This document shows positions 1 to 64,000 of a DNA stretch of 64,000 nucleotides, in pieces. Position numbers and translations under genes: made by a program. The notes below the pieces were generated by a model. That model had not been told where the DNA came from and did no database searches. It saw only the letters and a program-made list of their open reading frames with translations. Origin of the DNA: Mytilus galloprovincialis (lineage: Eukaryota; Mollusca; Bivalvia; Mytilida; Mytilidae). The stretch is taken from positions 1,736,001-1,800,000 of the forward strand of contig NC_134843.1 of the NCBI RefSeq assembly GCF_965363235.1. The letters are read 5' to 3'. Numbering within the stretch: the first letter of the stretch is position 1; every line of letters begins with the position of its first letter.

Positions 1-238
1 GTAAAAATGTCTTATTATTATAAAAACAGGAGATGTTATAGGATTGCCAATGAAGAAACTTCTTATTAACTATAGAATAACTAATTAAAGAATTCAAATA
101 GAGAAAAATATTCAACAAGTGACCTAACAACACATTAATTCACGAATGCGCATAGAACATGAGTTAATTATCAGTGTTGTTCGGTCACAAGTTGAATATT
201 TTTCAATATTTGAGTTCTTTGATTAGTTATTCTTTTTA

Positions 239-2195
239 TTATACGACCGCAAATTTTGAAAAAATTTTCGTCGTATATTGCTATCACGTTGGCGTCGGCG
301 TCGTCGTCGTCATCGTCGTCCGGCGTCCGAATACTTTTAGTTTTCGCACTCTAACTTTAGTAAAAGTGAATGGAAATCTATGAAATTTTAACACAAGGTT
401 TATGACCACAAAAGGAAGGTTGGTATTGATTTTGGGAGTTTTGGTCCCAACATTTTAGGAATTAGGGGCCAAAAAGGGCCCAAATAAGCATTTTCTTGGT
501 TTTCGCACTATAACTTTAGTTTAAGTTAATAGAAATCTATGAAATTTTGACACAAGGTTTATGATCACAAAAGAACGGTTGGGATTGATTTTGGGAGTTT
601 TGGTCTCAACAGTTTAGGAATTAGGGGCCAAAAAAGGGCCCAAATAAGCATTATTCTTGGTTTTCGCACAATAACATTAGTTTAAGTAAATAGAAATCAA
701 TGAAATTTAAACACAATGTTAATGACTACAAAAGGAAGGTTGGTATTGATTTTGGGAGTTTAGGTCCCAACAGTTTAGGAATTAGGGGCCAAAAAGGGAC
801 CCAAATAAGCATTTTTCTTGGTTTTCGCACCATAACGTTAGTATAAGTAAATAGAAATCTATGAAATTTAAACACAAGGTTTATGACCATAAAAGAAAGG
901 TTGGGTTTGATTTTGGGAGTTTTGGTCCCAACAGAATAAGGGGCCCAAAGGGTCCAAAATTAAACTTTTGTTTGATTTCATCAAAATTGAATAATTGGGG
1001 TTCTTTGATATGCTGAATCTAACTGTCATGTATGTAGATTCTTAACTTTTGGTCCCGTTTTCAAATTGGTCTACATTAAGGTCCAAAGGGTCCAAAATTA
1101 AACTTAGTTTGATTTTGACAAAAAATGAATCAGTTAGGTTCTTTGATATGCTGAATCTAAAAATGTACTTAGATTCTTGATTATTGGCCCAGTTTTCAAG
1201 TTGGTCCAAATCGGGGTCCAAAATTAAACTTTGTTTGATTTCATCAAAAATTGAATAAATGGGGTTCTTTGATATACCAAATCTAACTGTGTATGTAGAT
1301 TCTTCATTTTTGGTCCTGTTTTCAAATTGGTCTACACTAAAGTCCAAAGGGTCCAAAATTAAACTTAGTCTGATTTTAACAAAAATTGAAATCTTGAAGT
1401 TCTTTGATATGCTGAATCCAAAAATGTACTTAGATTTTTTATTATGGGCCCAGTTTTCAAGTTGGTCCAAATCAGGATCTAAAATTATTATATTAAGTAT
1501 TGTGCAATAGCAAGTCTTTTCAATTGCACAGTATTGCGCAATGGCAAGAAATATCTAATTGCACAATATTGTGAAATATCAAATTTTTTTTTAATTAGAG
1601 TTATCTTTCTTTGTCCAGAATAGTAAGCAAGAAATATCTAATTGCAAAATATTGTGCAATAGCAAGATTTTTTTTTAATTGGAGTTATCTTTCTTTGTCC
1701 AGAATCAACTTAAATCTTTGTTATATACAATATACAATGTATATTCACTTTTTACTACCAACTGATAAATTAAAATAATCTTTACCATTCAGTGATAACA
1801 AGCAGTTTTTTTACATCTTAATATTTTATGATGTATTTAAATGAGTAGTTATTGTTGCAAACTCCATTAGAAATTTTAATTGAGATTAGTTTTGGAATAA
1901 AGGAAATGGGGATGTGATTAAAAAAATTGGGTTCAATTTTTCTCATTTGAAATTTCATAAATAAAAAAGAAAATTTCTTCAAACATTTTTTTGAGAGGAT
2001 TAATATTCAACAGCATAGTGAATTGCTCTAAGAGAAACAAAAATTTTAAGTTCATTAGAACACATTCATTCTGTGTCAGAAACCTATGCTGTGTCAACTA
2101 TTTAATCACAATCCAAATTTAGAGCTGAATCCAGCTTGAATGTTGTGTCCATACTTGCCCTAACCGTTCAGGGTTCAACCTCTGCGGTCGTATAA
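239..2195 (+). repeat. Two-kb dispersed repeat, copy 1 (inverted partner at 30.3-32.2 kb)
   Basis: The segment starts TTATACGACCGCA and ends with its reverse complement TGCGGTCGTATAA, so it has 13-bp inverted ends. Inside are a GTC/GTCGTC-rich stretch (285-330), about four tandem units of roughly 180 bp (about 340-940, each with 'attaggggcc' and 'ttttcgcac'), then shorter units with 'ggtccaaaattaaac' (950-1490), then an AT-rich tail. Similarity to the partner continues about 26 bp beyond the right end ('acgccctgcggagc'), so the true boundary may be outside the inverted ends. There is no coding frame of note; open frames in 1042-1510 are by-products of the repeats. Confidence 0.8.
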
Positions 2196-3358
2196 AGCTA
2201 CGCCCTGCGGAGCATCTGGTTACATTGGCAAATGGCTTTTTTTATGAAATTAAAGTAGAAAAAGTAAGGGCTATATCTTTTTCTACACATTCACAATTTG
2301 TTTTCCCAAAGAGATAAGGAGATAAGATAGCTGTTGTTGTAACGAAAAATGTTCAAAAGCAAGAAAAATCTCCGATTTAAAACTTTAATTATCCTTTGAC
2401 TTTAATATAGGTTAATGACTACACATGAATTTAGCGATCAATTTCATGTGATAAAGCTTTTGTTTTGTTGTAAAAACCACTTCTTAGTACAAAAGGGCGC
2501 ATCAGTATTTTTCTTTTAAAGAAACTTTCCCTACGAACTATACTGGTATTATATGATAAAAAAAAACATTAATTTATTATATTCCAGGACTTATATCTTC
2601 TTTATTATTAAAAGTATACAGCCCCCTCATTTAGAAAAGTTGTTTAAAAAACAATGAATATTTTTCCCTTTTAAGTTAAAAAAAAATCTGATGTTTTAAA
2701 GTAAATGTTTAGTGTTTATTCATTAAAAAGTAGACTCTAAAATAAGTTTGAGAGAATAATCATAGACACAATGGGACAAAATCATCTTATTTAAGGGAGG
2801 GAGGGGGTAGAAACACGGTAAATTTTAAACGATATATATATATATATGTTACTTGGCGATAAAAACAATAAAGTGGCGAAAAATATACTGTTTTGGCGAA
2901 AGAGGTGGCGGAAAAAATAATTGACCCAGGGGAAACCCTGCTATGACCTTGATTCAAGGCATGAAAGAGTGGTGAAGGTTAAAAATATAGACTTTTTTGT
3001 CAGTAAAAGTTCTCTGAGGATAATGTTGCTTCGTATTGTTTACTTTATTTCAAAAAGATCCAAGGAATTTAATATTTCAATGCTAAAATAGTGTAAATCC
3101 TTAATACATGCATCTACTGTTCTTACTGAAAGGAAAGCAAACTTTCTGTGAAAGGTTACTTTCCAACTTTAAACATTTGAATCACAACATGTTTAATAGC
3201 ATCTTTGATCCCATAAGATCATGCATATAGGTATACATGTATGAACAAATACTGATGATTAGTAGTAGTTTATTTGTACTAGTCGGGTGACATGTCCTCC
3301 AGCTGGCTACATGTGATCTAGCATAGTTAAATCACTGTACTGTATTAATTATAAAAAT

Positions 3359-3480
3359 AAGACCATGTGAATGATTGTCAATGAGACAACTCTCCACTAG
3401 AGACCAAATGACATAGAAGTTAACAACTATAATTCACCGTACAGCCTTCAACAATGTGCAAAACCCATACCCCCACTTTA
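3359..3480 (+). repeat. SINE-like mussel repeat, copy
   Basis: Contains the family core (gattgtcaatgagacaac), 'agagaccaaatgacatagaa' and 'gccttcaacaatg..caaaacccat'. The same sequence recurs throughout the window on both strands; it is non-coding. Confidence 0.75.
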
Positions 3481-3750
3481 TCTCAAGCAGCATATTGGAC
3501 CTGAAGGATTGTCTACTTTTTACAGTGTTGTTGAGTTACTGTGACATTCACAAGGATAGCCTCAAGTGAGGACTTCTGTCACAGTAAGATTAAAGGGCTT
3601 TTGATGGACCAAGTTAAAAGAAAAACTTCTATCCAAAATTAAAAAAAAAAAAAAAAATCATTTATGCATTTTTCTGATATTGAATTATCTCTTGAGAAAT
3701 GGTCTTTTGCTATGGTCACTTTTTTAACCACAAACATTTGTTTATTTCAG

Positions 3751-3862
3751 AAGTTCAAGTTTTGGACAATCGAACACTGGATCTGATGATGTGAAATCTC
3801 GAATGATGAGCCGACTGAAGGACACTGCAAACTTATCTAATATATTCACAAGGAAAAAGTGA
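3751..3862 (+). CDS. Last coding exon of an unidentified gene, mostly left of the window
   Basis: A polypyrimidine tract and AG (tttatttcag, 3741-3750) precede an open segment of 112 nt ending in TGA at 3860-3862. One nucleotide completes a split codon, then 37 codons including the stop follow. The encoded tail is Ser-rich then basic: SSSFGQSNTGSDDVKSR, then MMSRLKDTANLSNIFTRKK. I do not recognise the family. AATAAA signals at 4615-4620 and 4881-4886 are compatible with a 3' UTR of about 0.75-1.0 kb. No other exon of this gene was seen in 1-3740, so the preceding intron is probably longer than 3.7 kb. The exon call rests on the splice acceptor, the frame and the downstream poly(A) signals. 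Confidence 0.6.
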
Positions 3863-6181
3863 AAGTACAAAAAACACAATACACAAGTCACAAATATTAA
3901 TCTAAAAGACACCATTGGATGCACTTTAAATGTATTGGAGATCTTCTGATTTGAAATTTAAACGATCTGGTATTGTTAGATGTCTTTACTACAACAGTTG
4001 TGTGATAATTGTTTTTATTGAATGTCTTTCAGAAGAGTAGACTGTAGAATGAGCAATATACAACAGACAATTTATTTAAATGCTTTGTTAAAGATTTACT
4101 TTGATATAAAATGTGATATTGCCAATTTTGCAAGAAAAGGGGGATAATCCAAGAAGATTGATTATTTTTGATTAATAATTTTTTATGACAGTGATACAGA
4201 TTGTTTTTTATACATGACCAAAATAGGCATTAATGGCATTTAGTAATTTGCAAATTGATTTTGTTTTTTGTTTTTACCTCTCATTTCAGTAAGGATTGGT
4301 GACGTTTTTGAAATTGAGTAATCTTGTTCAGGGGCCAACTAATCCAATCAAGAACAAGTACAATGTACTTTTTGTTTCTCATTTGTGGTTATAGAATTAT
4401 TATCGTAGATAATATGGAAAATAACAAACTTAAGTGTAGCTAAGCTATATGACATGTTTTGACAAAGGTCGGATCAAACTAGACGAGACTAGACCACTAT
4501 AATGACATGTGATAAATCTCTTTTAGGGGAGTCAATACAATTTTGCTTTTTAACATTTTTTTTTTACTTTGAGATATGTTGTAAGTTGAGCAGTGATCTT
4601 TGAAAAACTTATAAAATAAACCATATGTTTTTGTTTTCAAATATATGTCTAAAAAATGTGACTTTTATTAATTTCATTGATATTTTTTGACAACTGGTCA
4701 ACTAAAATTAAGTCAGTATGGCTTTTGTTTTGCATTTAAATGGTTTTTATTTAGTTTTGAATCATTTTTATACTTCATTAAGTATTTTTAGCATAAAAAT
4801 GCTAATTAGAAATTCAAATCTTTTTTTTTTCTTTCAATTCTACCAAGAGGGTATACCCAGATGTTTTTTTATGTGAATTCAATAAACAATTTTCAAATTT
4901 ATGCACTTTCCTGTACATTTCCCATGTCACGATGCTTATCTATTATCTTTCTAATACTGTAGTGATAAAGTATTTTTCATACAACTATGCATTGACCTTT
5001 TGATTGTTAAGTTTTTAAAATAATAATAATTTATGTAAGACGGGAATAGCCTTTCTATACAAGTGCTTCATTTCTTTTTCTCTTATGCCTACATTATGGC
5101 CCTACTAAAGGTACATGCAGTTTGCCTACATTATGGCCCTACTAAAGGTACATGCAGTTTGCTTTCAATATTTTTTATCTCAATCATTCCATTGTTTACT
5201 GAACCAAGCTTGTACTTAGTTGCTTTGATTATTTATACTATAGATTTATACATATCTCTTTTATTGACTATACAACCAATAAACTGTGATCAAATTCATT
5301 TGTTTTTATAATATTCAATTGATGTCCTTATGTAACATTACTGAAGGTTATGGACAATAAAAGCAAACCTGTGTCCTTGCTGGCATTCCCATAGGTCAGT
5401 GACATTCAATATAAAAGTAAAAAATGTGGTATATATCCTTCAGAAACCAATGGTATTGATCTAGTAACTTACGGTTATCATAGGGCCTTCAACAATGAGC
5501 AAAACCCATACCACATAAGTTATAAAGGTTTCCATAGGTCATTGACTTTCAATATATAAATTAAGATGTAGAATAATTGCCAATGAGACAATTATCCACT
5601 AGAGTCAAGTCGTAGTTTACTATCAAGGTCATGGTACCGCCTTTACCAATGAGAAAATGACATACTGTTTAGCAAAATAAAAACATGATGAAAGTTACCA
5701 AAATGACAAAAATTAAAAACAAAAACAAATCAAACGAGAAAACCAACAGCCTGATTTACAAAAATGCTAGCTCTAGAAGTTAACAAATTGATTTGATTGG
5801 TTGTATCTCATTATAAATGGATTGATATTGTTTTGTTTGTGAATGAACATGTGCTTCTGGCTTCATTTGACCTTGACAACAATTGCACAGTTCATTGACC
5901 CTTAAAATGATTTATGGGTAAAAATTGCTGCAGGCAAAATATCTGAGTGTCTTAACTTGTTTCAATTAACTTACAAATGTAGCAATTAGATAATTAATTA
6001 GTATATGTATCAGAAATTTCAGTGACATCAAATTTTTGAACGAAATCTCAAAAAAGACTAGACATTTCCAGATAAAACCAGAGAATAGTAAAATAAAACA
6101 AAGAATTAGATTTCAGAAGACAAACTGGTTTATCAGATTAATTTGTATTTTTATCAGTTTTTTAAAAAAGATACTTATAAA

Positions 6182-6355
6182 AAAGAAAATGTGGTATAAT
6201 TGCCAATGAGACAACTCTATACAAGAGACTAAATGACACAGAAACGGCCTTCATCAATGAACAAAGCCAATACCGCATAGTCAGCGAAAAAAGGCCCTGA
6301 AATGACAATGTAAAACAATTCAAACGAGAAAACTATCAACCTAATTTATGTACTT
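6182..6355 (+). repeat. SINE-like mussel repeat, near-complete copy
   Basis: Runs from 'aatgtggtataattgccaat' through 'ccgcatagtcagc' to 'caattcaaacgagaaaac'. It is one of the better copies in the window. Confidence 0.8.
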
Positions 6356-7367
6356 GGGAAGGGCACATACATACAGAATGTGGCTGGGTTAAAACATGTC
6401 AGTGGGATCCCAACTTAGACATCATAGCAATGTTACATGTTGGTGTTTTTTTCGGTTTACAAAGTAACAGAAGAGAAAGTCTAAACATCCTGTTAACTGG
6501 ACAACTATTCTAATATGATCCTTGCATATTTCATTAATGTGTGTTGTGTGGTTGCTACCTCATTTTAATAATCTTCATCATTGAGGGACAATTTTATCAG
6601 GCAAACCTCTATAGTTTATCAGTTTTCACATGCCTGATAAAAGATGTCACACAACAGTGGAACTAAATTGTGCTCTCTTCTAATATTTTTAACCAACTAT
6701 CCATGAAAAGGAGGTCAAGGTCAAAGGATCCCAGTTTGACAGACATGTACATCTTGAATCATTCCATATACCCAATATAGTTGACCTATTGCTATTGACA
6801 AATGGACCATGAAAATGAGGTCACAGTCAGATGCTTAGAGTATCAGAGAAAAAGAACAAATCATGAAAACTTAGCATTGACCAATGAACCGTGAACCATG
6901 CAATATAAAAGATGAAAACTTGGAAACATAAGGTATTTGTTAAAAAGATATGAAGTATATTGGTCTTCTACCTTCTGAAATATAAAGCTTAAAATAAATA
7001 GTTAATACTATCACTGCTGGTTATTCATCTCTCTGTGGATGCTTTTACAAAAGCAAATACTTTATTGGAACAACATATTCAAGAGGGTATAGAGATATTA
7101 TAACATGGACTTCTCCTGTTCCATAAGAGAATCCCTAGCTGAAGCGGGCGTCTTCTTTTTCTTTTGTGCAATGTTTAAATATGCAACAGGTCATAATGGG
7201 GGCTTTAAATCTGATGCCTTATATTGGTGAAAAACACACACTCTGACGTTGAAGGATCTTTATAGTAATCTGATACATTTAGGTATATCACATCCCATCT
7301 TTTTAGGTTTATTTGGTTCAAATTTTTTCATATTTTGTTGTCTTTGGACCTATTTAAGTGAACAATT

Positions 7368-7762
7368 GTTATCTCATTGGCGTATATATCACATCTCCTG
7401 GTGGATTGTTGTCTCATTGGCGTATATATTACATCTCCTGGTGGATTGTTGTCTCATTGGCGTATATATATCACATCTCCTGGTGGATTGTTGTCTCATT
7501 GGCGTATATATCACTTCTCCTGGTGGATTGTTGTCTCATTGGTGTATATATCACATCTCCTGGTGGATTGTTGTCTCATTGGCATATATATCACATCTCC
7601 TGGTGGATTGTTGTCTCATTGGCGTATATATCACATCTCCTGGTGGATTGTTGTCTCATTGGCATATATATCACATCTCCAAGTGGATTGTTGTCTCATT
7701 GGCGTATATATCACATCTCCTGGTGGATTGTTGTCTCATTGTATATATATCACATCTCCTTA
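7368..7762. repeat. 40-bp tandem array derived from the SINE-like repeat end
   Basis: About nine to ten copies of a 40-bp unit containing 'gttgtctcattggcgtatat' and 'cacatctcctggtggat'. The unit matches the reverse complement of the SINE-like repeat's end ('gttgtctcattggcaat..taccacatct'), so it looks like local amplification of that end. Three overlapping open frames across it are repeat artefacts: 40 is not a multiple of three, so each frame cycles through the same peptides. Confidence 0.9.
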
Positions 7763-8569
7763 TCTTATACTTATCTCACAAAAAAGTTGAAGGATAAAAA
7801 GGTAAAAGCACATCTACAAAATCATACAAGTCCCTCACCAGAGATAATATCTAGATGTTGTAAAAAGCTGATGGTTAGTAAACTGGCAAAATAAAGAAAC
7901 ACATAAAGTATTATGAATGTTCATTATGTATTAAAGATATAAGAAAACAAAAAGAGCATGATAGATATAAATAGTGCAATAGCATTTAAACAATTAACTA
8001 TAATAAATTACAAAATGCTAAACATTGCTTAAACGTTTTAAATCAAACTGCTGGACTTTTTGCTTGTTTCGATACAGTGCAGATGAAAATGATGTTTGAT
8101 ACAATATTCAAGGTTTATATATTTAAAGTATGATACATTTGTACATTTTTAGTCTTTTTTCATCAATACAATAAAAAAACCAATTAATTTCTGAATTTGA
8201 AGACAGCTGTTGCTATTGTTTTTTTCTTTTTGTTTTTTAACATATATTTTTTCTCTCATACATATAATAGACTCTTAAATTAAGTTAATAATTTCAGTAC
8301 ACATGACCAGGATTTTTTCATTTACATTTTTTCGAAAATTCATTATCATGACTACGCATGTACAGAGCTGCATGACAGCAATAATTACAAAAATATATTT
8401 GTAGTTTCCTTTAAATTCCAGCAAAACACCAATTTACTAAAATTTTTGTTAAGATTTTCTAAAATGAATTACATTTCTCTACTGAATACAAATTTGATAT
8501 TTGTGTTTTGTATGTTCATGTATATAATGAAGAATATTATTCTTTGACATTTCTATTCTTGTATTTAAA

Positions 8570-9231
8570 TTATGCCGTTGGTTCTACTTCTACATGTTCT
8601 ACTACAGATGCAGCCACCAGTTGGGCAAGTTCTTCCTGCGACAGTCCTGTCTCTACTTCCTGTGCGTCTTCAGGTACCTCTATTAACCCTTCCTCATTTT
8701 CAGCCGCAGCATCCATCACATTCTGTACATGAATTTCAACATCCTGTTCAATGTTTGAACTTTCTTTTTCCATGTTTTCTTCCTGTTGTTTTTTTAGATC
8801 TTCTAACTCTTCCTCCTCATGGCCTCTCATGTGATTGTCTAATATTTGTTTACGACTAAAACCAAAATTACAAATATCACAACGATACGGGGTTTTCCCG
8901 GTATGTGTGCGATAATGTGTCTGTAAGTTTACCTTCTGAGCGAACGCCTTCTTACATACATCACATTTGTATGGTTTATCCCCAGTATGGATTCGTATGT
9001 GTCGATACAAGTCTGATATCTTAGTGAATGATTTACCACACGTATCACATACAATTTTACCACTGTGAACTTTCAGATGGACATGAAGACGATACATATC
9101 ACTAAATCCTTTGAAACAGACGCCACATTTATATGGTGTGTCATCACCGGCATGGATCTTCATGTGCCGTCTTAGATTACCACTCTCATTGAAAGCTCTC
9201 GTACAGATGGGACACTTGTAGGGTTTCTCAC
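8570..9231 (-). CDS. Zinc-finger gene A, coding exon 2 (fingers 5-9, stop)
   Basis: Begins GT to complete the Gly of HTGEKP, then fingers starting YKCPICTRAF, YKCGVCFKGF, IVCDTCGKSF, YKCDVCKKAF and YRCDICNFGF, followed by an acidic tail ending VEVEPTA and TAA at 8572-8570. Confidence 0.9.
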
Positions 9232-10927
9232 CTTAAATGTATAGAAATTATATCAGTATGTACATGTATAATGTTAAAAGAACAGTAATACTTCTAGTTA
9301 AGAATAAAAACATTTTTTTCTAAACACTTAGAAAACTACAACTGTGAATGAACTCCACCTTAGCAAATAGTGATTTTAATACATTTTGTACTTAATAGCT
9401 GAATAGTTATAACATACATGATATCCAAATACATGTTAGTTTTCTTGTTTTTAGTTGTTTTACTTTTGACATTTCAGATCCTTTTATGGCTGACTATGTG
9501 GTATGAAATTTTCTCATTGTTGAAGCCTTAAGGTGACCTATAGTTGATTCTTTCTGTGTCATTTGGTCTACTGTGGAGAGTTGTCTCATTGGCAATTATA
9601 CCACAAGTTTGTTTTTAATGTAGATCATTTCTTGTCAAATTTTGTTTCTAAAGATTCATTCATTTATTTATTTTTTCTATGTGAAAAAAGTGGCAAGTTT
9701 GAATAAATATATGTAATGTAAATGTTTACCAGTATGAATACGCCTGTGCATCTTAAGTTCATAACGATGCATGTATGTCTTGTCACAATCGTTACACTTG
9801 TAAACTTTGGCATGGGTATGTGTCTTCAAATGGCGATGGCAGTTACTCTTACTGTTGTACTCCTTGCCACACACATTACACTTATATATATACTTGGTAT
9901 CATCTATTCCATCACTGGGGTTATAATCTGGGTCATTATTCATTATACCAGACTCATCCAGTGGATCTGCAGTAATTGTCTTAGGAGTCTCGACCCCATC
10001 AATTGTACCATCTTCGTTCACCGAGACATCCATTAGATTACCAAGATCTATCAATGTCGCTACTTGTTGATTCGGTAGTGTCACTTGATGACTTTTGACC
10101 ATGAACTGTTTTTCTCCGTCAGATGATTCTGTTTCTTGAATGGTTTGTTGTGGGGGTTGGGCCGTGTGTGTTGGTTGTTGAGTTTGTTGAGTTGGTGTCC
10201 GTGGTGGTGGTGGCGGTGGTGGTGATGGTCGATCAGGTCTACGTGGATTAGTCTCTACTATAGGTCTCATGTTAGCTTCATCTTGCTCATCTTTGTGAGT
10301 CTTCAGATGTTGTAGAAAGTTGACCTTCTGAAACAAATTTCCACAATAACCACACATATAAATTTTCTCTTTGGCATGAGTTTTGAGATGATTCTGCCAG
10401 TTAGCCCTACGTTTATAAGTAATGCCACACAATCCACATTTATGAACAGTCTGATCACTTTTCTCAGTCTCGTCATCCTGAATATTTTGTATAACACTGG
10501 CATTGGAAAATGACTTTCTGGGTTTTACAGGTTTTAATGTAGTTGGTGGACGTCCTCGTTTTCTCTTTCCTTTTCCAAAATTTTCTTGGTTTTCTTCATC
10601 ACGAATCATTTCTTCTACTTGTTCATCTTCCACTTCCAAATTAGTATCTTCAGTAACTTTAGTTTCTTCCTCATCTTCTACTGGAAAATCAGTCTGAACA
10701 CCACTGTCAGCAAAGTCATAACTGTTATGGTGTGGTACAGTTGTGTTTTGGATACCTATAGTACGACAAAAATGTCCCTTCCATTTGAACTCTCCCTCTG
10801 CTCCGGTATCAACAGTAGTGTTGGAGTACACAACAATCTGTACAGTTCCATCTGGTAAATATTCTGTTTTATAGTTCCCTGCTGGTATCTGGACTGGTAC
10901 CCCATCAATTAAGATTTCTTGATTCAT
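8570..10927 (-). CDS. Nine-finger C2H2 zinc-finger protein A (two coding exons)
   Basis: Join of 10927-9730 and 9231-8570, 619 aa. It is probably a nuclear DNA-binding regulator. From the N terminus: an acidic region; an AT-hook-like KRKRGRPP near residue 125; fingers 1-2 (about 162-210); a Pro/Gln-rich linker (SPPPPPPPRTPTQQTQQ); fingers 3-4 (about 349-399); fingers 5-9 (about 405-545); and an acidic tail. All nine fingers have complete Cys2-His2 sets. The intron (498 nt, phase 1) interrupts the HTGEKP linker between fingers 4 and 5: CATACTG at 9730, GT donor, and acceptor AG at 9233-9232. The start is ATG 10927-10925, because an in-frame TGA lies just upstream; an acceptor (tttcatttcag) before 10957 implies a 5' noncoding exon. 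The nine fingers match gene B (14854-17106) one to one and in order. Binding site and target genes cannot be told. Confidence 0.9.
9434..9620 (-). repeat. SINE-like repeat inside the intron of zinc-finger gene A
   Basis: Minus-strand copy: 'aggtgacctatagttgatt', 'tgtcatttggtctactgtgg' and 'agttgtctcattggcaatta' are visible on the plus strand. Confidence 0.8.
9730..10927 (-). CDS. Zinc-finger gene A, coding exon 1 (fingers 1-4)
   Basis: Starts MNQEILIDGVPVQI and ends HT plus one nucleotide. Without the intron the frame would read on into HTGKHLHYIY, which is not finger-like; this supports splicing at 9729. Confidence 0.9.
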
Positions 10928-11426
10928 TCTGAATCTATACACTCAACTCTATTTACACTGAAATGAAAGGGGGAAAATGTAATGTACAAAGCAACAATAG
11001 CATTATAATAAAACTGAAAATGATGAAAACTTAAATTATCTCTTTAATTGTATAAGATTCTTTTATATAATTAGGCTGGCAGTATGCTTATATTGGTGCT
11101 AAGTGTATATTGTACATGTTTTTACATGTTTTATATGTGTGTAGGTTTTTATTGTGCTTTGTATTGATCTATTGAGTTGAGCAACTGATTTTTCTATTTT
11201 GTCATGTTTGTTCTTATGTTGTGTGCTGTTACACTAATGTCCTAGGTTAGAGGAGGGTTGAATCCTCAAAAACATGTTTAACCCTACCATATTCTTTGTC
11301 TTGATCCAAGTCAGTTGTTGGGTCATAAATGTATTTTTGTAAATTGTTGCTGTATTATATATCATATATAGATTTTCATGTTTTGTTTGGTACATAAATG
11401 ATGTTTTCTGTCAGTTTCATTAGAAT

Positions 11427-11594
11427 GGAGATAACAATATTGTATTTTAAGCTCCGACGGCATCAATTTGGGATTTGATGGTCGCAAATACCTGTTAACT
11501 GTCTCCGCTAACGCGTCGCCAGTAAACTTACTTTGCAACTATCAAATCCCCAATTGATGCCGTCAGAGCTTAAAATACAATACAGTTATCTCCT
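11427..11594. mobile_element. Hairpin (MITE-like) element
   Basis: Left arm 'ggagataacaatattgtatt..ttaagctccgacggcatcaa' pairs with right arm 'ttgatgccgtcagagcttaa..aatacaatacagttatctcc', with mismatches. The loop holds 'cgctaacgcgtcgcc'. Non-coding. Confidence 0.7.
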
Positions 11595-11853
11595 AAATGG
11601 CAGACAAATAGCGATAAGGTGTATTTGTCCTCGAGATATTAATTTGTTCTTGTCCTCAGGAAATCATGGTACCCCTATTATTATTATTATGTGACTAATC
11701 CAAATAATTATGACATTTTGAAAGACTATTTTATTTTGTTGATTTTACGGCTTACATTAGGTGTTAAAACAAAAAATAAACTAACCTTTCTGGTTTCAAG
11801 AGGTCATTATTATTTGGACTAGGTTGCTGCTAGCTGAAGAACCGTAGCTCTTA

Positions 11854-12130
11854 GGCAGCAACCATTTGATTTTCTGGGGGGGCTATGGTTTTTTTTGGAA
11901 AAAAAAGTTTGTTTCCAGTTTTTGGAGAAAAAAATAATTTGTTTTTGATTCTGAGAAAAAAAAATTGTTTGTTTCACCCTCTGCTGCCACTACATGTAAT
12001 GCTAAAATTGAAAGAAAAAAATTGTTTTTGACTTGTCGCGAAAAAAATAGATAGTTTTTCGCCGGCGAAAAAAAAAGTTTGTACAGAAAAAAAAACCATA
12101 GCCCCCCCAGAAAATCAAATGGTTGCTGCC
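11854..12130. mobile_element. Harbinger-like MITE with TTA target duplication
   Basis: The terminal inverted repeats, about 43 bp, begin GGCAGCAACC and end GGTTGCTGCC. Both sides are flanked by TTA (11851-11853 and 12131-12133), the 3-bp duplication typical of PIF/Harbinger elements. The interior is runs of A with 'gtttg'; no transposase. Confidence 0.75.
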
Positions 12131-12534
12131 TTAGGTTCAGCAGCTAGGTTGCTGCACGTTTATTGACTATTGTTTATATCTTTTTCTGACATGGAAAAAT
12201 ATTTCCCTTGTCCTCGACTAAAGATGTCATAAAAATTTTACACTTTAATAGAGGTTTTTTTTTCAAGACTGCATAAATTGACAAAAATGATCCATTGTTA
12301 CTCAAGAAGTAACAAAGTGCGAAGTTTGGCAAATCGAAAGTAGAAATCCGCTGAGAAAGCTACAAACAAAACGTTTATTCTACCCTAAATGTCGAGATGA
12401 TGCTTGCATATCTGTAGAGCCTCATGACTGCCAAGCTTCTGACTGAAAGACTTTTCTAGGTTTGAAAAATATTGTCCGACTGGGAACTCACGAGTAATAT
12501 TAGCAAATAATTGGTGAAAAAGTATGAAACTTAC

Positions 12535-12700
12535 AACTCTAATTCACAATACTCTATCTAATGTGCAAGACTGAATAGAATGGCGTCTCCCGCAGTACGT
12601 TGACAGTAAAAGGGAGTTAAATCTAAGTAGATTGCAACACATTCACAATCTTTACGGATAGCGTCTGCTATTTTGGGGTCCTTCAAGGGTTTTCTCATGT
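12535..12700 (-). other. Probable 5' noncoding exon of zinc-finger gene A
   Basis: The 3' edge at 12535 is set by an excellent donor (GTT|GTAAGT). The 5' edge is unknown and the limit given is a guess. The region is less AT-rich than its surroundings ('tggcgtctcccgcagtacg'). No transcript evidence. Confidence 0.4.
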
Positions 12701-12860
12701 CATTTCTACCACGAAATAAGCATATAACCAATACAAGACTTTTTTACTTTGAATAAATATTTTTCTAAAATATTCTAAATAAAAAAAAACATATTTCTTA
12801 ATTTTTTTTATTGATGAATCATTATTGCAACCCATATTGTGCCTTAAGTGTCGCTGAAGT
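12700..12860. promoter_or_regulatory. Inferred divergent promoter region of the zinc-finger pair
   Basis: Lies between the two probable 5' noncoding exons of genes A (minus) and B (plus). No TATA box was identified. This is inferred from gene layout only. Confidence 0.35.
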
Positions 12861-12980
12861 TATCTCCCTTATAGTTGACTGTCCAACAGAGGGCGGGTCT
12901 CTTTCAAGAACGCGGTATAGGAAGATTAGTGGCAGACATCTTCAAACGCATACATAAATTTATACTTTAGTTGAATATAG
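12860..12980 (+). other. Probable 5' noncoding exon of zinc-finger gene B
   Basis: The 3' edge is the donor ATAG|GTATGT at 12980/12981. The coding exon of gene B begins just after an acceptor (tgatttcag, AG at 14846-14847), so an upstream exon is required; this is the best candidate. The 5' edge is approximate. Confidence 0.4.
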
Positions 12981-14847
12981 GTATGTTCCCTAAATCAAAT
13001 GACTTCTGTCGTAAGCCAGAAAACAATTCTGTCCACGTGCTATTGTTGTGACCTTGGAAATTGACTATCAGTTCAAACCTCTGAAAGATTATCAAACGGA
13101 AGCTTTACAGCCATTGAAATTGTTGGCATTCAAGCATCAGATTGATTACTTGGGTACAGTGTGCGCTTGCACTCGAAGAAGCTACTTTCACTTTGTTTTT
13201 TTGCACGTGCAGAAGTATAATATGAGACAATTCTCTTTTCAACACAATAAAATCATTCAAACATATAAAGCGTTATGCAAGTTATAATTGCTTAGCCTCA
13301 ATATTTCCAGATGTTCATATAAATGGCTTCTTTAGGTCGAAATCTTGTTTAACTTCAATACTCTATTATTTCAATATTTGTCTTTTTATTTTTAGCCATA
13401 CCTGATGCCCAGTGATGGCGTTGTCAGTTTATTTTCAATCTATGAGTTTGACTCTCCCTCTGGTATCTTATGTCCCTTTCTTTGACGATCATGTCATGAT
13501 CAATGCTAAGAGAAAGATAGTCATTAAAGAAAGCCAATCATAAATATAAATTATGAGTGTAAAAACAGACTTTTTCCATTTCCTTTCTGATCAAATTAGT
13601 AAAACTTAAACTTCGATGTAAGGAAAAAGTTTCAAACTATTCTTTATTTAATCAGATCATTTAGTTGCAAACAATGCACAGGTCCTTGACAATTTTCAGA
13701 GAAGAGTGTATTGTCATAGGTGACCACAAAACCATATACATGTACTATGTTTCATCCTGTTTAATGAGCCAGTCTGTCATTTAAAAACTTAGACAAGTCC
13801 AAAAATGTAAACACTTTTGTCAAAATACAAGCCGGAGACAATAATAGGTGACCTATAGCTGATAATTTCTGTGTCATTTGGTCTCTTGTGGAGAGTTGTC
13901 TCTACATTGGCAATCATACCACATTTTCTTTTTATATTGTTATTAATTAATGCCTGAGCTCTGACTGATGATAAAGGCATGAAATATATGACATGATTTT
14001 ATATGGACAAGGTTGTTGATTGAATCATATAAATATCTGAAACTTGTAAAAAAATAGATAGATTTAAACTACAGACATTAATACATCAGATATTTGTCAA
14101 ATCTACTTATCTTTCCATGAAATGGCATTAGCATGATACTTGTAGCTATTATTTGTCAAAATATAATATAATAGGTTAATTATGTACAATACTCAAAATA
14201 TATGAATAGGAAGGGGTGTTCAATATCTCAGCTGCTCACCCTACATGTACCACAAACAGATCCTATTTGTCCCTGAGACAACTATAAACCAGAAACCAAA
14301 TGACTTTGTAAAGTTAGCAACTATTTGTCACTGTACTTAACTACCTTCAACAATGAAAAACACCCATACCACATACATGTACGTAGCAAGCAATTAAAAT
14401 CCAGAAAACAAAAATGTAAACAATTCACATTGAAAACCAACAGACTAATTAATCTATGTTCTAAGTGTATGTCACATTCAGAAATATCACAGGAATATAT
14501 AGTTAAACATTGATTAAATTAAAAATATTTGTAACTGTACAAGAAAAACTAAATCCAACAAATTTGAATAAGAAACAGATATCATGGGATTTTAGAAACT
14601 TGAATTTTCACAAGGGGCCCCATTCCAGTCATGCTTCAGTGATTCCCTACATGTACATATATAATCAAACAACTTTTTTTCCACAACACCCCCTCCCTAG
14701 ATCCTTCTATATAATAAAATTTATATGTACTCTGTAAGCACTATTCCAAGGTCAACAGATCCAGCCTGATAGGATATTGTTTTTTGTTGTTAGAACTTTA
14801 CATGATCAATTATGTCTTATTATTTATCAATTGGTTTATGATTTCAG
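12981..14847 (+). other. 5' intron of zinc-finger gene B
   Basis: Contains SINE-like repeat fragments at about 13835-13945 (minus) and 14270-14440 (plus). An open frame at 13048-13287 has no initiation context or family resemblance and is taken as chance. Confidence 0.45.
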
Positions 14848-14853
14848 AGATCC

Positions 14854-17106
14854 ATGATGACAGACCACAGTGATGGTCAGCCCATGTACATATTACGGGA
14901 AGGTGGGGAGGAGGATACCAGTACATTAGAATCTCAACAGGGAACGGTCAACATCTTTACCCAGGATGGCCAAATGGTGATGGAAATCACAGGACAAGGG
15001 GACCAGTCACAGTTTGCTGATTATGGTATAGACGAGGTCCAGGCAGGGGAACAGATGCTGCAGATAGCTAACACCTTCATCAATGCTCAGGAAGGGGAGC
15101 CACATTTATTACATATTGCTAATACATTTACTGATCAAGGCAAAAATAGTCAGGATAAAAAGACAGATGAAAATTATGACACTCATATTAAAGGGGAGAT
15201 CATTCAGTCCGAAAATGGTAGTGAAGAAATGCATATTGTTTATGGTGAAAATGAACATATGTATTCTGTTCAAGATAATTCAAGCTTAAGTGCAGGAGAA
15301 CAGTCTGTTCTGGTTCAAATTCCTGAAATACAGAATATAACTGATCAAAGTTTTATGAATTCTGGGGTACAAACTGTTGATGATATTTCACAAGAAGATA
15401 ACCAAGAGATAATAATAGAAGGTATGCCAATACAGTATCAAAATCTACAGAACGTACGATCCGAGGTTTTACCTGATGGGACAGTCCAATTATACGTGGT
15501 TGATGAAGAGGCTGCAAAGGAAGAAGAAGACCAAACCACTGAGAGTGACGAGAAGTTTATTGTTACCGAGGAGGAGCAACCTTCTGTTGTGTCCGTAGTC
15601 AAGGAGACCAGGTACCGTGATGTGGCCACTCAAATCACATGTTATCCAAAATTTTCACGCCAGGGTTTATTTGATGTAGCTACTCAGGTTACAAAGAGAG
15701 ATATTTTAGGTGGAACTGTTAAAAATCGTCAACTTCCAAATGGAACAACCATCATTCAAAACAATATAAAAACACAAAACCAGAGCACTGTTATACTTAA
15801 TGCTGGAGCAAGTTCGCAAATGGTCTTCTATAAATGTAATATATGTGGGAAGTTGTACAAAAATAAACCTAACTGGCAAAATCATATCAAAACTCATGCT
15901 ACTGAAAAGGTTTATATGTGTGGACATTGTGGTAAAATTTTCCAGAAAGCTAGTTTGGCATCCCATTTAAGGACTCATTCAGAATTAGCTCAAATTGCTG
16001 TCTTTGAAAATCTGCCTGACAATATGAAGCGTAAAAATCATAAAGCCATACCTGGACTAATACTGTCAAGTGAGGAAGCTTCTATTATAGAACTAGATAT
16101 TATTGATGTACCAACGGAGGCTGATGAATCTATGTTACCGGAGCCAGAACCGGAACCTGAACCTCCACAAGCCGATCTGTCCGAGGTCTACACCGATAAT
16201 GACATTCCAGCCAAAATGCATATGGAAGTTGAAGCTGAGACAGAAATACAGGAAGGAACAAAGTCAAAGTTTGTTTACAAGTGCAATGTGTGTGGTAAAG
16301 AATATAACAGTAAAAGTAACTGTCATCGTCATTTAAAATCTCATACAAATGACAAAGAATATAAGTGTGGATATTGTGGTAAAGGTTTTACACATAAATA
16401 TGAAGTCAGGATGCATTGTAGAATACATACTGGGGAAAAACCTTTCAAATGTCCAATCTGTACTAGGGGCTTTAATGAGAGCGGTAATCTACGTCGACAC
16501 ATGAAAATCCACGTCAAGGACGAATCTCCATACAAATGTGGAGTTTGCTTTAAAGGATTCAACAATACTGCTAGGTTAAATGCTCATATGAAAGTACATA
16601 CTGGAGAAATTGTATGTGATACATGTAACAGGAAGTTCAATAAAATCTCTGATTTGTACCGACACATTAGAATACACACTGGTGAACGTCCGTATAAATG
16701 TGATTTCTGTGATAAAACTTTCTGCCAAAAAGTCAACCTAGTCACACACAAGCGGACACATACAGGACTAAAAGCATTTAGATGTGACCTCTGTGGACTA
16801 GGATTCAGTCGCAAGACAATACTTGATACACACATGCAAACTCATGACAATCCTGCTATTGCTAAGGATCGGGGAACTGTTGAACGTACACCTGTAAAGA
16901 TGGAACCATCAGAGGAATTACAGATTATAGAGAACGAAATGTCACGAGATCAGTCGCAGATAAATAGAGTGGATACGACGCCACGGGAAATCATTACAAC
17001 AGACAGCGGTACAGAAATGGAAATAGAACAATTAGCTATTCAGCAAGATATATCACTAAATGAGGAAATTCATGTTCAGGAAGAGACATGTGTAACGATA
17101 GGCTGA
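14854..17106 (+). CDS. Nine-finger C2H2 zinc-finger protein B (single coding exon)
   Basis: 750 aa, probably a nuclear transcriptional regulator. Residues 1-320 are acidic and Gln/Glu-rich with no clear domain. Fingers 1-2 (about 326-375, starting YKCNICGKLY and YMCGHCGKIF) are separated by an acidic, EPEPEPEPP-containing linker from seven consecutive fingers (about 474-665), joined partly by canonical TGEKP/TGERP linkers. The tail is acidic. All nine fingers keep both cysteines and both histidines. The start ATGATGACAGAC follows an acceptor by 6 nt, so the 5' UTR is spliced while the coding region is intronless. Gene A (minus strand, 8570-10927) has the same fingers in the same order; its start aligns with residue about 186 here (NQEIIIEGMPIQ versus NQEILIDGVPVQ), so B carries about 185 extra N-terminal residues. 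No known orthologue was recognised. Confidence 0.92.
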   Translation: MMTDHSDGQPMYILREGGEEDTSTLESQQGTVNIFTQDGQMVMEITGQGDQSQFADYGIDEVQAGEQMLQIANTFINAQEGEPHLLHIANTFTDQGKNSQDKKTDENYDTHIKGEIIQSENGSEEMHIVYGENEHMYSVQDNSSLSAGEQSVLVQIPEIQNITDQSFMNSGVQTVDDISQEDNQEIIIEGMPIQYQNLQNVRSEVLPDGTVQLYVVDEEAAKEEEDQTTESDEKFIVTEEEQPSVVSVVKETRYRDVATQITCYPKFSRQGLFDVATQVTKRDILGGTVKNRQLPNGTTIIQNNIKTQNQSTVILNAGASSQMVFYKCNICGKLYKNKPNWQNHIKTHATEKVYMCGHCGKIFQKASLASHLRTHSELAQIAVFENLPDNMKRKNHKAIPGLILSSEEASIIELDIIDVPTEADESMLPEPEPEPEPPQADLSEVYTDNDIPAKMHMEVEAETEIQEGTKSKFVYKCNVCGKEYNSKSNCHRHLKSHTNDKEYKCGYCGKGFTHKYEVRMHCRIHTGEKPFKCPICTRGFNESGNLRRHMKIHVKDESPYKCGVCFKGFNNTARLNAHMKVHTGEIVCDTCNRKFNKISDLYRHIRIHTGERPYKCDFCDKTFCQKVNLVTHKRTHTGLKAFRCDLCGLGFSRKTILDTHMQTHDNPAIAKDRGTVERTPVKMEPSEELQIIENEMSRDQSQINRVDTTPREIITTDSGTEMEIEQLAIQQDISLNEEIHVQEETCVTIG

Positions 17107-20010
17107 CAATGGATCTTATTTCTATCTATGAATTTTTATTTATTTATGTGCATCATAGATACAATGGTGTACAGAATGTATCGCTGTAATACAATATGCA
17201 TTTAAAATGTATTTAATATTTAATTTATTGTAAATCATGTTAAAACATCCATCTTATCTGAAATCTTCAACTTGACATACATAAATTTTTTCATTGTTGA
17301 TTACATTATAGATTTAACGGTCAGTTGGTCAAATTCAAAAATTGAAATTTGTATTATCTTTTCACAAATTTTCAGCAGAATCCAGAATTATTTAGATTTA
17401 GAAGGGAAGAAGTATGATGGTTATATATTCTGCTTAAACTGCAATTTTACAAATGAAATATTGAACTCATTTTAGCTTCTTTGCATACACATTTTATAGT
17501 TAAACATCCTCTAAGATAAGGCTGTTGATTATGTGCATGTCTATAGCTATAACAAGATCTTAGAATAAGCAAAGGTGGAAATTAAAAAATAGAAAAACTG
17601 ATATCAGCCAGACCACTGTTATTTTTTTTAAAACATATTTGTATGGTCTTTTGATAGATAAATACTTTTAACTGCATGTATTAGAACTTAGTCTCCAACT
17701 CTTCCCCTTTTTTTTCTGTCATCAAGTTACTTTTGCTTGATTAAATACAATGTTTAAGTTTATTTAGCTTGTATCTCATAAAGGCCAGTGTGAAATTTAA
17801 ACATGTATCATTTTGTCTTTTTTTTAAATATCATCATTAAATATCCTAGCTCACAAATATGAATAATGTGAAAACAACAAAGAGAGAAATCAACATCTGG
17901 TGACTTAAGTTTGTAATCTGAAACAAGCACTTATAAAGTGGTCAATGGTCAGTTGGTTGTATGAAATACCAAACTGCAGATTAGTGTTAAGGTGTCATCA
18001 ACAATTTGTTAAAGTTTGTGATTAGTTCAGTTAAACATGAACCACTAATGGTAAATCAAAGATATTTGGCATGGAGTTGAATAAGCATTGGCACATCTTA
18101 TTACCATGGAGATTATTTTGGTCTTGTCCTTCAGTCATAGTGCATTCATTTGACTTTGATTTGAAAAGTTGTGATTAGGCACTTTAAGGAGAGTCACTCG
18201 TAGATAGATCAATGATATTTGGTATGCAGTTGTATAAACTTTGGCACATCTCATATCCATGGAGATTATTTCTCATGGTATATGACCTCAAAACAATTTC
18301 ATTTTATGAGCAATAGAATTACTGTATGGGATCCTGTCCATCAGAAAAGGTTCATCTGACGTTGACCTCATTTAATGCATTAATGGTCATGGTCAATAGG
18401 TATAAGAAGATGTGGTATGAGTGCCAATGAGACAACTCACCATCCAAGTCACAATATATGTACAAGTAAACCATAATAGGTCAAATTGTGGTCTTCAACA
18501 TGGGGCATTGGCTCACACAGAACAGCAAGATATAAAGGGCCACAAAAACGACCTAATGAATGTGTAAAACTATTCAAACTGGAAAAAAATGGTCTAATCT
18601 ATATATAAACAAGAGTGCACATTGAGGTGCACATGCTAAAATGTCTGGCCTTCTTTACTAAACATTGATATTTTGTTGATAGTTCTAAATATAAAGCTAA
18701 ACTACAACTTTAACATGATCCAAATAAATGAGGTAAAGTTCATATAAGCCGAAAGGAGAAATACATGTACACCTTACAATCATTCAATACACTAAGCAAA
18801 GTTGACCTATTGCTTATAGTTTCTAAGAAACAGACTTTAACAAGAAAAACTAAACATTGACCAATGAACCATGAAAATTAGGTCAAGTTCAGATAAACCA
18901 TGTCAGGCAGACATGTACAATTTACAATCCTTCCATATAACAAATATAGTTTACCTATTGCATAAAGTTTTAAGAAAAACAGGCCAAAACACAAAAACTT
19001 ATATACTATGTACTGTTAAAATGAGGTCAATGTCAAATATAACCTGCAAGGTCGTTAGTTTTCTTGTTTTACATTGTCATTTCAGGGCCTTTTATATCTT
19101 GATTATGTGGTACAGGCTTTGCTCATTGTGGAAGGCCATATGGTGACCTATAGTTGTAAATTTCTGTCATTTTGGTCTCATTGGCAATCATACCACATCT
19201 TCTTTTTTAATATAAATTGTATAATATTTCCATACACCAAATACAGTAGACCTATTGCATATAGTATTAGAAAAAAGACCACAATTCAAAAACATAACTT
19301 TGACCACTGTACTGTGAAAATGAGGTTAAGGTCAGATGACACCTGTCAGTTGGACATGTACACCTTATAATCATTCCATACATCAAATATAGTAGACTAT
19401 TGCATACAGGATAAGAAAATCAGACCAAAACACAAAAACTTAACTATAACCACCGAACAATATGGTCAATATCAGATGACACCTGCCAGTTGGACATATT
19501 CACCTTACAGTCCTTCCATACACCAAATATACTAGACCTATTGCTTATAGTATTTGAGATATGGACTTGACCAACAAAACTTAACCTTTGTTCACTGATC
19601 CATGAAATGAGACCGACGTCAAGTGGAAACTGTCTGACGGGCATGAGGATCTTACAAGGTACGCACACACCAAATATAGTTATCCTATTACTCATAATAA
19701 GAGAGAAATTAACATAACAATTTTTTTTTTTCTAGTAGTCAATGAACCATGAAAATCATGAGGTCAAGGACAATGGACATGTGACAGACAAAAGTCGCAG
19801 GCTCAACAAAAACGAGAAACACTTGTGTACCATAATCAACAAACGACAACTACTGAACATCAGAGGCAAATCCATATCACAGATACTTAAATCGATAGAT
19901 CAACAATATTTGGTGTATGTAGTGGCTGTAAGATGTATATGTCTATCTTGCTAGTTTCATGCCATTTATACTTCATTTCTTTGTTTGTTGGGTAATGTTA
20001 AATTCTATTT

Positions 20011-20150
20011 CCGACTACTAGTATTCCACAGGGGTTTGTTACAATTGCCGGGTTTACTATCCATACGAACCCCTAAGAAAACACTTTTAGTGGTTCGTAT
20101 GGCCGTGATAGTAAAACCAGCAATTGTAACAAACCCCTGCGAGTAGTCCG
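20011..20150. mobile_element. Hairpin (MITE-like) element
   Basis: Arms 'cgactactagtattccacag..gggtttgttacaattgc' and 'gcaattgtaacaaacccctg..cgagtagtccg', joined by 'gggttcgtatgg'-type sequence, form a near-complete palindrome of about 140 bp. Non-coding. Confidence 0.7.
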
Positions 20151-20855
20151 ACAGATAACCAATCTAGCTGTCTGTTGGACTGAGACTTCTCTGAAAGGAG
20201 GATAGTTTACATCACCTAATAATGACTGGCTTCACGGGTTCAGCTAACAAGCATGCTAACCAAAGATTATACCCTTTCCTACACAATGCTTTCTACTACA
20301 TGTAACTATATTTGATGTTCGGTGGTTGTTAAATATACCCGATTGTCAGTCTGGCAATATTCAATTGACTTTGTACAACATTATGTCATCTCTATCTTAA
20401 AAACTCCTTATGTCATCTCTATCTTAAAAACTCCTAATTCAAAACAAATTCTATCGTGTAAAGTGGTCGAGACATTCAGCTTGAGCCCTATGTTTTGTGT
20501 TTCCTCCACAAAAGTAAAGAGACGTGGTATGCTTGCCAATGAGATAATTATTCACTACCGTCCAAAAGTCGTGTATACTTGTGTATTTTTAAATAGATAT
20601 TGATCGAGCAGATTTTTTTCCATCAGAGTTAAATGGTGATTAACATTACATCTATGGTTACAGCAAGGAATTGTATGTTTAAATATGCAATTCCTTGCCG
20701 GTTACAAATGAAGTTTTTTTTTTTTTTTTTTTTATCTTATTCACCCCGTGGCATCTTAAGTTCTGTCTTTTATGCAATCATTGATTAATATTGATGTGTG
20801 TTTTTGCCTTTTCAAGGTCTTCACCCCACAATTATAGAATACCAACACTGTATGT

Positions 20856-20875
20856 TTTATTTATATAATTTTATT
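20856..20875 (-). terminator. Two poly(A) signals for the MGNC gene
   Basis: AATAAA on the minus strand at 20861-20856 and 20875-20870, 83-102 nt beyond the proposed stop (20958). Their position supports exon 8 as the terminal exon. Confidence 0.5.
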
Positions 20876-20957
20876 TCCTGGCAAAGGCAATACAGTAACA
20901 AACACAGAGCTAACAAAATATTGCATTATCTATATCCTTCCGTACGTGTTGAGGTAT

Positions 20958-21043
20958 TTAGTGGTCTGGGTCTCCTATAACGGTATCGTCTGTCAGGAAC
21001 TGACCAGTCGGCTTCATAGTTACCATTACATGATTTTCTTCTC
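20958..21043 (-). CDS. MGNC gene exon 8 (C terminus and stop)
   Basis: Acceptor atttag, AG at 21045-21044. In phase 1 it reads GEENHVMVTMKPTGQFLTDD and stops at TAA 20960-20958. Another frame over the same DNA stays open longer and reads NYEADWSVPDRRYRYRRP; it would need a different phase upstream. Confidence 0.5.
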
Positions 21044-24000
21044 CTAAATAGAAGAAATGCTTTTAATGTATAAGAATTGAATTATGTTAGGTTTAGATAA
21101 TTCTGTACAAAAATAATCTGAATATATTCAGACTGATCTTATAAAAAAATTGTCGATAAAAAATGTCGAATACAGACGCAAACTGACATGTCGTTAGTGT
21201 AGAGATCTATGCTTCCATAAAGGCGTTCATTGTTTGCATAATGTCCAATGTAAAACAAATTTCATGCATATTCGAGACGAGAAGAAGTAAACAATATATT
21301 AATTTAATAGGAGCTTTAATATGGGTCGAATGGGAAGCCGGGTGAGACATTCGGACTGCGACTTGAAAAAAAAATGTCTGATATGGACATCATTAAAGTT
21401 AACCTTGGGATAGACCACCCTCAAAGAGATGCTGTATGGGGTTTCAACGACAAGATAGTGTGGTACTCTCATAACATGAGGGCTTGAAGGCGTTGGATGT
21501 AACACCATACGTTTAACTGCTCGTGTCTGCACATTTGTATATCCATATTAGCCTAAATGACAGAAATTAGAAGCAATAATTAGGTATAATGTTTTGAACC
21601 ATTTAGATTGAAAAATTAGATATTATAGCACCAAAAACAACTAAGAAATTTTACACTTGAAATTACCTGCTTTCTCCTTCTGTTTGTGTTTCTTTTTTCT
21701 CTTCCTTTTCCGATGATGGACATTCTGATCATCAATCTAGAAGTATAAAATGCTTCAAACATATTTCCTAGAAAATTCTACTAAACACATGTATGCCTAA
21801 AGATGTACAGTACATGCTACTAAACCATTTTTAATCTGGTAGATCAGACTTTAACCTCGGAGTCATTAACTTTCAAGGGTAGATCACACTTTAACCTCGG
21901 AGTCCTTAACTTTCAAGTTTTCTCTTCATTTTATTAAGTATGTTGTGCTATTAAACGTTTTGGGAACCAATAAGAAAATTACTTACGTCTGATCCCACTG
22001 GTTGAAATAACAAGTTTGTCGCATGTTTATCTTTATTGTAATGAGGTGAAACTGAATGTCTTTTCCCTAAAATATCTAAAATATATTAAAAGTTTTGATC
22101 ATAAGTCGATTAAATGAATATAACATACAAAATCAAACAATATCCCTGATAATAATTATTTGATCTGCTTTTTTGTTGTAGAATAGTTTGCATCCTTAAG
22201 ATAACTGTAATCTGTAGCCGATTAAAGGAGATATATAGTACAGTCAAGAAAATCAACTGATTTTTTTTTCTAACATTTTTTTTTATACAAAAACAATGTT
22301 GAAATAACGGTACTTTTCAAACATGCGGAACCGTGATTTAAACCTTTCACGACCTACCATTTTCAACATATATTTCACTGAGCCATATTTGCACATCATT
22401 GAAGGTCCTCTCAGTATGGTAGTTATTGTCTGCGACGAATGTAAAAGAATGCTAGACAAAAGCGGGCTAATCCGATGGTCAAGTGTATATAAGTTGTCTA
22501 GAATTTTTGAAATGTGTTCGTCTCACTCTGACAGGATTCATCTTATCTTAACATTCGTTGACAGTTTTTTTTATATGTAGTTAAACCTTGATATAAAAGC
22601 ATTTCAGAATAAAATGCAATGCAATCTTAGACTATTTAGTAAAGCACACATATATATACGGTACGATTCAGTGTGTTCAATAGAGGACAACCTTATGTCC
22701 TTAAATTCCTCTCTAGGCCTAGTTTGATAGAGTGGCAGTTATTTTCCAATATCATCACTTACCGATTCTTGGTTTCTGGTTCTGTCTATTGTCACAATCA
22801 TTATAATCCTAATAATATAAACGAATTTTATTTATAGATTTTTTAACCGAAAACGGTTGCTGAATTAAAACTTTGTTGAGAAAATGGTTGTAGTTTTAGT
22901 TTTCACCTATTTGTTTTAAGTATTTAAATTCAATATTGATTTTGGTCAGTTGAATACAAGAATTTTGGCCCGAGAGTTTATTAATATTAACCGAGGCTAA
23001 GGCGCGAGGAATATTTACATTTGGGTTGAGAGTGTTCTTCAATTCACAATTTTACACAAATTCAAAATCTGCAAAGTTTTATCAAAATTTTTCGTTCAAG
23101 ACGTTACGCACGATATTGCGTCCCAATTGGTAACGTCAAAATTTGAAGTTTTACGTCGGTAATCGAGTATACTTTGTTCGTTTTGATTGTATTCATTTTT
23201 GATCGATATAGATACTTAAAAGTCTTGAATATGTATGAAATATTTGCTACTGGTAGATACGCAAGCAAATGAACTTTTCGGACTTCTAATTCGGCTTGTG
23301 TTGTATTTTTCTTTATATTCATTTTAACTTTTATTTTTTTGCTCTTTTCTTTTTAGTTTCTTTATCTCTTAACAATATTTAATTCTCTCTGTCTCGGATA
23401 TGAAATTCTTTTCTTCTGTAATTAATATTTTACCTATTTAAAGTATTTATTGACAAATTACCATATGTTTTTTTTTTAAGCATTATCTTTAGCAGATATC
23501 ATAATTCAACAAAAATCATCACTAATACATAAAACTTTAAGTCGAAATATCATATAAGACACAATTTTCAAGTATACATCATACAGAAATCTTAACATTT
23601 AGTTTCCCGCAGGACATTGCATCAACTATACTGAAATACCATAATAAAAAGGGAGTGCATATACATACCTGTGATGACTCTATTTCTAATGGTCGATTTT
23701 CATCTGAAACTTGGTCTGTAAATAAAGTAATCAAATTATTATTCAAAAGGAGATGTGAGAAAAACGATATAAAACCTACTGTAACTATACGTTACGTTTA
23801 GAGCAAGGAGTGAAATTATCTCAATAATGCAGACTCAAAAAAGCATATACCTGGATTTGGTTTATTTGATTTTATTCAATATACAAGTATTTATCTATTG
23901 GTCTTAATTCATTATTGTCTTCATCAATTAACTGTTTAATTCAATCGGATATTTACCTTAAACAACTTAATAATAATATTAATTTTTATTGTTCATTGAG

Positions 24001-24713
24001 TTCTGAGTATCAATTTACCTTTCTTTCTTCTTTTTTTCTTGTTCTTTCTTCGGTTGTCCACAATATTCCATGGTGGGAGTTCTTCGTCTGTATTTAACTA
24101 AAATTAGAATTCAAATGAAAATGCAAACAAAACATTACTGAAGATATAATGTGAACATTTTACGTTTATACATGCAATGCCTGCTAATGCATGGCGAATG
24201 ATAATCTTGCTTATATTTATGTTTTGCTATACGGATTTTGGAAATATCATCACACTATTACATTAATTTATTACCTGTTGGGTTCCTTGTCGAAGTTTTG
24301 ATTCTAATCGGTCATCTTCATCAACTAGATTTTCTCTCCAACCGACCCGTCGGTCATTCGATGGTTGTACAACTGGCCTCAGTGTCCCAATCCTTGGCAT
24401 TGTACGTTTTATTTTCGGACGTTTCTTTAAGCATATCCCGTCTAGAATATTAATTAAATGAAAAAAAAAGTCTTTTTAATCTTACATCCTTCAATTAGTA
24501 AATGAAAGATTAAAACAGTGTGAATTCTTTAAAACCAACATATATTTTATAAAAAGAGTTCCTCATATGTTCACTTATCATCAAAGCTTTGACTCAAGGT
24601 GATTATTATTAGAAAAATGCCTGTCGAATCAAAATATCAACTTAAAACCTTTAGCATTCGTATATGTATAATGTATACGTACGTTTTCCACATGCTTTTA
24701 CACAGTTTCCCAT
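20958..24713 (-). CDS. Unrecognised basic protein starting MGNCVKACGK, eight small exons
   Basis: Exons 24713-24683, 24441-24275, 24097-24019, 23715-23669, 22808-22763, 22066-21987, 21736-21667 and 21043-20958; 606 nt, 201 aa. I do not recognise the family. The chain is supported because each exon has AG and GT borders and all seven junction phases agree (1,0,1,0,1,0,1). The N terminus MGNCVKAC resembles that of RNF11 (MGNCLKS), which I recall as myristoylated on Gly2 and palmitoylated on Cys4, so membrane anchoring is possible, though Lys at position 6 is not the classical residue. Three Lys/Arg clusters follow: 16-23 (KKRPKIKR), 82-92 (RRKNKKKRRKK) and 159-172 (RKRKRKKKHKQKEK). Acidic, Asp/Asn-rich segments lie between them. 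No known domain; probably intrinsically disordered. A tttttcag acceptor directly before the ATG implies a 5' noncoding exon. The least certain part is exon 8: a different acceptor would give an Arg/Tyr-rich tail. Confidence 0.65.
21667..21736 (-). CDS. MGNC gene exon 7 (third basic cluster)
   Basis: 70 nt between acceptor acttctag and donor gtaatt. Encodes IDDQNVHHRKRKRKKKHKQK and EKA plus one nucleotide. Confidence 0.65.
21987..22066 (-). CDS. MGNC gene exon 6
   Basis: 80 nt with donor GTAAGT at 21986. Encodes KRHSVSPHYNKDKHATNLLF and QPVGSD after the split Gly. Confidence 0.65.
22763..22808 (-). CDS. MGNC gene exon 5
   Basis: 46 nt between acceptor attattag and donor GTAAGT. Encodes DYNDCDNRQNQKPRI plus one nucleotide of Gly. 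Confidence 0.65.
23669..23715 (-). CDS. MGNC gene exon 4
   Basis: 47 nt between acceptor atttacag and donor GTATGT. Encodes QVSDENRPLEIESSQ after the split Asp. Confidence 0.65.
24019..24097 (-). CDS. MGNC gene exon 3 (second basic cluster)
   Basis: 79 nt between acceptor attttag and donor GTAAAT. Encodes LNTDEELPPWNIVDN followed by RRKNKKKRRKK. Confidence 0.7.
24275..24441 (-). CDS. MGNC gene exon 2
   Basis: 167 nt, the longest exon, between acceptor atattctag and donor GTAATA. Encodes GICLKKRPKIKRTMPRIGTL, then a segment with RRVGWRENLVDEDDRLESK. Confidence 0.7.
24683..24713 (-). CDS. MGNC gene exon 1 (start codon)
   Basis: ATG at 24713-24711, one base after the acceptor AG (tttttcag). 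Encodes MGNCVKACGK plus one nucleotide; donor GTACGT. Confidence 0.65.
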
Positions 24714-24859
24714 GCTGAAAAAAGGCATAAAAATTGTCAAAACCACCACATCTTCTTTTTTATATTATTCTAATTCAGTGTATGCTTTACAAAACATCTC
24801 AATAGTATCTTACCGATTCTAAATTAATACTTTACAGAACATGTAATTATTATACTAAT

Positions 24860-26135
24860 ATACATGTCTTCCACTGACCTCGCAATATGTAGTAACGGTG
24901 TATTATATTGAATTAATCACTATCAAATACAGGTTATTTTTACTGATCTCAGGACTAGGTCAAGTATCTTCTACTGATTACAACACTATGTAAAATAAAA
25001 CACATTCTACTAACAGTATTACCATGTGTCTTTTACTGACATCAACACTAAGTAAAACATCTGTTTTCTGCTGACCTCAGCACTAAGTAATACATGTGTT
25101 TTCTACTGACCTCAACACTTAGTAAAACATGTGTTTTCTACTGACCTCAGCATTAAGTAATACATGTGTTTTCTACTGACCTCAGCACTATGTAATACAT
25201 GTGTTTTCTACTGACCTCAACACTAAGTAAAACATGTGTTTTCTACTGACCTCAGCACTATGTAATACATGTGTTAGTATGTAATACATGTGTTTTTCTA
25301 CCGACCTCAACACTAAGTAATAAATGTGTTTTCTACTGACCTCAGCATTAGGTTATAGATGATTTTTCTACTGACCTCGGCGCTATGTATACATGTGTTT
25401 TCTACTGACCTCAGCACTATGTAATACATGTGTTTTCTACTGACCTCAGCACTAAGTAATATATGTGTTTTCTACTGACATCAGTACTATTCAATACATG
25501 TGTTTCTACTGACCTCAGCACTATGTGTTTTTATTCTGACCTCAGCACTAAGTAATACATGTGTTTTTTGTACTGACCTCAGCACTATGTGTTTTTATTT
25601 TGACCTCAGTACTAAGTAATACATGTGTTTTCTACTGACCTTTGCACAATGTAATACATGTTTTTTTCTACTGAAATCAACACTAAGTAAAACATCTGTT
25701 TTCTCTTGACATTAACACTTTGTAATACATGTGTTTTCTACTGACCTCAGCACTATATGTAATATATCGTTTTCTACTGACCTCAGCAATTTATAATACA
25801 TGTGTTTTCTACTCTCCTCAGCACTAAGTAATACATGAGTCTTTTACTAACTTCAGCAATATGTATTACATGTCTTCAGCAGCACTGTGTAATACACGTG
25901 CCTTATACTGACATTAGCATTTTTCAATACATGTATGTGTTAAATACTGACCTCGGCACTAATGTTAAAGTAGTCTCTGCTAATCACCTCATCACTATCA
26001 TACATGTGTCTTTTACTAACATTATCACTAAATTATACTACTTCAGTTCAAAATAAAACACATGTCTTCTACTGACACATGTGACATCTGTCTTAATTTA
26101 AATAATACACGTGTCTTCTACTGATATAACTATAA
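24860..26135. repeat. 35-bp minisatellite ('ctactgacctcagcactaag')
   Basis: About 30 imperfect copies of a 35-bp unit of the form 'tacatgtgttttctactgac..ctcagcactaagtaa', clean at 25.03-25.83 kb and decaying on both sides. It fills the presumed 5' intron of the MGNC gene. There are no unique spacers, so it is not CRISPR. Confidence 0.9.
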
Positions 26136-26291
26136 AATACTCGTTTCTTTTACTAACCAATATTAATATCATGACAGAACAAATATCGGGACAAACTTAA
26201 ACATCCAAACAGAAAATGACTAACAAGCACCAAAACGAAACTTAATTTAGCAAACCAAACGTTTTCTATAGCTTAGTGCAATAACACTTAC

Positions 26292-26400
26292 CTTGAATTG
26301 GGGTAATTAAAATGATGATATATTTCTGTATGTCAATGTGTTTAAATTATTCCAAGTCAAAAGAAAACTTTCACGGACAGTAAACAAAAATAAAGGCATT
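26292..26400 (-). other. Possible 5' noncoding exon of the MGNC gene
   Basis: On the minus strand TTCAAG|GTAAGTG places a strong donor at 26291. An upstream noncoding exon is needed, since the start codon sits just behind an acceptor at 24715. The outer limit is arbitrary. Confidence 0.3.
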
Positions 26401-26579
26401 GTTTTACATTGTATATGTCGTTTAAAAACATGGATTTAACTTCGAGATAAATCCAAATGCATTGCATTTACAGTAAAGATATTAAGTGTCATGTATAATT
26501 AACATGAAAGGGTTAACAAAACTAAAAAATAATGAAATTGTCTTTATATATATATATGGATACCAGGAACTAAAATGAA

Positions 26580-26760
26580 ATAGTTTTAATCTGGAATACA
26601 TTACAAATAAACTCATCATAGATACCAGGATTGATTTTTTTTCGCCAGACGCGCGTTTCGTCTACAAAATACTCATCACTGACGCTCGAATCAAAAAGTG
26701 TAAAAAAACAAATAAAGTACGAAGTTGAAGAGCATAGAGGACCAAAAATTCCAATATTCA
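26580..26760 (-). repeat. 'gacgcgcgtttcgtct' dispersed repeat, minus copy
   Basis: The core 'cgccagacgcgcgtttcgtc' with 'aatactcatcactgacgctc' occurs again, inverted, at 49440-49545. The short open frames in both copies belong to the repeat. Confidence 0.7.
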
Positions 26761-27186
26761 CTTTACATCAATACAAGTTTTGTTTAAGTTCGGATTTTAG
26801 AGCGAGATACTCTTATATGCAAGAATTACACTTAACATAGATCTTAGCTGTAAATGTTTAAATCAAACCGAATCTAAAACAATGAGAAAAGATTAAACAC
26901 CTACTTTCAACACATAATTCCCTGAATATCAAAACATATAGATATGAAACCATACAAGTAACACATAAATAATATGATGACCAAAAGTCCGAAAAGAACA
27001 CACATGAAGCTGTACTATAGAACTGTTCGCCTAATTTGCTTCAATTTATTGAAAACGGCAATAAATCAAACAGACGATTAAAGTTGCTGTACGATTATAC
27101 GAGTCCACAGTCTATGTTGAAGTCTTGGTCCTCTGACCTGTTGAACTTTAAAAAGTCATTTTATTCCGCAATGGGACAGTGGTAAG

Positions 27187-28757
27187 ATCATCAAAATGAA
27201 ACAATGGTTGAATCATCATAATGAAACAATGGTTAGATCGTCAAAATGAAACAATGGTTAGATCGTCAAAATGAAACAATGGTTAGATCGTCACAATGAG
27301 ACAATGGCCGGATCATCACAATGAAACAATTGTTGAATCAACACAATGAAACAATGGTCGGATCATCACAATGACACAATGGTTAGATTGTCACAATGAA
27401 ACAATGGTCAGACCATTACAATTATAAAATGATTAGATCGTCACAATGAACAATGGTTAGATTGTCACAATGAAACAATGGTTGGATCATCATAATGAAA
27501 CAATGGTTAGAATATAACAATGAAACAATAGATGGATCATCACAATGAAACAATGATCGGATCATTACAATGAGACAATGGTCGGATCATCACAATGAGA
27601 CAATGGTAGAATAATCACAATGAGACAATGGTCTAATCATCACAATGAAACAATGGTTGGATCATCACAATGAAACAATGTCCGGATCATCACAATGAAA
27701 CATTGGTCGAATCATCACAATGAAACAATGATCGGATCATCACAATGAAACAATGTCCGGATCATCACAATGAAACATTGGTCGAATCATCACAATGAAA
27801 CAATGTCCGGATCATCACAATGAAACAATGGTCGAATCATCACAATGAAACAATGATCGGATCATAACAATGAAACAATGATCGGATCATCACAATGAAT
27901 ATGATCGAATCATCACAATGAAACAATGATCGGATCATCACAATGAAACAATGATCGTATCATCACAATGAATATGATCGAATCATCACAATGAAACAAT
28001 GGATGAATCACCACAATGAAACAATAGATGGATTATCAAAATGAAAAAATGATCTGATCATAACAATGAAACAATGATCTGATCATAACAATGAAACAAT
28101 GATCGGATCATCACAATGAAACTGGTCGAATCATCACAACGAGACAATGATCGGATCACCACAATGAAACAATGATCTGATCATAACAACGAGACAATGA
28201 TCGGATCACCACAATGAAACAATGGTCGGATCGTCACAATGAACAATGGTTAGATTGTCACAATGAAACAGTGGTCAGATCACCACAATAATAAAATGAT
28301 TAGATCGTCACAATGAAACAATGGTCGGATCATCACAATGAAACAATGATCGGATCATTACAATGAAACAATGGATGGATCATCACAATGAAACAATGGA
28401 TGGATCTTACAATGAAACAATAGATGGAGTATCAAAATGAAACAATGATCTGATCATCACAATGAAACAATGATTGGATCATCACAATGAAACAATGGTC
28501 GGATCATCACAATGAAATAATGGTTATATCGTCATAATGAAACAATGGTCGGATCATCACAATGAAACCATGATCGGATCATCACAATGAACCAATGGAT
28601 GGATCATCAAAATGAAACAATGATCGGATCATTACAATGAAACAGTGGTCGATCATCACAACGAAACAATGGATGGATCATCACAATGAAACAATGGTTA
28701 GATTATCACAATGAAACAATGGTCGGATCATCACAATGAATCAACGGTCGGATTATT
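27187..28757. repeat. 25-bp minisatellite, about 60 copies
   Basis: Tandem unit of the form 'ggatcatcacaatgaaacaa..tggtc' running 1.57 kb, with substitutions and a few short units lacking 'aaacaatg'. It is intergenic, between the MGNC gene and CDYL. No frame or spacer structure. Confidence 0.95.
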
Positions 28758-30300
28758 ACGAATATTTAGTTGAAATCTAGAAGACAATAGTACTATTTTC
28801 TTTTACACCAATTAAAAATTTTAAGGTTCAGAATGGAGCAATGCAACAATTGTTGGATCTATTCTTCTGTTATAAATGTGACCTTTACAAGTAACATCTT
28901 TCTCATGAGCTTAAAATCAGAAAAAAAATATCTGAATACAGTGAACTTCTGTCTTTGAACTGTGACCTATCTCATAAAAAAACCAAGCTTAGAATGTTGG
29001 TTTCATACAAGTTAAGGAATCTTCATATTGAATATTGTCCTTAATATGCAATTTATATTAACAACTGCATGCTAATTTCCTTTAAATATCTCTGTTAATT
29101 CACAGATACTGAGGCAGCTGTGTTAAACAGGTCATATTCTTCCATCCAACATACATATATACATATCTATTTAGCAAGAAGGTCTCTAAAATAATAAATT
29201 AGGATAATTCATACCAGACATCTGCTTAAACACCATGTGAAAGCCTTTGGACAGAACAAAAACATTATTTGGCATATCAGACAGTCATACAAGTTTAGAG
29301 AATATGAGATTCGGTTCAGTGTAAGTTCAATTATTTATGTTTATATGTCTTTTGATTGAGCTATTTCAATTGATATTTTATAGTGTCTTTTTATGTGGTG
29401 CTGTTACACTTTTGTTTCAGGTGAGGGTGAAGGTTGGTACCTATTAAAACATTCAAACCAGCTGCATTTGTTTGCACATGTCCTAAGTCAGGAACCTGAT
29501 ATTCATTGAAAGTGGTTTTTGATGTGGTTCATAAGTGTTTCTTGTTTTTTTATATAGATTATACCGTTGGTTTTCCAGTTTGAATGGTTTTAAATTAGTA
29601 ATTTTTGGCCCTTTATAGCTTGCTGTTTGGTGTGAGGAAATGCTCTGTGTTGAAGACCACACTTTGACCTATAATGATTTACTTTTATAAAGTGTGACTT
29701 GGATGGAGAGCTGTCTCATTGGCACTCATACCACATCTTATATATATTGACAAGAGCTGTCTCATTGGCACTCATACCACATCTTCTTATATATATTGAC
29801 AAGAGCTGTCTGATTGGCACTCATACCACATCTTCTTATATATATTGATAGTAGTTAACTGAGTTATGTTTTCCATTTTATTACAGATTAAATAAGGAAA
29901 AAATACAATACACAGATCCATAAATAACTAAAACTACACATTATGACAATAAATAAAGATGACTGAGAAGTGAAATAATTACAATGAACACTTATGGAGG
30001 AATCTTAAGGTAAACTGAGAATCAGGAAATAATGTCAGATGTGCTAATGTGTCCACTATGACATAGGCTACAGTCTTTTCCTTATATATTAAGCCAGAAC
30101 GGAAGAATCATTTTATTCAACAAGTTAGATATCAGTGCACCAAACAAGGACATTTTATTTTACAGATGACAACACTGAATGTACAGGTATGTCATACATC
30201 TGAAAAATATGTGGGGGCAATCACAATAAAAATTAAAAGGTCTACAGTAAACACAAATTTCTAATAATTGTATTAAATCAAAGAAAACCAGGTGCTCCAC
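28758..30300. other. Intergenic, SINE-like repeat and a short 50-bp tandem tail
   Basis: At 29560-29850 there is a minus-strand SINE-like copy whose end ('ctgtctcattggcactcata') is present three times at about 50-bp spacing. No exon seen. Confidence 0.6.
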
Positions 30301-30311
30301 AGGGCGCAGCT

Positions 30312-32218
30312 TTATACGACCGCAGAGGTCGAACCCTGAACAGTTGGGGCAAGTATGGACAAAACATTCAAGCGTGATACAGCTCTGAATTTGGATTGTG
30401 ATCAAATATTTGACATTACATGTTTTTTTTTACACAAAACAAATGTCAAGATTTTACAAATCAATTAAAGATTTCTTCTTCAAACTTTTTAAATCTAAAA
30501 TTAAATAGTTGATCATGACACAGCATAGGTTTCTGACACAGAACGAATGTGGTCTAATGAACTTAAAAGTTTTTTTTTGCCTTTGAGCAATTCACTATGC
30601 TGTTGAATATTAATCCTCTCAAAAAAATGTTTGAAGAAATTTTCTTTTTATTTATTTTATGAAATCTGAAATGAGAAAAATTTAAACCCCCCCCCCCTTT
30701 TTTCACATCCCCGTTTCCCTTTTTCCAAAACTGATATCAATTCAAATTTCTAATGGAGTTGAGTTTGCAACAATAACTACTCTTTTAAATACATCATAAA
30801 ATATTAAAATGTAAAATAAAGTGCTTGTTATCACTGAATGGTAAAGATTGGTTGGTAGTAAAAGTGAAAATACATTGTTTATTGTATAAAACAATAAAAA
30901 AAACTTCATCAGCAACATTTTATATTGGCAAATTTCCAATGAAGTTATTTACATAAAGTTATTGGCAAATAAAAAAGAAAATGACATCATAGTCATGTCT
31001 GGCAAATGTCCAACATACATTATCTAAAAACATTTTAGATAAGATAAGGAAAAAAAGCTTCATCAGCAACATTTTATATTGGCAAATTTCCAATGATGTT
31101 ATTTACATAAGGTTATTGGCAAATAAAAATAGAAAATGACATCATAGTCATGTCTGGCAAATTTCCAACATATATTATCAACTACTATTCTATACAAAGA
31201 AAGATAACTCCAATTGAAAATTAATTGCTATTGCACAATATTGTGCAATTAGATATTTCTTGCTATTGTGCAATACTGTGCAATTGAAAATTTCTTGCTA
31301 TTGCACAATACTTGATATGGAATCCTGATTTGGACCAACTTGAAAACTGGGCCCATAATCAAAAATCAAAGTACATATTTAGATAAAGCATATCAAATAA
31401 GCCCAAGAATTTAATTTTTGTTAAAATCAAACTAAGTTTAATTTTGGACCCTTTGGACCTTAATGTAGACCAATTTGAAAACGGGACAAAAAATTAAGAA
31501 TCTACATACATAGTTAGATTCCGCATATCAAAGAACCCCAATTATTCAATTTTTGATGAAATCACACAAAGTTCAATTTTGGACCCTTTGGGACCCTTAT
31601 TCCTAAACTGTTAGGACCAAAACTCCCAAAATCAAACCCAACCTTCCTTTTATGGTCATAAACCTAAATGCTTATTTGGGCCCTTTTTTGGCCCCTAATT
31701 CATAAACTGTTGTGACCTCAACTCCAAAAATCAATCCCAACCTTCCTTTTGTGGTCATAAACCTTGTGTTAAAATTTCATTGATTTCTATTTACTTATAC
31801 TAAAGTTATTGTGCGAAAACCAAGAATAATGCTTATTTGGGCCCTTTTTTGGCCCTTATTTCCTAAACTGTTGGAACCAAAACTCCCAAAATCAATCCCA
31901 ACCTTCCTTTTGTGGTCATAAACCTTGTGTCAAAATTTCATAGATTTCTATTCACTTAAACTAAAGTGATAGTGCGAAAACCAAGAAAATGCTTATTTGG
32001 GCCCTTTTTGGCCCCTAATTCCTAAAATGTTGGGACCAAAACTCCCAAAATCAATCCCAACCTTCCTTTTGTGGTCATAAACCTTGTGTTAAAATTTCAT
32101 TGATTTCTATTCACTTTTACTAAAGTTAGAGTGCGAAAACTAAAAGTATTCGGACGACGACGACGACAACGTGATAGCAATATACGACCAAAAAATTAAA
32201 ATTTTTGCGGTCGTATAA
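30312..32218 (-). repeat. Two-kb dispersed repeat, copy 2 (inverted)
   Basis: Same family as 239-2195 in opposite orientation, with the same 13-bp inverted ends (TTATACGACCGCA at 30312, TGCGGTCGTATAA at 32206-32218). Similarity extends to about 30286 ('ccacagggcgcagc'). Differences: an extra duplicated segment of roughly 170 bp (about 30885-31195, 'cttcatcagcaacattttat') and about three rather than four 180-bp units. Confidence 0.85.
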
Positions 32219-34012
32219 AAATCTATAAAAATGAATTGGTACTGTTTGTCTTATTATAACTAAACTTTAAATCAAAATAATATTGACAAATAAATTCTAA
32301 AATCTGATGCATAAATTTCTGATTTTGTTAATTATGACGTGAATGAAATATATACACATCATGACATGAATGTTACCCTGTTCCTACTCATTCATACAGT
32401 TATTTTATTCATTTTACACCTGCAAGTATTGCAAGATTCTGGAAAATTTAAGAACACTTCTGGTGGTGGTAGTTTGAATTTAAGAAACCAAGTTCAGTGC
32501 TTTGGTGTGTAGAATTTGCTGTGAAAAACTTTCTGATAACTAATAAAGGAAAGTTTGCAAAACATGATTAAAAATAAACAAAAATGCCCAGAATGACTAG
32601 TTTACTTAAACAAATTAAAAAAACTGAATACACTGACACAGTGTAGTACAAGTAACTAGTGTAATTATAGGAACTATTACTATACTAACAATGGCAGTTT
32701 AAAGTCAACCTATTTAAATCACTACCTTTTTTGACATTCTATATTTACAAACACTTTTTCTATTCATAGTGCAGAATAACAAATAATGTAAATTAATTAC
32801 AACAAATTTCATTTTTAACGATAACTTAAATTCAATTTTGGCAGTGTGAAAATATAGGACAAAAGAAATACCATACCCTATTATTGGGGAATATAACAAA
32901 TTTACACTTATCTCTACAATACTGAATTGGAGGTCTATTACTTTTTAAGTGTGAGACAAAAATATTACAAAAATGATAATATGATCAACATATAAAGCTA
33001 AAACAATCCTACAACATCTTGGTTTTAAGGTACATTGAATTTATCATCTTATATTTTCAACAGTGAAATAATTATTTCCTTTACAGAAACAGATATATGT
33101 TTTTTGCTGCATTATATTGTTGTGTTGCCGGGATATTGCCATATATCAAACATCTCATTTAAATCATTTAGAGGTCAAATGAAATTTCTGAAAAACGTTT
33201 AGTGGGAATGTAGTGCTTTATTTATCATGGGCCTTAAATTGTTATCAATTCCAATCTTAGCTGGTTTATCTTTTAAGAGTTAGATTAGCTTTTTTTTTAA
33301 AATTCTATATGAAAGTCAACAATTCTGTTAAATGCAAATGTAGGTTAACAAATGATCTTATGTATGAACTTATAGGTTCATGTAATGAACACAATTTCAT
33401 ATATAAAAAGAAATACATTTCATGACTGTAAACATCATTTATATTCTATACACAAACCCAAAAAAACTCATTATAATAAACACAACTCTGCTTTTATTCT
33501 TCATCAAAGCATTTCAGCCATTCACTTCAGACTAGATATTTCTGAACAATTCTTACATTATAGAAGGAAAATAATTATCGAAATAACTTTAAATGATTGA
33601 AGAAAATTTGATCAGAAATTTGTTTTTCTGGAATAAGAATTAAAAAAATATGTATATACAGAACAGTTCATTTGAACCTGTTTGATAAAAAAGGGTGTTA
33701 AATGATATGTACAAATACAGAACTCAATTGTTCATTGCATTGTTCTTCTTTACAATATAAGTCAACTCAAACTTCCAGAAGTTATAGGAACATGTTTGAC
33801 ATATTGCATGGTAACTTCAGTATGCAGTGAAAGCAGTAAAGATGAGACAAGGACTTTTATCGTAGACAGCTATTCCATAGCTTTTGTCAGATTGAATTCC
33901 TAAGAGAAGGGACATAATCCATCAATATGATGATGGCCTCCCCTTTTCTGTAAATTGTTACACAACTTCTTAATACATGTACAATTGACTATGATACTAA
34001 ACACAAGAATCT
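32219..34012. other. Downstream of CDYL, probable 3' UTR
   Basis: AT-rich. A minus-strand AATAAA at 33222-33217 would give a 3' UTR of about 790 nt. No coding exons seen; short open frames at 32714-32899 and 33385-33600 lack support. Confidence 0.45.
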
Positions 34013-34174
34013 TCATATACAGAAGTTGTTATCATTGTTAAGATAATTCTCTATTGCCTTCTGACATTCCGTTGATGGCCATCTCTCCAATAACAGATTA
34101 CACTCCGATTCATTGGTTAGTTCTATTTTTGTTCTCTGGTGACTTCGAATCAATAGTTTGGTTGTCTCTAAAGC
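34013..34174 (-). CDS. CDYL: CDYL exon 7 (C terminus)
   Basis: Acceptor ttttcag at 34176-34175. Encodes ALETTKLLIRSHQRTKIELT through LLLERWPSTECQKAIENYL and ends FCI. The equivalent ECI2 exon has [14 protein letters not shown], showing homology, but CDYL lacks the SKL tail. Confidence 0.93.
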   Translation of the reverse strand, partial: ALETTKLLIRSHQRTKIELTNESECNLLLERWPSTECQKAIENYLNNDNNFCI

Positions 34175-37100
34175 CTGAAAAGAAAGATTGTATAAGTCCA
34201 TATCAATGATCTGCTATAAATCAACGATTTAAAAATCATCAATTACATCAAGTACTAAAGATTGAGATTTCTCCTTAGTACAGAGTCTGCCACCAGAATG
34301 ATGCTCTGAAGTGGCTTTTTCTATGGTTAGTGTTTTTAAAATGTAATTGATGATTTTTAACTCGTTGATTTGTTTTGAAAAGACAAACATTTATTTCTTT
34401 CTTATACATCAGATTTGTCAATATTGCATAACATGTTCAATCTTCTTCTTTTTCTACACTGATACAATGAAATGAGACAGGAATTATTTTTCTGATCTAA
34501 AGAAGTATGTTTGGAAGGGGAAATAACTCTCAAAACCATGGTTGTTTATTGTGACAAATGAAAAATTAAGATTTTTCAATAAAAATAAATACTTTTTTTT
34601 TTTTTTTTTAGAAAAGTGGTAGTTATGTACAGCAAAACAATACTATTTCTTTTAACTTAAATTGGGTTTTATTATATTCTAAAAGCTTAGATAAATGTGT
34701 GCAACTGGAAAATAAAAATTTCCATTTTTCAGCATTTTTTCAATTCAAAAACTTTATATTTGATTTTCCTATAATATTCCAAAATAGTTCAAATTGGTGG
34801 CATACTTGAGCAATTTTCCATAGTATTTTTTAAAAATTTATATACAAGTTGTTATTCAGCTTATCATGTGTAAAAACAGTGTTTTCACCTACACAGTTGA
34901 CCCTCCATAAGAAGCACATATTTTGTTTACCTTGCCTGACTGTAGGGCCATGTTTTCTATTCTAGGTATGACTTCTTGCATGATACTGGTAGGCCAGAAC
35001 ACCTGTGATACCAGACCAAGTTGACACGCCTCAATAGCTGTGATCTTCCGTCCTCCAATCAGTAATTCATTAGCCTATAATAATGGGAATATTTTAGCAT
35101 TACATTCAAGATATCAAGAACGTCAAATTTAAACACTTTTGATACACATCAATCATGCATATTTTCTAAAGATAGGATCTTGAATGCAGTTCATAAAAAA
35201 ACACAAACAGAAGAAAATAAAAATTTTGAAATTGTGATTGAGCGATTATTGCAACAATTTAAAAGTGCCTCCTCTCAGTATGGTACATATTTTATTGGAA
35301 CATCAGTGAATACTGATAAACACCAATTATTAGTTAAAATTTTTCTGTAACAACATTCAGTTTTTATAAAGTATCTTATTGTATGTAGCTGTAAACAATA
35401 CTAACCATGGCCATTCCAACTGTGGTAGGTAAGAGAAATGACGCACATCCTTCTGGTGTTTGTGACAGCTGCGAGTATGGTAAATGGAATGAAGCTTTAT
35501 CGCTGGCGTAGACTATGTCACATAGCGGGAGCATGGTCATCCCAAGACCTATGGCAGATCCCGTCACTACAGCTATCAAAGGTTTGGGAAATGTGATGAG
35601 AGCTTTCATAAAATCCCTAAAAGAAAATTTTAGGCAAATAACTAATACATTTTAGTAACAAGCATACTGTGAGTATTGCATGGCAATACATAGTCCCTAC
35701 TGGTTAAAAATTCACTGTTTTGGAACAAAATTTTAACTTGATCTACAACTTGTCATGGTGTCAACTATATATCAAATATCAAGTCAATATCTTCAAGCAT
35801 GACAAAAGAATAGTTAAAAACTGATTATTTAAGTGACTTCAGTTAAGTCCAAGGACCATAACTCTGCACAATCTTCAGACAAACTTCGAAATTATGTGCT
35901 AAGATTAAGAATACCTTTTATTTCACTGCATCTACTTCATAATGATTACCTTTCACTTAATCAATGAAATGAAATATTTTACCAATTGCTCAGTTTGTAG
36001 AGATGAGTTTATATTTAGTTTGATTAAACGTTCAAGTAAATTAGTAATGTGAAAGGACAATAAACAGAGACAAATAATACAGGGTGAGGCACATCCTTTT
36101 TATTCATATATGTGGCTATGATTATGTTTACCTGAGAGCATCCACCATTTTTCTTGCTGCCATTTTCCTATCCATTGAATTTGAGATCAAGTAAGTGAGA
36201 TCGATACCACTGCAGAACACATTCCCTAGACCACTGAACATGACTAGATTACTATCGTCATACTTCGCTGAGTTCAAAGCTGACACTACTTCTTGTATTA
36301 CCTAAAACATAGAACAAGACATTCATACATAAAGGCTGTATGACTGCCTACAACTGCTCACATCACCTTCATTTGAACTTTGGTGGGTAGTTATCTCATT
36401 GGAAACCATATCCCATCTCCTTATTTTTATATAACATATGCATATTAGATTGCTGGCAACATATGCGGTCAATTTCAAAGTCTACATCAATATAATACAG
36501 ATGAAAAATTATGTATTATTGATGGTATTAAATAAAAGCAACAATACATAACTAATACAACATTATGATGTAATACATTGACATTTATTCAGAAATGTGG
36601 GAAAAATCAACAAATTCTATTCCGTAAGAAAAAGATTTAGTATGTGGAAAGAAGTGATGAGAGCTATTAAGAATAAAAAATTTGTAAGGGTTCCACGGAA
36701 CCCAGTGTCTCGCCTACTTTTGCTGTTAATCGCAGACTCAACAAAAATGAGGAAAAACATCAATAAAAATTTCCCTCTCGATACTGTCTTTTGATTGAAA
36801 GAAGCTTCCAAGTTTGGTAAAAAATCCAGGATAGTTTATGAATCTAATAAATGTTTTATAAACTTTAACTGCAGACTGTATGTAATGTTAACTGGAAGAA
36901 AAACTAAGTCCATTTATAAGTAAAATACGGAAAAAGTGATTTTTTTTTTACAAAATTTACTTCTGAATAATATCTTATGATCAGAAACAAGCTTTTGTCT
37001 AAGTTTGGTAGAAACCCAGGATAGTTTAAGAACATTATAAAAATTTTAAAACTTAAACCACAGAGTGAATGTTTTGTTTCTGGCAAAAAAACTAAGTCCA

Positions 37101-40100
37101 TTTATAAGTAAAATACGGAAAAGTGGAAATTTATTTTTACAAAATTTTCTTCTTGATACTATCTTATGATCATAAACAAGCTTCTGTCCAAGTTTGGTAC
37201 AAATCAAGGATAGTTTATGAAAGTTATTAAAATTTTAAAAACTTTAACCACAGAGTGAATGTAATGTTTCCTCGCAGAAAAACTAAGTCCAATTATAATT
37301 AAAATACGGAAAAAATGGAATTTTATTTTTACAAAATTTACTTCTGGATAATTTCTAATGATCATAAACAAGCTTCTGTCCAAGTTTGGTAGAAATTCAG
37401 TATAGTTTAAGAAAGTTATTAAAATTTCAAAAACTTTAACCACAGAGTGAATATTTGTGGACGCCGCCGACGACGACGACGCCGACGACGACGGAATGTA
37501 GGATCGCTTAGTCTCGCTTTTTCGACTAAAGTCGAAGGCTCGACAAAAATATCTTTATCTACCACCAAACTCCTCTTATACCAATTTAAAGAAATATATT
37601 TACCTGAGGATTAAGACAATTTTTTAACTTTGAATGTGTATTTAACCAGATCTGTGTATATCGGTTACACTTCTTCACAACAATCTCTTTATATCGGTAG
37701 GCACATTCACTTTGTCTAACACTCATTCTCCGTTCCACATCATCTTCACGCACCATTTCTTCTTCTCGTTTCTTGCTGGACTTCTTCGTGTGAAACTGGA
37801 AAGGGAGACTATCAAGTAACATTTTGTATGACATTGATGAAGGACTGATAGGAATCATAGCGGGTACATAGTGATACCCTGCAGGTACATCTGCACAAAG
37901 TGCATCCATGGCAACCATGGGTCGAGCATGTGTAGTAGACATTATAGGCTTGACTGATGTGAACACAGGAGTTGGTGATACTGGTCGAACAATTGCTGTA
38001 AATATAAAATAATAAAGTTTAAAATATATTAAGAAAAAGAAAACAAAAATCCTAAAGATCAGCTAATATCTGCAAGCATAACAAAATTATTTAGAAAGTA
38101 CAGAAAAACAAAATGCTAGACTATGATGTAAATATCATGACAATATTTCCAACAGCTTGGTGCAATTCAGCATCAGATATAAGAAAGCAGCATAAATCTT
38201 TTTGTATTTTTTTTTATATTCCTTTAGAATGCTCTAAATGTATGAGCCTTAGTTGTGTTATCAATATGATAAAAATTTGAAATGTTTCATCATCAGGATC
38301 ATGGATATTAAAGCCATTCAAATGACTCTCCTAATAAGTTCTATCATGACTCTAAGATATGTACATCTAATTATAAGGAAAAACATTGTCGAAACATCTT
38401 TTACTTATTTTAACAGAATCTATATGTCAGCTGTATGTATCAACTTGATACAAAAAAGGTTGTATACCTGATTTTGAGACTCCAGGGTGAGGTTTTACTG
38501 TGCCTGATTTTGAGACTCCAGGGTGAGGTTTTACTGTACCTGATTTTAAGACCCCAGGGTGAGGTTTTACTGTACCTAATTTTGAGACTCCAGAGTGAGG
38601 TTTTGCTGAACCTAATTTTGAGACTCCAGGGTGAGGTTTTACTCAGTGTTTTCCATTCGGCATTGAAGCCGGGTGTGCCGACCACCTTCTTTTGAAAGCC
38701 GACCACCTTTTGATTTTAGGAGGTGGTCGGCTTTTTTTTCAAAATCCGGCTTTTTTTCGGTTCCGTACCGTTAAAATTTGAATACTAATCCCGCCTTGTT
38801 TTCATTGACAAAGATGGCGTCCAATCGTCAAATTTCAATGTTTTCATTAATCAATCGGGGGAAAGAAAGGAAGATGACGATGATGATAAAGAAAATACTA
38901 GACCAAATAAGTTAAATAAAATTGATAGTAATGTTGAAGTTAAGGAAATTGAACAAAAATCAACCAAACAACGGAAAAGACACGCAAGTGAAGACAAATA
39001 TGAGCAAGACTTCAAAATGACTTATAGTCACAGAGGAAGGATACTACTGTTCTGTGTGCCAAAAATACGGCACAAAAGCAAGAAACAGAACAGAAACCTG
39101 GATCGAAAGGCCTTAAATCCATGCTGATGCATAAAATTGTAAATGAAAGAAGAGATAAAAGAGATAAATTTTTGAAAAATAAAATCAAAGAATATTTGAC
39201 AATTAATATGACTACTTCTATTTATGTTTGTTCAACTCCATAAAATGTGAATATTATACTAATCTTTATTTCTGTGACCCCCACGTGCACCCACAGTAAA
39301 TTAAAAAAGGTTGGACATTTAAAAAAAACCACCCGGTTGCAAGTTATTTTTTTAAAACACCCACCTTACCTTAGTGAAAAAAGGAAAACACTGTTACTGT
39401 ACCTGATTTTGAGACTCCAGGGAGTTTTCACTGTGCCTGATTATGAGACTCTAGGGTGAGGTTTTACTGTACCTGATTTTGAGACTTCAGGGAGCTTTTA
39501 TAATTGTGCCTAATTTTGAGACTATGGTGAGGTTTTACTGTACCTGATTTTTGAGACACCAGAGTGAGGTTTTACTGTACATGTACCTGATTTTGAGACT
39601 CCAGGGTGAGGTTTTACTGCATCAATTAATCTCATCTTCTTTATATTGGATGATGTCGTTTCCATTGGACGAACTTTCACCTGCAGAGTCTTTTTACCCA
39701 TTTCTTTTATTATCTTGCTAGGACTCTCCATCTTTTTCTCATTTTCTGGTCTTTTTGGTGAATTGTCAGTTTTAGCTTTCTTAGATTTTGGAGATAAAGA
39801 AAATTTGACTTGAACATCATCATCAGACTCAGTGTCTATGATTTCAATACAATCTTCCAACTTCCTCTTTACTCCTTTTACTTTTATTTCTTTCTTCCCA
39901 TCTTCATTGTTTTTCTTTTTCACTTTCACTTTTTTCCCTTCATTCATATTTTGTTTCTTTATTTTTTTCCCATCTGCCTGATCTTTTGTTTTGATTTTTT
40001 TCTCTTTCTTTTTGCCTTCTTTGTTTAACTTTTCTTTCTTTACTTTCAATGATATAATTTTTTTCTTCACAATTTTCTTCTCTCCTTGAGAAGCCTGAAT

Positions 40101-43100
40101 CTCTGTGTGGACTTTTTCCTGTGCAGCACTGTTATTCATATCTTGTAAAGTTATATCTTTTGTTTCAGCTTCAGAACACTCGCTCTGACTTGAAGCACTT
40201 AATTCACTTTTCTTTTCCTTTTTGATAGCTGGTCTCATTTTAACTACCAACAAATTCCCTGTTTTCTTCATTTTAAAGTTTTTATCTGATGTTTTTAAAG
40301 TTTTACCTCCTAGCGATTTCTTAAGATTATTCTTCAAACTTGTACTTTTAGTTTTGTTTCCAACTTTAGAGGTTTTCTTTTTATTTCCTCCCAGTAATTC
40401 CTGATCTGATCTTTTCGTGTATTTCCTTTTAATTTTTGTACTACTCTGAGAGTTATCAGATTTATTCTGAGTTATTTGGTCACTTTCTTTGTCACTTTGC
40501 AAAGCATCTGTGGTTTTGCTACTGTTTAATGTCACTGAACTCACTGTGCATTTCTTCAGTTTTACACTAGCATGCATACAAGGACTGTTAATTTTACTTT
40601 GTTTCGTAGGAACAGGGAGGCTAGTGGTAAGTAAAGTTCTTAAAACACTTGGAGAGTTAACCTTTGAACTCTGAACACCATTTGACAATATTTTACTAGA
40701 ACTTTTAATAAACATTTTTGATGGATCAAAATACTCTTCAAGTTTGGAAGGTTTCTTTGGAGTCCTTTTAGTTGTAGTAATAGGTGTTGATACCCCTTCT
40801 TCCAACTTTCTGGGTTTAGGTGAACATTTTGGTGATTGTGTTGGTGATTTTGGTGACTTAGGTGATTTAGGTGACTTCTTAAATGGGGTAGAAGTAAGCA
40901 CGCTTGTGTCCACTGATAGGTTAAGGCTAACATCCTCATTTTTAACAATAGCTGCATGCTTCAGTAAAGCTTTCTTAATATTATCACTACCAGAGTTCAA
41001 TCTCTTGGCTTTCTTCACAATCTTTAATGCCTCTTTTCTAGCCAGTTTTGACTTTTCAACATTTGTTTTGGTAGTAACAGTATCATGTTGCTTTTCCTGA
41101 AATTCAAGGATTAAGTTAAAACAATCCAACAAATTGTCTACTGGTTCCCAGGTATTCCAGTCTTCATTGAAATTCTTCCACTTGACAAAAAACTGCAGTT
41201 GTCCATCAACCTCTCTCTGTTCCAATATGTTTTCCACCTAAAAAATCAATAATTTATATTTAGCCCTAAATGTATTTTCCGATTTAAAACAATTTAATTA
41301 ATACCAGAGCTAAAATTAGAAAATTGAATATATAATAAACATGATATAGTCAAGTTACTGCAATTATTATTGTCAATTTTCTTGGAAAAATCATAGTTTT
41401 GTGTAAGTAAAGTATGATACTGTTACAGTGTAGGGAGTAAGCTGTAGGTTTGTACATACGACTCTTTCGGGCTATACATATATACTCAGTAAACATGTAA
41501 CAGCCGCTATGTTCCGTCAGTTACTTTGTTCTGGCGGAACTTTTCAACTAGTTATTTTGTTACGATGGAACTTTCCAACTAGTTGTTTTATTCCGAGTGC
41601 AGTCAAAAAGTTCCTGAAAAAAGTAGCTAGTTGAAAAGTCCCGGAACAATGTAGCTAGTTGAATAGTTCTGGTGGAACAGAAAAACTAGTTTATTCGGTC
41701 AGAATGTTGCCTTAATAACGGAAAAAGTTCTAATTTATTGTTATACATTAATCTGAAATTGATATTTTTAAAAGTATCCAAATGAGGAGGAACTTTTGGG
41801 CTAGTTTGTTAGTTCCGGTTTTGACTAATTTGCCAAAGAGGAACTTTGTGACTAGTTCCTTTTGACTTTTGTAATCAGTATCTTGGTTCCCCTTTGAAAG
41901 ATTCTAATATAATATGTTGTGCTTTTACTTTGAATCAATTCTCCAAATGGAACTTTGTGACGGGTTGATAAGTTCCGTTGGAACTTTTGGGCTAGTTTGT
42001 TAGTTCCGGTTTTGACTAATTTGGCAAAAAGGAACTTTCTAACTAGTTGATATGTTCCGTTGGAACTTTTCAACTTATCACTTTGAACAAGGTAACTAGT
42101 TAATAAGTTCCTGTGGAACTTTTCGGCTAGTTAGTTCTTTCCACCTGGAACTTTCCAACGTCGGAACAAAAGAGCATTTTCACCTTCGTCGTTTACTGTT
42201 AGCCAACTCGTATACAGACATTTGATGAACATTGTGAAGACTTATATATTGTAATTGGATGTAAATATTGTTAGTAAGGTCTCTGGGAATAATAATATAG
42301 AGTTCGTCTTCACTGTTCGACCATGGGGGTCCCCTGACTGAACGACTGTTCCCACCTTCTGGTTTCCCTTATTTCACACGTTACCCCTTTATTACCTTGT
42401 TATCTTATTAGTGTAAGTCATGAATGTTGTAACCGAGGCCCATACAAGCTAAGAGTAAGCTTAGATAAGTCCCGTTTGTCGATTTCCCGACTAGACAGAG
42501 TGTCAACATTTCGATCGCCGCCATTTGCATCATTATTTTTTATTGACGTCTTTGACCTAATAACCTGAGATCAGCATCCAATTAGCATAATGTAATTTCT
42601 CCATAGGGGCACAAGACGTTGGTGGGACAGATGTATAAAAGCGAGTGCAGAACAGTCTTCAGATGGACTGCAGGCCGCTACCAGGGCAGTCACTCCTGAT
42701 ACCAAGGAAATTACCCGAGCAAACCAAATGCGCCACAATTGATGCAATACATGTACCTTTGCTATTGTATGCAGCCCCGTTGACTAAATGGACCAAACCA
42801 TGATTGACCTAGATGTTTTACTACGTTTACTACGTTGTTGACAAAAGAATAACTTACCAAAAAGGGGGGTCTCTGTATATTTTATTAAGTGCTCTGGTGG
42901 GAGTTTATGCGTTGAAGCTCTTTTATTGATTTACATGTACATAAATGATGAACTTTTATAAAGAAATTTCAAAGCAGACTTAAATAGAACATAAATTACA
43001 AAATTTTATTGATAAAAATTATTCACTATTAAAATAAAAATATTCCCGCAAAATTTTCCATACCATTCATACCATTTCTTTTTTTTAATAAGGTATCAAT

Positions 43101-43618
43101 ACATTTTAAATGACGACTCTCCAGAGACGGATCTAAGGTCATTTCATGACAAAATTCACATAATGACACAACTATCAAATAACAGAATAAGGGATATTCT
43201 GTTAACTTACAATTTTATTTGATATAAAAAATAATTAGCAACTTGTTCATAAAAGATAAATCTTATATATTAGACTAAAATATGAAGAAGTTACAGGATA
43301 ATTAGAAGTTCTAAAAACAAAATTTTTCAAAGCCTTATTTTTCTTCTAATATTCATACAAAACTGTATCTCTAAGTAAATAATGTTACATAAGACTGGTG
43401 TAGGTACCGGTTTATTTTAGGTAATTGGATGAACCTTTTTCAAAACTGACAGCTGAAACATAAAAAGAAAAAAATCTTTATGCAGATTTACTAGTCTTGC
43501 TTTAAATTGATCATTTAGAAAACATATCTATCTCCTTAACTTGTCATATGCGTTCCAAAATTGGTTGTTTATAAAGATCTCAGGTTTTTTTTACCTCGTA
43601 AACTTCGTTTTCCGCCAT
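34013..43618 (-). CDS. CDYL: Chromodomain Y-like protein (chromodomain plus crotonase fold)
   Basis: Exons 43618-43595, 41237-39587, 37995-37604, 36301-36132, 35616-35406, 35074-34931 and 34174-34013; 2754 nt, 917 aa. CDYL proteins read methylated histone H3 tails, recruit co-repressors, and have been reported to act on crotonyl groups. The chromodomain (about 6-57) begins EVYEVENILEQREVDG and keeps an aromatic cage, Y7, W28, F31. A long Lys/Ser-rich linker (58-560) has KSPKSPKSPKSP. The crotonase-like domain (about 650-900) contains FPKPLIAVVTGSAIGLGM and the QTPEGCAS motif with Glu801; I recall Asp at this site in vertebrate CDYL. All exon phases agree (0,1,0,2,0,0). The start MAENEVYEVE parallels vertebrate MASEELYEVE; an in-frame ATG 51 nt upstream (43669) is less likely. 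It is head to head with ECI2 and probably shares its promoter. The linker makes it longer than the roughly 600 aa of human CDYL. Confidence 0.95.
34931..35074 (-). CDS. CDYL: CDYL exon 6
   Basis: 144 nt, phase 0 at both ends, exactly the length of ECI2 exon 9. Encodes ANELLIGGRKITAIEACQLG, then LVSQVFWPTS; vertebrate CDYL has the similar LVSQVFWPGT. Confidence 0.95.
35406..35616 (-). CDS. CDYL: CDYL exon 5 (crotonase core)
   Basis: 211 nt, equal to ECI2 exons 7 plus 8 (121 + 90). Encodes DFMKALITFPKPLIAVVTGS and, further on, LCDIVYASDK and SQTPEGCASF. The donor is GTTAGT. Glu801 is GAA at 35453-35451. Confidence 0.95.
36132..36301 (-). CDS. CDYL: CDYL exon 4
   Basis: 170 nt, starting phase 0 and ending phase 2, corresponding to ECI2 exons 5 plus 6 (176 nt). 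Encodes VIQEVVSALNSAKYDDSNLV followed by MFSGLGNVFCSGIDLTYLI; CSGIDL occupies the place of the first oxyanion-hole loop. Confidence 0.95.
36590..37550. repeat. Dispersed repeat of about 180-bp tandem units in a CDYL intron
   Basis: Begins near 'aagggttccacggaacccag', has about four units with 'aactaagtccatttataag' and 'aagcttctgtccaagtttgg', and ends with a GAC/GCC trinucleotide run ('gacgacgacgacgccgac', 37465-37495). The architecture resembles the 2-kb repeats (tandem units next to a GAC/GTC run), though the units differ. Open frames here are repeat artefacts. Confidence 0.75.
37604..37995 (-). CDS. CDYL: CDYL exon 3
   Basis: 392 nt. Acceptor atttacag; the first two bases complete a codon begun by the final G of exon 2. 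It has two parts: a linker (IVRPVSPTPVFTSVKPIMS) and the first strands of the crotonase fold (YRYKEIVVKKCNRYTQIWL, ending CLNPQ). Vertebrate CDYL has a similar YRYRDIVVRK. Confidence 0.93.
38466..39622. repeat. 36-bp minisatellite spanning the CDYL exon 2 splice donor
   Basis: Eleven copies of a unit read on the plus strand as 'cctgattttgagactccagg' plus 'gtgaggttttactgta': five at 38466-38643 and six at 39399-39620. The copy at about 39587-39619 is the real end of CDYL exon 2, coding VKPHPGVSKS before the donor. The other ten lie in the intron, and most repeat the donor (TCAG|GTACAG or a variant). The array is split by the hAT-like element at 38644-39393. Confidence 0.9.
38644..39393 (+). 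mobile_element. hAT-like element with a transposase N-terminal relic
   Basis: Terminal inverted repeats CAGTGTTTTCC / GGAAAACACTG, flanked on both sides by TTACT (38639-38643 and 39394-39398). Removing the insert and one TTACT restores a normal minisatellite unit, so insertion is certain. Inside, an ATG at 38814 opens MASNRQISMFSLINRGKERK, and after frameshifts the segment at 39037-39113 encodes GYYCSVCQKYGTKARNR, resembling the TTF-type zinc finger found at the start of many hAT transposases. The rest of the transposase is missing, so the copy is non-autonomous. A 5-bp duplication is unusual for hAT (normally 8), though a 5-bp subgroup exists to my recollection. Confidence 0.8.
39587..41237 (-). 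CDS. CDYL: CDYL exon 2 (chromodomain and linker)
   Basis: 1651 nt, starting phase 0 at GTG (41237) after acceptor tttttag and ending phase 1 at TCAG|GTACAT. Encodes the chromodomain from VENILEQREVDGQLQFFVKW, then about 500 residues rich in Lys, Ser and Thr. Past this donor the frame stays open only to 39522. The donor is chosen because only this copy of the repeated donor keeps exon 3 in frame. Confidence 0.93.
41238..43594 (-). other. CDYL intron 1: degenerate tandem repeats and a possible LTR
   Basis: At 41.5-42.17 kb imperfect repeats of 'ggaacttttcaactagtt' and 'ttagttccg' alternate in both orientations. At about 42.43-42.80 kb a less AT-rich stretch contains a good TATA box (gtataaaagcgag, about 42633) followed by 'gcagaacagtcttcag', as in a retrotransposon LTR. 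No coding exon seen. Confidence 0.5.
43595..43618 (-). CDS. CDYL: CDYL exon 1 (MAENEVYE)
   Basis: 24 nt, ATG at 43618-43616, ending GAG|GTAAAA, phase 0. Joined to exon 2 it gives MAENEVYEVENILEQR, a standard chromodomain start. The initiator lies in ATGGCGG. Confidence 0.92.
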
Positions 43619-43655
43619 TGGGATTATGGTCGATAGGTGGCGCGTTTGTTTGAAA

Positions 43656-43708
43656 ATGGCTGCCTCCATAGGGAGGACTTTTCAAAATCACATTTTCACC
43701 TTCAAGAA
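43656..43708 (+). CDS. ECI2: ECI2 exon 1 (targeting sequence)
   Basis: 53 nt, ending AA|GTTAGT, phase 2. The two leftover bases join the first base of exon 2 to give Asn. The match of phase and presequence-like composition supports it; no stop separates it from the earlier ATG at 43626. Confidence 0.8.
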
Positions 43709-46700
43709 GTTAGTTTAATGAGGAAATGATAAGACTTTTATGTGTACATCACAATTATTTTTATAAGAATTATAATCTTAAGTTTCATAACCCTTTTGAA
43801 CTACATGTTACTATTGAAAAAGTTTACCTCTTTCTCAGTTTCTGATCAAAGTCCACTTTCTCACCAGGTATAAAGGAAGGTTAAGACCTTATGTTACAAC
43901 ACCGATTTATCTTCATATAACGACAAAGAAATATAAATTTTTGCCTTGCAAACTGATTATTGATTTATATTTTGAACCTGATTGGTATAAAGTTAATACT
44001 GACCGTGACAAGTACTTGAAGTATAGTGAGGTACATGTCTACTGAGATAACCTCTTGTCAGTATATGCTTCTTGTCCCTCATTAATGGACATCACAAAGG
44101 TTCCCAAAAAATGTTGAGTCTTTACGTCAAAATACAAATGGTCTGACGCCACAATGGAAAAGTGATAGTTGTATGGTCAATGTCAATAGTTCAATCGCAT
44201 TATCGTTGCAGATTCTTGGGTCTTTCCTTAACCGATAAATATCGTCAACAATGCAAGTTTTTATCTGTTTATGACTTCATTTACCAGATAGAGGGGATCA
44301 CCAGTATTCCTGCACTGTTGAAGTTAATCTTATTATCAAGCTTCTTCAAATTGTCATTATGCAGAATAAACTAGAAATAATGTTTGTTCCGTAGGAATTT
44401 AATCACAATTGCCTAATGACAGCAAAGCTCATGATCAATTATGCATATTTAATTTCCAAAAAAAATGTGCATTCTGCAAGTTAGCGTCATATTTATTGAA
44501 CAACTACATTGTAGCTTGACATGGAGCTCGCTATGGAAAGGAAGTGAACGCATAAACGATGTTACAAAATGTAACTAAAACCAAACTTTTTATTTGAAAT
44601 GCAACAAACTTGAAAGTTGTCTATTGAGACAGGAACTTTCAGCTTCAGCTAGCTTCTGAACAAAATTGTACTAACGAAAATAGACCTGATACTAAACTCT
44701 AACATACATGACATATAAATGAATTAAAATTTTAAAAAGATATTTGTAATTTTGTCCTGTATTTAAAACTGCAATAGTTTGTCACAAACCACAACAAACT
44801 TTGTAGTTATTGAGGACAAAATGATATACATTTTCATATTAAAAAAAATATTGATCAGTTGACTTTTGTATGAGTTATGAGTCAATGTGATTTTATAAAT
44901 CTGGTGATATTTTGTTGCCTAGTGACAATGTGGTTATGTGAGATTGCTCACAAAAGGTTCCTTGATTGCCTAATTAATACTATTTAATGAACATAATCAT
45001 GATTAAGTAAAATAAATTGCAACTTCAAAACTTATATTGCTAAGTGCTCAGCTGTATTAAAGTCAGAGAAAAGCAGAAAACTCTAAATTTAATCTAAACT
45101 GTATCACATGACTTTTTGTCGATTATATATATTTTGAAATTTACATTTTAATGGTAGATGTTACAGAAAGCAACAGATCAAATATTGATTCTTAAATTAA
45201 ACCATTAATTTTTCTTGTAGTGTACATTTTATGCCAACAAGAGGATTTCATAGATCAAGGCCAGTCCTAGGGGCTATGGATGCAGAGTTTGAGAAAGCAA
45301 AAGTTCAATTGAACACTCTCCAGAATGAACCTGGCAATGATGTCAAACTAACAATATATGCTTTATTTAAACAGGTAAGTGAACAAGGGAGAGAGGTAAA
45401 ATAATTAATTCATAGGCAGATCTACATCCAGGCAACATAAACCTTTCTTCAATTTGTCTTAATGGGACATTGGTGTCCTCTTAAAAATGAAAATAATGCT
45501 TCATAAATTTTTTGCGTCCAAAGTACTTTTTATGCATCACTTAGGGGCATTATTTATTTTTCAGTCTATGCGTCTGTTTGTTTGTTTGTCTGTTGGTTCG
45601 TTGGTCCGTTGGTTTTGTCTATCTGCCCTGCTTTAAGTTAAAGTTTTTGGTCAAAGTAGTTTTTGATAAAGTTGAAGTCCTATCAACTTGAAACTAAGTA
45701 CCGGTACACATGTTCCCTATGATATGATCTTTCTAATTTAAATGCCAAATTAGTGTTTTGACCTCAATTTCACGATCCACATAGGAAATGATAGTATGAG
45801 TGGAGCTTCCATGTACTATGGACACATTCTTGTTATTATATATTCATTCTGACATTAGTAATGCGTAAACCAAAAATTTGTTAAAGCCAAGGATGTACAA
45901 TTACTTTACTCGATGAGCTATATGACAGAAAAGGACCTAAAAAGATTAAGCAAATCCAGGTAAGGTTAACTTTGCATGAGGAAGTTTGAACCTCCGTTTC
46001 TTAAAATTTTGTTAATTATTCAACTGATTTAGATAAGTTGTAATGTAAGTTAGCCTCACCCATGTAAGTTAGCCTAAACCATGTAAGTTAGCCTAACCCA
46101 TGTAAGTTAGCCTCACCCATGTAAGTTAGCCTCACCCATGTAAGTTAGCCTAACCCATCATGTAAGTTAGCCTAACCCATGTAAGTTAGCCTAACCAATG
46201 TAAGTTCAACTTTGTCTCAATCCAAATGTAAGAAACAGTCAACCTAGTAAAAAAAGGGTTAATTAAATTTGAATTCATGTTCTCAATTGCTTAGCATATT
46301 TGTTCCAATTAACATTCATGATGATAAGTGGTTTTTGGGTGGACAAGATGATACACACATGCAAATGAAACATTATCAATGGAGAAATTTATAGCTGAAG
46401 TACATATCTGTCATAAATCAAGTCAATATGGAAACACTGACTACCAAGTCAGGAACCTCATCTCATCCAACAGTAGTTGTCATATGTCATATCTTATCAC
46501 AACCCAGTACAAGAAAAATGAAATAAAAAACCCACTGTATAAGATTGTTGTGTCTACTGTAAAACTTGTTAAACTGAACTTGTAAACTTCATTTAAAACT
46601 TGGTAATATTATACAGAACAGAAACATGTTTGTCAACTAACATTGTTATATGAAACGTTCTCTAGTTCAGCATCAATTAATATATATATATATATATATA

Positions 46701-49700
46701 AAAGAAGATGTGGTATGATTGCCAATGAGAAAACTGTCCACAAAAGACCAAAATGACACAGATATTAACAACTATAGGTCACCATATGGTCTTCAACAAT
46801 TAGCAAAACCCATATCGCATAGTCAGCTATAAAAGGCCCCGATATGACAATGTAAAACAATTCAAACGAGAAAAATAACATGTATTTACATTTTTCTTCT
46901 TTAAGGCAACAATAGGAAAGTGTAATGTTAAAAAACCAGGCATGATGGATTTTGTTGGTAAAGCCAAATGGGATGCATGGAACAATCTGAGTAATATGAC
47001 GCAGGTAAGGTTAATGTGAACAATTCAGCTGTTTATATAAAAAAGAAGATGTTGTATGATAGCCGATGAGACAACTGTCCACAAGAGACGCAAATGACAC
47101 AGAAATTAACAGCTATAATTCACTGTATGGCCTCCAACAATGAGCAAAGCCCATACCACATAGTCAGCTATAAGAGGCCCAGAATCACAAATGTAAAACA
47201 ATTTAAACGAGAAAACTAATGACCTAATTTTTGTACAAAAAATTGAACGAAAAACAAATATGTAACATAGCAGCAAACGACAACCACTGTGAAGGTTCTA
47301 AGGGCAAAATTCAATGAAATAATACTGGTAATATTGTCAAAGAGAAGTTAGCTGTTGTAAATTTTTAATGGCACTCTTGAATGATATAAAATAGTTAATA
47401 TAGTGTTCTCCCCAGGCCGTTTTAGCGTCGCTGTACCGCGACGCTATATTTTTTCACCGTGATGCTATAATAATTCCCGCGACGCTATAATTATTTTGAA
47501 GATGCTATTTTACCTGTCCTCAATTTCGAACTTTCATCGATTATGATCATAAAAAGTATATCGCCTTTAATTGTAATCTCTTTAAGTCGGACACTATAGG
47601 CAATTAAGAGATTAAATAGCTAGGTGTTAATTGCCCTCAAGGTGATAACTGTTTGGATGCGAATATCCCAAGCTGACACTTGTGACATGACTAATACCAC
47701 GTGTCTGCAATCACCCATTTCGACATGGGAAAATGCAATCACAAAACAATTCGAAATCTTCGTTTTGTATTAAGAAATTTCAAAGCTTGAAACGATTATT
47801 TTTTTTTTTTTAAAAGATCGTTTATTTGTGCAACTCTCCAAAAATTACTTTCTTTCTCTTCCGGTAATACGAGAGCGAGAATTTTGGTTTACAGCTAAAA
47901 TAAGTTTAATACTTCTTTAAAAAGTTACCATAATTGGCTTAAGTTTATGTTTAATCCATTTAATGTATTAAAAGCGTCTTATTCATTCACAATCTCTTGT
48001 CAAACAATGTTTATTCTCGGACTCATTTTCGTAAATTTTTCTACGGCCGCCATTGCACATTTTTGTGTAAACTACTGATAGGAACCGGACGAGATATGAC
48101 AAAAATCCGCATTTTCACGATAATGACAACAGATGGACAGTAGACAGAAAAAAATATACCAAGAGAGAAAACTACGCATTAACAGACTATTTGTTAGATA
48201 ACTTTGTTAAAAATACATATCATTTTAATGTAAAGATAAGAAACTACTGGGACTAATTCATTGAGTGCCATGAAACAATGAATTTCATAAACATGATAAA
48301 AAAAAGTTTTTAAATTGATTTTTTTTTTTGCTACTTTTGCTACTTTATCTTTACTTAATATAATATAAAAAATAGTTAATTTTGTGTACTAGATATTTAG
48401 TTTTGTATATATACAGGTTGCACTATAGGTATAATGAACCATTCATTCATTTGACTTATTGTTGGGTATTAAACTGAAACCACATATTTATTTTTGTTTG
48501 GCACAAAATGAAAAAAATAATTCTGTAACTATAAATGAATAAAGAAAACATAAACTGAAACAACTGTTTTTATGGTTATAGTTTAATTGTATTCTCAGTT
48601 ATGAATTGAACAATATAAACTAAAACATATAAAGGAAATAGAGCATCAACGTGACGTGTTAAATGACATTAAAAAAAATAGTTATTTTTTTTTACGCAAA
48701 ATGTGATGCTATCCAAAATTTCTGGGGAGAACACTGACTTCAGCAAAGATGGCTTGTGACTTGGAATACTGGATGTTTGTTTCATTTCGCAAGATTCATC
48801 AGTATTGCATGAATCAAATAGTTGGAAAACCAAAATTAAAAATAATTAATCAATCCATCCATTTCCAGAATAATGCTATTGAAATAAAATTGAATGATAC
48901 TATACTGTTACACAGGATGAAGCACAGAAGGCCTATATTGATTTAGTACATAGTTTGGCAGGTGAAGATAGTCCATCTAAAGCAGCGGCACCTTCAATAG
49001 AATCAGCTGGAAAGTATGAAACTGTTGCTGTTACATTGAATGATGGTATCTGTAAAATTACACTGAACAGACCAGCAAAGAAAAATGCCATCAATTATAA
49101 GGTTAAGTTTAACTTAACTTAAGTAGCACTCCATTAAAGCAGTGACAAAATCGTCTGAACCTGAACTATAAATTATATATTTAATCCTTTCTTAGTTGAT
49201 ATAAAAAAAACTTCATGTGATCTTTATCTATTTCAACCACTTTTTGTTTACAATTCATTTGTTAACATCAAAACTTTTTGTAAGACATTCTCTGATACCA
49301 AATTCAGTTTGAACCACCATTAGTCTTATCTAGAGACTCAGTCTGCCATGGTCATCTGTACTGGAAATGGAACAACACTAATTCATCCATTCATTCATTC
49401 CTTCAATTATCACCTATTACTCTTCAGTAACATGGTCTGTTGGGCCAATATACTGATGAAATGGTGCCATGGTGGTATGAGCGTCACTGATGAGTCTTAT
49501 GTAGACGAAACGCGCGTCTGGCGTACTAAATTATAATCCTTCCAGTATTATTATGGATCAGCTCTTTCAGTCTTTGAGAAATAGCTACCATTACTCAGGG
49601 CAAATGATATTTTATAACTGATGAGACTGATTCATGTCATTTAGACATTCCCATTTTAAGCTTATATTTACATCCTTAACTACAACACAGGATAATGGAA

Positions 49701-52700
49701 GAATAACATAAATTTTAAGAGATATTTCAATAGAAACAAATTCTGTGGAACCATATGTTATAAGGGAACAGCCTTACACAAGAATATATATTTTTTTAAA
49801 TCATGACATTAACAAACATTCATTATATTAACAGATGTATGAAGAAGTAGGCCTTGCTTTGTCCGAAGCAGCAAACGATAAAAACTGTACATTAGCTGTT
49901 TTGACAGGTATAAATATTTTTCTGTTTGTCTACAGTAATTCTATATTCAGTCAGACTGGATCAGGATCAACTGTAAGTGACTAGTAATACAAAATGTAGA
50001 TATATTATTGCGAACCCTATGATAGTTTTCCATAGATTCACCTGCAAGTTACCTGTCGATTTAAACTTTTGTAAGTTCTATTGTCCCATCTAACAAATAC
50101 AACAGGTATTGTTCTCTGTATAGTTTATTCACCAGGACCTTTAAATTTCTTCTAGGAGAAATATATCACTCGTTGATTAATTTACCTGACCAAAAAATTA
50201 TCTGTTTTTTTATTGAAATACTTCTATAAACTCACATAAACTGTATGCAATATTGTATTTATTCAATATATCATTAATATATTTTCAATCTGTTCAATAT
50301 AAAATCTGATTTAATAATAAAAAGTTTATTTTAGACACATTTTTTAGTATTTTCCAATGAATTTGCATGTTTTTTTTGTTAATTTGTAGACTATGTTTAT
50401 GAAGACCTTAATTTAAAAATAATAATATTCAAATTTTTATTTATCAAACACTCAAAAATATTTATTGAATATTTGATCAGAAATCAACTTTTAATTTTTA
50501 AATCATTATTAATATTGAACACATTAAAAACAAGTTTTTGGTATTGAATAAATACAACACCACATGCAGTTTTGTGAGTCCTTTCTTAGTATTGGTATAA
50601 GTATTTTTCCATCATTGACAGTTCAATTTTTTGTTCAGGTATATTAATCAATGAGTGATATATTTCTCCTAGAAGAAATTTAAAGGTCCTGGTGAATAAA
50701 CTATACAGAGAACAATACCTGTTGTATTTGTTAGATGGGACAATAGAACTGCCAAAAGTTTAAATCGACAGGTAACTTGCAGGTGAATCTATGGAAAACT
50801 ATCATAGGGTTCGCTATAACAGTTGTAATATTTCTAATCAAAGTATGTTTCGTTTGAACTCCATTCTTATTTGGTAAATATTTAATAATGATATCAAATG
50901 TTCTTGCTGTTCACTGAAAATTCTATTTGGAGGCCATGAAAAAGATGACCATGCCTTATGATGCACATATAAACAACACATCTTTTTGATGATCAGTGAA
51001 TAAGTTTGCCTAAATATCATATAAAAATCATTCGACTGGAGAAACTGATTCTACCATGAATTATTGTAAAATACAAAATTTCTCCACACTCATCAGTTTA
51101 ATTTCAAATATTTAAAAAGCTTGGCAAGCCACGAAATTCTAACTGTCTGGAGAGGGGAAATATCGCATCACACTTAATGCAGAGGTAGAATTATTTTTTT
51201 CTTATTTATTATGCATTTAAAAGAGTTTTTTACCAGTTTAATATATTTTGATAAACCACATGTTTAAACATTGTGTATTTTGTGTTGTAGGTGCCGGCGA
51301 TTATTATTGTAGTGGCAATGATTTAAGTAACTTCATGAACATCCCATCAGATGGCATTGGAGCTATGGCCAAACAAGGAGGCGACATATTAGAGTAGGTT
51401 TCGATTTGAGAAAATGGCAGCTTGATTAACTAAAATGGAATATCATTCCTTGTACAAATGTAATAAGAAATTCATTCAAAAATGTAAAAGTACTGTGAAT
51501 TCATCATTTTTTGTTGGATACCAATTTTTGTGGATTTCGTAGGTACAGGTGAACCATGAATTTAAATGTTCAATGAATGACAAATTTTTCTATATAGGTT
51601 TGTATGCAGACTTTATAATTTATTTAAAATATGACTTATGATTTGTTTAATTTTGAAATAAGAAAAAAATGGTAACAAAGTATATTGTTTAATTTTGTAG
51701 AGCATCTTTTCGTCTAGTTAAATGAAAACCACTACCCTTTTTAATTCCCAAGTTATGTTTCACTGTTACTAAGTGATATGTATGTTATTTTCCAGGAAAT
51801 TTGTGAATGCTTTTATAGACTTCCCTAAGCCATTAATTGGACTAATCAATGGACCAGCAGTTGGTGTTTCTGTTACTGTCTTGGGACTTTTTGATGTTGT
51901 GTATGCTTCAGATAAGGTACAACTAAACCATGCTTTACCCATAGGTGTCCTTTGGCTGTTTTCTACTCTTTGTTCCAGTTGTTGTCTCTTTAACTTTATT
52001 TGAAAGTATAGTGTGGGAAGATTTATTTTATTGATCACACTAAATAATTTATAAGTTAAATTTTACAATTTCCTACCTTTTTTATGCCCCCATTGTAACA
52101 GAGGGGGCATTATTGATTATTAGATAGTTATAAGGACCCTGCATTGGGGAACGGGAGCACTATAGTTAACTCTCCCGTCCAAAATTTTTCGTAAATGCAA
52201 AAATTACAAATGTATAGGTAGGAAATTTTACCCTTGACAGATGTTGTGCATAATATGTTAATGTCATACTATATTGAGGTGAAACAATCTATTTAATTTT
52301 TGGAAAAGCTTTGTTTTTTATTAAAAAAAAATCATAAATTTTGAAAAAGAAAATCTTCTTTCAATAGGATTTTAACAAAAACTGATATTCATATGCATTC
52401 CAAATTGTGTACTCTAGTCAAAATTGTGTACTCTAGTCAAAATTGTGTTAAAAACTTAGTATTTCTTGAAAAATGATAAATTGTAATATTATATTTAATG
52501 AAAAAGGTTCTCTGTGTCACAATTATTGGTTGCCCACCATTTACAAACAATACCTTCCAAAATACTAGTCCTAGTGCTTGGATTTTAACAAAAGATATAC
52601 GGTATTAATGGAAAACACATCCTGAATCAATTTCTGGTGTCAAAATTGACTATTTATGAGCATTTGCTTTTTATGCATCAGTCTCTTTGTCTGGCACTTG

Positions 52701-55700
52701 CTGACATGTAAGTTTTTTCTAGCTTTCTCTAGTTTAATATGTATGGTCCATGTATTCTGTTTATTTCAAATCAAACAGAATCAAATCTTATTTAAGATAA
52801 CTTCAGGCTAAACAACAAAGACACAAACTCAGATCTAATTGAAACAAAAACTTTCCAAGCAAGAATGTACAACTGGTTTTGTATATAATTTTAGGCCACA
52901 TTTCACACTCCATTCTCACAGCTAGGACAATCACCAGAGGGCTGCTCATCCTATGTATTCCCAAAGTTAATGGGAACAGCTAAGGTATATATGTGTATAA
53001 ATTTAATTCCTTATTTCAAAAGATGTGAAATTTTGGTCACAATTTTCTAAGGATCTACAAATCAAATAGTTCCAAAACTTGTAATCAGGCTTCATGTTGC
53101 CATGTTCTATCTGTTAAATCGTTTCATGTCTTACTGTTAAATCATTTACAGTTTCATTGCCCATCAACTTGTACATTCCGCCACGTAATAGCAATTTTAT
53201 CTTTTGTTATTTTACACAAAAATGAAATGTATTATAGATTCAAATATTACATCCTTGTTTCATAAAGGGAGATAATCAATAAATGTATTATAAATGAAGC
53301 TATAGAAAATTTACCTATTTTGTTAAATCTGTAAAGAAAACGAGTACCATGTTTGTGGTAGATTAAAACTGATTTGACAGGAAGTAACATTGATTAAGAA
53401 AAACTTGACCTTGGTTAAGATAAAGTTCATATTCTATTCAATTCTAAATAACACAGAACACAATTTTATATTATTCACTGTTGATTTTTTTCTCACACTG
53501 ACAGTATACAAACACAAAATGATAGTTAACATGTAAAATACTAAATAGCATAAACACACATATTTTAGAAAAAATATACCGACAAAACACGGGAAAGTTG
53601 ACTTATGAAAGATACATTTTTTTACCATCTGTTGACTTCTATTTTGTTAACAAGATGTTTAACTGTCAGAGGAAAGGGAAATTTTATTTGATTTTTATTA
53701 TCAAGAAAAGATAAAATACGATGAAATCAAGCAAATCAAGAAAAGTTTTTTTCAGAAGTTATTTTATATTTTGTTTATTTGATCTGATGAAGTCCAATAT
53801 GGCTCAAAAGAATTATATTTTGAAATGTTTGCTATATCTATAGTTTATTATACATGTATATTAATTTTAAATAAAGGAATGTCAGTAAGAAACACTCTTA
53901 TTTTCAGGCTAGTGAAATGTTATTGTTCAACAAGAAGATTACTGCTCAGGAGGCGTGTGATAGAAATCTTGTGAGTGAAGTCTTCTCTAATGATGTATTC
54001 CAGAAAGAAACAGAAGCAAGAGTACAGCAGTATGCAAAGCTGCCCAAAATAGTAAGTTATATAGACAAATAGTTGGCAATATTCATACCCTACTTTGAAA
54101 ATTTGATAAAAGACTAGAATTATTATTTCAGTTATTCCAAGTCTAAAATTGCCCTTGAAATTTGAAAAAAAATCCTTGAAAATATATTTAATTTCTAATG
54201 TTGAGTAAGGTGTTTTGAAACTCAATTGAATCCTCTTTGCAATTCCACATCTGTTGGGAAATTACTTGTTTACTAATTGAATCATTTGTTAGTGTCCTTT
54301 ACAGCTCCAAGTTACTGACCTAGAGTATAAGGCCGTGTTCACACCAAACGCCATGCACAGTAAACTTGTTTACAATTAGTTTAATGTACTGGACATTGGT
54401 TTCACATTAAATTTGTTCACATCTATACACCTTGTTTAATTACCTGTACATAAGATTTGTTCACACTTGTAAATTCTATGTCATTTAAATGTTCATTACG
54501 TAGAACCGAATGCAAAGTTTTCGGACAACTTTTCTAGCAGTAAGGGAACGACCATTTGACTTCAAAACGGGGGTGGGGGTATCAAATGGAATATTCCGAA
54601 CTCCCAAAAAAGGTCCTACAGATGATACAAAAATATTCTAAATCAAGAGTTTCCCCATACATTATAGTGTTACATGTTAAAAAAAAATTGATTACCAGCA
54701 TCGAAAAAAAACCGGAATAAAACGTTTGCGCGGAAAAATTTCTGGCTCAGATAAATTAACAAAATACCCCCCACCCCTTTCTTTAAGTTAAGTGGTTGCT
54801 TCTTTATGAAAGCCAGTTTGATGATTTGCAGTTGTTTAAAAATAATAAAGATGTCTCGATTAAGCATTAGAAAACGTAGGCTGAAGCAGCGTGCTTACAG
54901 GCGAAGAATATATATTTTTATTCTCATAAAGCCAATGCATTACATCGGTACAGAGATTGAAGGAGAAGAAGAAATGATATATTAGGGATCACTATATTCC
55001 TATCTTTTCTGTTTGTTTCAAATGGTATTTCTTCTTCAAGGAGTATTTGGCAAAGGGAGGGGTAATGGTTTTTTTTTAGTTTTAAGGGTAATTTAACGGA
55101 TCCGAGATACATGTACTAGACAAACAATACATTTACCTCACACTTTTTAAGCAATGCATTTATGAGTGAATCGTTGTTTGAGTAATGACCAGTGGCAAAC
55201 ATTTCTGTGCAAGTCAAGTCGATTTGGAAAGACCTTAATTTTCAAATGAATTATGTGTTCGGCAATGATGCTGCTTTGAGTCTTGATAAGGGCTGAATAA
55301 AGCTACGTTAAGTTTAAAAAAAAAATATATATATCAAGTTTAGACAAATATTTCTGTAAAGAACTTTATTAATAATTGTTATAAATATCAATTTTATTCA
55401 AAAATTGTTTCTTCCTTAAATATACACGATGAAACTAATGTTTTAAATGCCTAGTTTTGTGTACACTTAATCTACACAAGGCCTACATCGAGTATCGACT
55501 GCATGTAGACAAAACATGTTTTACACTACATGTAAACATTGAATTTTATCAATGGGAACGTAATTTTGTTTAGTTTACGTGTGATTTACACTTACACAAC
55601 ACCGAGTTTAGGTCAATGTGAACACGGCCTAAGTTTTTTGTAAAAAGATAGGGAACCCTTATTTTCATGCTCCCACCGTAGTGAAGGGAGCTTTAAAGTT

Positions 55701-57809
55701 TACCTTTGTCTGTCTGTACGTCGATCAGTACATCAAAATTGGCATTTGTTCTCTTATTTTTGTTTTCCTCACCCAAATGCAAGAAACTCATATGCAATGC
55801 TTATGACCACAAAACACAGATCAAGTTTGAATTTTTGTAGCATCACATTCACTGTTTTAGAGTTATGCCCCTTTACAATTTGAATAATTGAGGAATCTTT
55901 TGTTTCCGTGGGATTCTATTTCTTCAGTTTGCCTCAACTAAATGGCATAAAATCTACACAGAATGCTTCTTACCAAAAAAACAGATCAAGTTTGAATTTT
56001 GGTAGCGTCACTTTTATCATTCTTGAGTTATGCCCCTTTTAGTTGTCCAGCCTGGGATGAATGCATCTGTGTCCTTTGTTTAATATGCGCATAGACCAAG
56101 GTGAGCGACACAGGCTCTTAAGAGCCTCTGGTTCTGAATATTATTCCTCACAATAATCATACTTACATGTTATGAAGGTCACAAATATGATTTCCAGCAT
56201 TTTACATTTTTATGCCCCACCATAGCGGAGGGGCCATTAAGTTTTACCCTTGTCTGACTATACATATGTACGTACATTGGTACGTCTTAAAATCGGTTTC
56301 TGTTCTCTAACTTGAGTTAGCTTCTACCAAATGTTGATACTTATGCACAATATTTATTATCACAAATTTACAATGGAAAATTGCTACATTTTTGGGTTTC
56401 CCTCCGTTCTCTAACTTCAGTTTGCATCTCCCAAATGTTCTGAAACTTATACACAATGCTTATAACCACAAAATACAGATCAAGTTTGAATTTTGGTGGT
56501 GTCACTTACACCGTTCTAGAGTTATGCCCCTTTATACATGGAAATAAATGCAAAATGTTTAATTTTCATTCTCTAACTTAAGTTGGCCTCAGCCAAATGT
56601 TGATACTTATGCACAATATTTATTATCACAAATTGCAGATCAAGTTTGAATTTGGTGGCATCACTCAATTCTTTCTAGAGTAATTAATAAATGGAAAATT
56701 ACAAATTTTTAGAGTCGTCCTCGAACTTAAGTTGGCCTCAACCAAATTTTATGAAATTATACGCAATGCTTATAACCACAAAACACAGATCAAGTTTGAA
56801 TTTTGGTGGGGTCACTTTAACCATTCTCGAGTTGTGCTCCTTTATACATGGATATAAGTGCAAAATTTTTAGTAACCATTCTCTGACTTAAGTTGCCTCA
56901 ACCAAATTTTACAAAACTTATACACAATACTTATTACCACAAAACACAGATAAAGCTGAATTTGGGAAGTGTCACTTTAACCATTATCGAGTTATGCCCC
57001 TTTATAACTTGAAAAATTGCAAAATGTTTAGTTTCCGTACTGTAACTTAAGTTTGCCCCAACCAAACATTATGAAACTTTTACACAATACTTATTACCAC
57101 AAAACTCAGTTCAAGTACAAATTTGGGTAGCGTCACTTTTATCATTCATGAATTATGTCCCTTTAAAATGGTGTATGCAAGCAGGGGCATCATGATCTGT
57201 GTCCTTGGAGACACATTCTAGATTTATTTGGTAATTTTCTATGCCTAGTTGGTATTTTTTTGTAATCTGAATAAATAATAGTAAGTTATGACATAAAATA
57301 AGGGTTCAAATTTCTGTATTTTAGTAAACACTACACATGCTCATAAAATTATAAGAATTTTTGTCTGATTGAAAATATTATAAAAATTGGCTAATGTTAT
57401 TGACTGAATTACACATAAAGGCCATCAAAGAATAATCTAGGCTCCTAGAATTATTGATTTTTTATTTAACTATGTTTACTAATTGGTGTTCATAAACATT
57501 TCTACTTTAATCTTTATTCTTGTTAGATGAAATAAATTGGCTTTTTAAACCATGAACCCACCATTACTCATAATTATATAAACATAAAAAGATAGATTAG
57601 ACAAAATTGTGTAAGCAGTTATAAAAATAGCATAAACTTTTTGATTTCAGAGTTTACAAAAATGCAAATTAGTGTCACGAGAACTGGAAAAGGACAAATT
57701 ATATCAAGTGAACAAGCACGAATGTGTTATACTAATGGAACGGTGGCAGTCGGATGAATGTATGAATGCTATAATGGGATTTTTCTCAAGTAAAGGATCC
57801 AAGCTGTGA
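43656..57809 (+). CDS. ECI2: Enoyl-CoA delta-isomerase 2 (ACBP domain plus crotonase domain)
   Basis: Exons 43656-43708, 45221-45374, 46906-47004, 48916-49101, 49835-49907, 51291-51393, 51796-51916, 52895-52984, 53908-54051 and 57651-57809; 1182 nt, 393 aa (human ECI2 394). The enzyme shifts 3-cis/trans double bonds of enoyl-CoA to 2-trans so unsaturated fatty acids can enter beta-oxidation. The N terminus [18 protein letters not shown] is basic and lacks acids, like a mitochondrial presequence. An acyl-CoA-binding domain (about 36-118) has YALFKQ and KWDAWN. The crotonase domain (about 150-393) has [24 protein letters not shown] and QSPEGCSS, with Glu278 the probable catalytic base. The last residues, SKL, are a peroxisomal PTS1. 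All junction phases agree (2,0,0,0,1,2,0,0,0). An in-frame ATG at 43626 (MVDRWRVCLK extension) is an alternative start. AATAAA at 57833-57838. Confidence 0.96.
43709..45220 (+). other. ECI2 intron 1
   Basis: 1.5 kb, AT-rich, donor GTTAGT, acceptor tttcttgtag. An open frame at 44162-44374 has no support. No repeats recognised. Confidence 0.6.
45221..45374 (+). CDS. ECI2: ECI2 exon 2 (first half of the acyl-CoA-binding domain)
   Basis: 154 nt, donor CAG|GTAAGT. Encodes [20 protein letters not shown], then [18 protein letters not shown] and [10 protein letters not shown]. This is the counterpart of human ECI2's LHMNRTAMRASQKDFEN. Confidence 0.95.
46041..46206 (+). repeat. 19-bp array of 'atgtaagttagcctaaccc' in ECI2 intron 2
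   Basis: About nine copies, period 19 with two extra bases in one unit. Every unit carries GTAAGTT, a consensus-like 5' splice site. It lies 670 bp downstream of exon 2 on the transcribed strand. Confidence 0.9.
46697..46880 (+). repeat. SINE-like mussel repeat, full copy
   Basis: Follows an (AT)n run at 46680-46700. Runs from 'aagaagatgtggtatgattg' to 'caattcaaacgagaaaa', ending 25 bp before ECI2 exon 3's acceptor. Confidence 0.85.
46906..47004 (+). CDS. ECI2: ECI2 exon 3 (second half of the acyl-CoA-binding domain)
   Basis: 99 nt, phase 0 at both ends. Encodes [20 protein letters not shown] followed by [13 protein letters not shown]; human ECI2 reads ATEGPCNMPKPGVFDLINKA. Confidence 0.96.
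47040..47235 (+). repeat. SINE-like mussel repeat, full copy
   Basis: Second copy, flanking ECI2 exon 3 on its other side, so the 99-nt exon sits between two direct copies only 340 bp apart. Confidence 0.85.
47402..48735. mobile_element. hAT-like non-autonomous element
   Basis: Perfect 14-bp inverted ends AGTGTTCTCCCCAG / CTGGGGAGAACACT; with one mismatch they extend to CAGTG/CACTG as in hAT elements. The left part has 'cgcgacgctata' repeats. No transposase frame, and I could not find a clean target duplication. Confidence 0.7.
48916..49101 (+). CDS. ECI2: ECI2 exon 4
   Basis: 186 nt, phase 0. Encodes [16 protein letters not shown], a Ser/Ala-rich hinge, then the first crotonase strands ([29 protein letters not shown]). 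Confidence 0.96.
49440..49545 (+). repeat. 'gacgaaacgcgcgtctgg' dispersed repeat
   Basis: Inverted match of the copy at 26580-26760 ('cactgatgagtcttatgtag'). Lies in ECI2 intron 4. Confidence 0.7.
49835..49907 (+). CDS. ECI2: ECI2 exon 5
   Basis: 73 nt, starting phase 0 and ending phase 1. Encodes [24 protein letters not shown] plus the first base of Gly. Confidence 0.95.
50010..50813. mobile_element. Fold-back element with about 170-bp inverted arms
   Basis: Left arm starts GCGAACCCTATGATAG (50010) and runs to 'atcactcgttgatta' (about 50180); the right arm mirrors it from about 50640 to CTATCATAGGGTTCGC (50813), with few mismatches. The 450-bp core is very AT-rich. No open frame of interest and no obvious target duplication. 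In ECI2 intron 5. Confidence 0.8.
51291..51393 (+). CDS. ECI2: ECI2 exon 6 (first oxyanion loop)
   Basis: 103 nt between acceptor tgttgtag and donor GTAGGT. Encodes [20 protein letters not shown] and [13 protein letters not shown], split Glu at the end. Confidence 0.95.
51796..51916 (+). CDS. ECI2: ECI2 exon 7
   Basis: 121 nt. Encodes [20 protein letters not shown], then [12 protein letters not shown] and DVVYASDK. Compare CDYL exon 5: FMKALITFPKPLIAVVTGSA. Confidence 0.96.
52083..52200 (+). repeat. 'atgcccccattgt' bivalve repeat, short copy
   Basis: The header 'agagggggcattattgatta' belongs to the family seen at 55663-57230. Only the 5' part is present. Confidence 0.6.
52895..52984 (+). 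CDS. ECI2: ECI2 exon 8 (catalytic Glu)
   Basis: 90 nt, phase 0. Encodes [20 protein letters not shown] then [10 protein letters not shown]. Glu278, in QSPEGCSS, is the probable general base of the isomerase. Confidence 0.96.
53908..54051 (+). CDS. ECI2: ECI2 exon 9
   Basis: 144 nt, phase 0. Encodes [20 protein letters not shown] and [14 protein letters not shown]; same length and borders as CDYL exon 6. Confidence 0.96.
54331..55629. mobile_element. Harbinger-like element, TAA target duplication
   Basis: Inverted ends GGCCGTGTTCACA / TGTGAACACGGCC, flanked by TAA (54328-54330 and 55630-55632), the 3-bp duplication expected of PIF/Harbinger. 1.3 kb without a transposase frame; the sub-terminal regions carry 'gtttaca'-type repeats. 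In ECI2 intron 9. Confidence 0.8.
55663..57230 (+). repeat. 'atgccccaccatag' bivalve repeat, two tandem-unit copies
   Basis: Copy 1 runs from 'ctcccaccgtagtgaaggga' (55670) to about 56125; copy 2 from 'atgccccaccatagcggagg' (56211) to 'ctgtgtccttggagacacat' (57225). Each has a header, tandem units of about 180 bp ('cacagatcaagtttgaattt', 'gttatgcccctttat') and a tail. Same style of construction as the repeats at 239-2195 and 36590-37550. Confidence 0.8.
57651..57809 (+). CDS. ECI2: ECI2 exon 10 (C terminus with PTS1)
   Basis: 159 nt including TGA at 57807-57809. Encodes [20 protein letters not shown], then [20 protein letters not shown] and FSSKGSKL. The SKL end matches the human enzyme. Confidence 0.96.
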
Positions 57810-57832
57810 TTTATATATCTATTTAATTTATT

Positions 57833-57838
57833 AATAAA
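57833..57838 (+). terminator. ECI2: Poly(A) signal of ECI2
   Basis: AATAAA, 24 nt after the stop codon, giving a very short 3' UTR. Confidence 0.7.
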
Positions 57839-58388
57839 AGTTTTATTATAGATGTCTTGTATTTTTTTTGTACTGAAATTAGAAGAAACGAATAGTTACC
57901 AAACAAAATTTCAAATAACCCTAACAGGCAAACATTAAATATTCACAAAGGAAATGATAAGTTAGTATATTTATTTATAAGAAAACAAAATAAACATTCA
58001 ATGTGAAAAACACCACTCAGATTTCATAGTAATGATATCATTGCCATTTCATGATAATTCATTGTGTCGGGTTGTGAATATGGGAAGATGATTACAACAA
58101 TACATTAATTAAAAAAAATTTGATTAAATGAGATTCATACTTTATTTTGAAAATTGGGATATTTTGGGCTTGCGCAGCTTTTTATTACAAATCACACACA
58201 TTTCTGTTTACAGACAGACTTTGGTGCCAAGAAAAAAATAATATGAAAACTAGAAAATAAGATATTATCGGTAATTCATATATTTTCCCTTTGATCTTAC
58301 TGCCTAATATTTTTGAGTATCAACATACTGGCTGTATCACTGAAAATATTAGGCAATACATTGTATGATGTCATAATTACCAATAAAC

Positions 58389-58520
58389 AGAATAATAGGT
58401 AGGTTCCTTTTTGATACTGACTACATATATCATGTGGAATATCTTAACTCGCCCTAACGGGCTCGTCTAGATATTCCACATGATATAGTCAGTATCAAAA
58501 ACGAAACTACCTATTATTCT
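58389..58520. mobile_element. Hairpin (MITE-like) element
   Basis: 'agaataataggtaggttcc' and 'tttttgatactgactacat' pair with 'atagtcagtatcaaaaa' and 'gaaactacctattattct'. The loop 'aactcgccctaacgggctcg' is itself partly palindromic. Confidence 0.75.
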
Positions 58521-61034
58521 ATATGTATCTGACTACTAGTACAACATTATCTGGGTAGATCAGGGCAACAACTGCAACTCGGAAATACCACACCTTTTTT
58601 AAATGCATGAAAAATTAGATTGATGAAACAATCTGAATTTAAGATATTTTCATAAAGATGATTGCAGGGAAATTATTAAAATTCAGGGGTAACTAAGCCA
58701 AATGTACAATAAAAACATACATGGGCAAACAGCAGTCACGCACAACCTTTACAAAATACATGAAAAAGTCACCACAGTTTTACTATAAAAGTCCAGATAA
58801 CTTGTTGGCAATTGCTGGTACTATTACTGGACTGTTTCCTGGTTCTGTGGATACTTTAAACTGATTGCTGATCATGCTGATGGTGTTGAGTAACTGAAAG
58901 CTGTCAATCTGGTTGCTGAAACTCTAGACTAGTGTACTGGTGTGGATTGTTGTTATAAGATGGTATGAATACCTCTATTGTAATACAGATACACAGAAGT
59001 TCCAGTTCAAAATAGGTAATTATTAGTCCAATTGGATCCTAGGTTTGCACTCCATCTGTCTATCTGTCTGTCTATCAATTTAAATTTAAAATAAGGGTAC
59101 TACTGAACACCCTCACTAAATAAATAGTAATCAACAACCAGAGAATGTTTTATCTTTTAATTTTTTTTTACAAACCCCTAAAGATTCTCTTGGTTCAGAA
59201 ATCAATAAACAGCCTTTGAACACATTGACTTAATAAATTGCCCCATGAGACCATCACAAGATTTTTACTTCTTAGGTGCTACCCTATCCTCGGAGTTTAG
59301 TATTTTTGTGTTTTTACATCTTAATACCCAATCAATAGTTTCCCCCCTGTGGACCATCTCTAGATACATGTATTTTGTTATCAGCTGGTTGCATGAAGGA
59401 AAACGCACACATGCTTTAAAGTTTGGATAAGAACAGTTTGTTTATTTACATAGTACCATTAATCAGAATCAAGTAATTATATTTTAATTTACCTAACACC
59501 TTGAAATAATATAAGCAGATAGAACCACAACACATGCCAATCTGAAGATGGTAGAAGAAATTATAGGTGAACAATAATTTGATAGGAGTCTTTAAAAGTT
59601 TTCCTTCCTTACAAAAAATTGGGTTTATTGGTTTGAGTTTACCTGCCAATTTAGTGCAAAAATAGTTCATCAATTGATAATCATTATTTTTATTTCCAAT
59701 ATTAACTGTCCTATGAAAGAATATGAGTCAATAGTGATAATAGAAATGGCAGAAAAAGTACCTTACCCTCAACAATTATCTAACTATATTGACATCTTTC
59801 AGTGGCAGATCCAATAATTTTAAAGGTGGGGGTTCACTGATTGCCAAAGAGGGGGCCAGCTCTGGTCATTCAATGATTCCATAATCAATCATTTTTTTTC
59901 CAGAAAAGGGGAAGCCTGGGCCCCTGCACCCCCCCCCCCTTTTAATCCACCTGTGTCTTTGTATACACCATCTTGTAGCAAATTTGAATGAAGTCAATGA
60001 AGATTTTGTTGCTTTGGTTGTTTTATCATTACTGTTATAATAATACATGAAATGTACATGGGTTTGAAATGTTTTTTATCAAAATTTTTACTTCATTCAA
60101 AAAGTTGAAGCTAAAGATACTATTCCTGTTGGACAGGTTGTATACCAATTGCACTTCTGGTATAGTTAATGTTGGGTGGATAGATGTCCAGGTTGGAGGG
60201 GGAACACTTCTGGTATAGTTAATGTTGGGTGGATAGATGTCCAGGTTGGAAGGGGGAAAATGGGTATCTGCTTTGTGTTATCAACTCCTCTTGCAGATTC
60301 AAACTTTCTAGAATATCTTATATATATATATATAATAAAAATTTATACCTCATTTTGTTAAAATCATTGGACAATTTTATCTATGTTCATTGGGTTGCAG
60401 TGAAAAAAAAGGAAGACAAATATTTGAAAGTGGTTCTGTGAGAAATTAATTTTTAAAAGCCTTTTTTTGTATCATTTGTTTCCCGAAATTACTTACGAAA
60501 TTAGTTACGGAATGAAGTGAAAGTTTATTTTTCACAAATACTGCGATGTTTGAAATGTCAGATGTAAACAATACTAGTGATGTTATAATAAGATAAACAT
60601 GTTGTAATTCTCTACAAATAAACATGTCAAATTACTTAAATTAGATAAAGTGAAAAAGGTTAACTCACGATTTAACTGATAGACATCTAGGTAGTCAAAA
60701 TAATATCACTAATTCAAGTGAAGCTCTGCCAAACCAATTAAATCTTCAGATAACGTGTTTGACCAAAGATAAAGGTTCTACTTTAATGTCAAGGTCACAA
60801 AGTGTCTTTTGCTCCCTCCCACTTAGTTTAAAAAAAAATCGCCTCTGTTCCATAATTGTATATAAAAAACAAAAATAAAATTGAAAATGGAATTAGGGAA
60901 TATGTCAAAGAGACAACAACCTGACCAAAGAGCAGATAACAGCCAAAGGCCACCAATGAGTCTTCAAGGCATCGAGAAAATCCCACACCTGGAGGTGGTC
61001 CTCAGCTTATAAGAAAGCTACTGTTTATTTAAGG

Positions 61035-61178
61035 AATGACTGTAATATTTTTCTGTCTATGAAGAAATAACATAAAAAATTTGGTGCACACTGAATAACG
61101 CGTGTAGCAGGTTATTTTACAGTGTGCACCACATTTTTATGTTATTTCGAATAGACAGAAAAAATATTACAGTCATTT
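61035..61178. mobile_element. Hairpin (MITE-like) element
   Basis: 'aatgactgtaatatttttct' and 'tggtgcacactg' pair with 'cagtgtgcacca' and 'aaaaaatattacagtcatt'. The loop contains 'aataacgcgtgtagcaggtt'. Confidence 0.75.
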
Positions 61179-63556
61179 CTTATAATTTAATTCAAAATTC
61201 AATTTTAAACCGTAGAAAACCATGAAAAAATGTTGATGACGTCACGGTCACATGACTGAATTATGTCTATGGGCTGATAACAAAATAACGTCAGCCAATC
61301 AGAAGATGTGTTAGATCCAAAATTAAATTATTCATGTTTGACATATTGTAGAAATTGTAACTAATAACAGCCTATAGTTTGAAAATTTAAAGCAGAGAAA
61401 TCTGTAACTGTAATAGATGATACATATATTCCTACAGTTCTTCAACTCTCAATCTTCAAACGTCTTTAATGTTTGTATAAACATTGCAGATGTTCATTTC
61501 ATTCTGTATACACAGATGGTTTAAACAAAGTCTATTTTCAGTCTATTTTCAGTAGCAGTTTTAATAGAACGTAGCACCAACATTGTGTGATAAACTTGTG
61601 AAGTTTTATACATTGAGCTATATAAATGATTATTTGGAAACTCTGCAACAATGTCATTAAACTTTACTGAGTACTTAGAGTACAAATTTGTGGTTGTGTC
61701 ACCAAATCCAGTGTTTTGATTGGTTGATTTCTGACTGAGTATGATAATCATACTCTTAAGGTTTATGACTGCAGAAGCCAAACAAGAAGTCTGAGATTGC
61801 TACCTCATGATCGTTGACTGAGGTCAGAATTTCTTGGTGTGGCCTAAGGTGACTAGGTGTCAGTATTACAACATAGTTAGGTGTCTATTTGTCTTTAGTG
61901 ACTTCCTGTTGACTCTGTTCTATATAGATGGTCATAAATAGTACTGTAACTATATAGAAATTGATAGTATAGCTGCACAAAATATTAAGCTCCAATTGAA
62001 GGCTACTTTTAAAATTAAATGTCAAGAGGAACTCTTGTGATATATTTAATATGTTTATTATTTATCTAGAGTATCTTTATTAAAAAACTATAACAAGAAA
62101 GACAAAAATGACACAAATTGAAAGCAAAATTATATCCGGGTGAAATTTGGTCCGGAGGAAAAAATGTCACAGTAGTTGTTGTTATTTTTTTATCCGGGGG
62201 AAAATATACATAAAAAATGTATTATAATAGGAAATAATTTCACAAATAATCATTGAAAACATTTCCTGAAATATTCAAGTAAATATCATTCTTTTAAAAA
62301 GAAAATTATCATGAAACATAAGAAAAAAAAGAAGTAATTTCAAAGATCGTAATTGTGAAAATAATATCATGATTAAATAAGGTTAGTGAAATACATGTAA
62401 AAGTGAGTTGTTTTCAGATCTCAGTACAAATATAAGTAAAGGTAAAAAATATAGTTGCATTACAACTGTTAACAGTAATGGAAGCATTTGATTATGATGA
62501 TATTAACTATATAAATAGTTTGTCTGGGGACAAAGATGTAGTTGTTGATTATATGGAAATCAGATAAATCACAGCAAAACAATATATTAGAACAAAAAAA
62601 ATTTTAACAGCTGGATAGTATTTATCTGTGAAATGTTATCTGTCTTATTGAATCATGTTTTAAGTCATCTTTTTATATAAATAAATATGTAAAAAATAAC
62701 ATTCAAGGAAAAATTTCACTATGAAATACATTCAGGATTAAAATATAAATTGCTCATAATTACCTCCTTTTGATAAATTATGCAGAAATGTTTTACCTTT
62801 GTGAAACATTTTATATAGTCAGGTATATATTGATTTCGAGTAACTTTTATAGTAGTTAATGGGACTATTTCACAAGGTTCTGTGAAATATGGTATGGCAA
62901 ATATATACCGGTACATACTATCCGCATAACACAGATAGGTTTTCACTCCTCTGGAAAAAACTACCTGTGAAATACCATGTCTGGAAAAACATTACTGTGA
63001 CAAATTATCCTCAGGATAAAATATCACAGAGGAAGAAATACCGTTACAACAGTAGACTTATTAAAACTGTATCATACCTCTGGCAAACTAATTAAAAAAC
63101 AGCCCAAAAATTCAATTAGAATGATTTTGTTTATTGCCTCATATTTGATTGGATAACTTTATAAACATTGGCTGTTGCCTATAAACTTTTTCTGAATAAC
63201 TGGAACATGAATTGTACGTCTCTACAAACAGTTGCCCTTTTCCCCTGAAAAAATTACATAAATTTTGATTTAAAATTTAAATTTAAAAAACAAATGTTTT
63301 ATATTTGCTGGTAGTTTATACATTAAATGAGCATGCACTCCAATTTATCTAATAAGAGTCTATTAGTGCTGGTTTATGATTCACTGGGTTTCTTCACATG
63401 TTTCGTAATAACCAAGAATTCTGTACAGATAAACCATCTGTAGATATTTTTATTACATTTATAAAAATCTTCCCATTCATTAATTTTGATATTATTTTTC
63501 AGATAGTATAATGAATCAATTAGATATGAATTGGTCATGGATAAACGATTTTGCAG

Positions 63557-63614
63557 AATGAAAAGGAAATTGTTCCACATGAGTGAAGCTATGAGACTAA
63601 CTGCCTCTTGTCTG
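63557..63614 (+). CDS. Possible first coding exon of a gene extending rightward
   Basis: Acceptor gattttgcag (AG at 63555-63556) and donor CTG|GTGAGT enclose 58 nt. Only one frame is open; it starts with ATG at 63558 and reads MKRKLFHMSEAMRLTASCL. The family is not recognised. It is short, so chance is possible; a continuing exon would lie beyond the window. Confidence 0.35.
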
Positions 63615-63769
63615 GTGAGTTAATAATCACTAGATCTAATTTAAAAGATATAAACAGTAGCTCACAGAACCTTTTAAAAGTTGTGAGCTTTGAAATAGTT
63701 TGTTAGAAGATGGGGAGGTTTTAAAATATATTTAAATGTACTTTATTATTCTAAAGGTAGATGCTATTT

Positions 63770-64000
63770 TCATTTGATCAAAATATTGACTGAGTGGATA
63801 GCAACTTTGCCTGTGTTCAGGCTCCATAAAAGTAATGTTAGTCAGTGTTCAAACTAAGTAAATGGCAACTTTGCCAGTGTTTAGACTGAGTAGATAGCAA
63901 CATTGCCTGTGATTAGAATGAGTAAATAGCAACTTTGCCTGTGATTAGAATAAGTAGATGGCAACTTTGCCTGTGATTAGAATGTGTAAACATCAACTTT
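63770..64000. repeat. 32-bp tandem array at the right edge
   Basis: Units of the form 'gtaaatagcaactttgcctg..tgattagaatga', at least six imperfect copies, running off the window. Confidence 0.8.

Follow-up and report, generated by a model that had tools for sequence, protein, structure and literature searches.

Our main finding is that ECI2 and CDYL, two adjacent protein-coding genes of the mussel Mytilus galloprovincialis, are paralogues at the DNA level that lie head to head with 37 bp between their start codons, and that a single putative promoter is likely to serve both of them. We regard it as fairly probable that the pair is an ancient inverted duplicate and that, in the mussel, approximately 100 bp around the gap constitute one bidirectional core promoter. 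The window analyzed here is the whole stretch of 64,000 nucleotides that contains the two genes (contig 6, positions 1736001-1800000, of a genome of 1.38 Gb in 331 contigs); within it, the original prediction concerned the interval limited by the outer ends of the two first exons (43595 and 43708).

Two intact genes arranged head to head

Both coding sequences were assembled from splice sites and reading frame, and all introns are of the GT-AG type with consistent phases (Table 1). The identities predicted for the two genes were borne out by the spliced models, by Pfam domains and by the best PDB chains. CDYL combines a Chromo domain (52 bits, residues 7-57) with an ECH_1 domain (123 bits, residues 681-910), as do members of its family, and its best PDB chain is 2gtr. 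In ECI2, a presequence is followed by an acyl-CoA-binding domain (ACBP, 103 bits, residues 38-113) and then by a crotonase domain (ECH_1, 138 bits, residues 144-385), which is the layout of the ECI2 family; the best PDB chain, 2f6q, is itself an ECI2. Both genes are open throughout, and a pseudogene or a prediction artefact is ruled out.

The orientation is divergent, as in bidirectional pairs, and the distance of 37 bp was found to be exact to the base: the A of the CDYL ATG is at 43618 on the minus strand and that of the ECI2 ATG at 43656 on the plus strand. Both start codons lie within first coding exons, with weak candidate acceptors upstream on either side. An in-frame upstream ATG had also been claimed for each gene, and both are present, at 43669 for CDYL and at 43626 for ECI2. 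Around the gap, the search for repeats returned nothing but short matches of 16-32 nt, one of which (21 nt, 86%) links 42167 to ECI2 exon 1 (43683). Elsewhere in CDYL, 36-bp tandem repeats at 38465-38643 and 39394-39619 resemble the 3' end of exon 2, including its splice donor, and the modelled end of this exon (39587) falls inside the second array.

Table 1. Coordinates, in the window, of the two genes and of the features around the gap
Feature	Position	Strand	Basis or remark
CDYL, 7 coding exons, 917 aa	43618-43595, 41237-39587, 37995-37604, 36301-36132, 35616-35406, 35074-34931, 34174-34013	-	Spliced model; gene 34013..43618
CDYL exon 1, coding part, 8 codons (MAENEVYE), phase-0 donor GTAAAA	43595..43618	-	Model; counterpart of mammalian MASEELYE
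CDYL in-frame leader from upstream ATG at 43669 (17 residues before MAENEVYE)	43619..43669	-	3' part corresponds to MRHLSTINP in M. coruscus P0069
Gap of 37 bp, putative shared core promoter	43619..43655	.	Flanked by the start codons of CDYL and ECI2
ECI2 in-frame leader from upstream ATG (MVDRWRVCLK, before MAAS)	43626..43655	+	M. edulis model P0076 starts here
AAAATGGCTGC, YY1/TISU-type motif across the ECI2 ATG	43653..43663	+	Pattern search
ECI2 exon 1, coding part, 53 nt, 17 residues, phase-2 donor GTTAGT	43656..43708	+	Model
ECI2, 10 coding exons, 393 aa	43656-43708, 45221-45374, 46906-47004, 48916-49101, 49835-49907, 51291-51393, 51796-51916, 52895-52984, 53908-54051, 57651-57809	+	Spliced model; gene 43656..57809

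ECI2 and CDYL are paralogues at the DNA level

The two mussel proteins have the same residue at 103 of 291 aligned positions, and all four introns in the crotonase part of CDYL share both alignment column and phase with introns of ECI2 (columns 184, 243, 314 and 362; phases 0, 2, 0 and 0, respectively). ECI2 and CDYL, which had been proposed to be paralogues, are therefore paralogues at the DNA level. The crotonase domain of ECI2 has six introns in all, and the two extra ones, of phases 1 and 0, are absent from CDYL. When the ECI2 protein was compared with the mussel's own genome, no second copy of ECI2 was detected at E <= 0.001 among the best 20 candidates scored: of the 10 matches, nine fall on exons of ECI2 and one on an exon of CDYL, all at this locus.

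In a tree of 40 chosen rows, whose bootstrap was unsettled, 17 ECI2 rows formed one group (100/100) against 21 CDYL rows. The CDYL rows did not make up one side of a branch, but only because a root drawn from a very distant outgroup lands among open forks; the two multifunctional proteins used for this rooting (P0074 and P0075) were rejected as too distant, with a branch length of 3.84 on each side. Splice junctions of these genes have been compared before: according to the fly HIPP1 paper (PMC6385973), Cdyl shares three junctions with Hipp1 and one with a gene of the fly that stands closer to PECI. Moreover, a table of mitochondrial duplicates dates the duplication of PECI (ECI2) and CDYL, the same as that described here, before the divergence of animals, in a passage that gives neither gene order nor promoter (PMC3091328).

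The pair is linked in most animals examined

Linkage was read from protein tables in which each cluster comes with its longest contig, an identical size in bp being taken as the same contig. The count covers the 25 species that are named, with a contig size and under one name per cluster, among the matches listed for CDYL and again among those for ECI2 (120 matches per listing at most; a profile search for CDYL listed 120 of 789, mostly vertebrate); species present in one list only or lacking a contig, such as Callorhinchus for ECI2, were left out. Among these matches, CDYL and ECI2 reside on identically sized contigs in 23 of 25 species, that is, all 12 bivalves, six of eight other molluscs, and one brachiopod, one nemertean, one amphioxus, one sea star and one gecko. 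Two species do not match: Babylonia areolata has the genes on two distinct large contigs, and Physella acuta has them on contigs of 1.0 and 0.25 Mb. An equal contig size stands for linkage, not for orientation or distance, and the head-to-head layout was read in the mussel only. As for conservation of the arrangement in other molluscs and beyond, which had been put forward for checking, linkage held among the species counted, apart from Babylonia and Physella.

Two mammalian tables also list the two genes next to each other. A candidate-gene table for pig chromosome 7 places ECI2 at 2.42-2.45 Mb and CDYL at 2.85-2.97 Mb with none listed between them (PMC11639466), and in an OMIM gene table for human 6p25.3-p24.3 the two are successive in one column (PMC7479479). 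Since the genes are linked in nearly all species counted and are listed as neighbours 0.4 Mb apart in the pig, ECI2 and CDYL are paralogues of ancient linkage, close together in the mussel and loosely spaced in mammals (about 0.4 Mb in the pig table); a shared promoter is therefore not required everywhere. The human genes are presumably divergent too, as we take ECI2 to be on the minus strand and CDYL on the plus strand. Chance closeness is ruled out by the paralogy with shared introns together with the linkage.

Shared ancestry and slow chromosome change could nevertheless account for linkage alone, without any selection for co-regulation, an explanation that we consider rather unlikely. Ancient linkage groups make same-chromosome linkage common among bilaterian genes; most of the other species counted show the same chromosome at most, which such groups alone would provide, and mammals keep the two genes apart, as in the pig table. 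Nonetheless, both genes are carried by a single scaffold of 343,514 bp in Saccostrea cucullata, and by one of 619,110 bp in Lingula, and in Sinanodonta the pair has consecutive locus tags (ACJMK2_010355/010356), which is more than same-chromosome linkage. The pattern of conservation at the N-terminus of lophotrochozoan ECI2, where the first residues are kept, unlike the remainder of the presequence, argues in the same direction.

Promoter motifs and composition around the gap

A YY1/TISU-type motif had been predicted across the ECI2 start codon. Its YY1-type part stands: AANATGGCNGC occurs at this place and at two others in the window, in CDYL exon 4 and in an ECI2 intron, three matches in all, where 100 shuffles gave 0.18 on average. 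The TISU reading fared less well: it is weakened by the M. edulis model P0076, which begins at the position corresponding to 43626 (see below). At the ECI2 start, GAAAATGGCTGC agrees in sense orientation with the TISU consensus, which we take to be SAASATGGCGGC, at 10 of 12 positions (2 mismatches); taken alone this match is weak, because at up to three mismatches the window holds 49 such sites against 34.8 expected. The claim made for the other gene was also correct in part: the CDYL start, ATGGCGGAA, does contain ATGGCGG with its YY1 core, but has CC instead of the AA of the motif at -3/-2.

Sixteen promoter patterns were scanned over 43540-43760. ATGGC, the YY1 core, occurs on either strand near the gap, together with GCGGAA, the CCAAT core and GGCGCG, and matches to strict CCAAT, strict E2F, CRE, NRF1, SP1 and TATAWAWR were not found in this interval. 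The description of the promoter as TATA-less thus holds for TATAWAWR, but TATAAA occurs twice, at 43570 (plus strand) and 43573 (minus strand), against 1.3 expected. A TATA-driven ECI2 start at about 43600, from the TATAAA at 43570, was considered and is unsupported, the pattern being about as frequent as by chance.

Base composition at 43560-43700 is not that of a G+C-rich promoter or a CpG island, with a GC content of 0.40 and 6 CpG in 141 bp; this number of CpG is reached by 4.8% of such stretches of the window and marks a modest local peak. G+C-rich CpG-island promoters are typical of vertebrate bidirectional examples and are no requirement. A CpG-rich patch is found at 42376-42620, in CDYL intron 1, with ATGGCGGCG at about 42524 on the minus strand, and may be an alternative CDYL promoter. 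Factors reported to be enriched at bidirectional promoters include YY1, GABPA, NF-Y and E2F (PMC10887517).

Are the first coding exons the true first exons?

The N-terminus of ECI2 was examined in 22 lophotrochozoan models and that of the window, models that start at the acyl-CoA-binding domain being left out. A start with MA is seen in 19 of these 23, with MAA in 17 and with MAAS in 15; serine occupies position 4 in 16, Babylonia having MATS. The Biomphalaria glabrata model P0146, outside this set, starts with MASV. Conservation of the presequence resides chiefly in its first four residues: among the 19 models with an MA start, entropy is 0.6-0.8 bits at positions 3-4 compared to 2.3-3.3 bits at positions 5-25, a comparison in which the choice of MA starts fixes positions 1-2 and leaves positions 3-4 free. 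The 120 ECI2 proteins listed, mostly vertebrate, include 71 MA, 40 MAA and only 18 MAAS starts, so that the full MAAS signature is mainly lophotrochozoan. Such conservation fits a constraint at the DNA level around the ATG (ATGGCNGC), and could have a protein-level cause as well.

Models of CDYL were examined in the same region. In the first list, 44 of 73 start with MA and 41 fit MA....(Y/F)EV; in the third, made of further models, 71 of 106 start with MASEELYE or a near variant, and the other 35 have other first exons. Two mouse isoforms join MASEELYE to different sequences, VESIV in P0220 and QNNVV in P0292. Because this mouse unit is spliced to two different continuations, the boundary of CDYL exon 1 appears to be conserved from mussel to mouse, as judged from protein models.

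Splice acceptors upstream of the two genes were scored with a model trained on 15 true acceptors, for which leave-one-out scores range from 2.0 to 10.0, with 12 of 15 at 5.3 or more. The candidates upstream of ECI2 (plus strand, 43519-43584) score 3.4, 2.6 and 2.0, and the candidate upstream of CDYL (minus strand, 43699) scores 5.1. On account of these scores, noncoding exons upstream of ECI2 or CDYL are unlikely.

These data bear on a second explanation, according to which ECI2 and CDYL are close neighbours and not one regulatory unit: at least one of them would have a noncoding first exon or a start elsewhere, and the gap would not be a promoter. CDYL, for instance, could start at ATGGCGGC in the CpG cluster of its intron 1, or in an exon beyond 43699. 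Consistent with this explanation, the candidate acceptors on both sides score within the range of true ones, and about one-third of the further CDYL models do start without a MASEELYE-type exon. We nevertheless hold it to be unlikely, in view of the prevalence of MA....YEV-type and MASEELYE-type starts in the two lists, of the low scores before ECI2 compared to those of most true acceptors, and of the motifs gathered at the gap (the YY1-type motif, along with GCGGAA, CCAAT, GGCGCG and the YY1 core of either strand).

Models from two congeners extend into the gap

The M. edulis ECI2 model P0076 has ten extra N-terminal residues, MVDRWRGCLK, whose counterpart in the window is MVDRWRVCLK; with this ten-residue leader, the window's ECI2 differs from P0076 at 11 of 403 residues. 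In the M. coruscus CDYL model P0069, MAENEVYE is preceded by MRHLSTINP, where the window reads TRHLSTIIP, and the alignment of this model with the searched CDYL region, which spans 25% of the region, shows 100% identity. MVDRWRVCLK and TRHLSTIIP are antisense readings of the same bases of the window. The segment of the gap is thus read ahead of ECI2 in M. edulis and ahead of CDYL in M. coruscus. If the database models correspond to real transcripts, the 5' ends overlap, and such overlap would argue against a TISU leader of 12 nt. By definition, the TISU element is located at +5 to +30 of the transcript, with a median leader of 12 nt (PMC2518114), whereas the start of P0076 implies a leader of 30 nt or more ahead of the ATG of MAAS. 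The M. edulis database model thus suggests that the ECI2 leader is longer than the TISU type, with 5' ends that possibly overlap.

A competitive switch, in which antisense-overlapping 5' ends would make transcription of ECI2 and CDYL mutually exclusive on each chromosome copy, and fat oxidation anti-correlated with CDYL-dependent chromatin states, would agree with the two models crossing the gap in opposite directions, with a gap that is presumably too short for two separate pre-initiation complexes, and with a review (PMC10887517) in which 23% of divergent human promoters (within 1 kb) have 5' ends that overlap, but it is very improbable, as both congener models are predictions and a lowering of expression by 5' overlap was not confirmed in 73 human start-site libraries (PMC8076222).

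A putative bidirectional promoter inherited from a probable inverted duplication

Our preferred explanation remains that of an ancient inverted duplicate with one core promoter. Before bilaterians radiated, an enoyl-CoA delta isomerase gene would have given rise to a second copy placed head to head with it, and one of the two would have turned into CDYL, with a chromodomain replacing the acyl-CoA-binding domain; the head-to-head layout would then extend beyond mussels. In the mussel, where the two first coding exons are back to back, the 100 bp or so around the gap would act as a TATA-poor, YY1-type bidirectional core promoter, with YY1 at the ECI2 start codon, perhaps joined on the side of CDYL by ETS, NF-Y or E2F-like factors. 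The bound factors would keep one patch open, from which polymerase could fire either way. Because two pre-initiation complexes would not fit in 37 bp, each start site is probably inside or beyond the first exon of the other gene, which would give overlapping 5' ends, or else firing alternates between the two directions. The two genes would have drifted hundreds of kb apart in mammals.

More tentatively, ECI2 and CDYL may be among the oldest bidirectional pairs of paralogues still in existence, produced by an inverted duplication on the bilaterian stem or earlier. A YY1-centred core promoter over the ECI2 start codon, seen today as MAAS, might then have coupled metabolism to histone marks through most of animal evolution, until vertebrates separated the genes.

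Comparison with known systems

COL4A1 and COL4A2 are likewise head-to-head paralogues, conserved as a pair across metazoans with few exceptions, and their bidirectional promoter is named in titles cited by the same article (PMC12141075). The two cases differ in that COL4 chains assemble in one trimer, whereas ECI2 and CDYL belong to different compartments, and in that the head-to-head pair is metazoan-wide for COL4 but known here from the mussel alone for ECI2/CDYL. A second likeness is to the 372 ancestral bidirectional promoters of an amphioxus study, which were disentangled in vertebrates (PMC6292497): these too involve old divergent neighbours that are tight in an invertebrate and apart in mammals, and a legend of that study mentions YY1 motifs at ubiquitous amphioxus promoters. 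The difference is that our two genes are paralogues. By analogy, ECI2/CDYL would fit this amphioxus set, with the addition of paralogy as in COL4A1/COL4A2. Finally, ECI2 resembles TISU genes, among which mitochondrial functions are enriched (PMC2518114), by the sense YY1-type motif across its start ATG with two mismatches to the consensus, but it departs from them in that the M. edulis model starts at the upstream ATG.

No description of the ECI2-CDYL arrangement was found in the part examined of the open-licence literature on CDYL with ECI2 or PECI. The arrangement suggests that CDYL originated beside its parent isomerase gene, inverted relative to it and perhaps sharing its promoter. If this is true, a shared switch would have coupled enoyl-CoA metabolism to histone marks, both their reading and their editing, CDYL being reported to act as a crotonyl-CoA hydratase. 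In vertebrates, CDYL is a co-repressor. Species with a tight pair and species with the genes apart would constitute a natural experiment on the co-regulation of a metabolic gene and its chromatin cousin. CDYL is itself called a crotonyl-CoA hydratase in the title of a paper cited by PMC6385973.

Other features of the window

Two C2H2 zinc-finger reading frames, at 8570-10942 (minus strand) and 14842-17106 (plus strand), are divergent, about 3.9 kb apart, and have similar N-terminal blocks (NQEI.I.G.P.Q ... LPDGTVQ); they are possibly another head-to-head paralogue pair. A 25-bp satellite of about 63 copies occupies 27186-28753, and arrays with a 161-bp unit lie at 340-934 and 31666-32140, their consensus sequences appearing to be mutually reverse-complementary.
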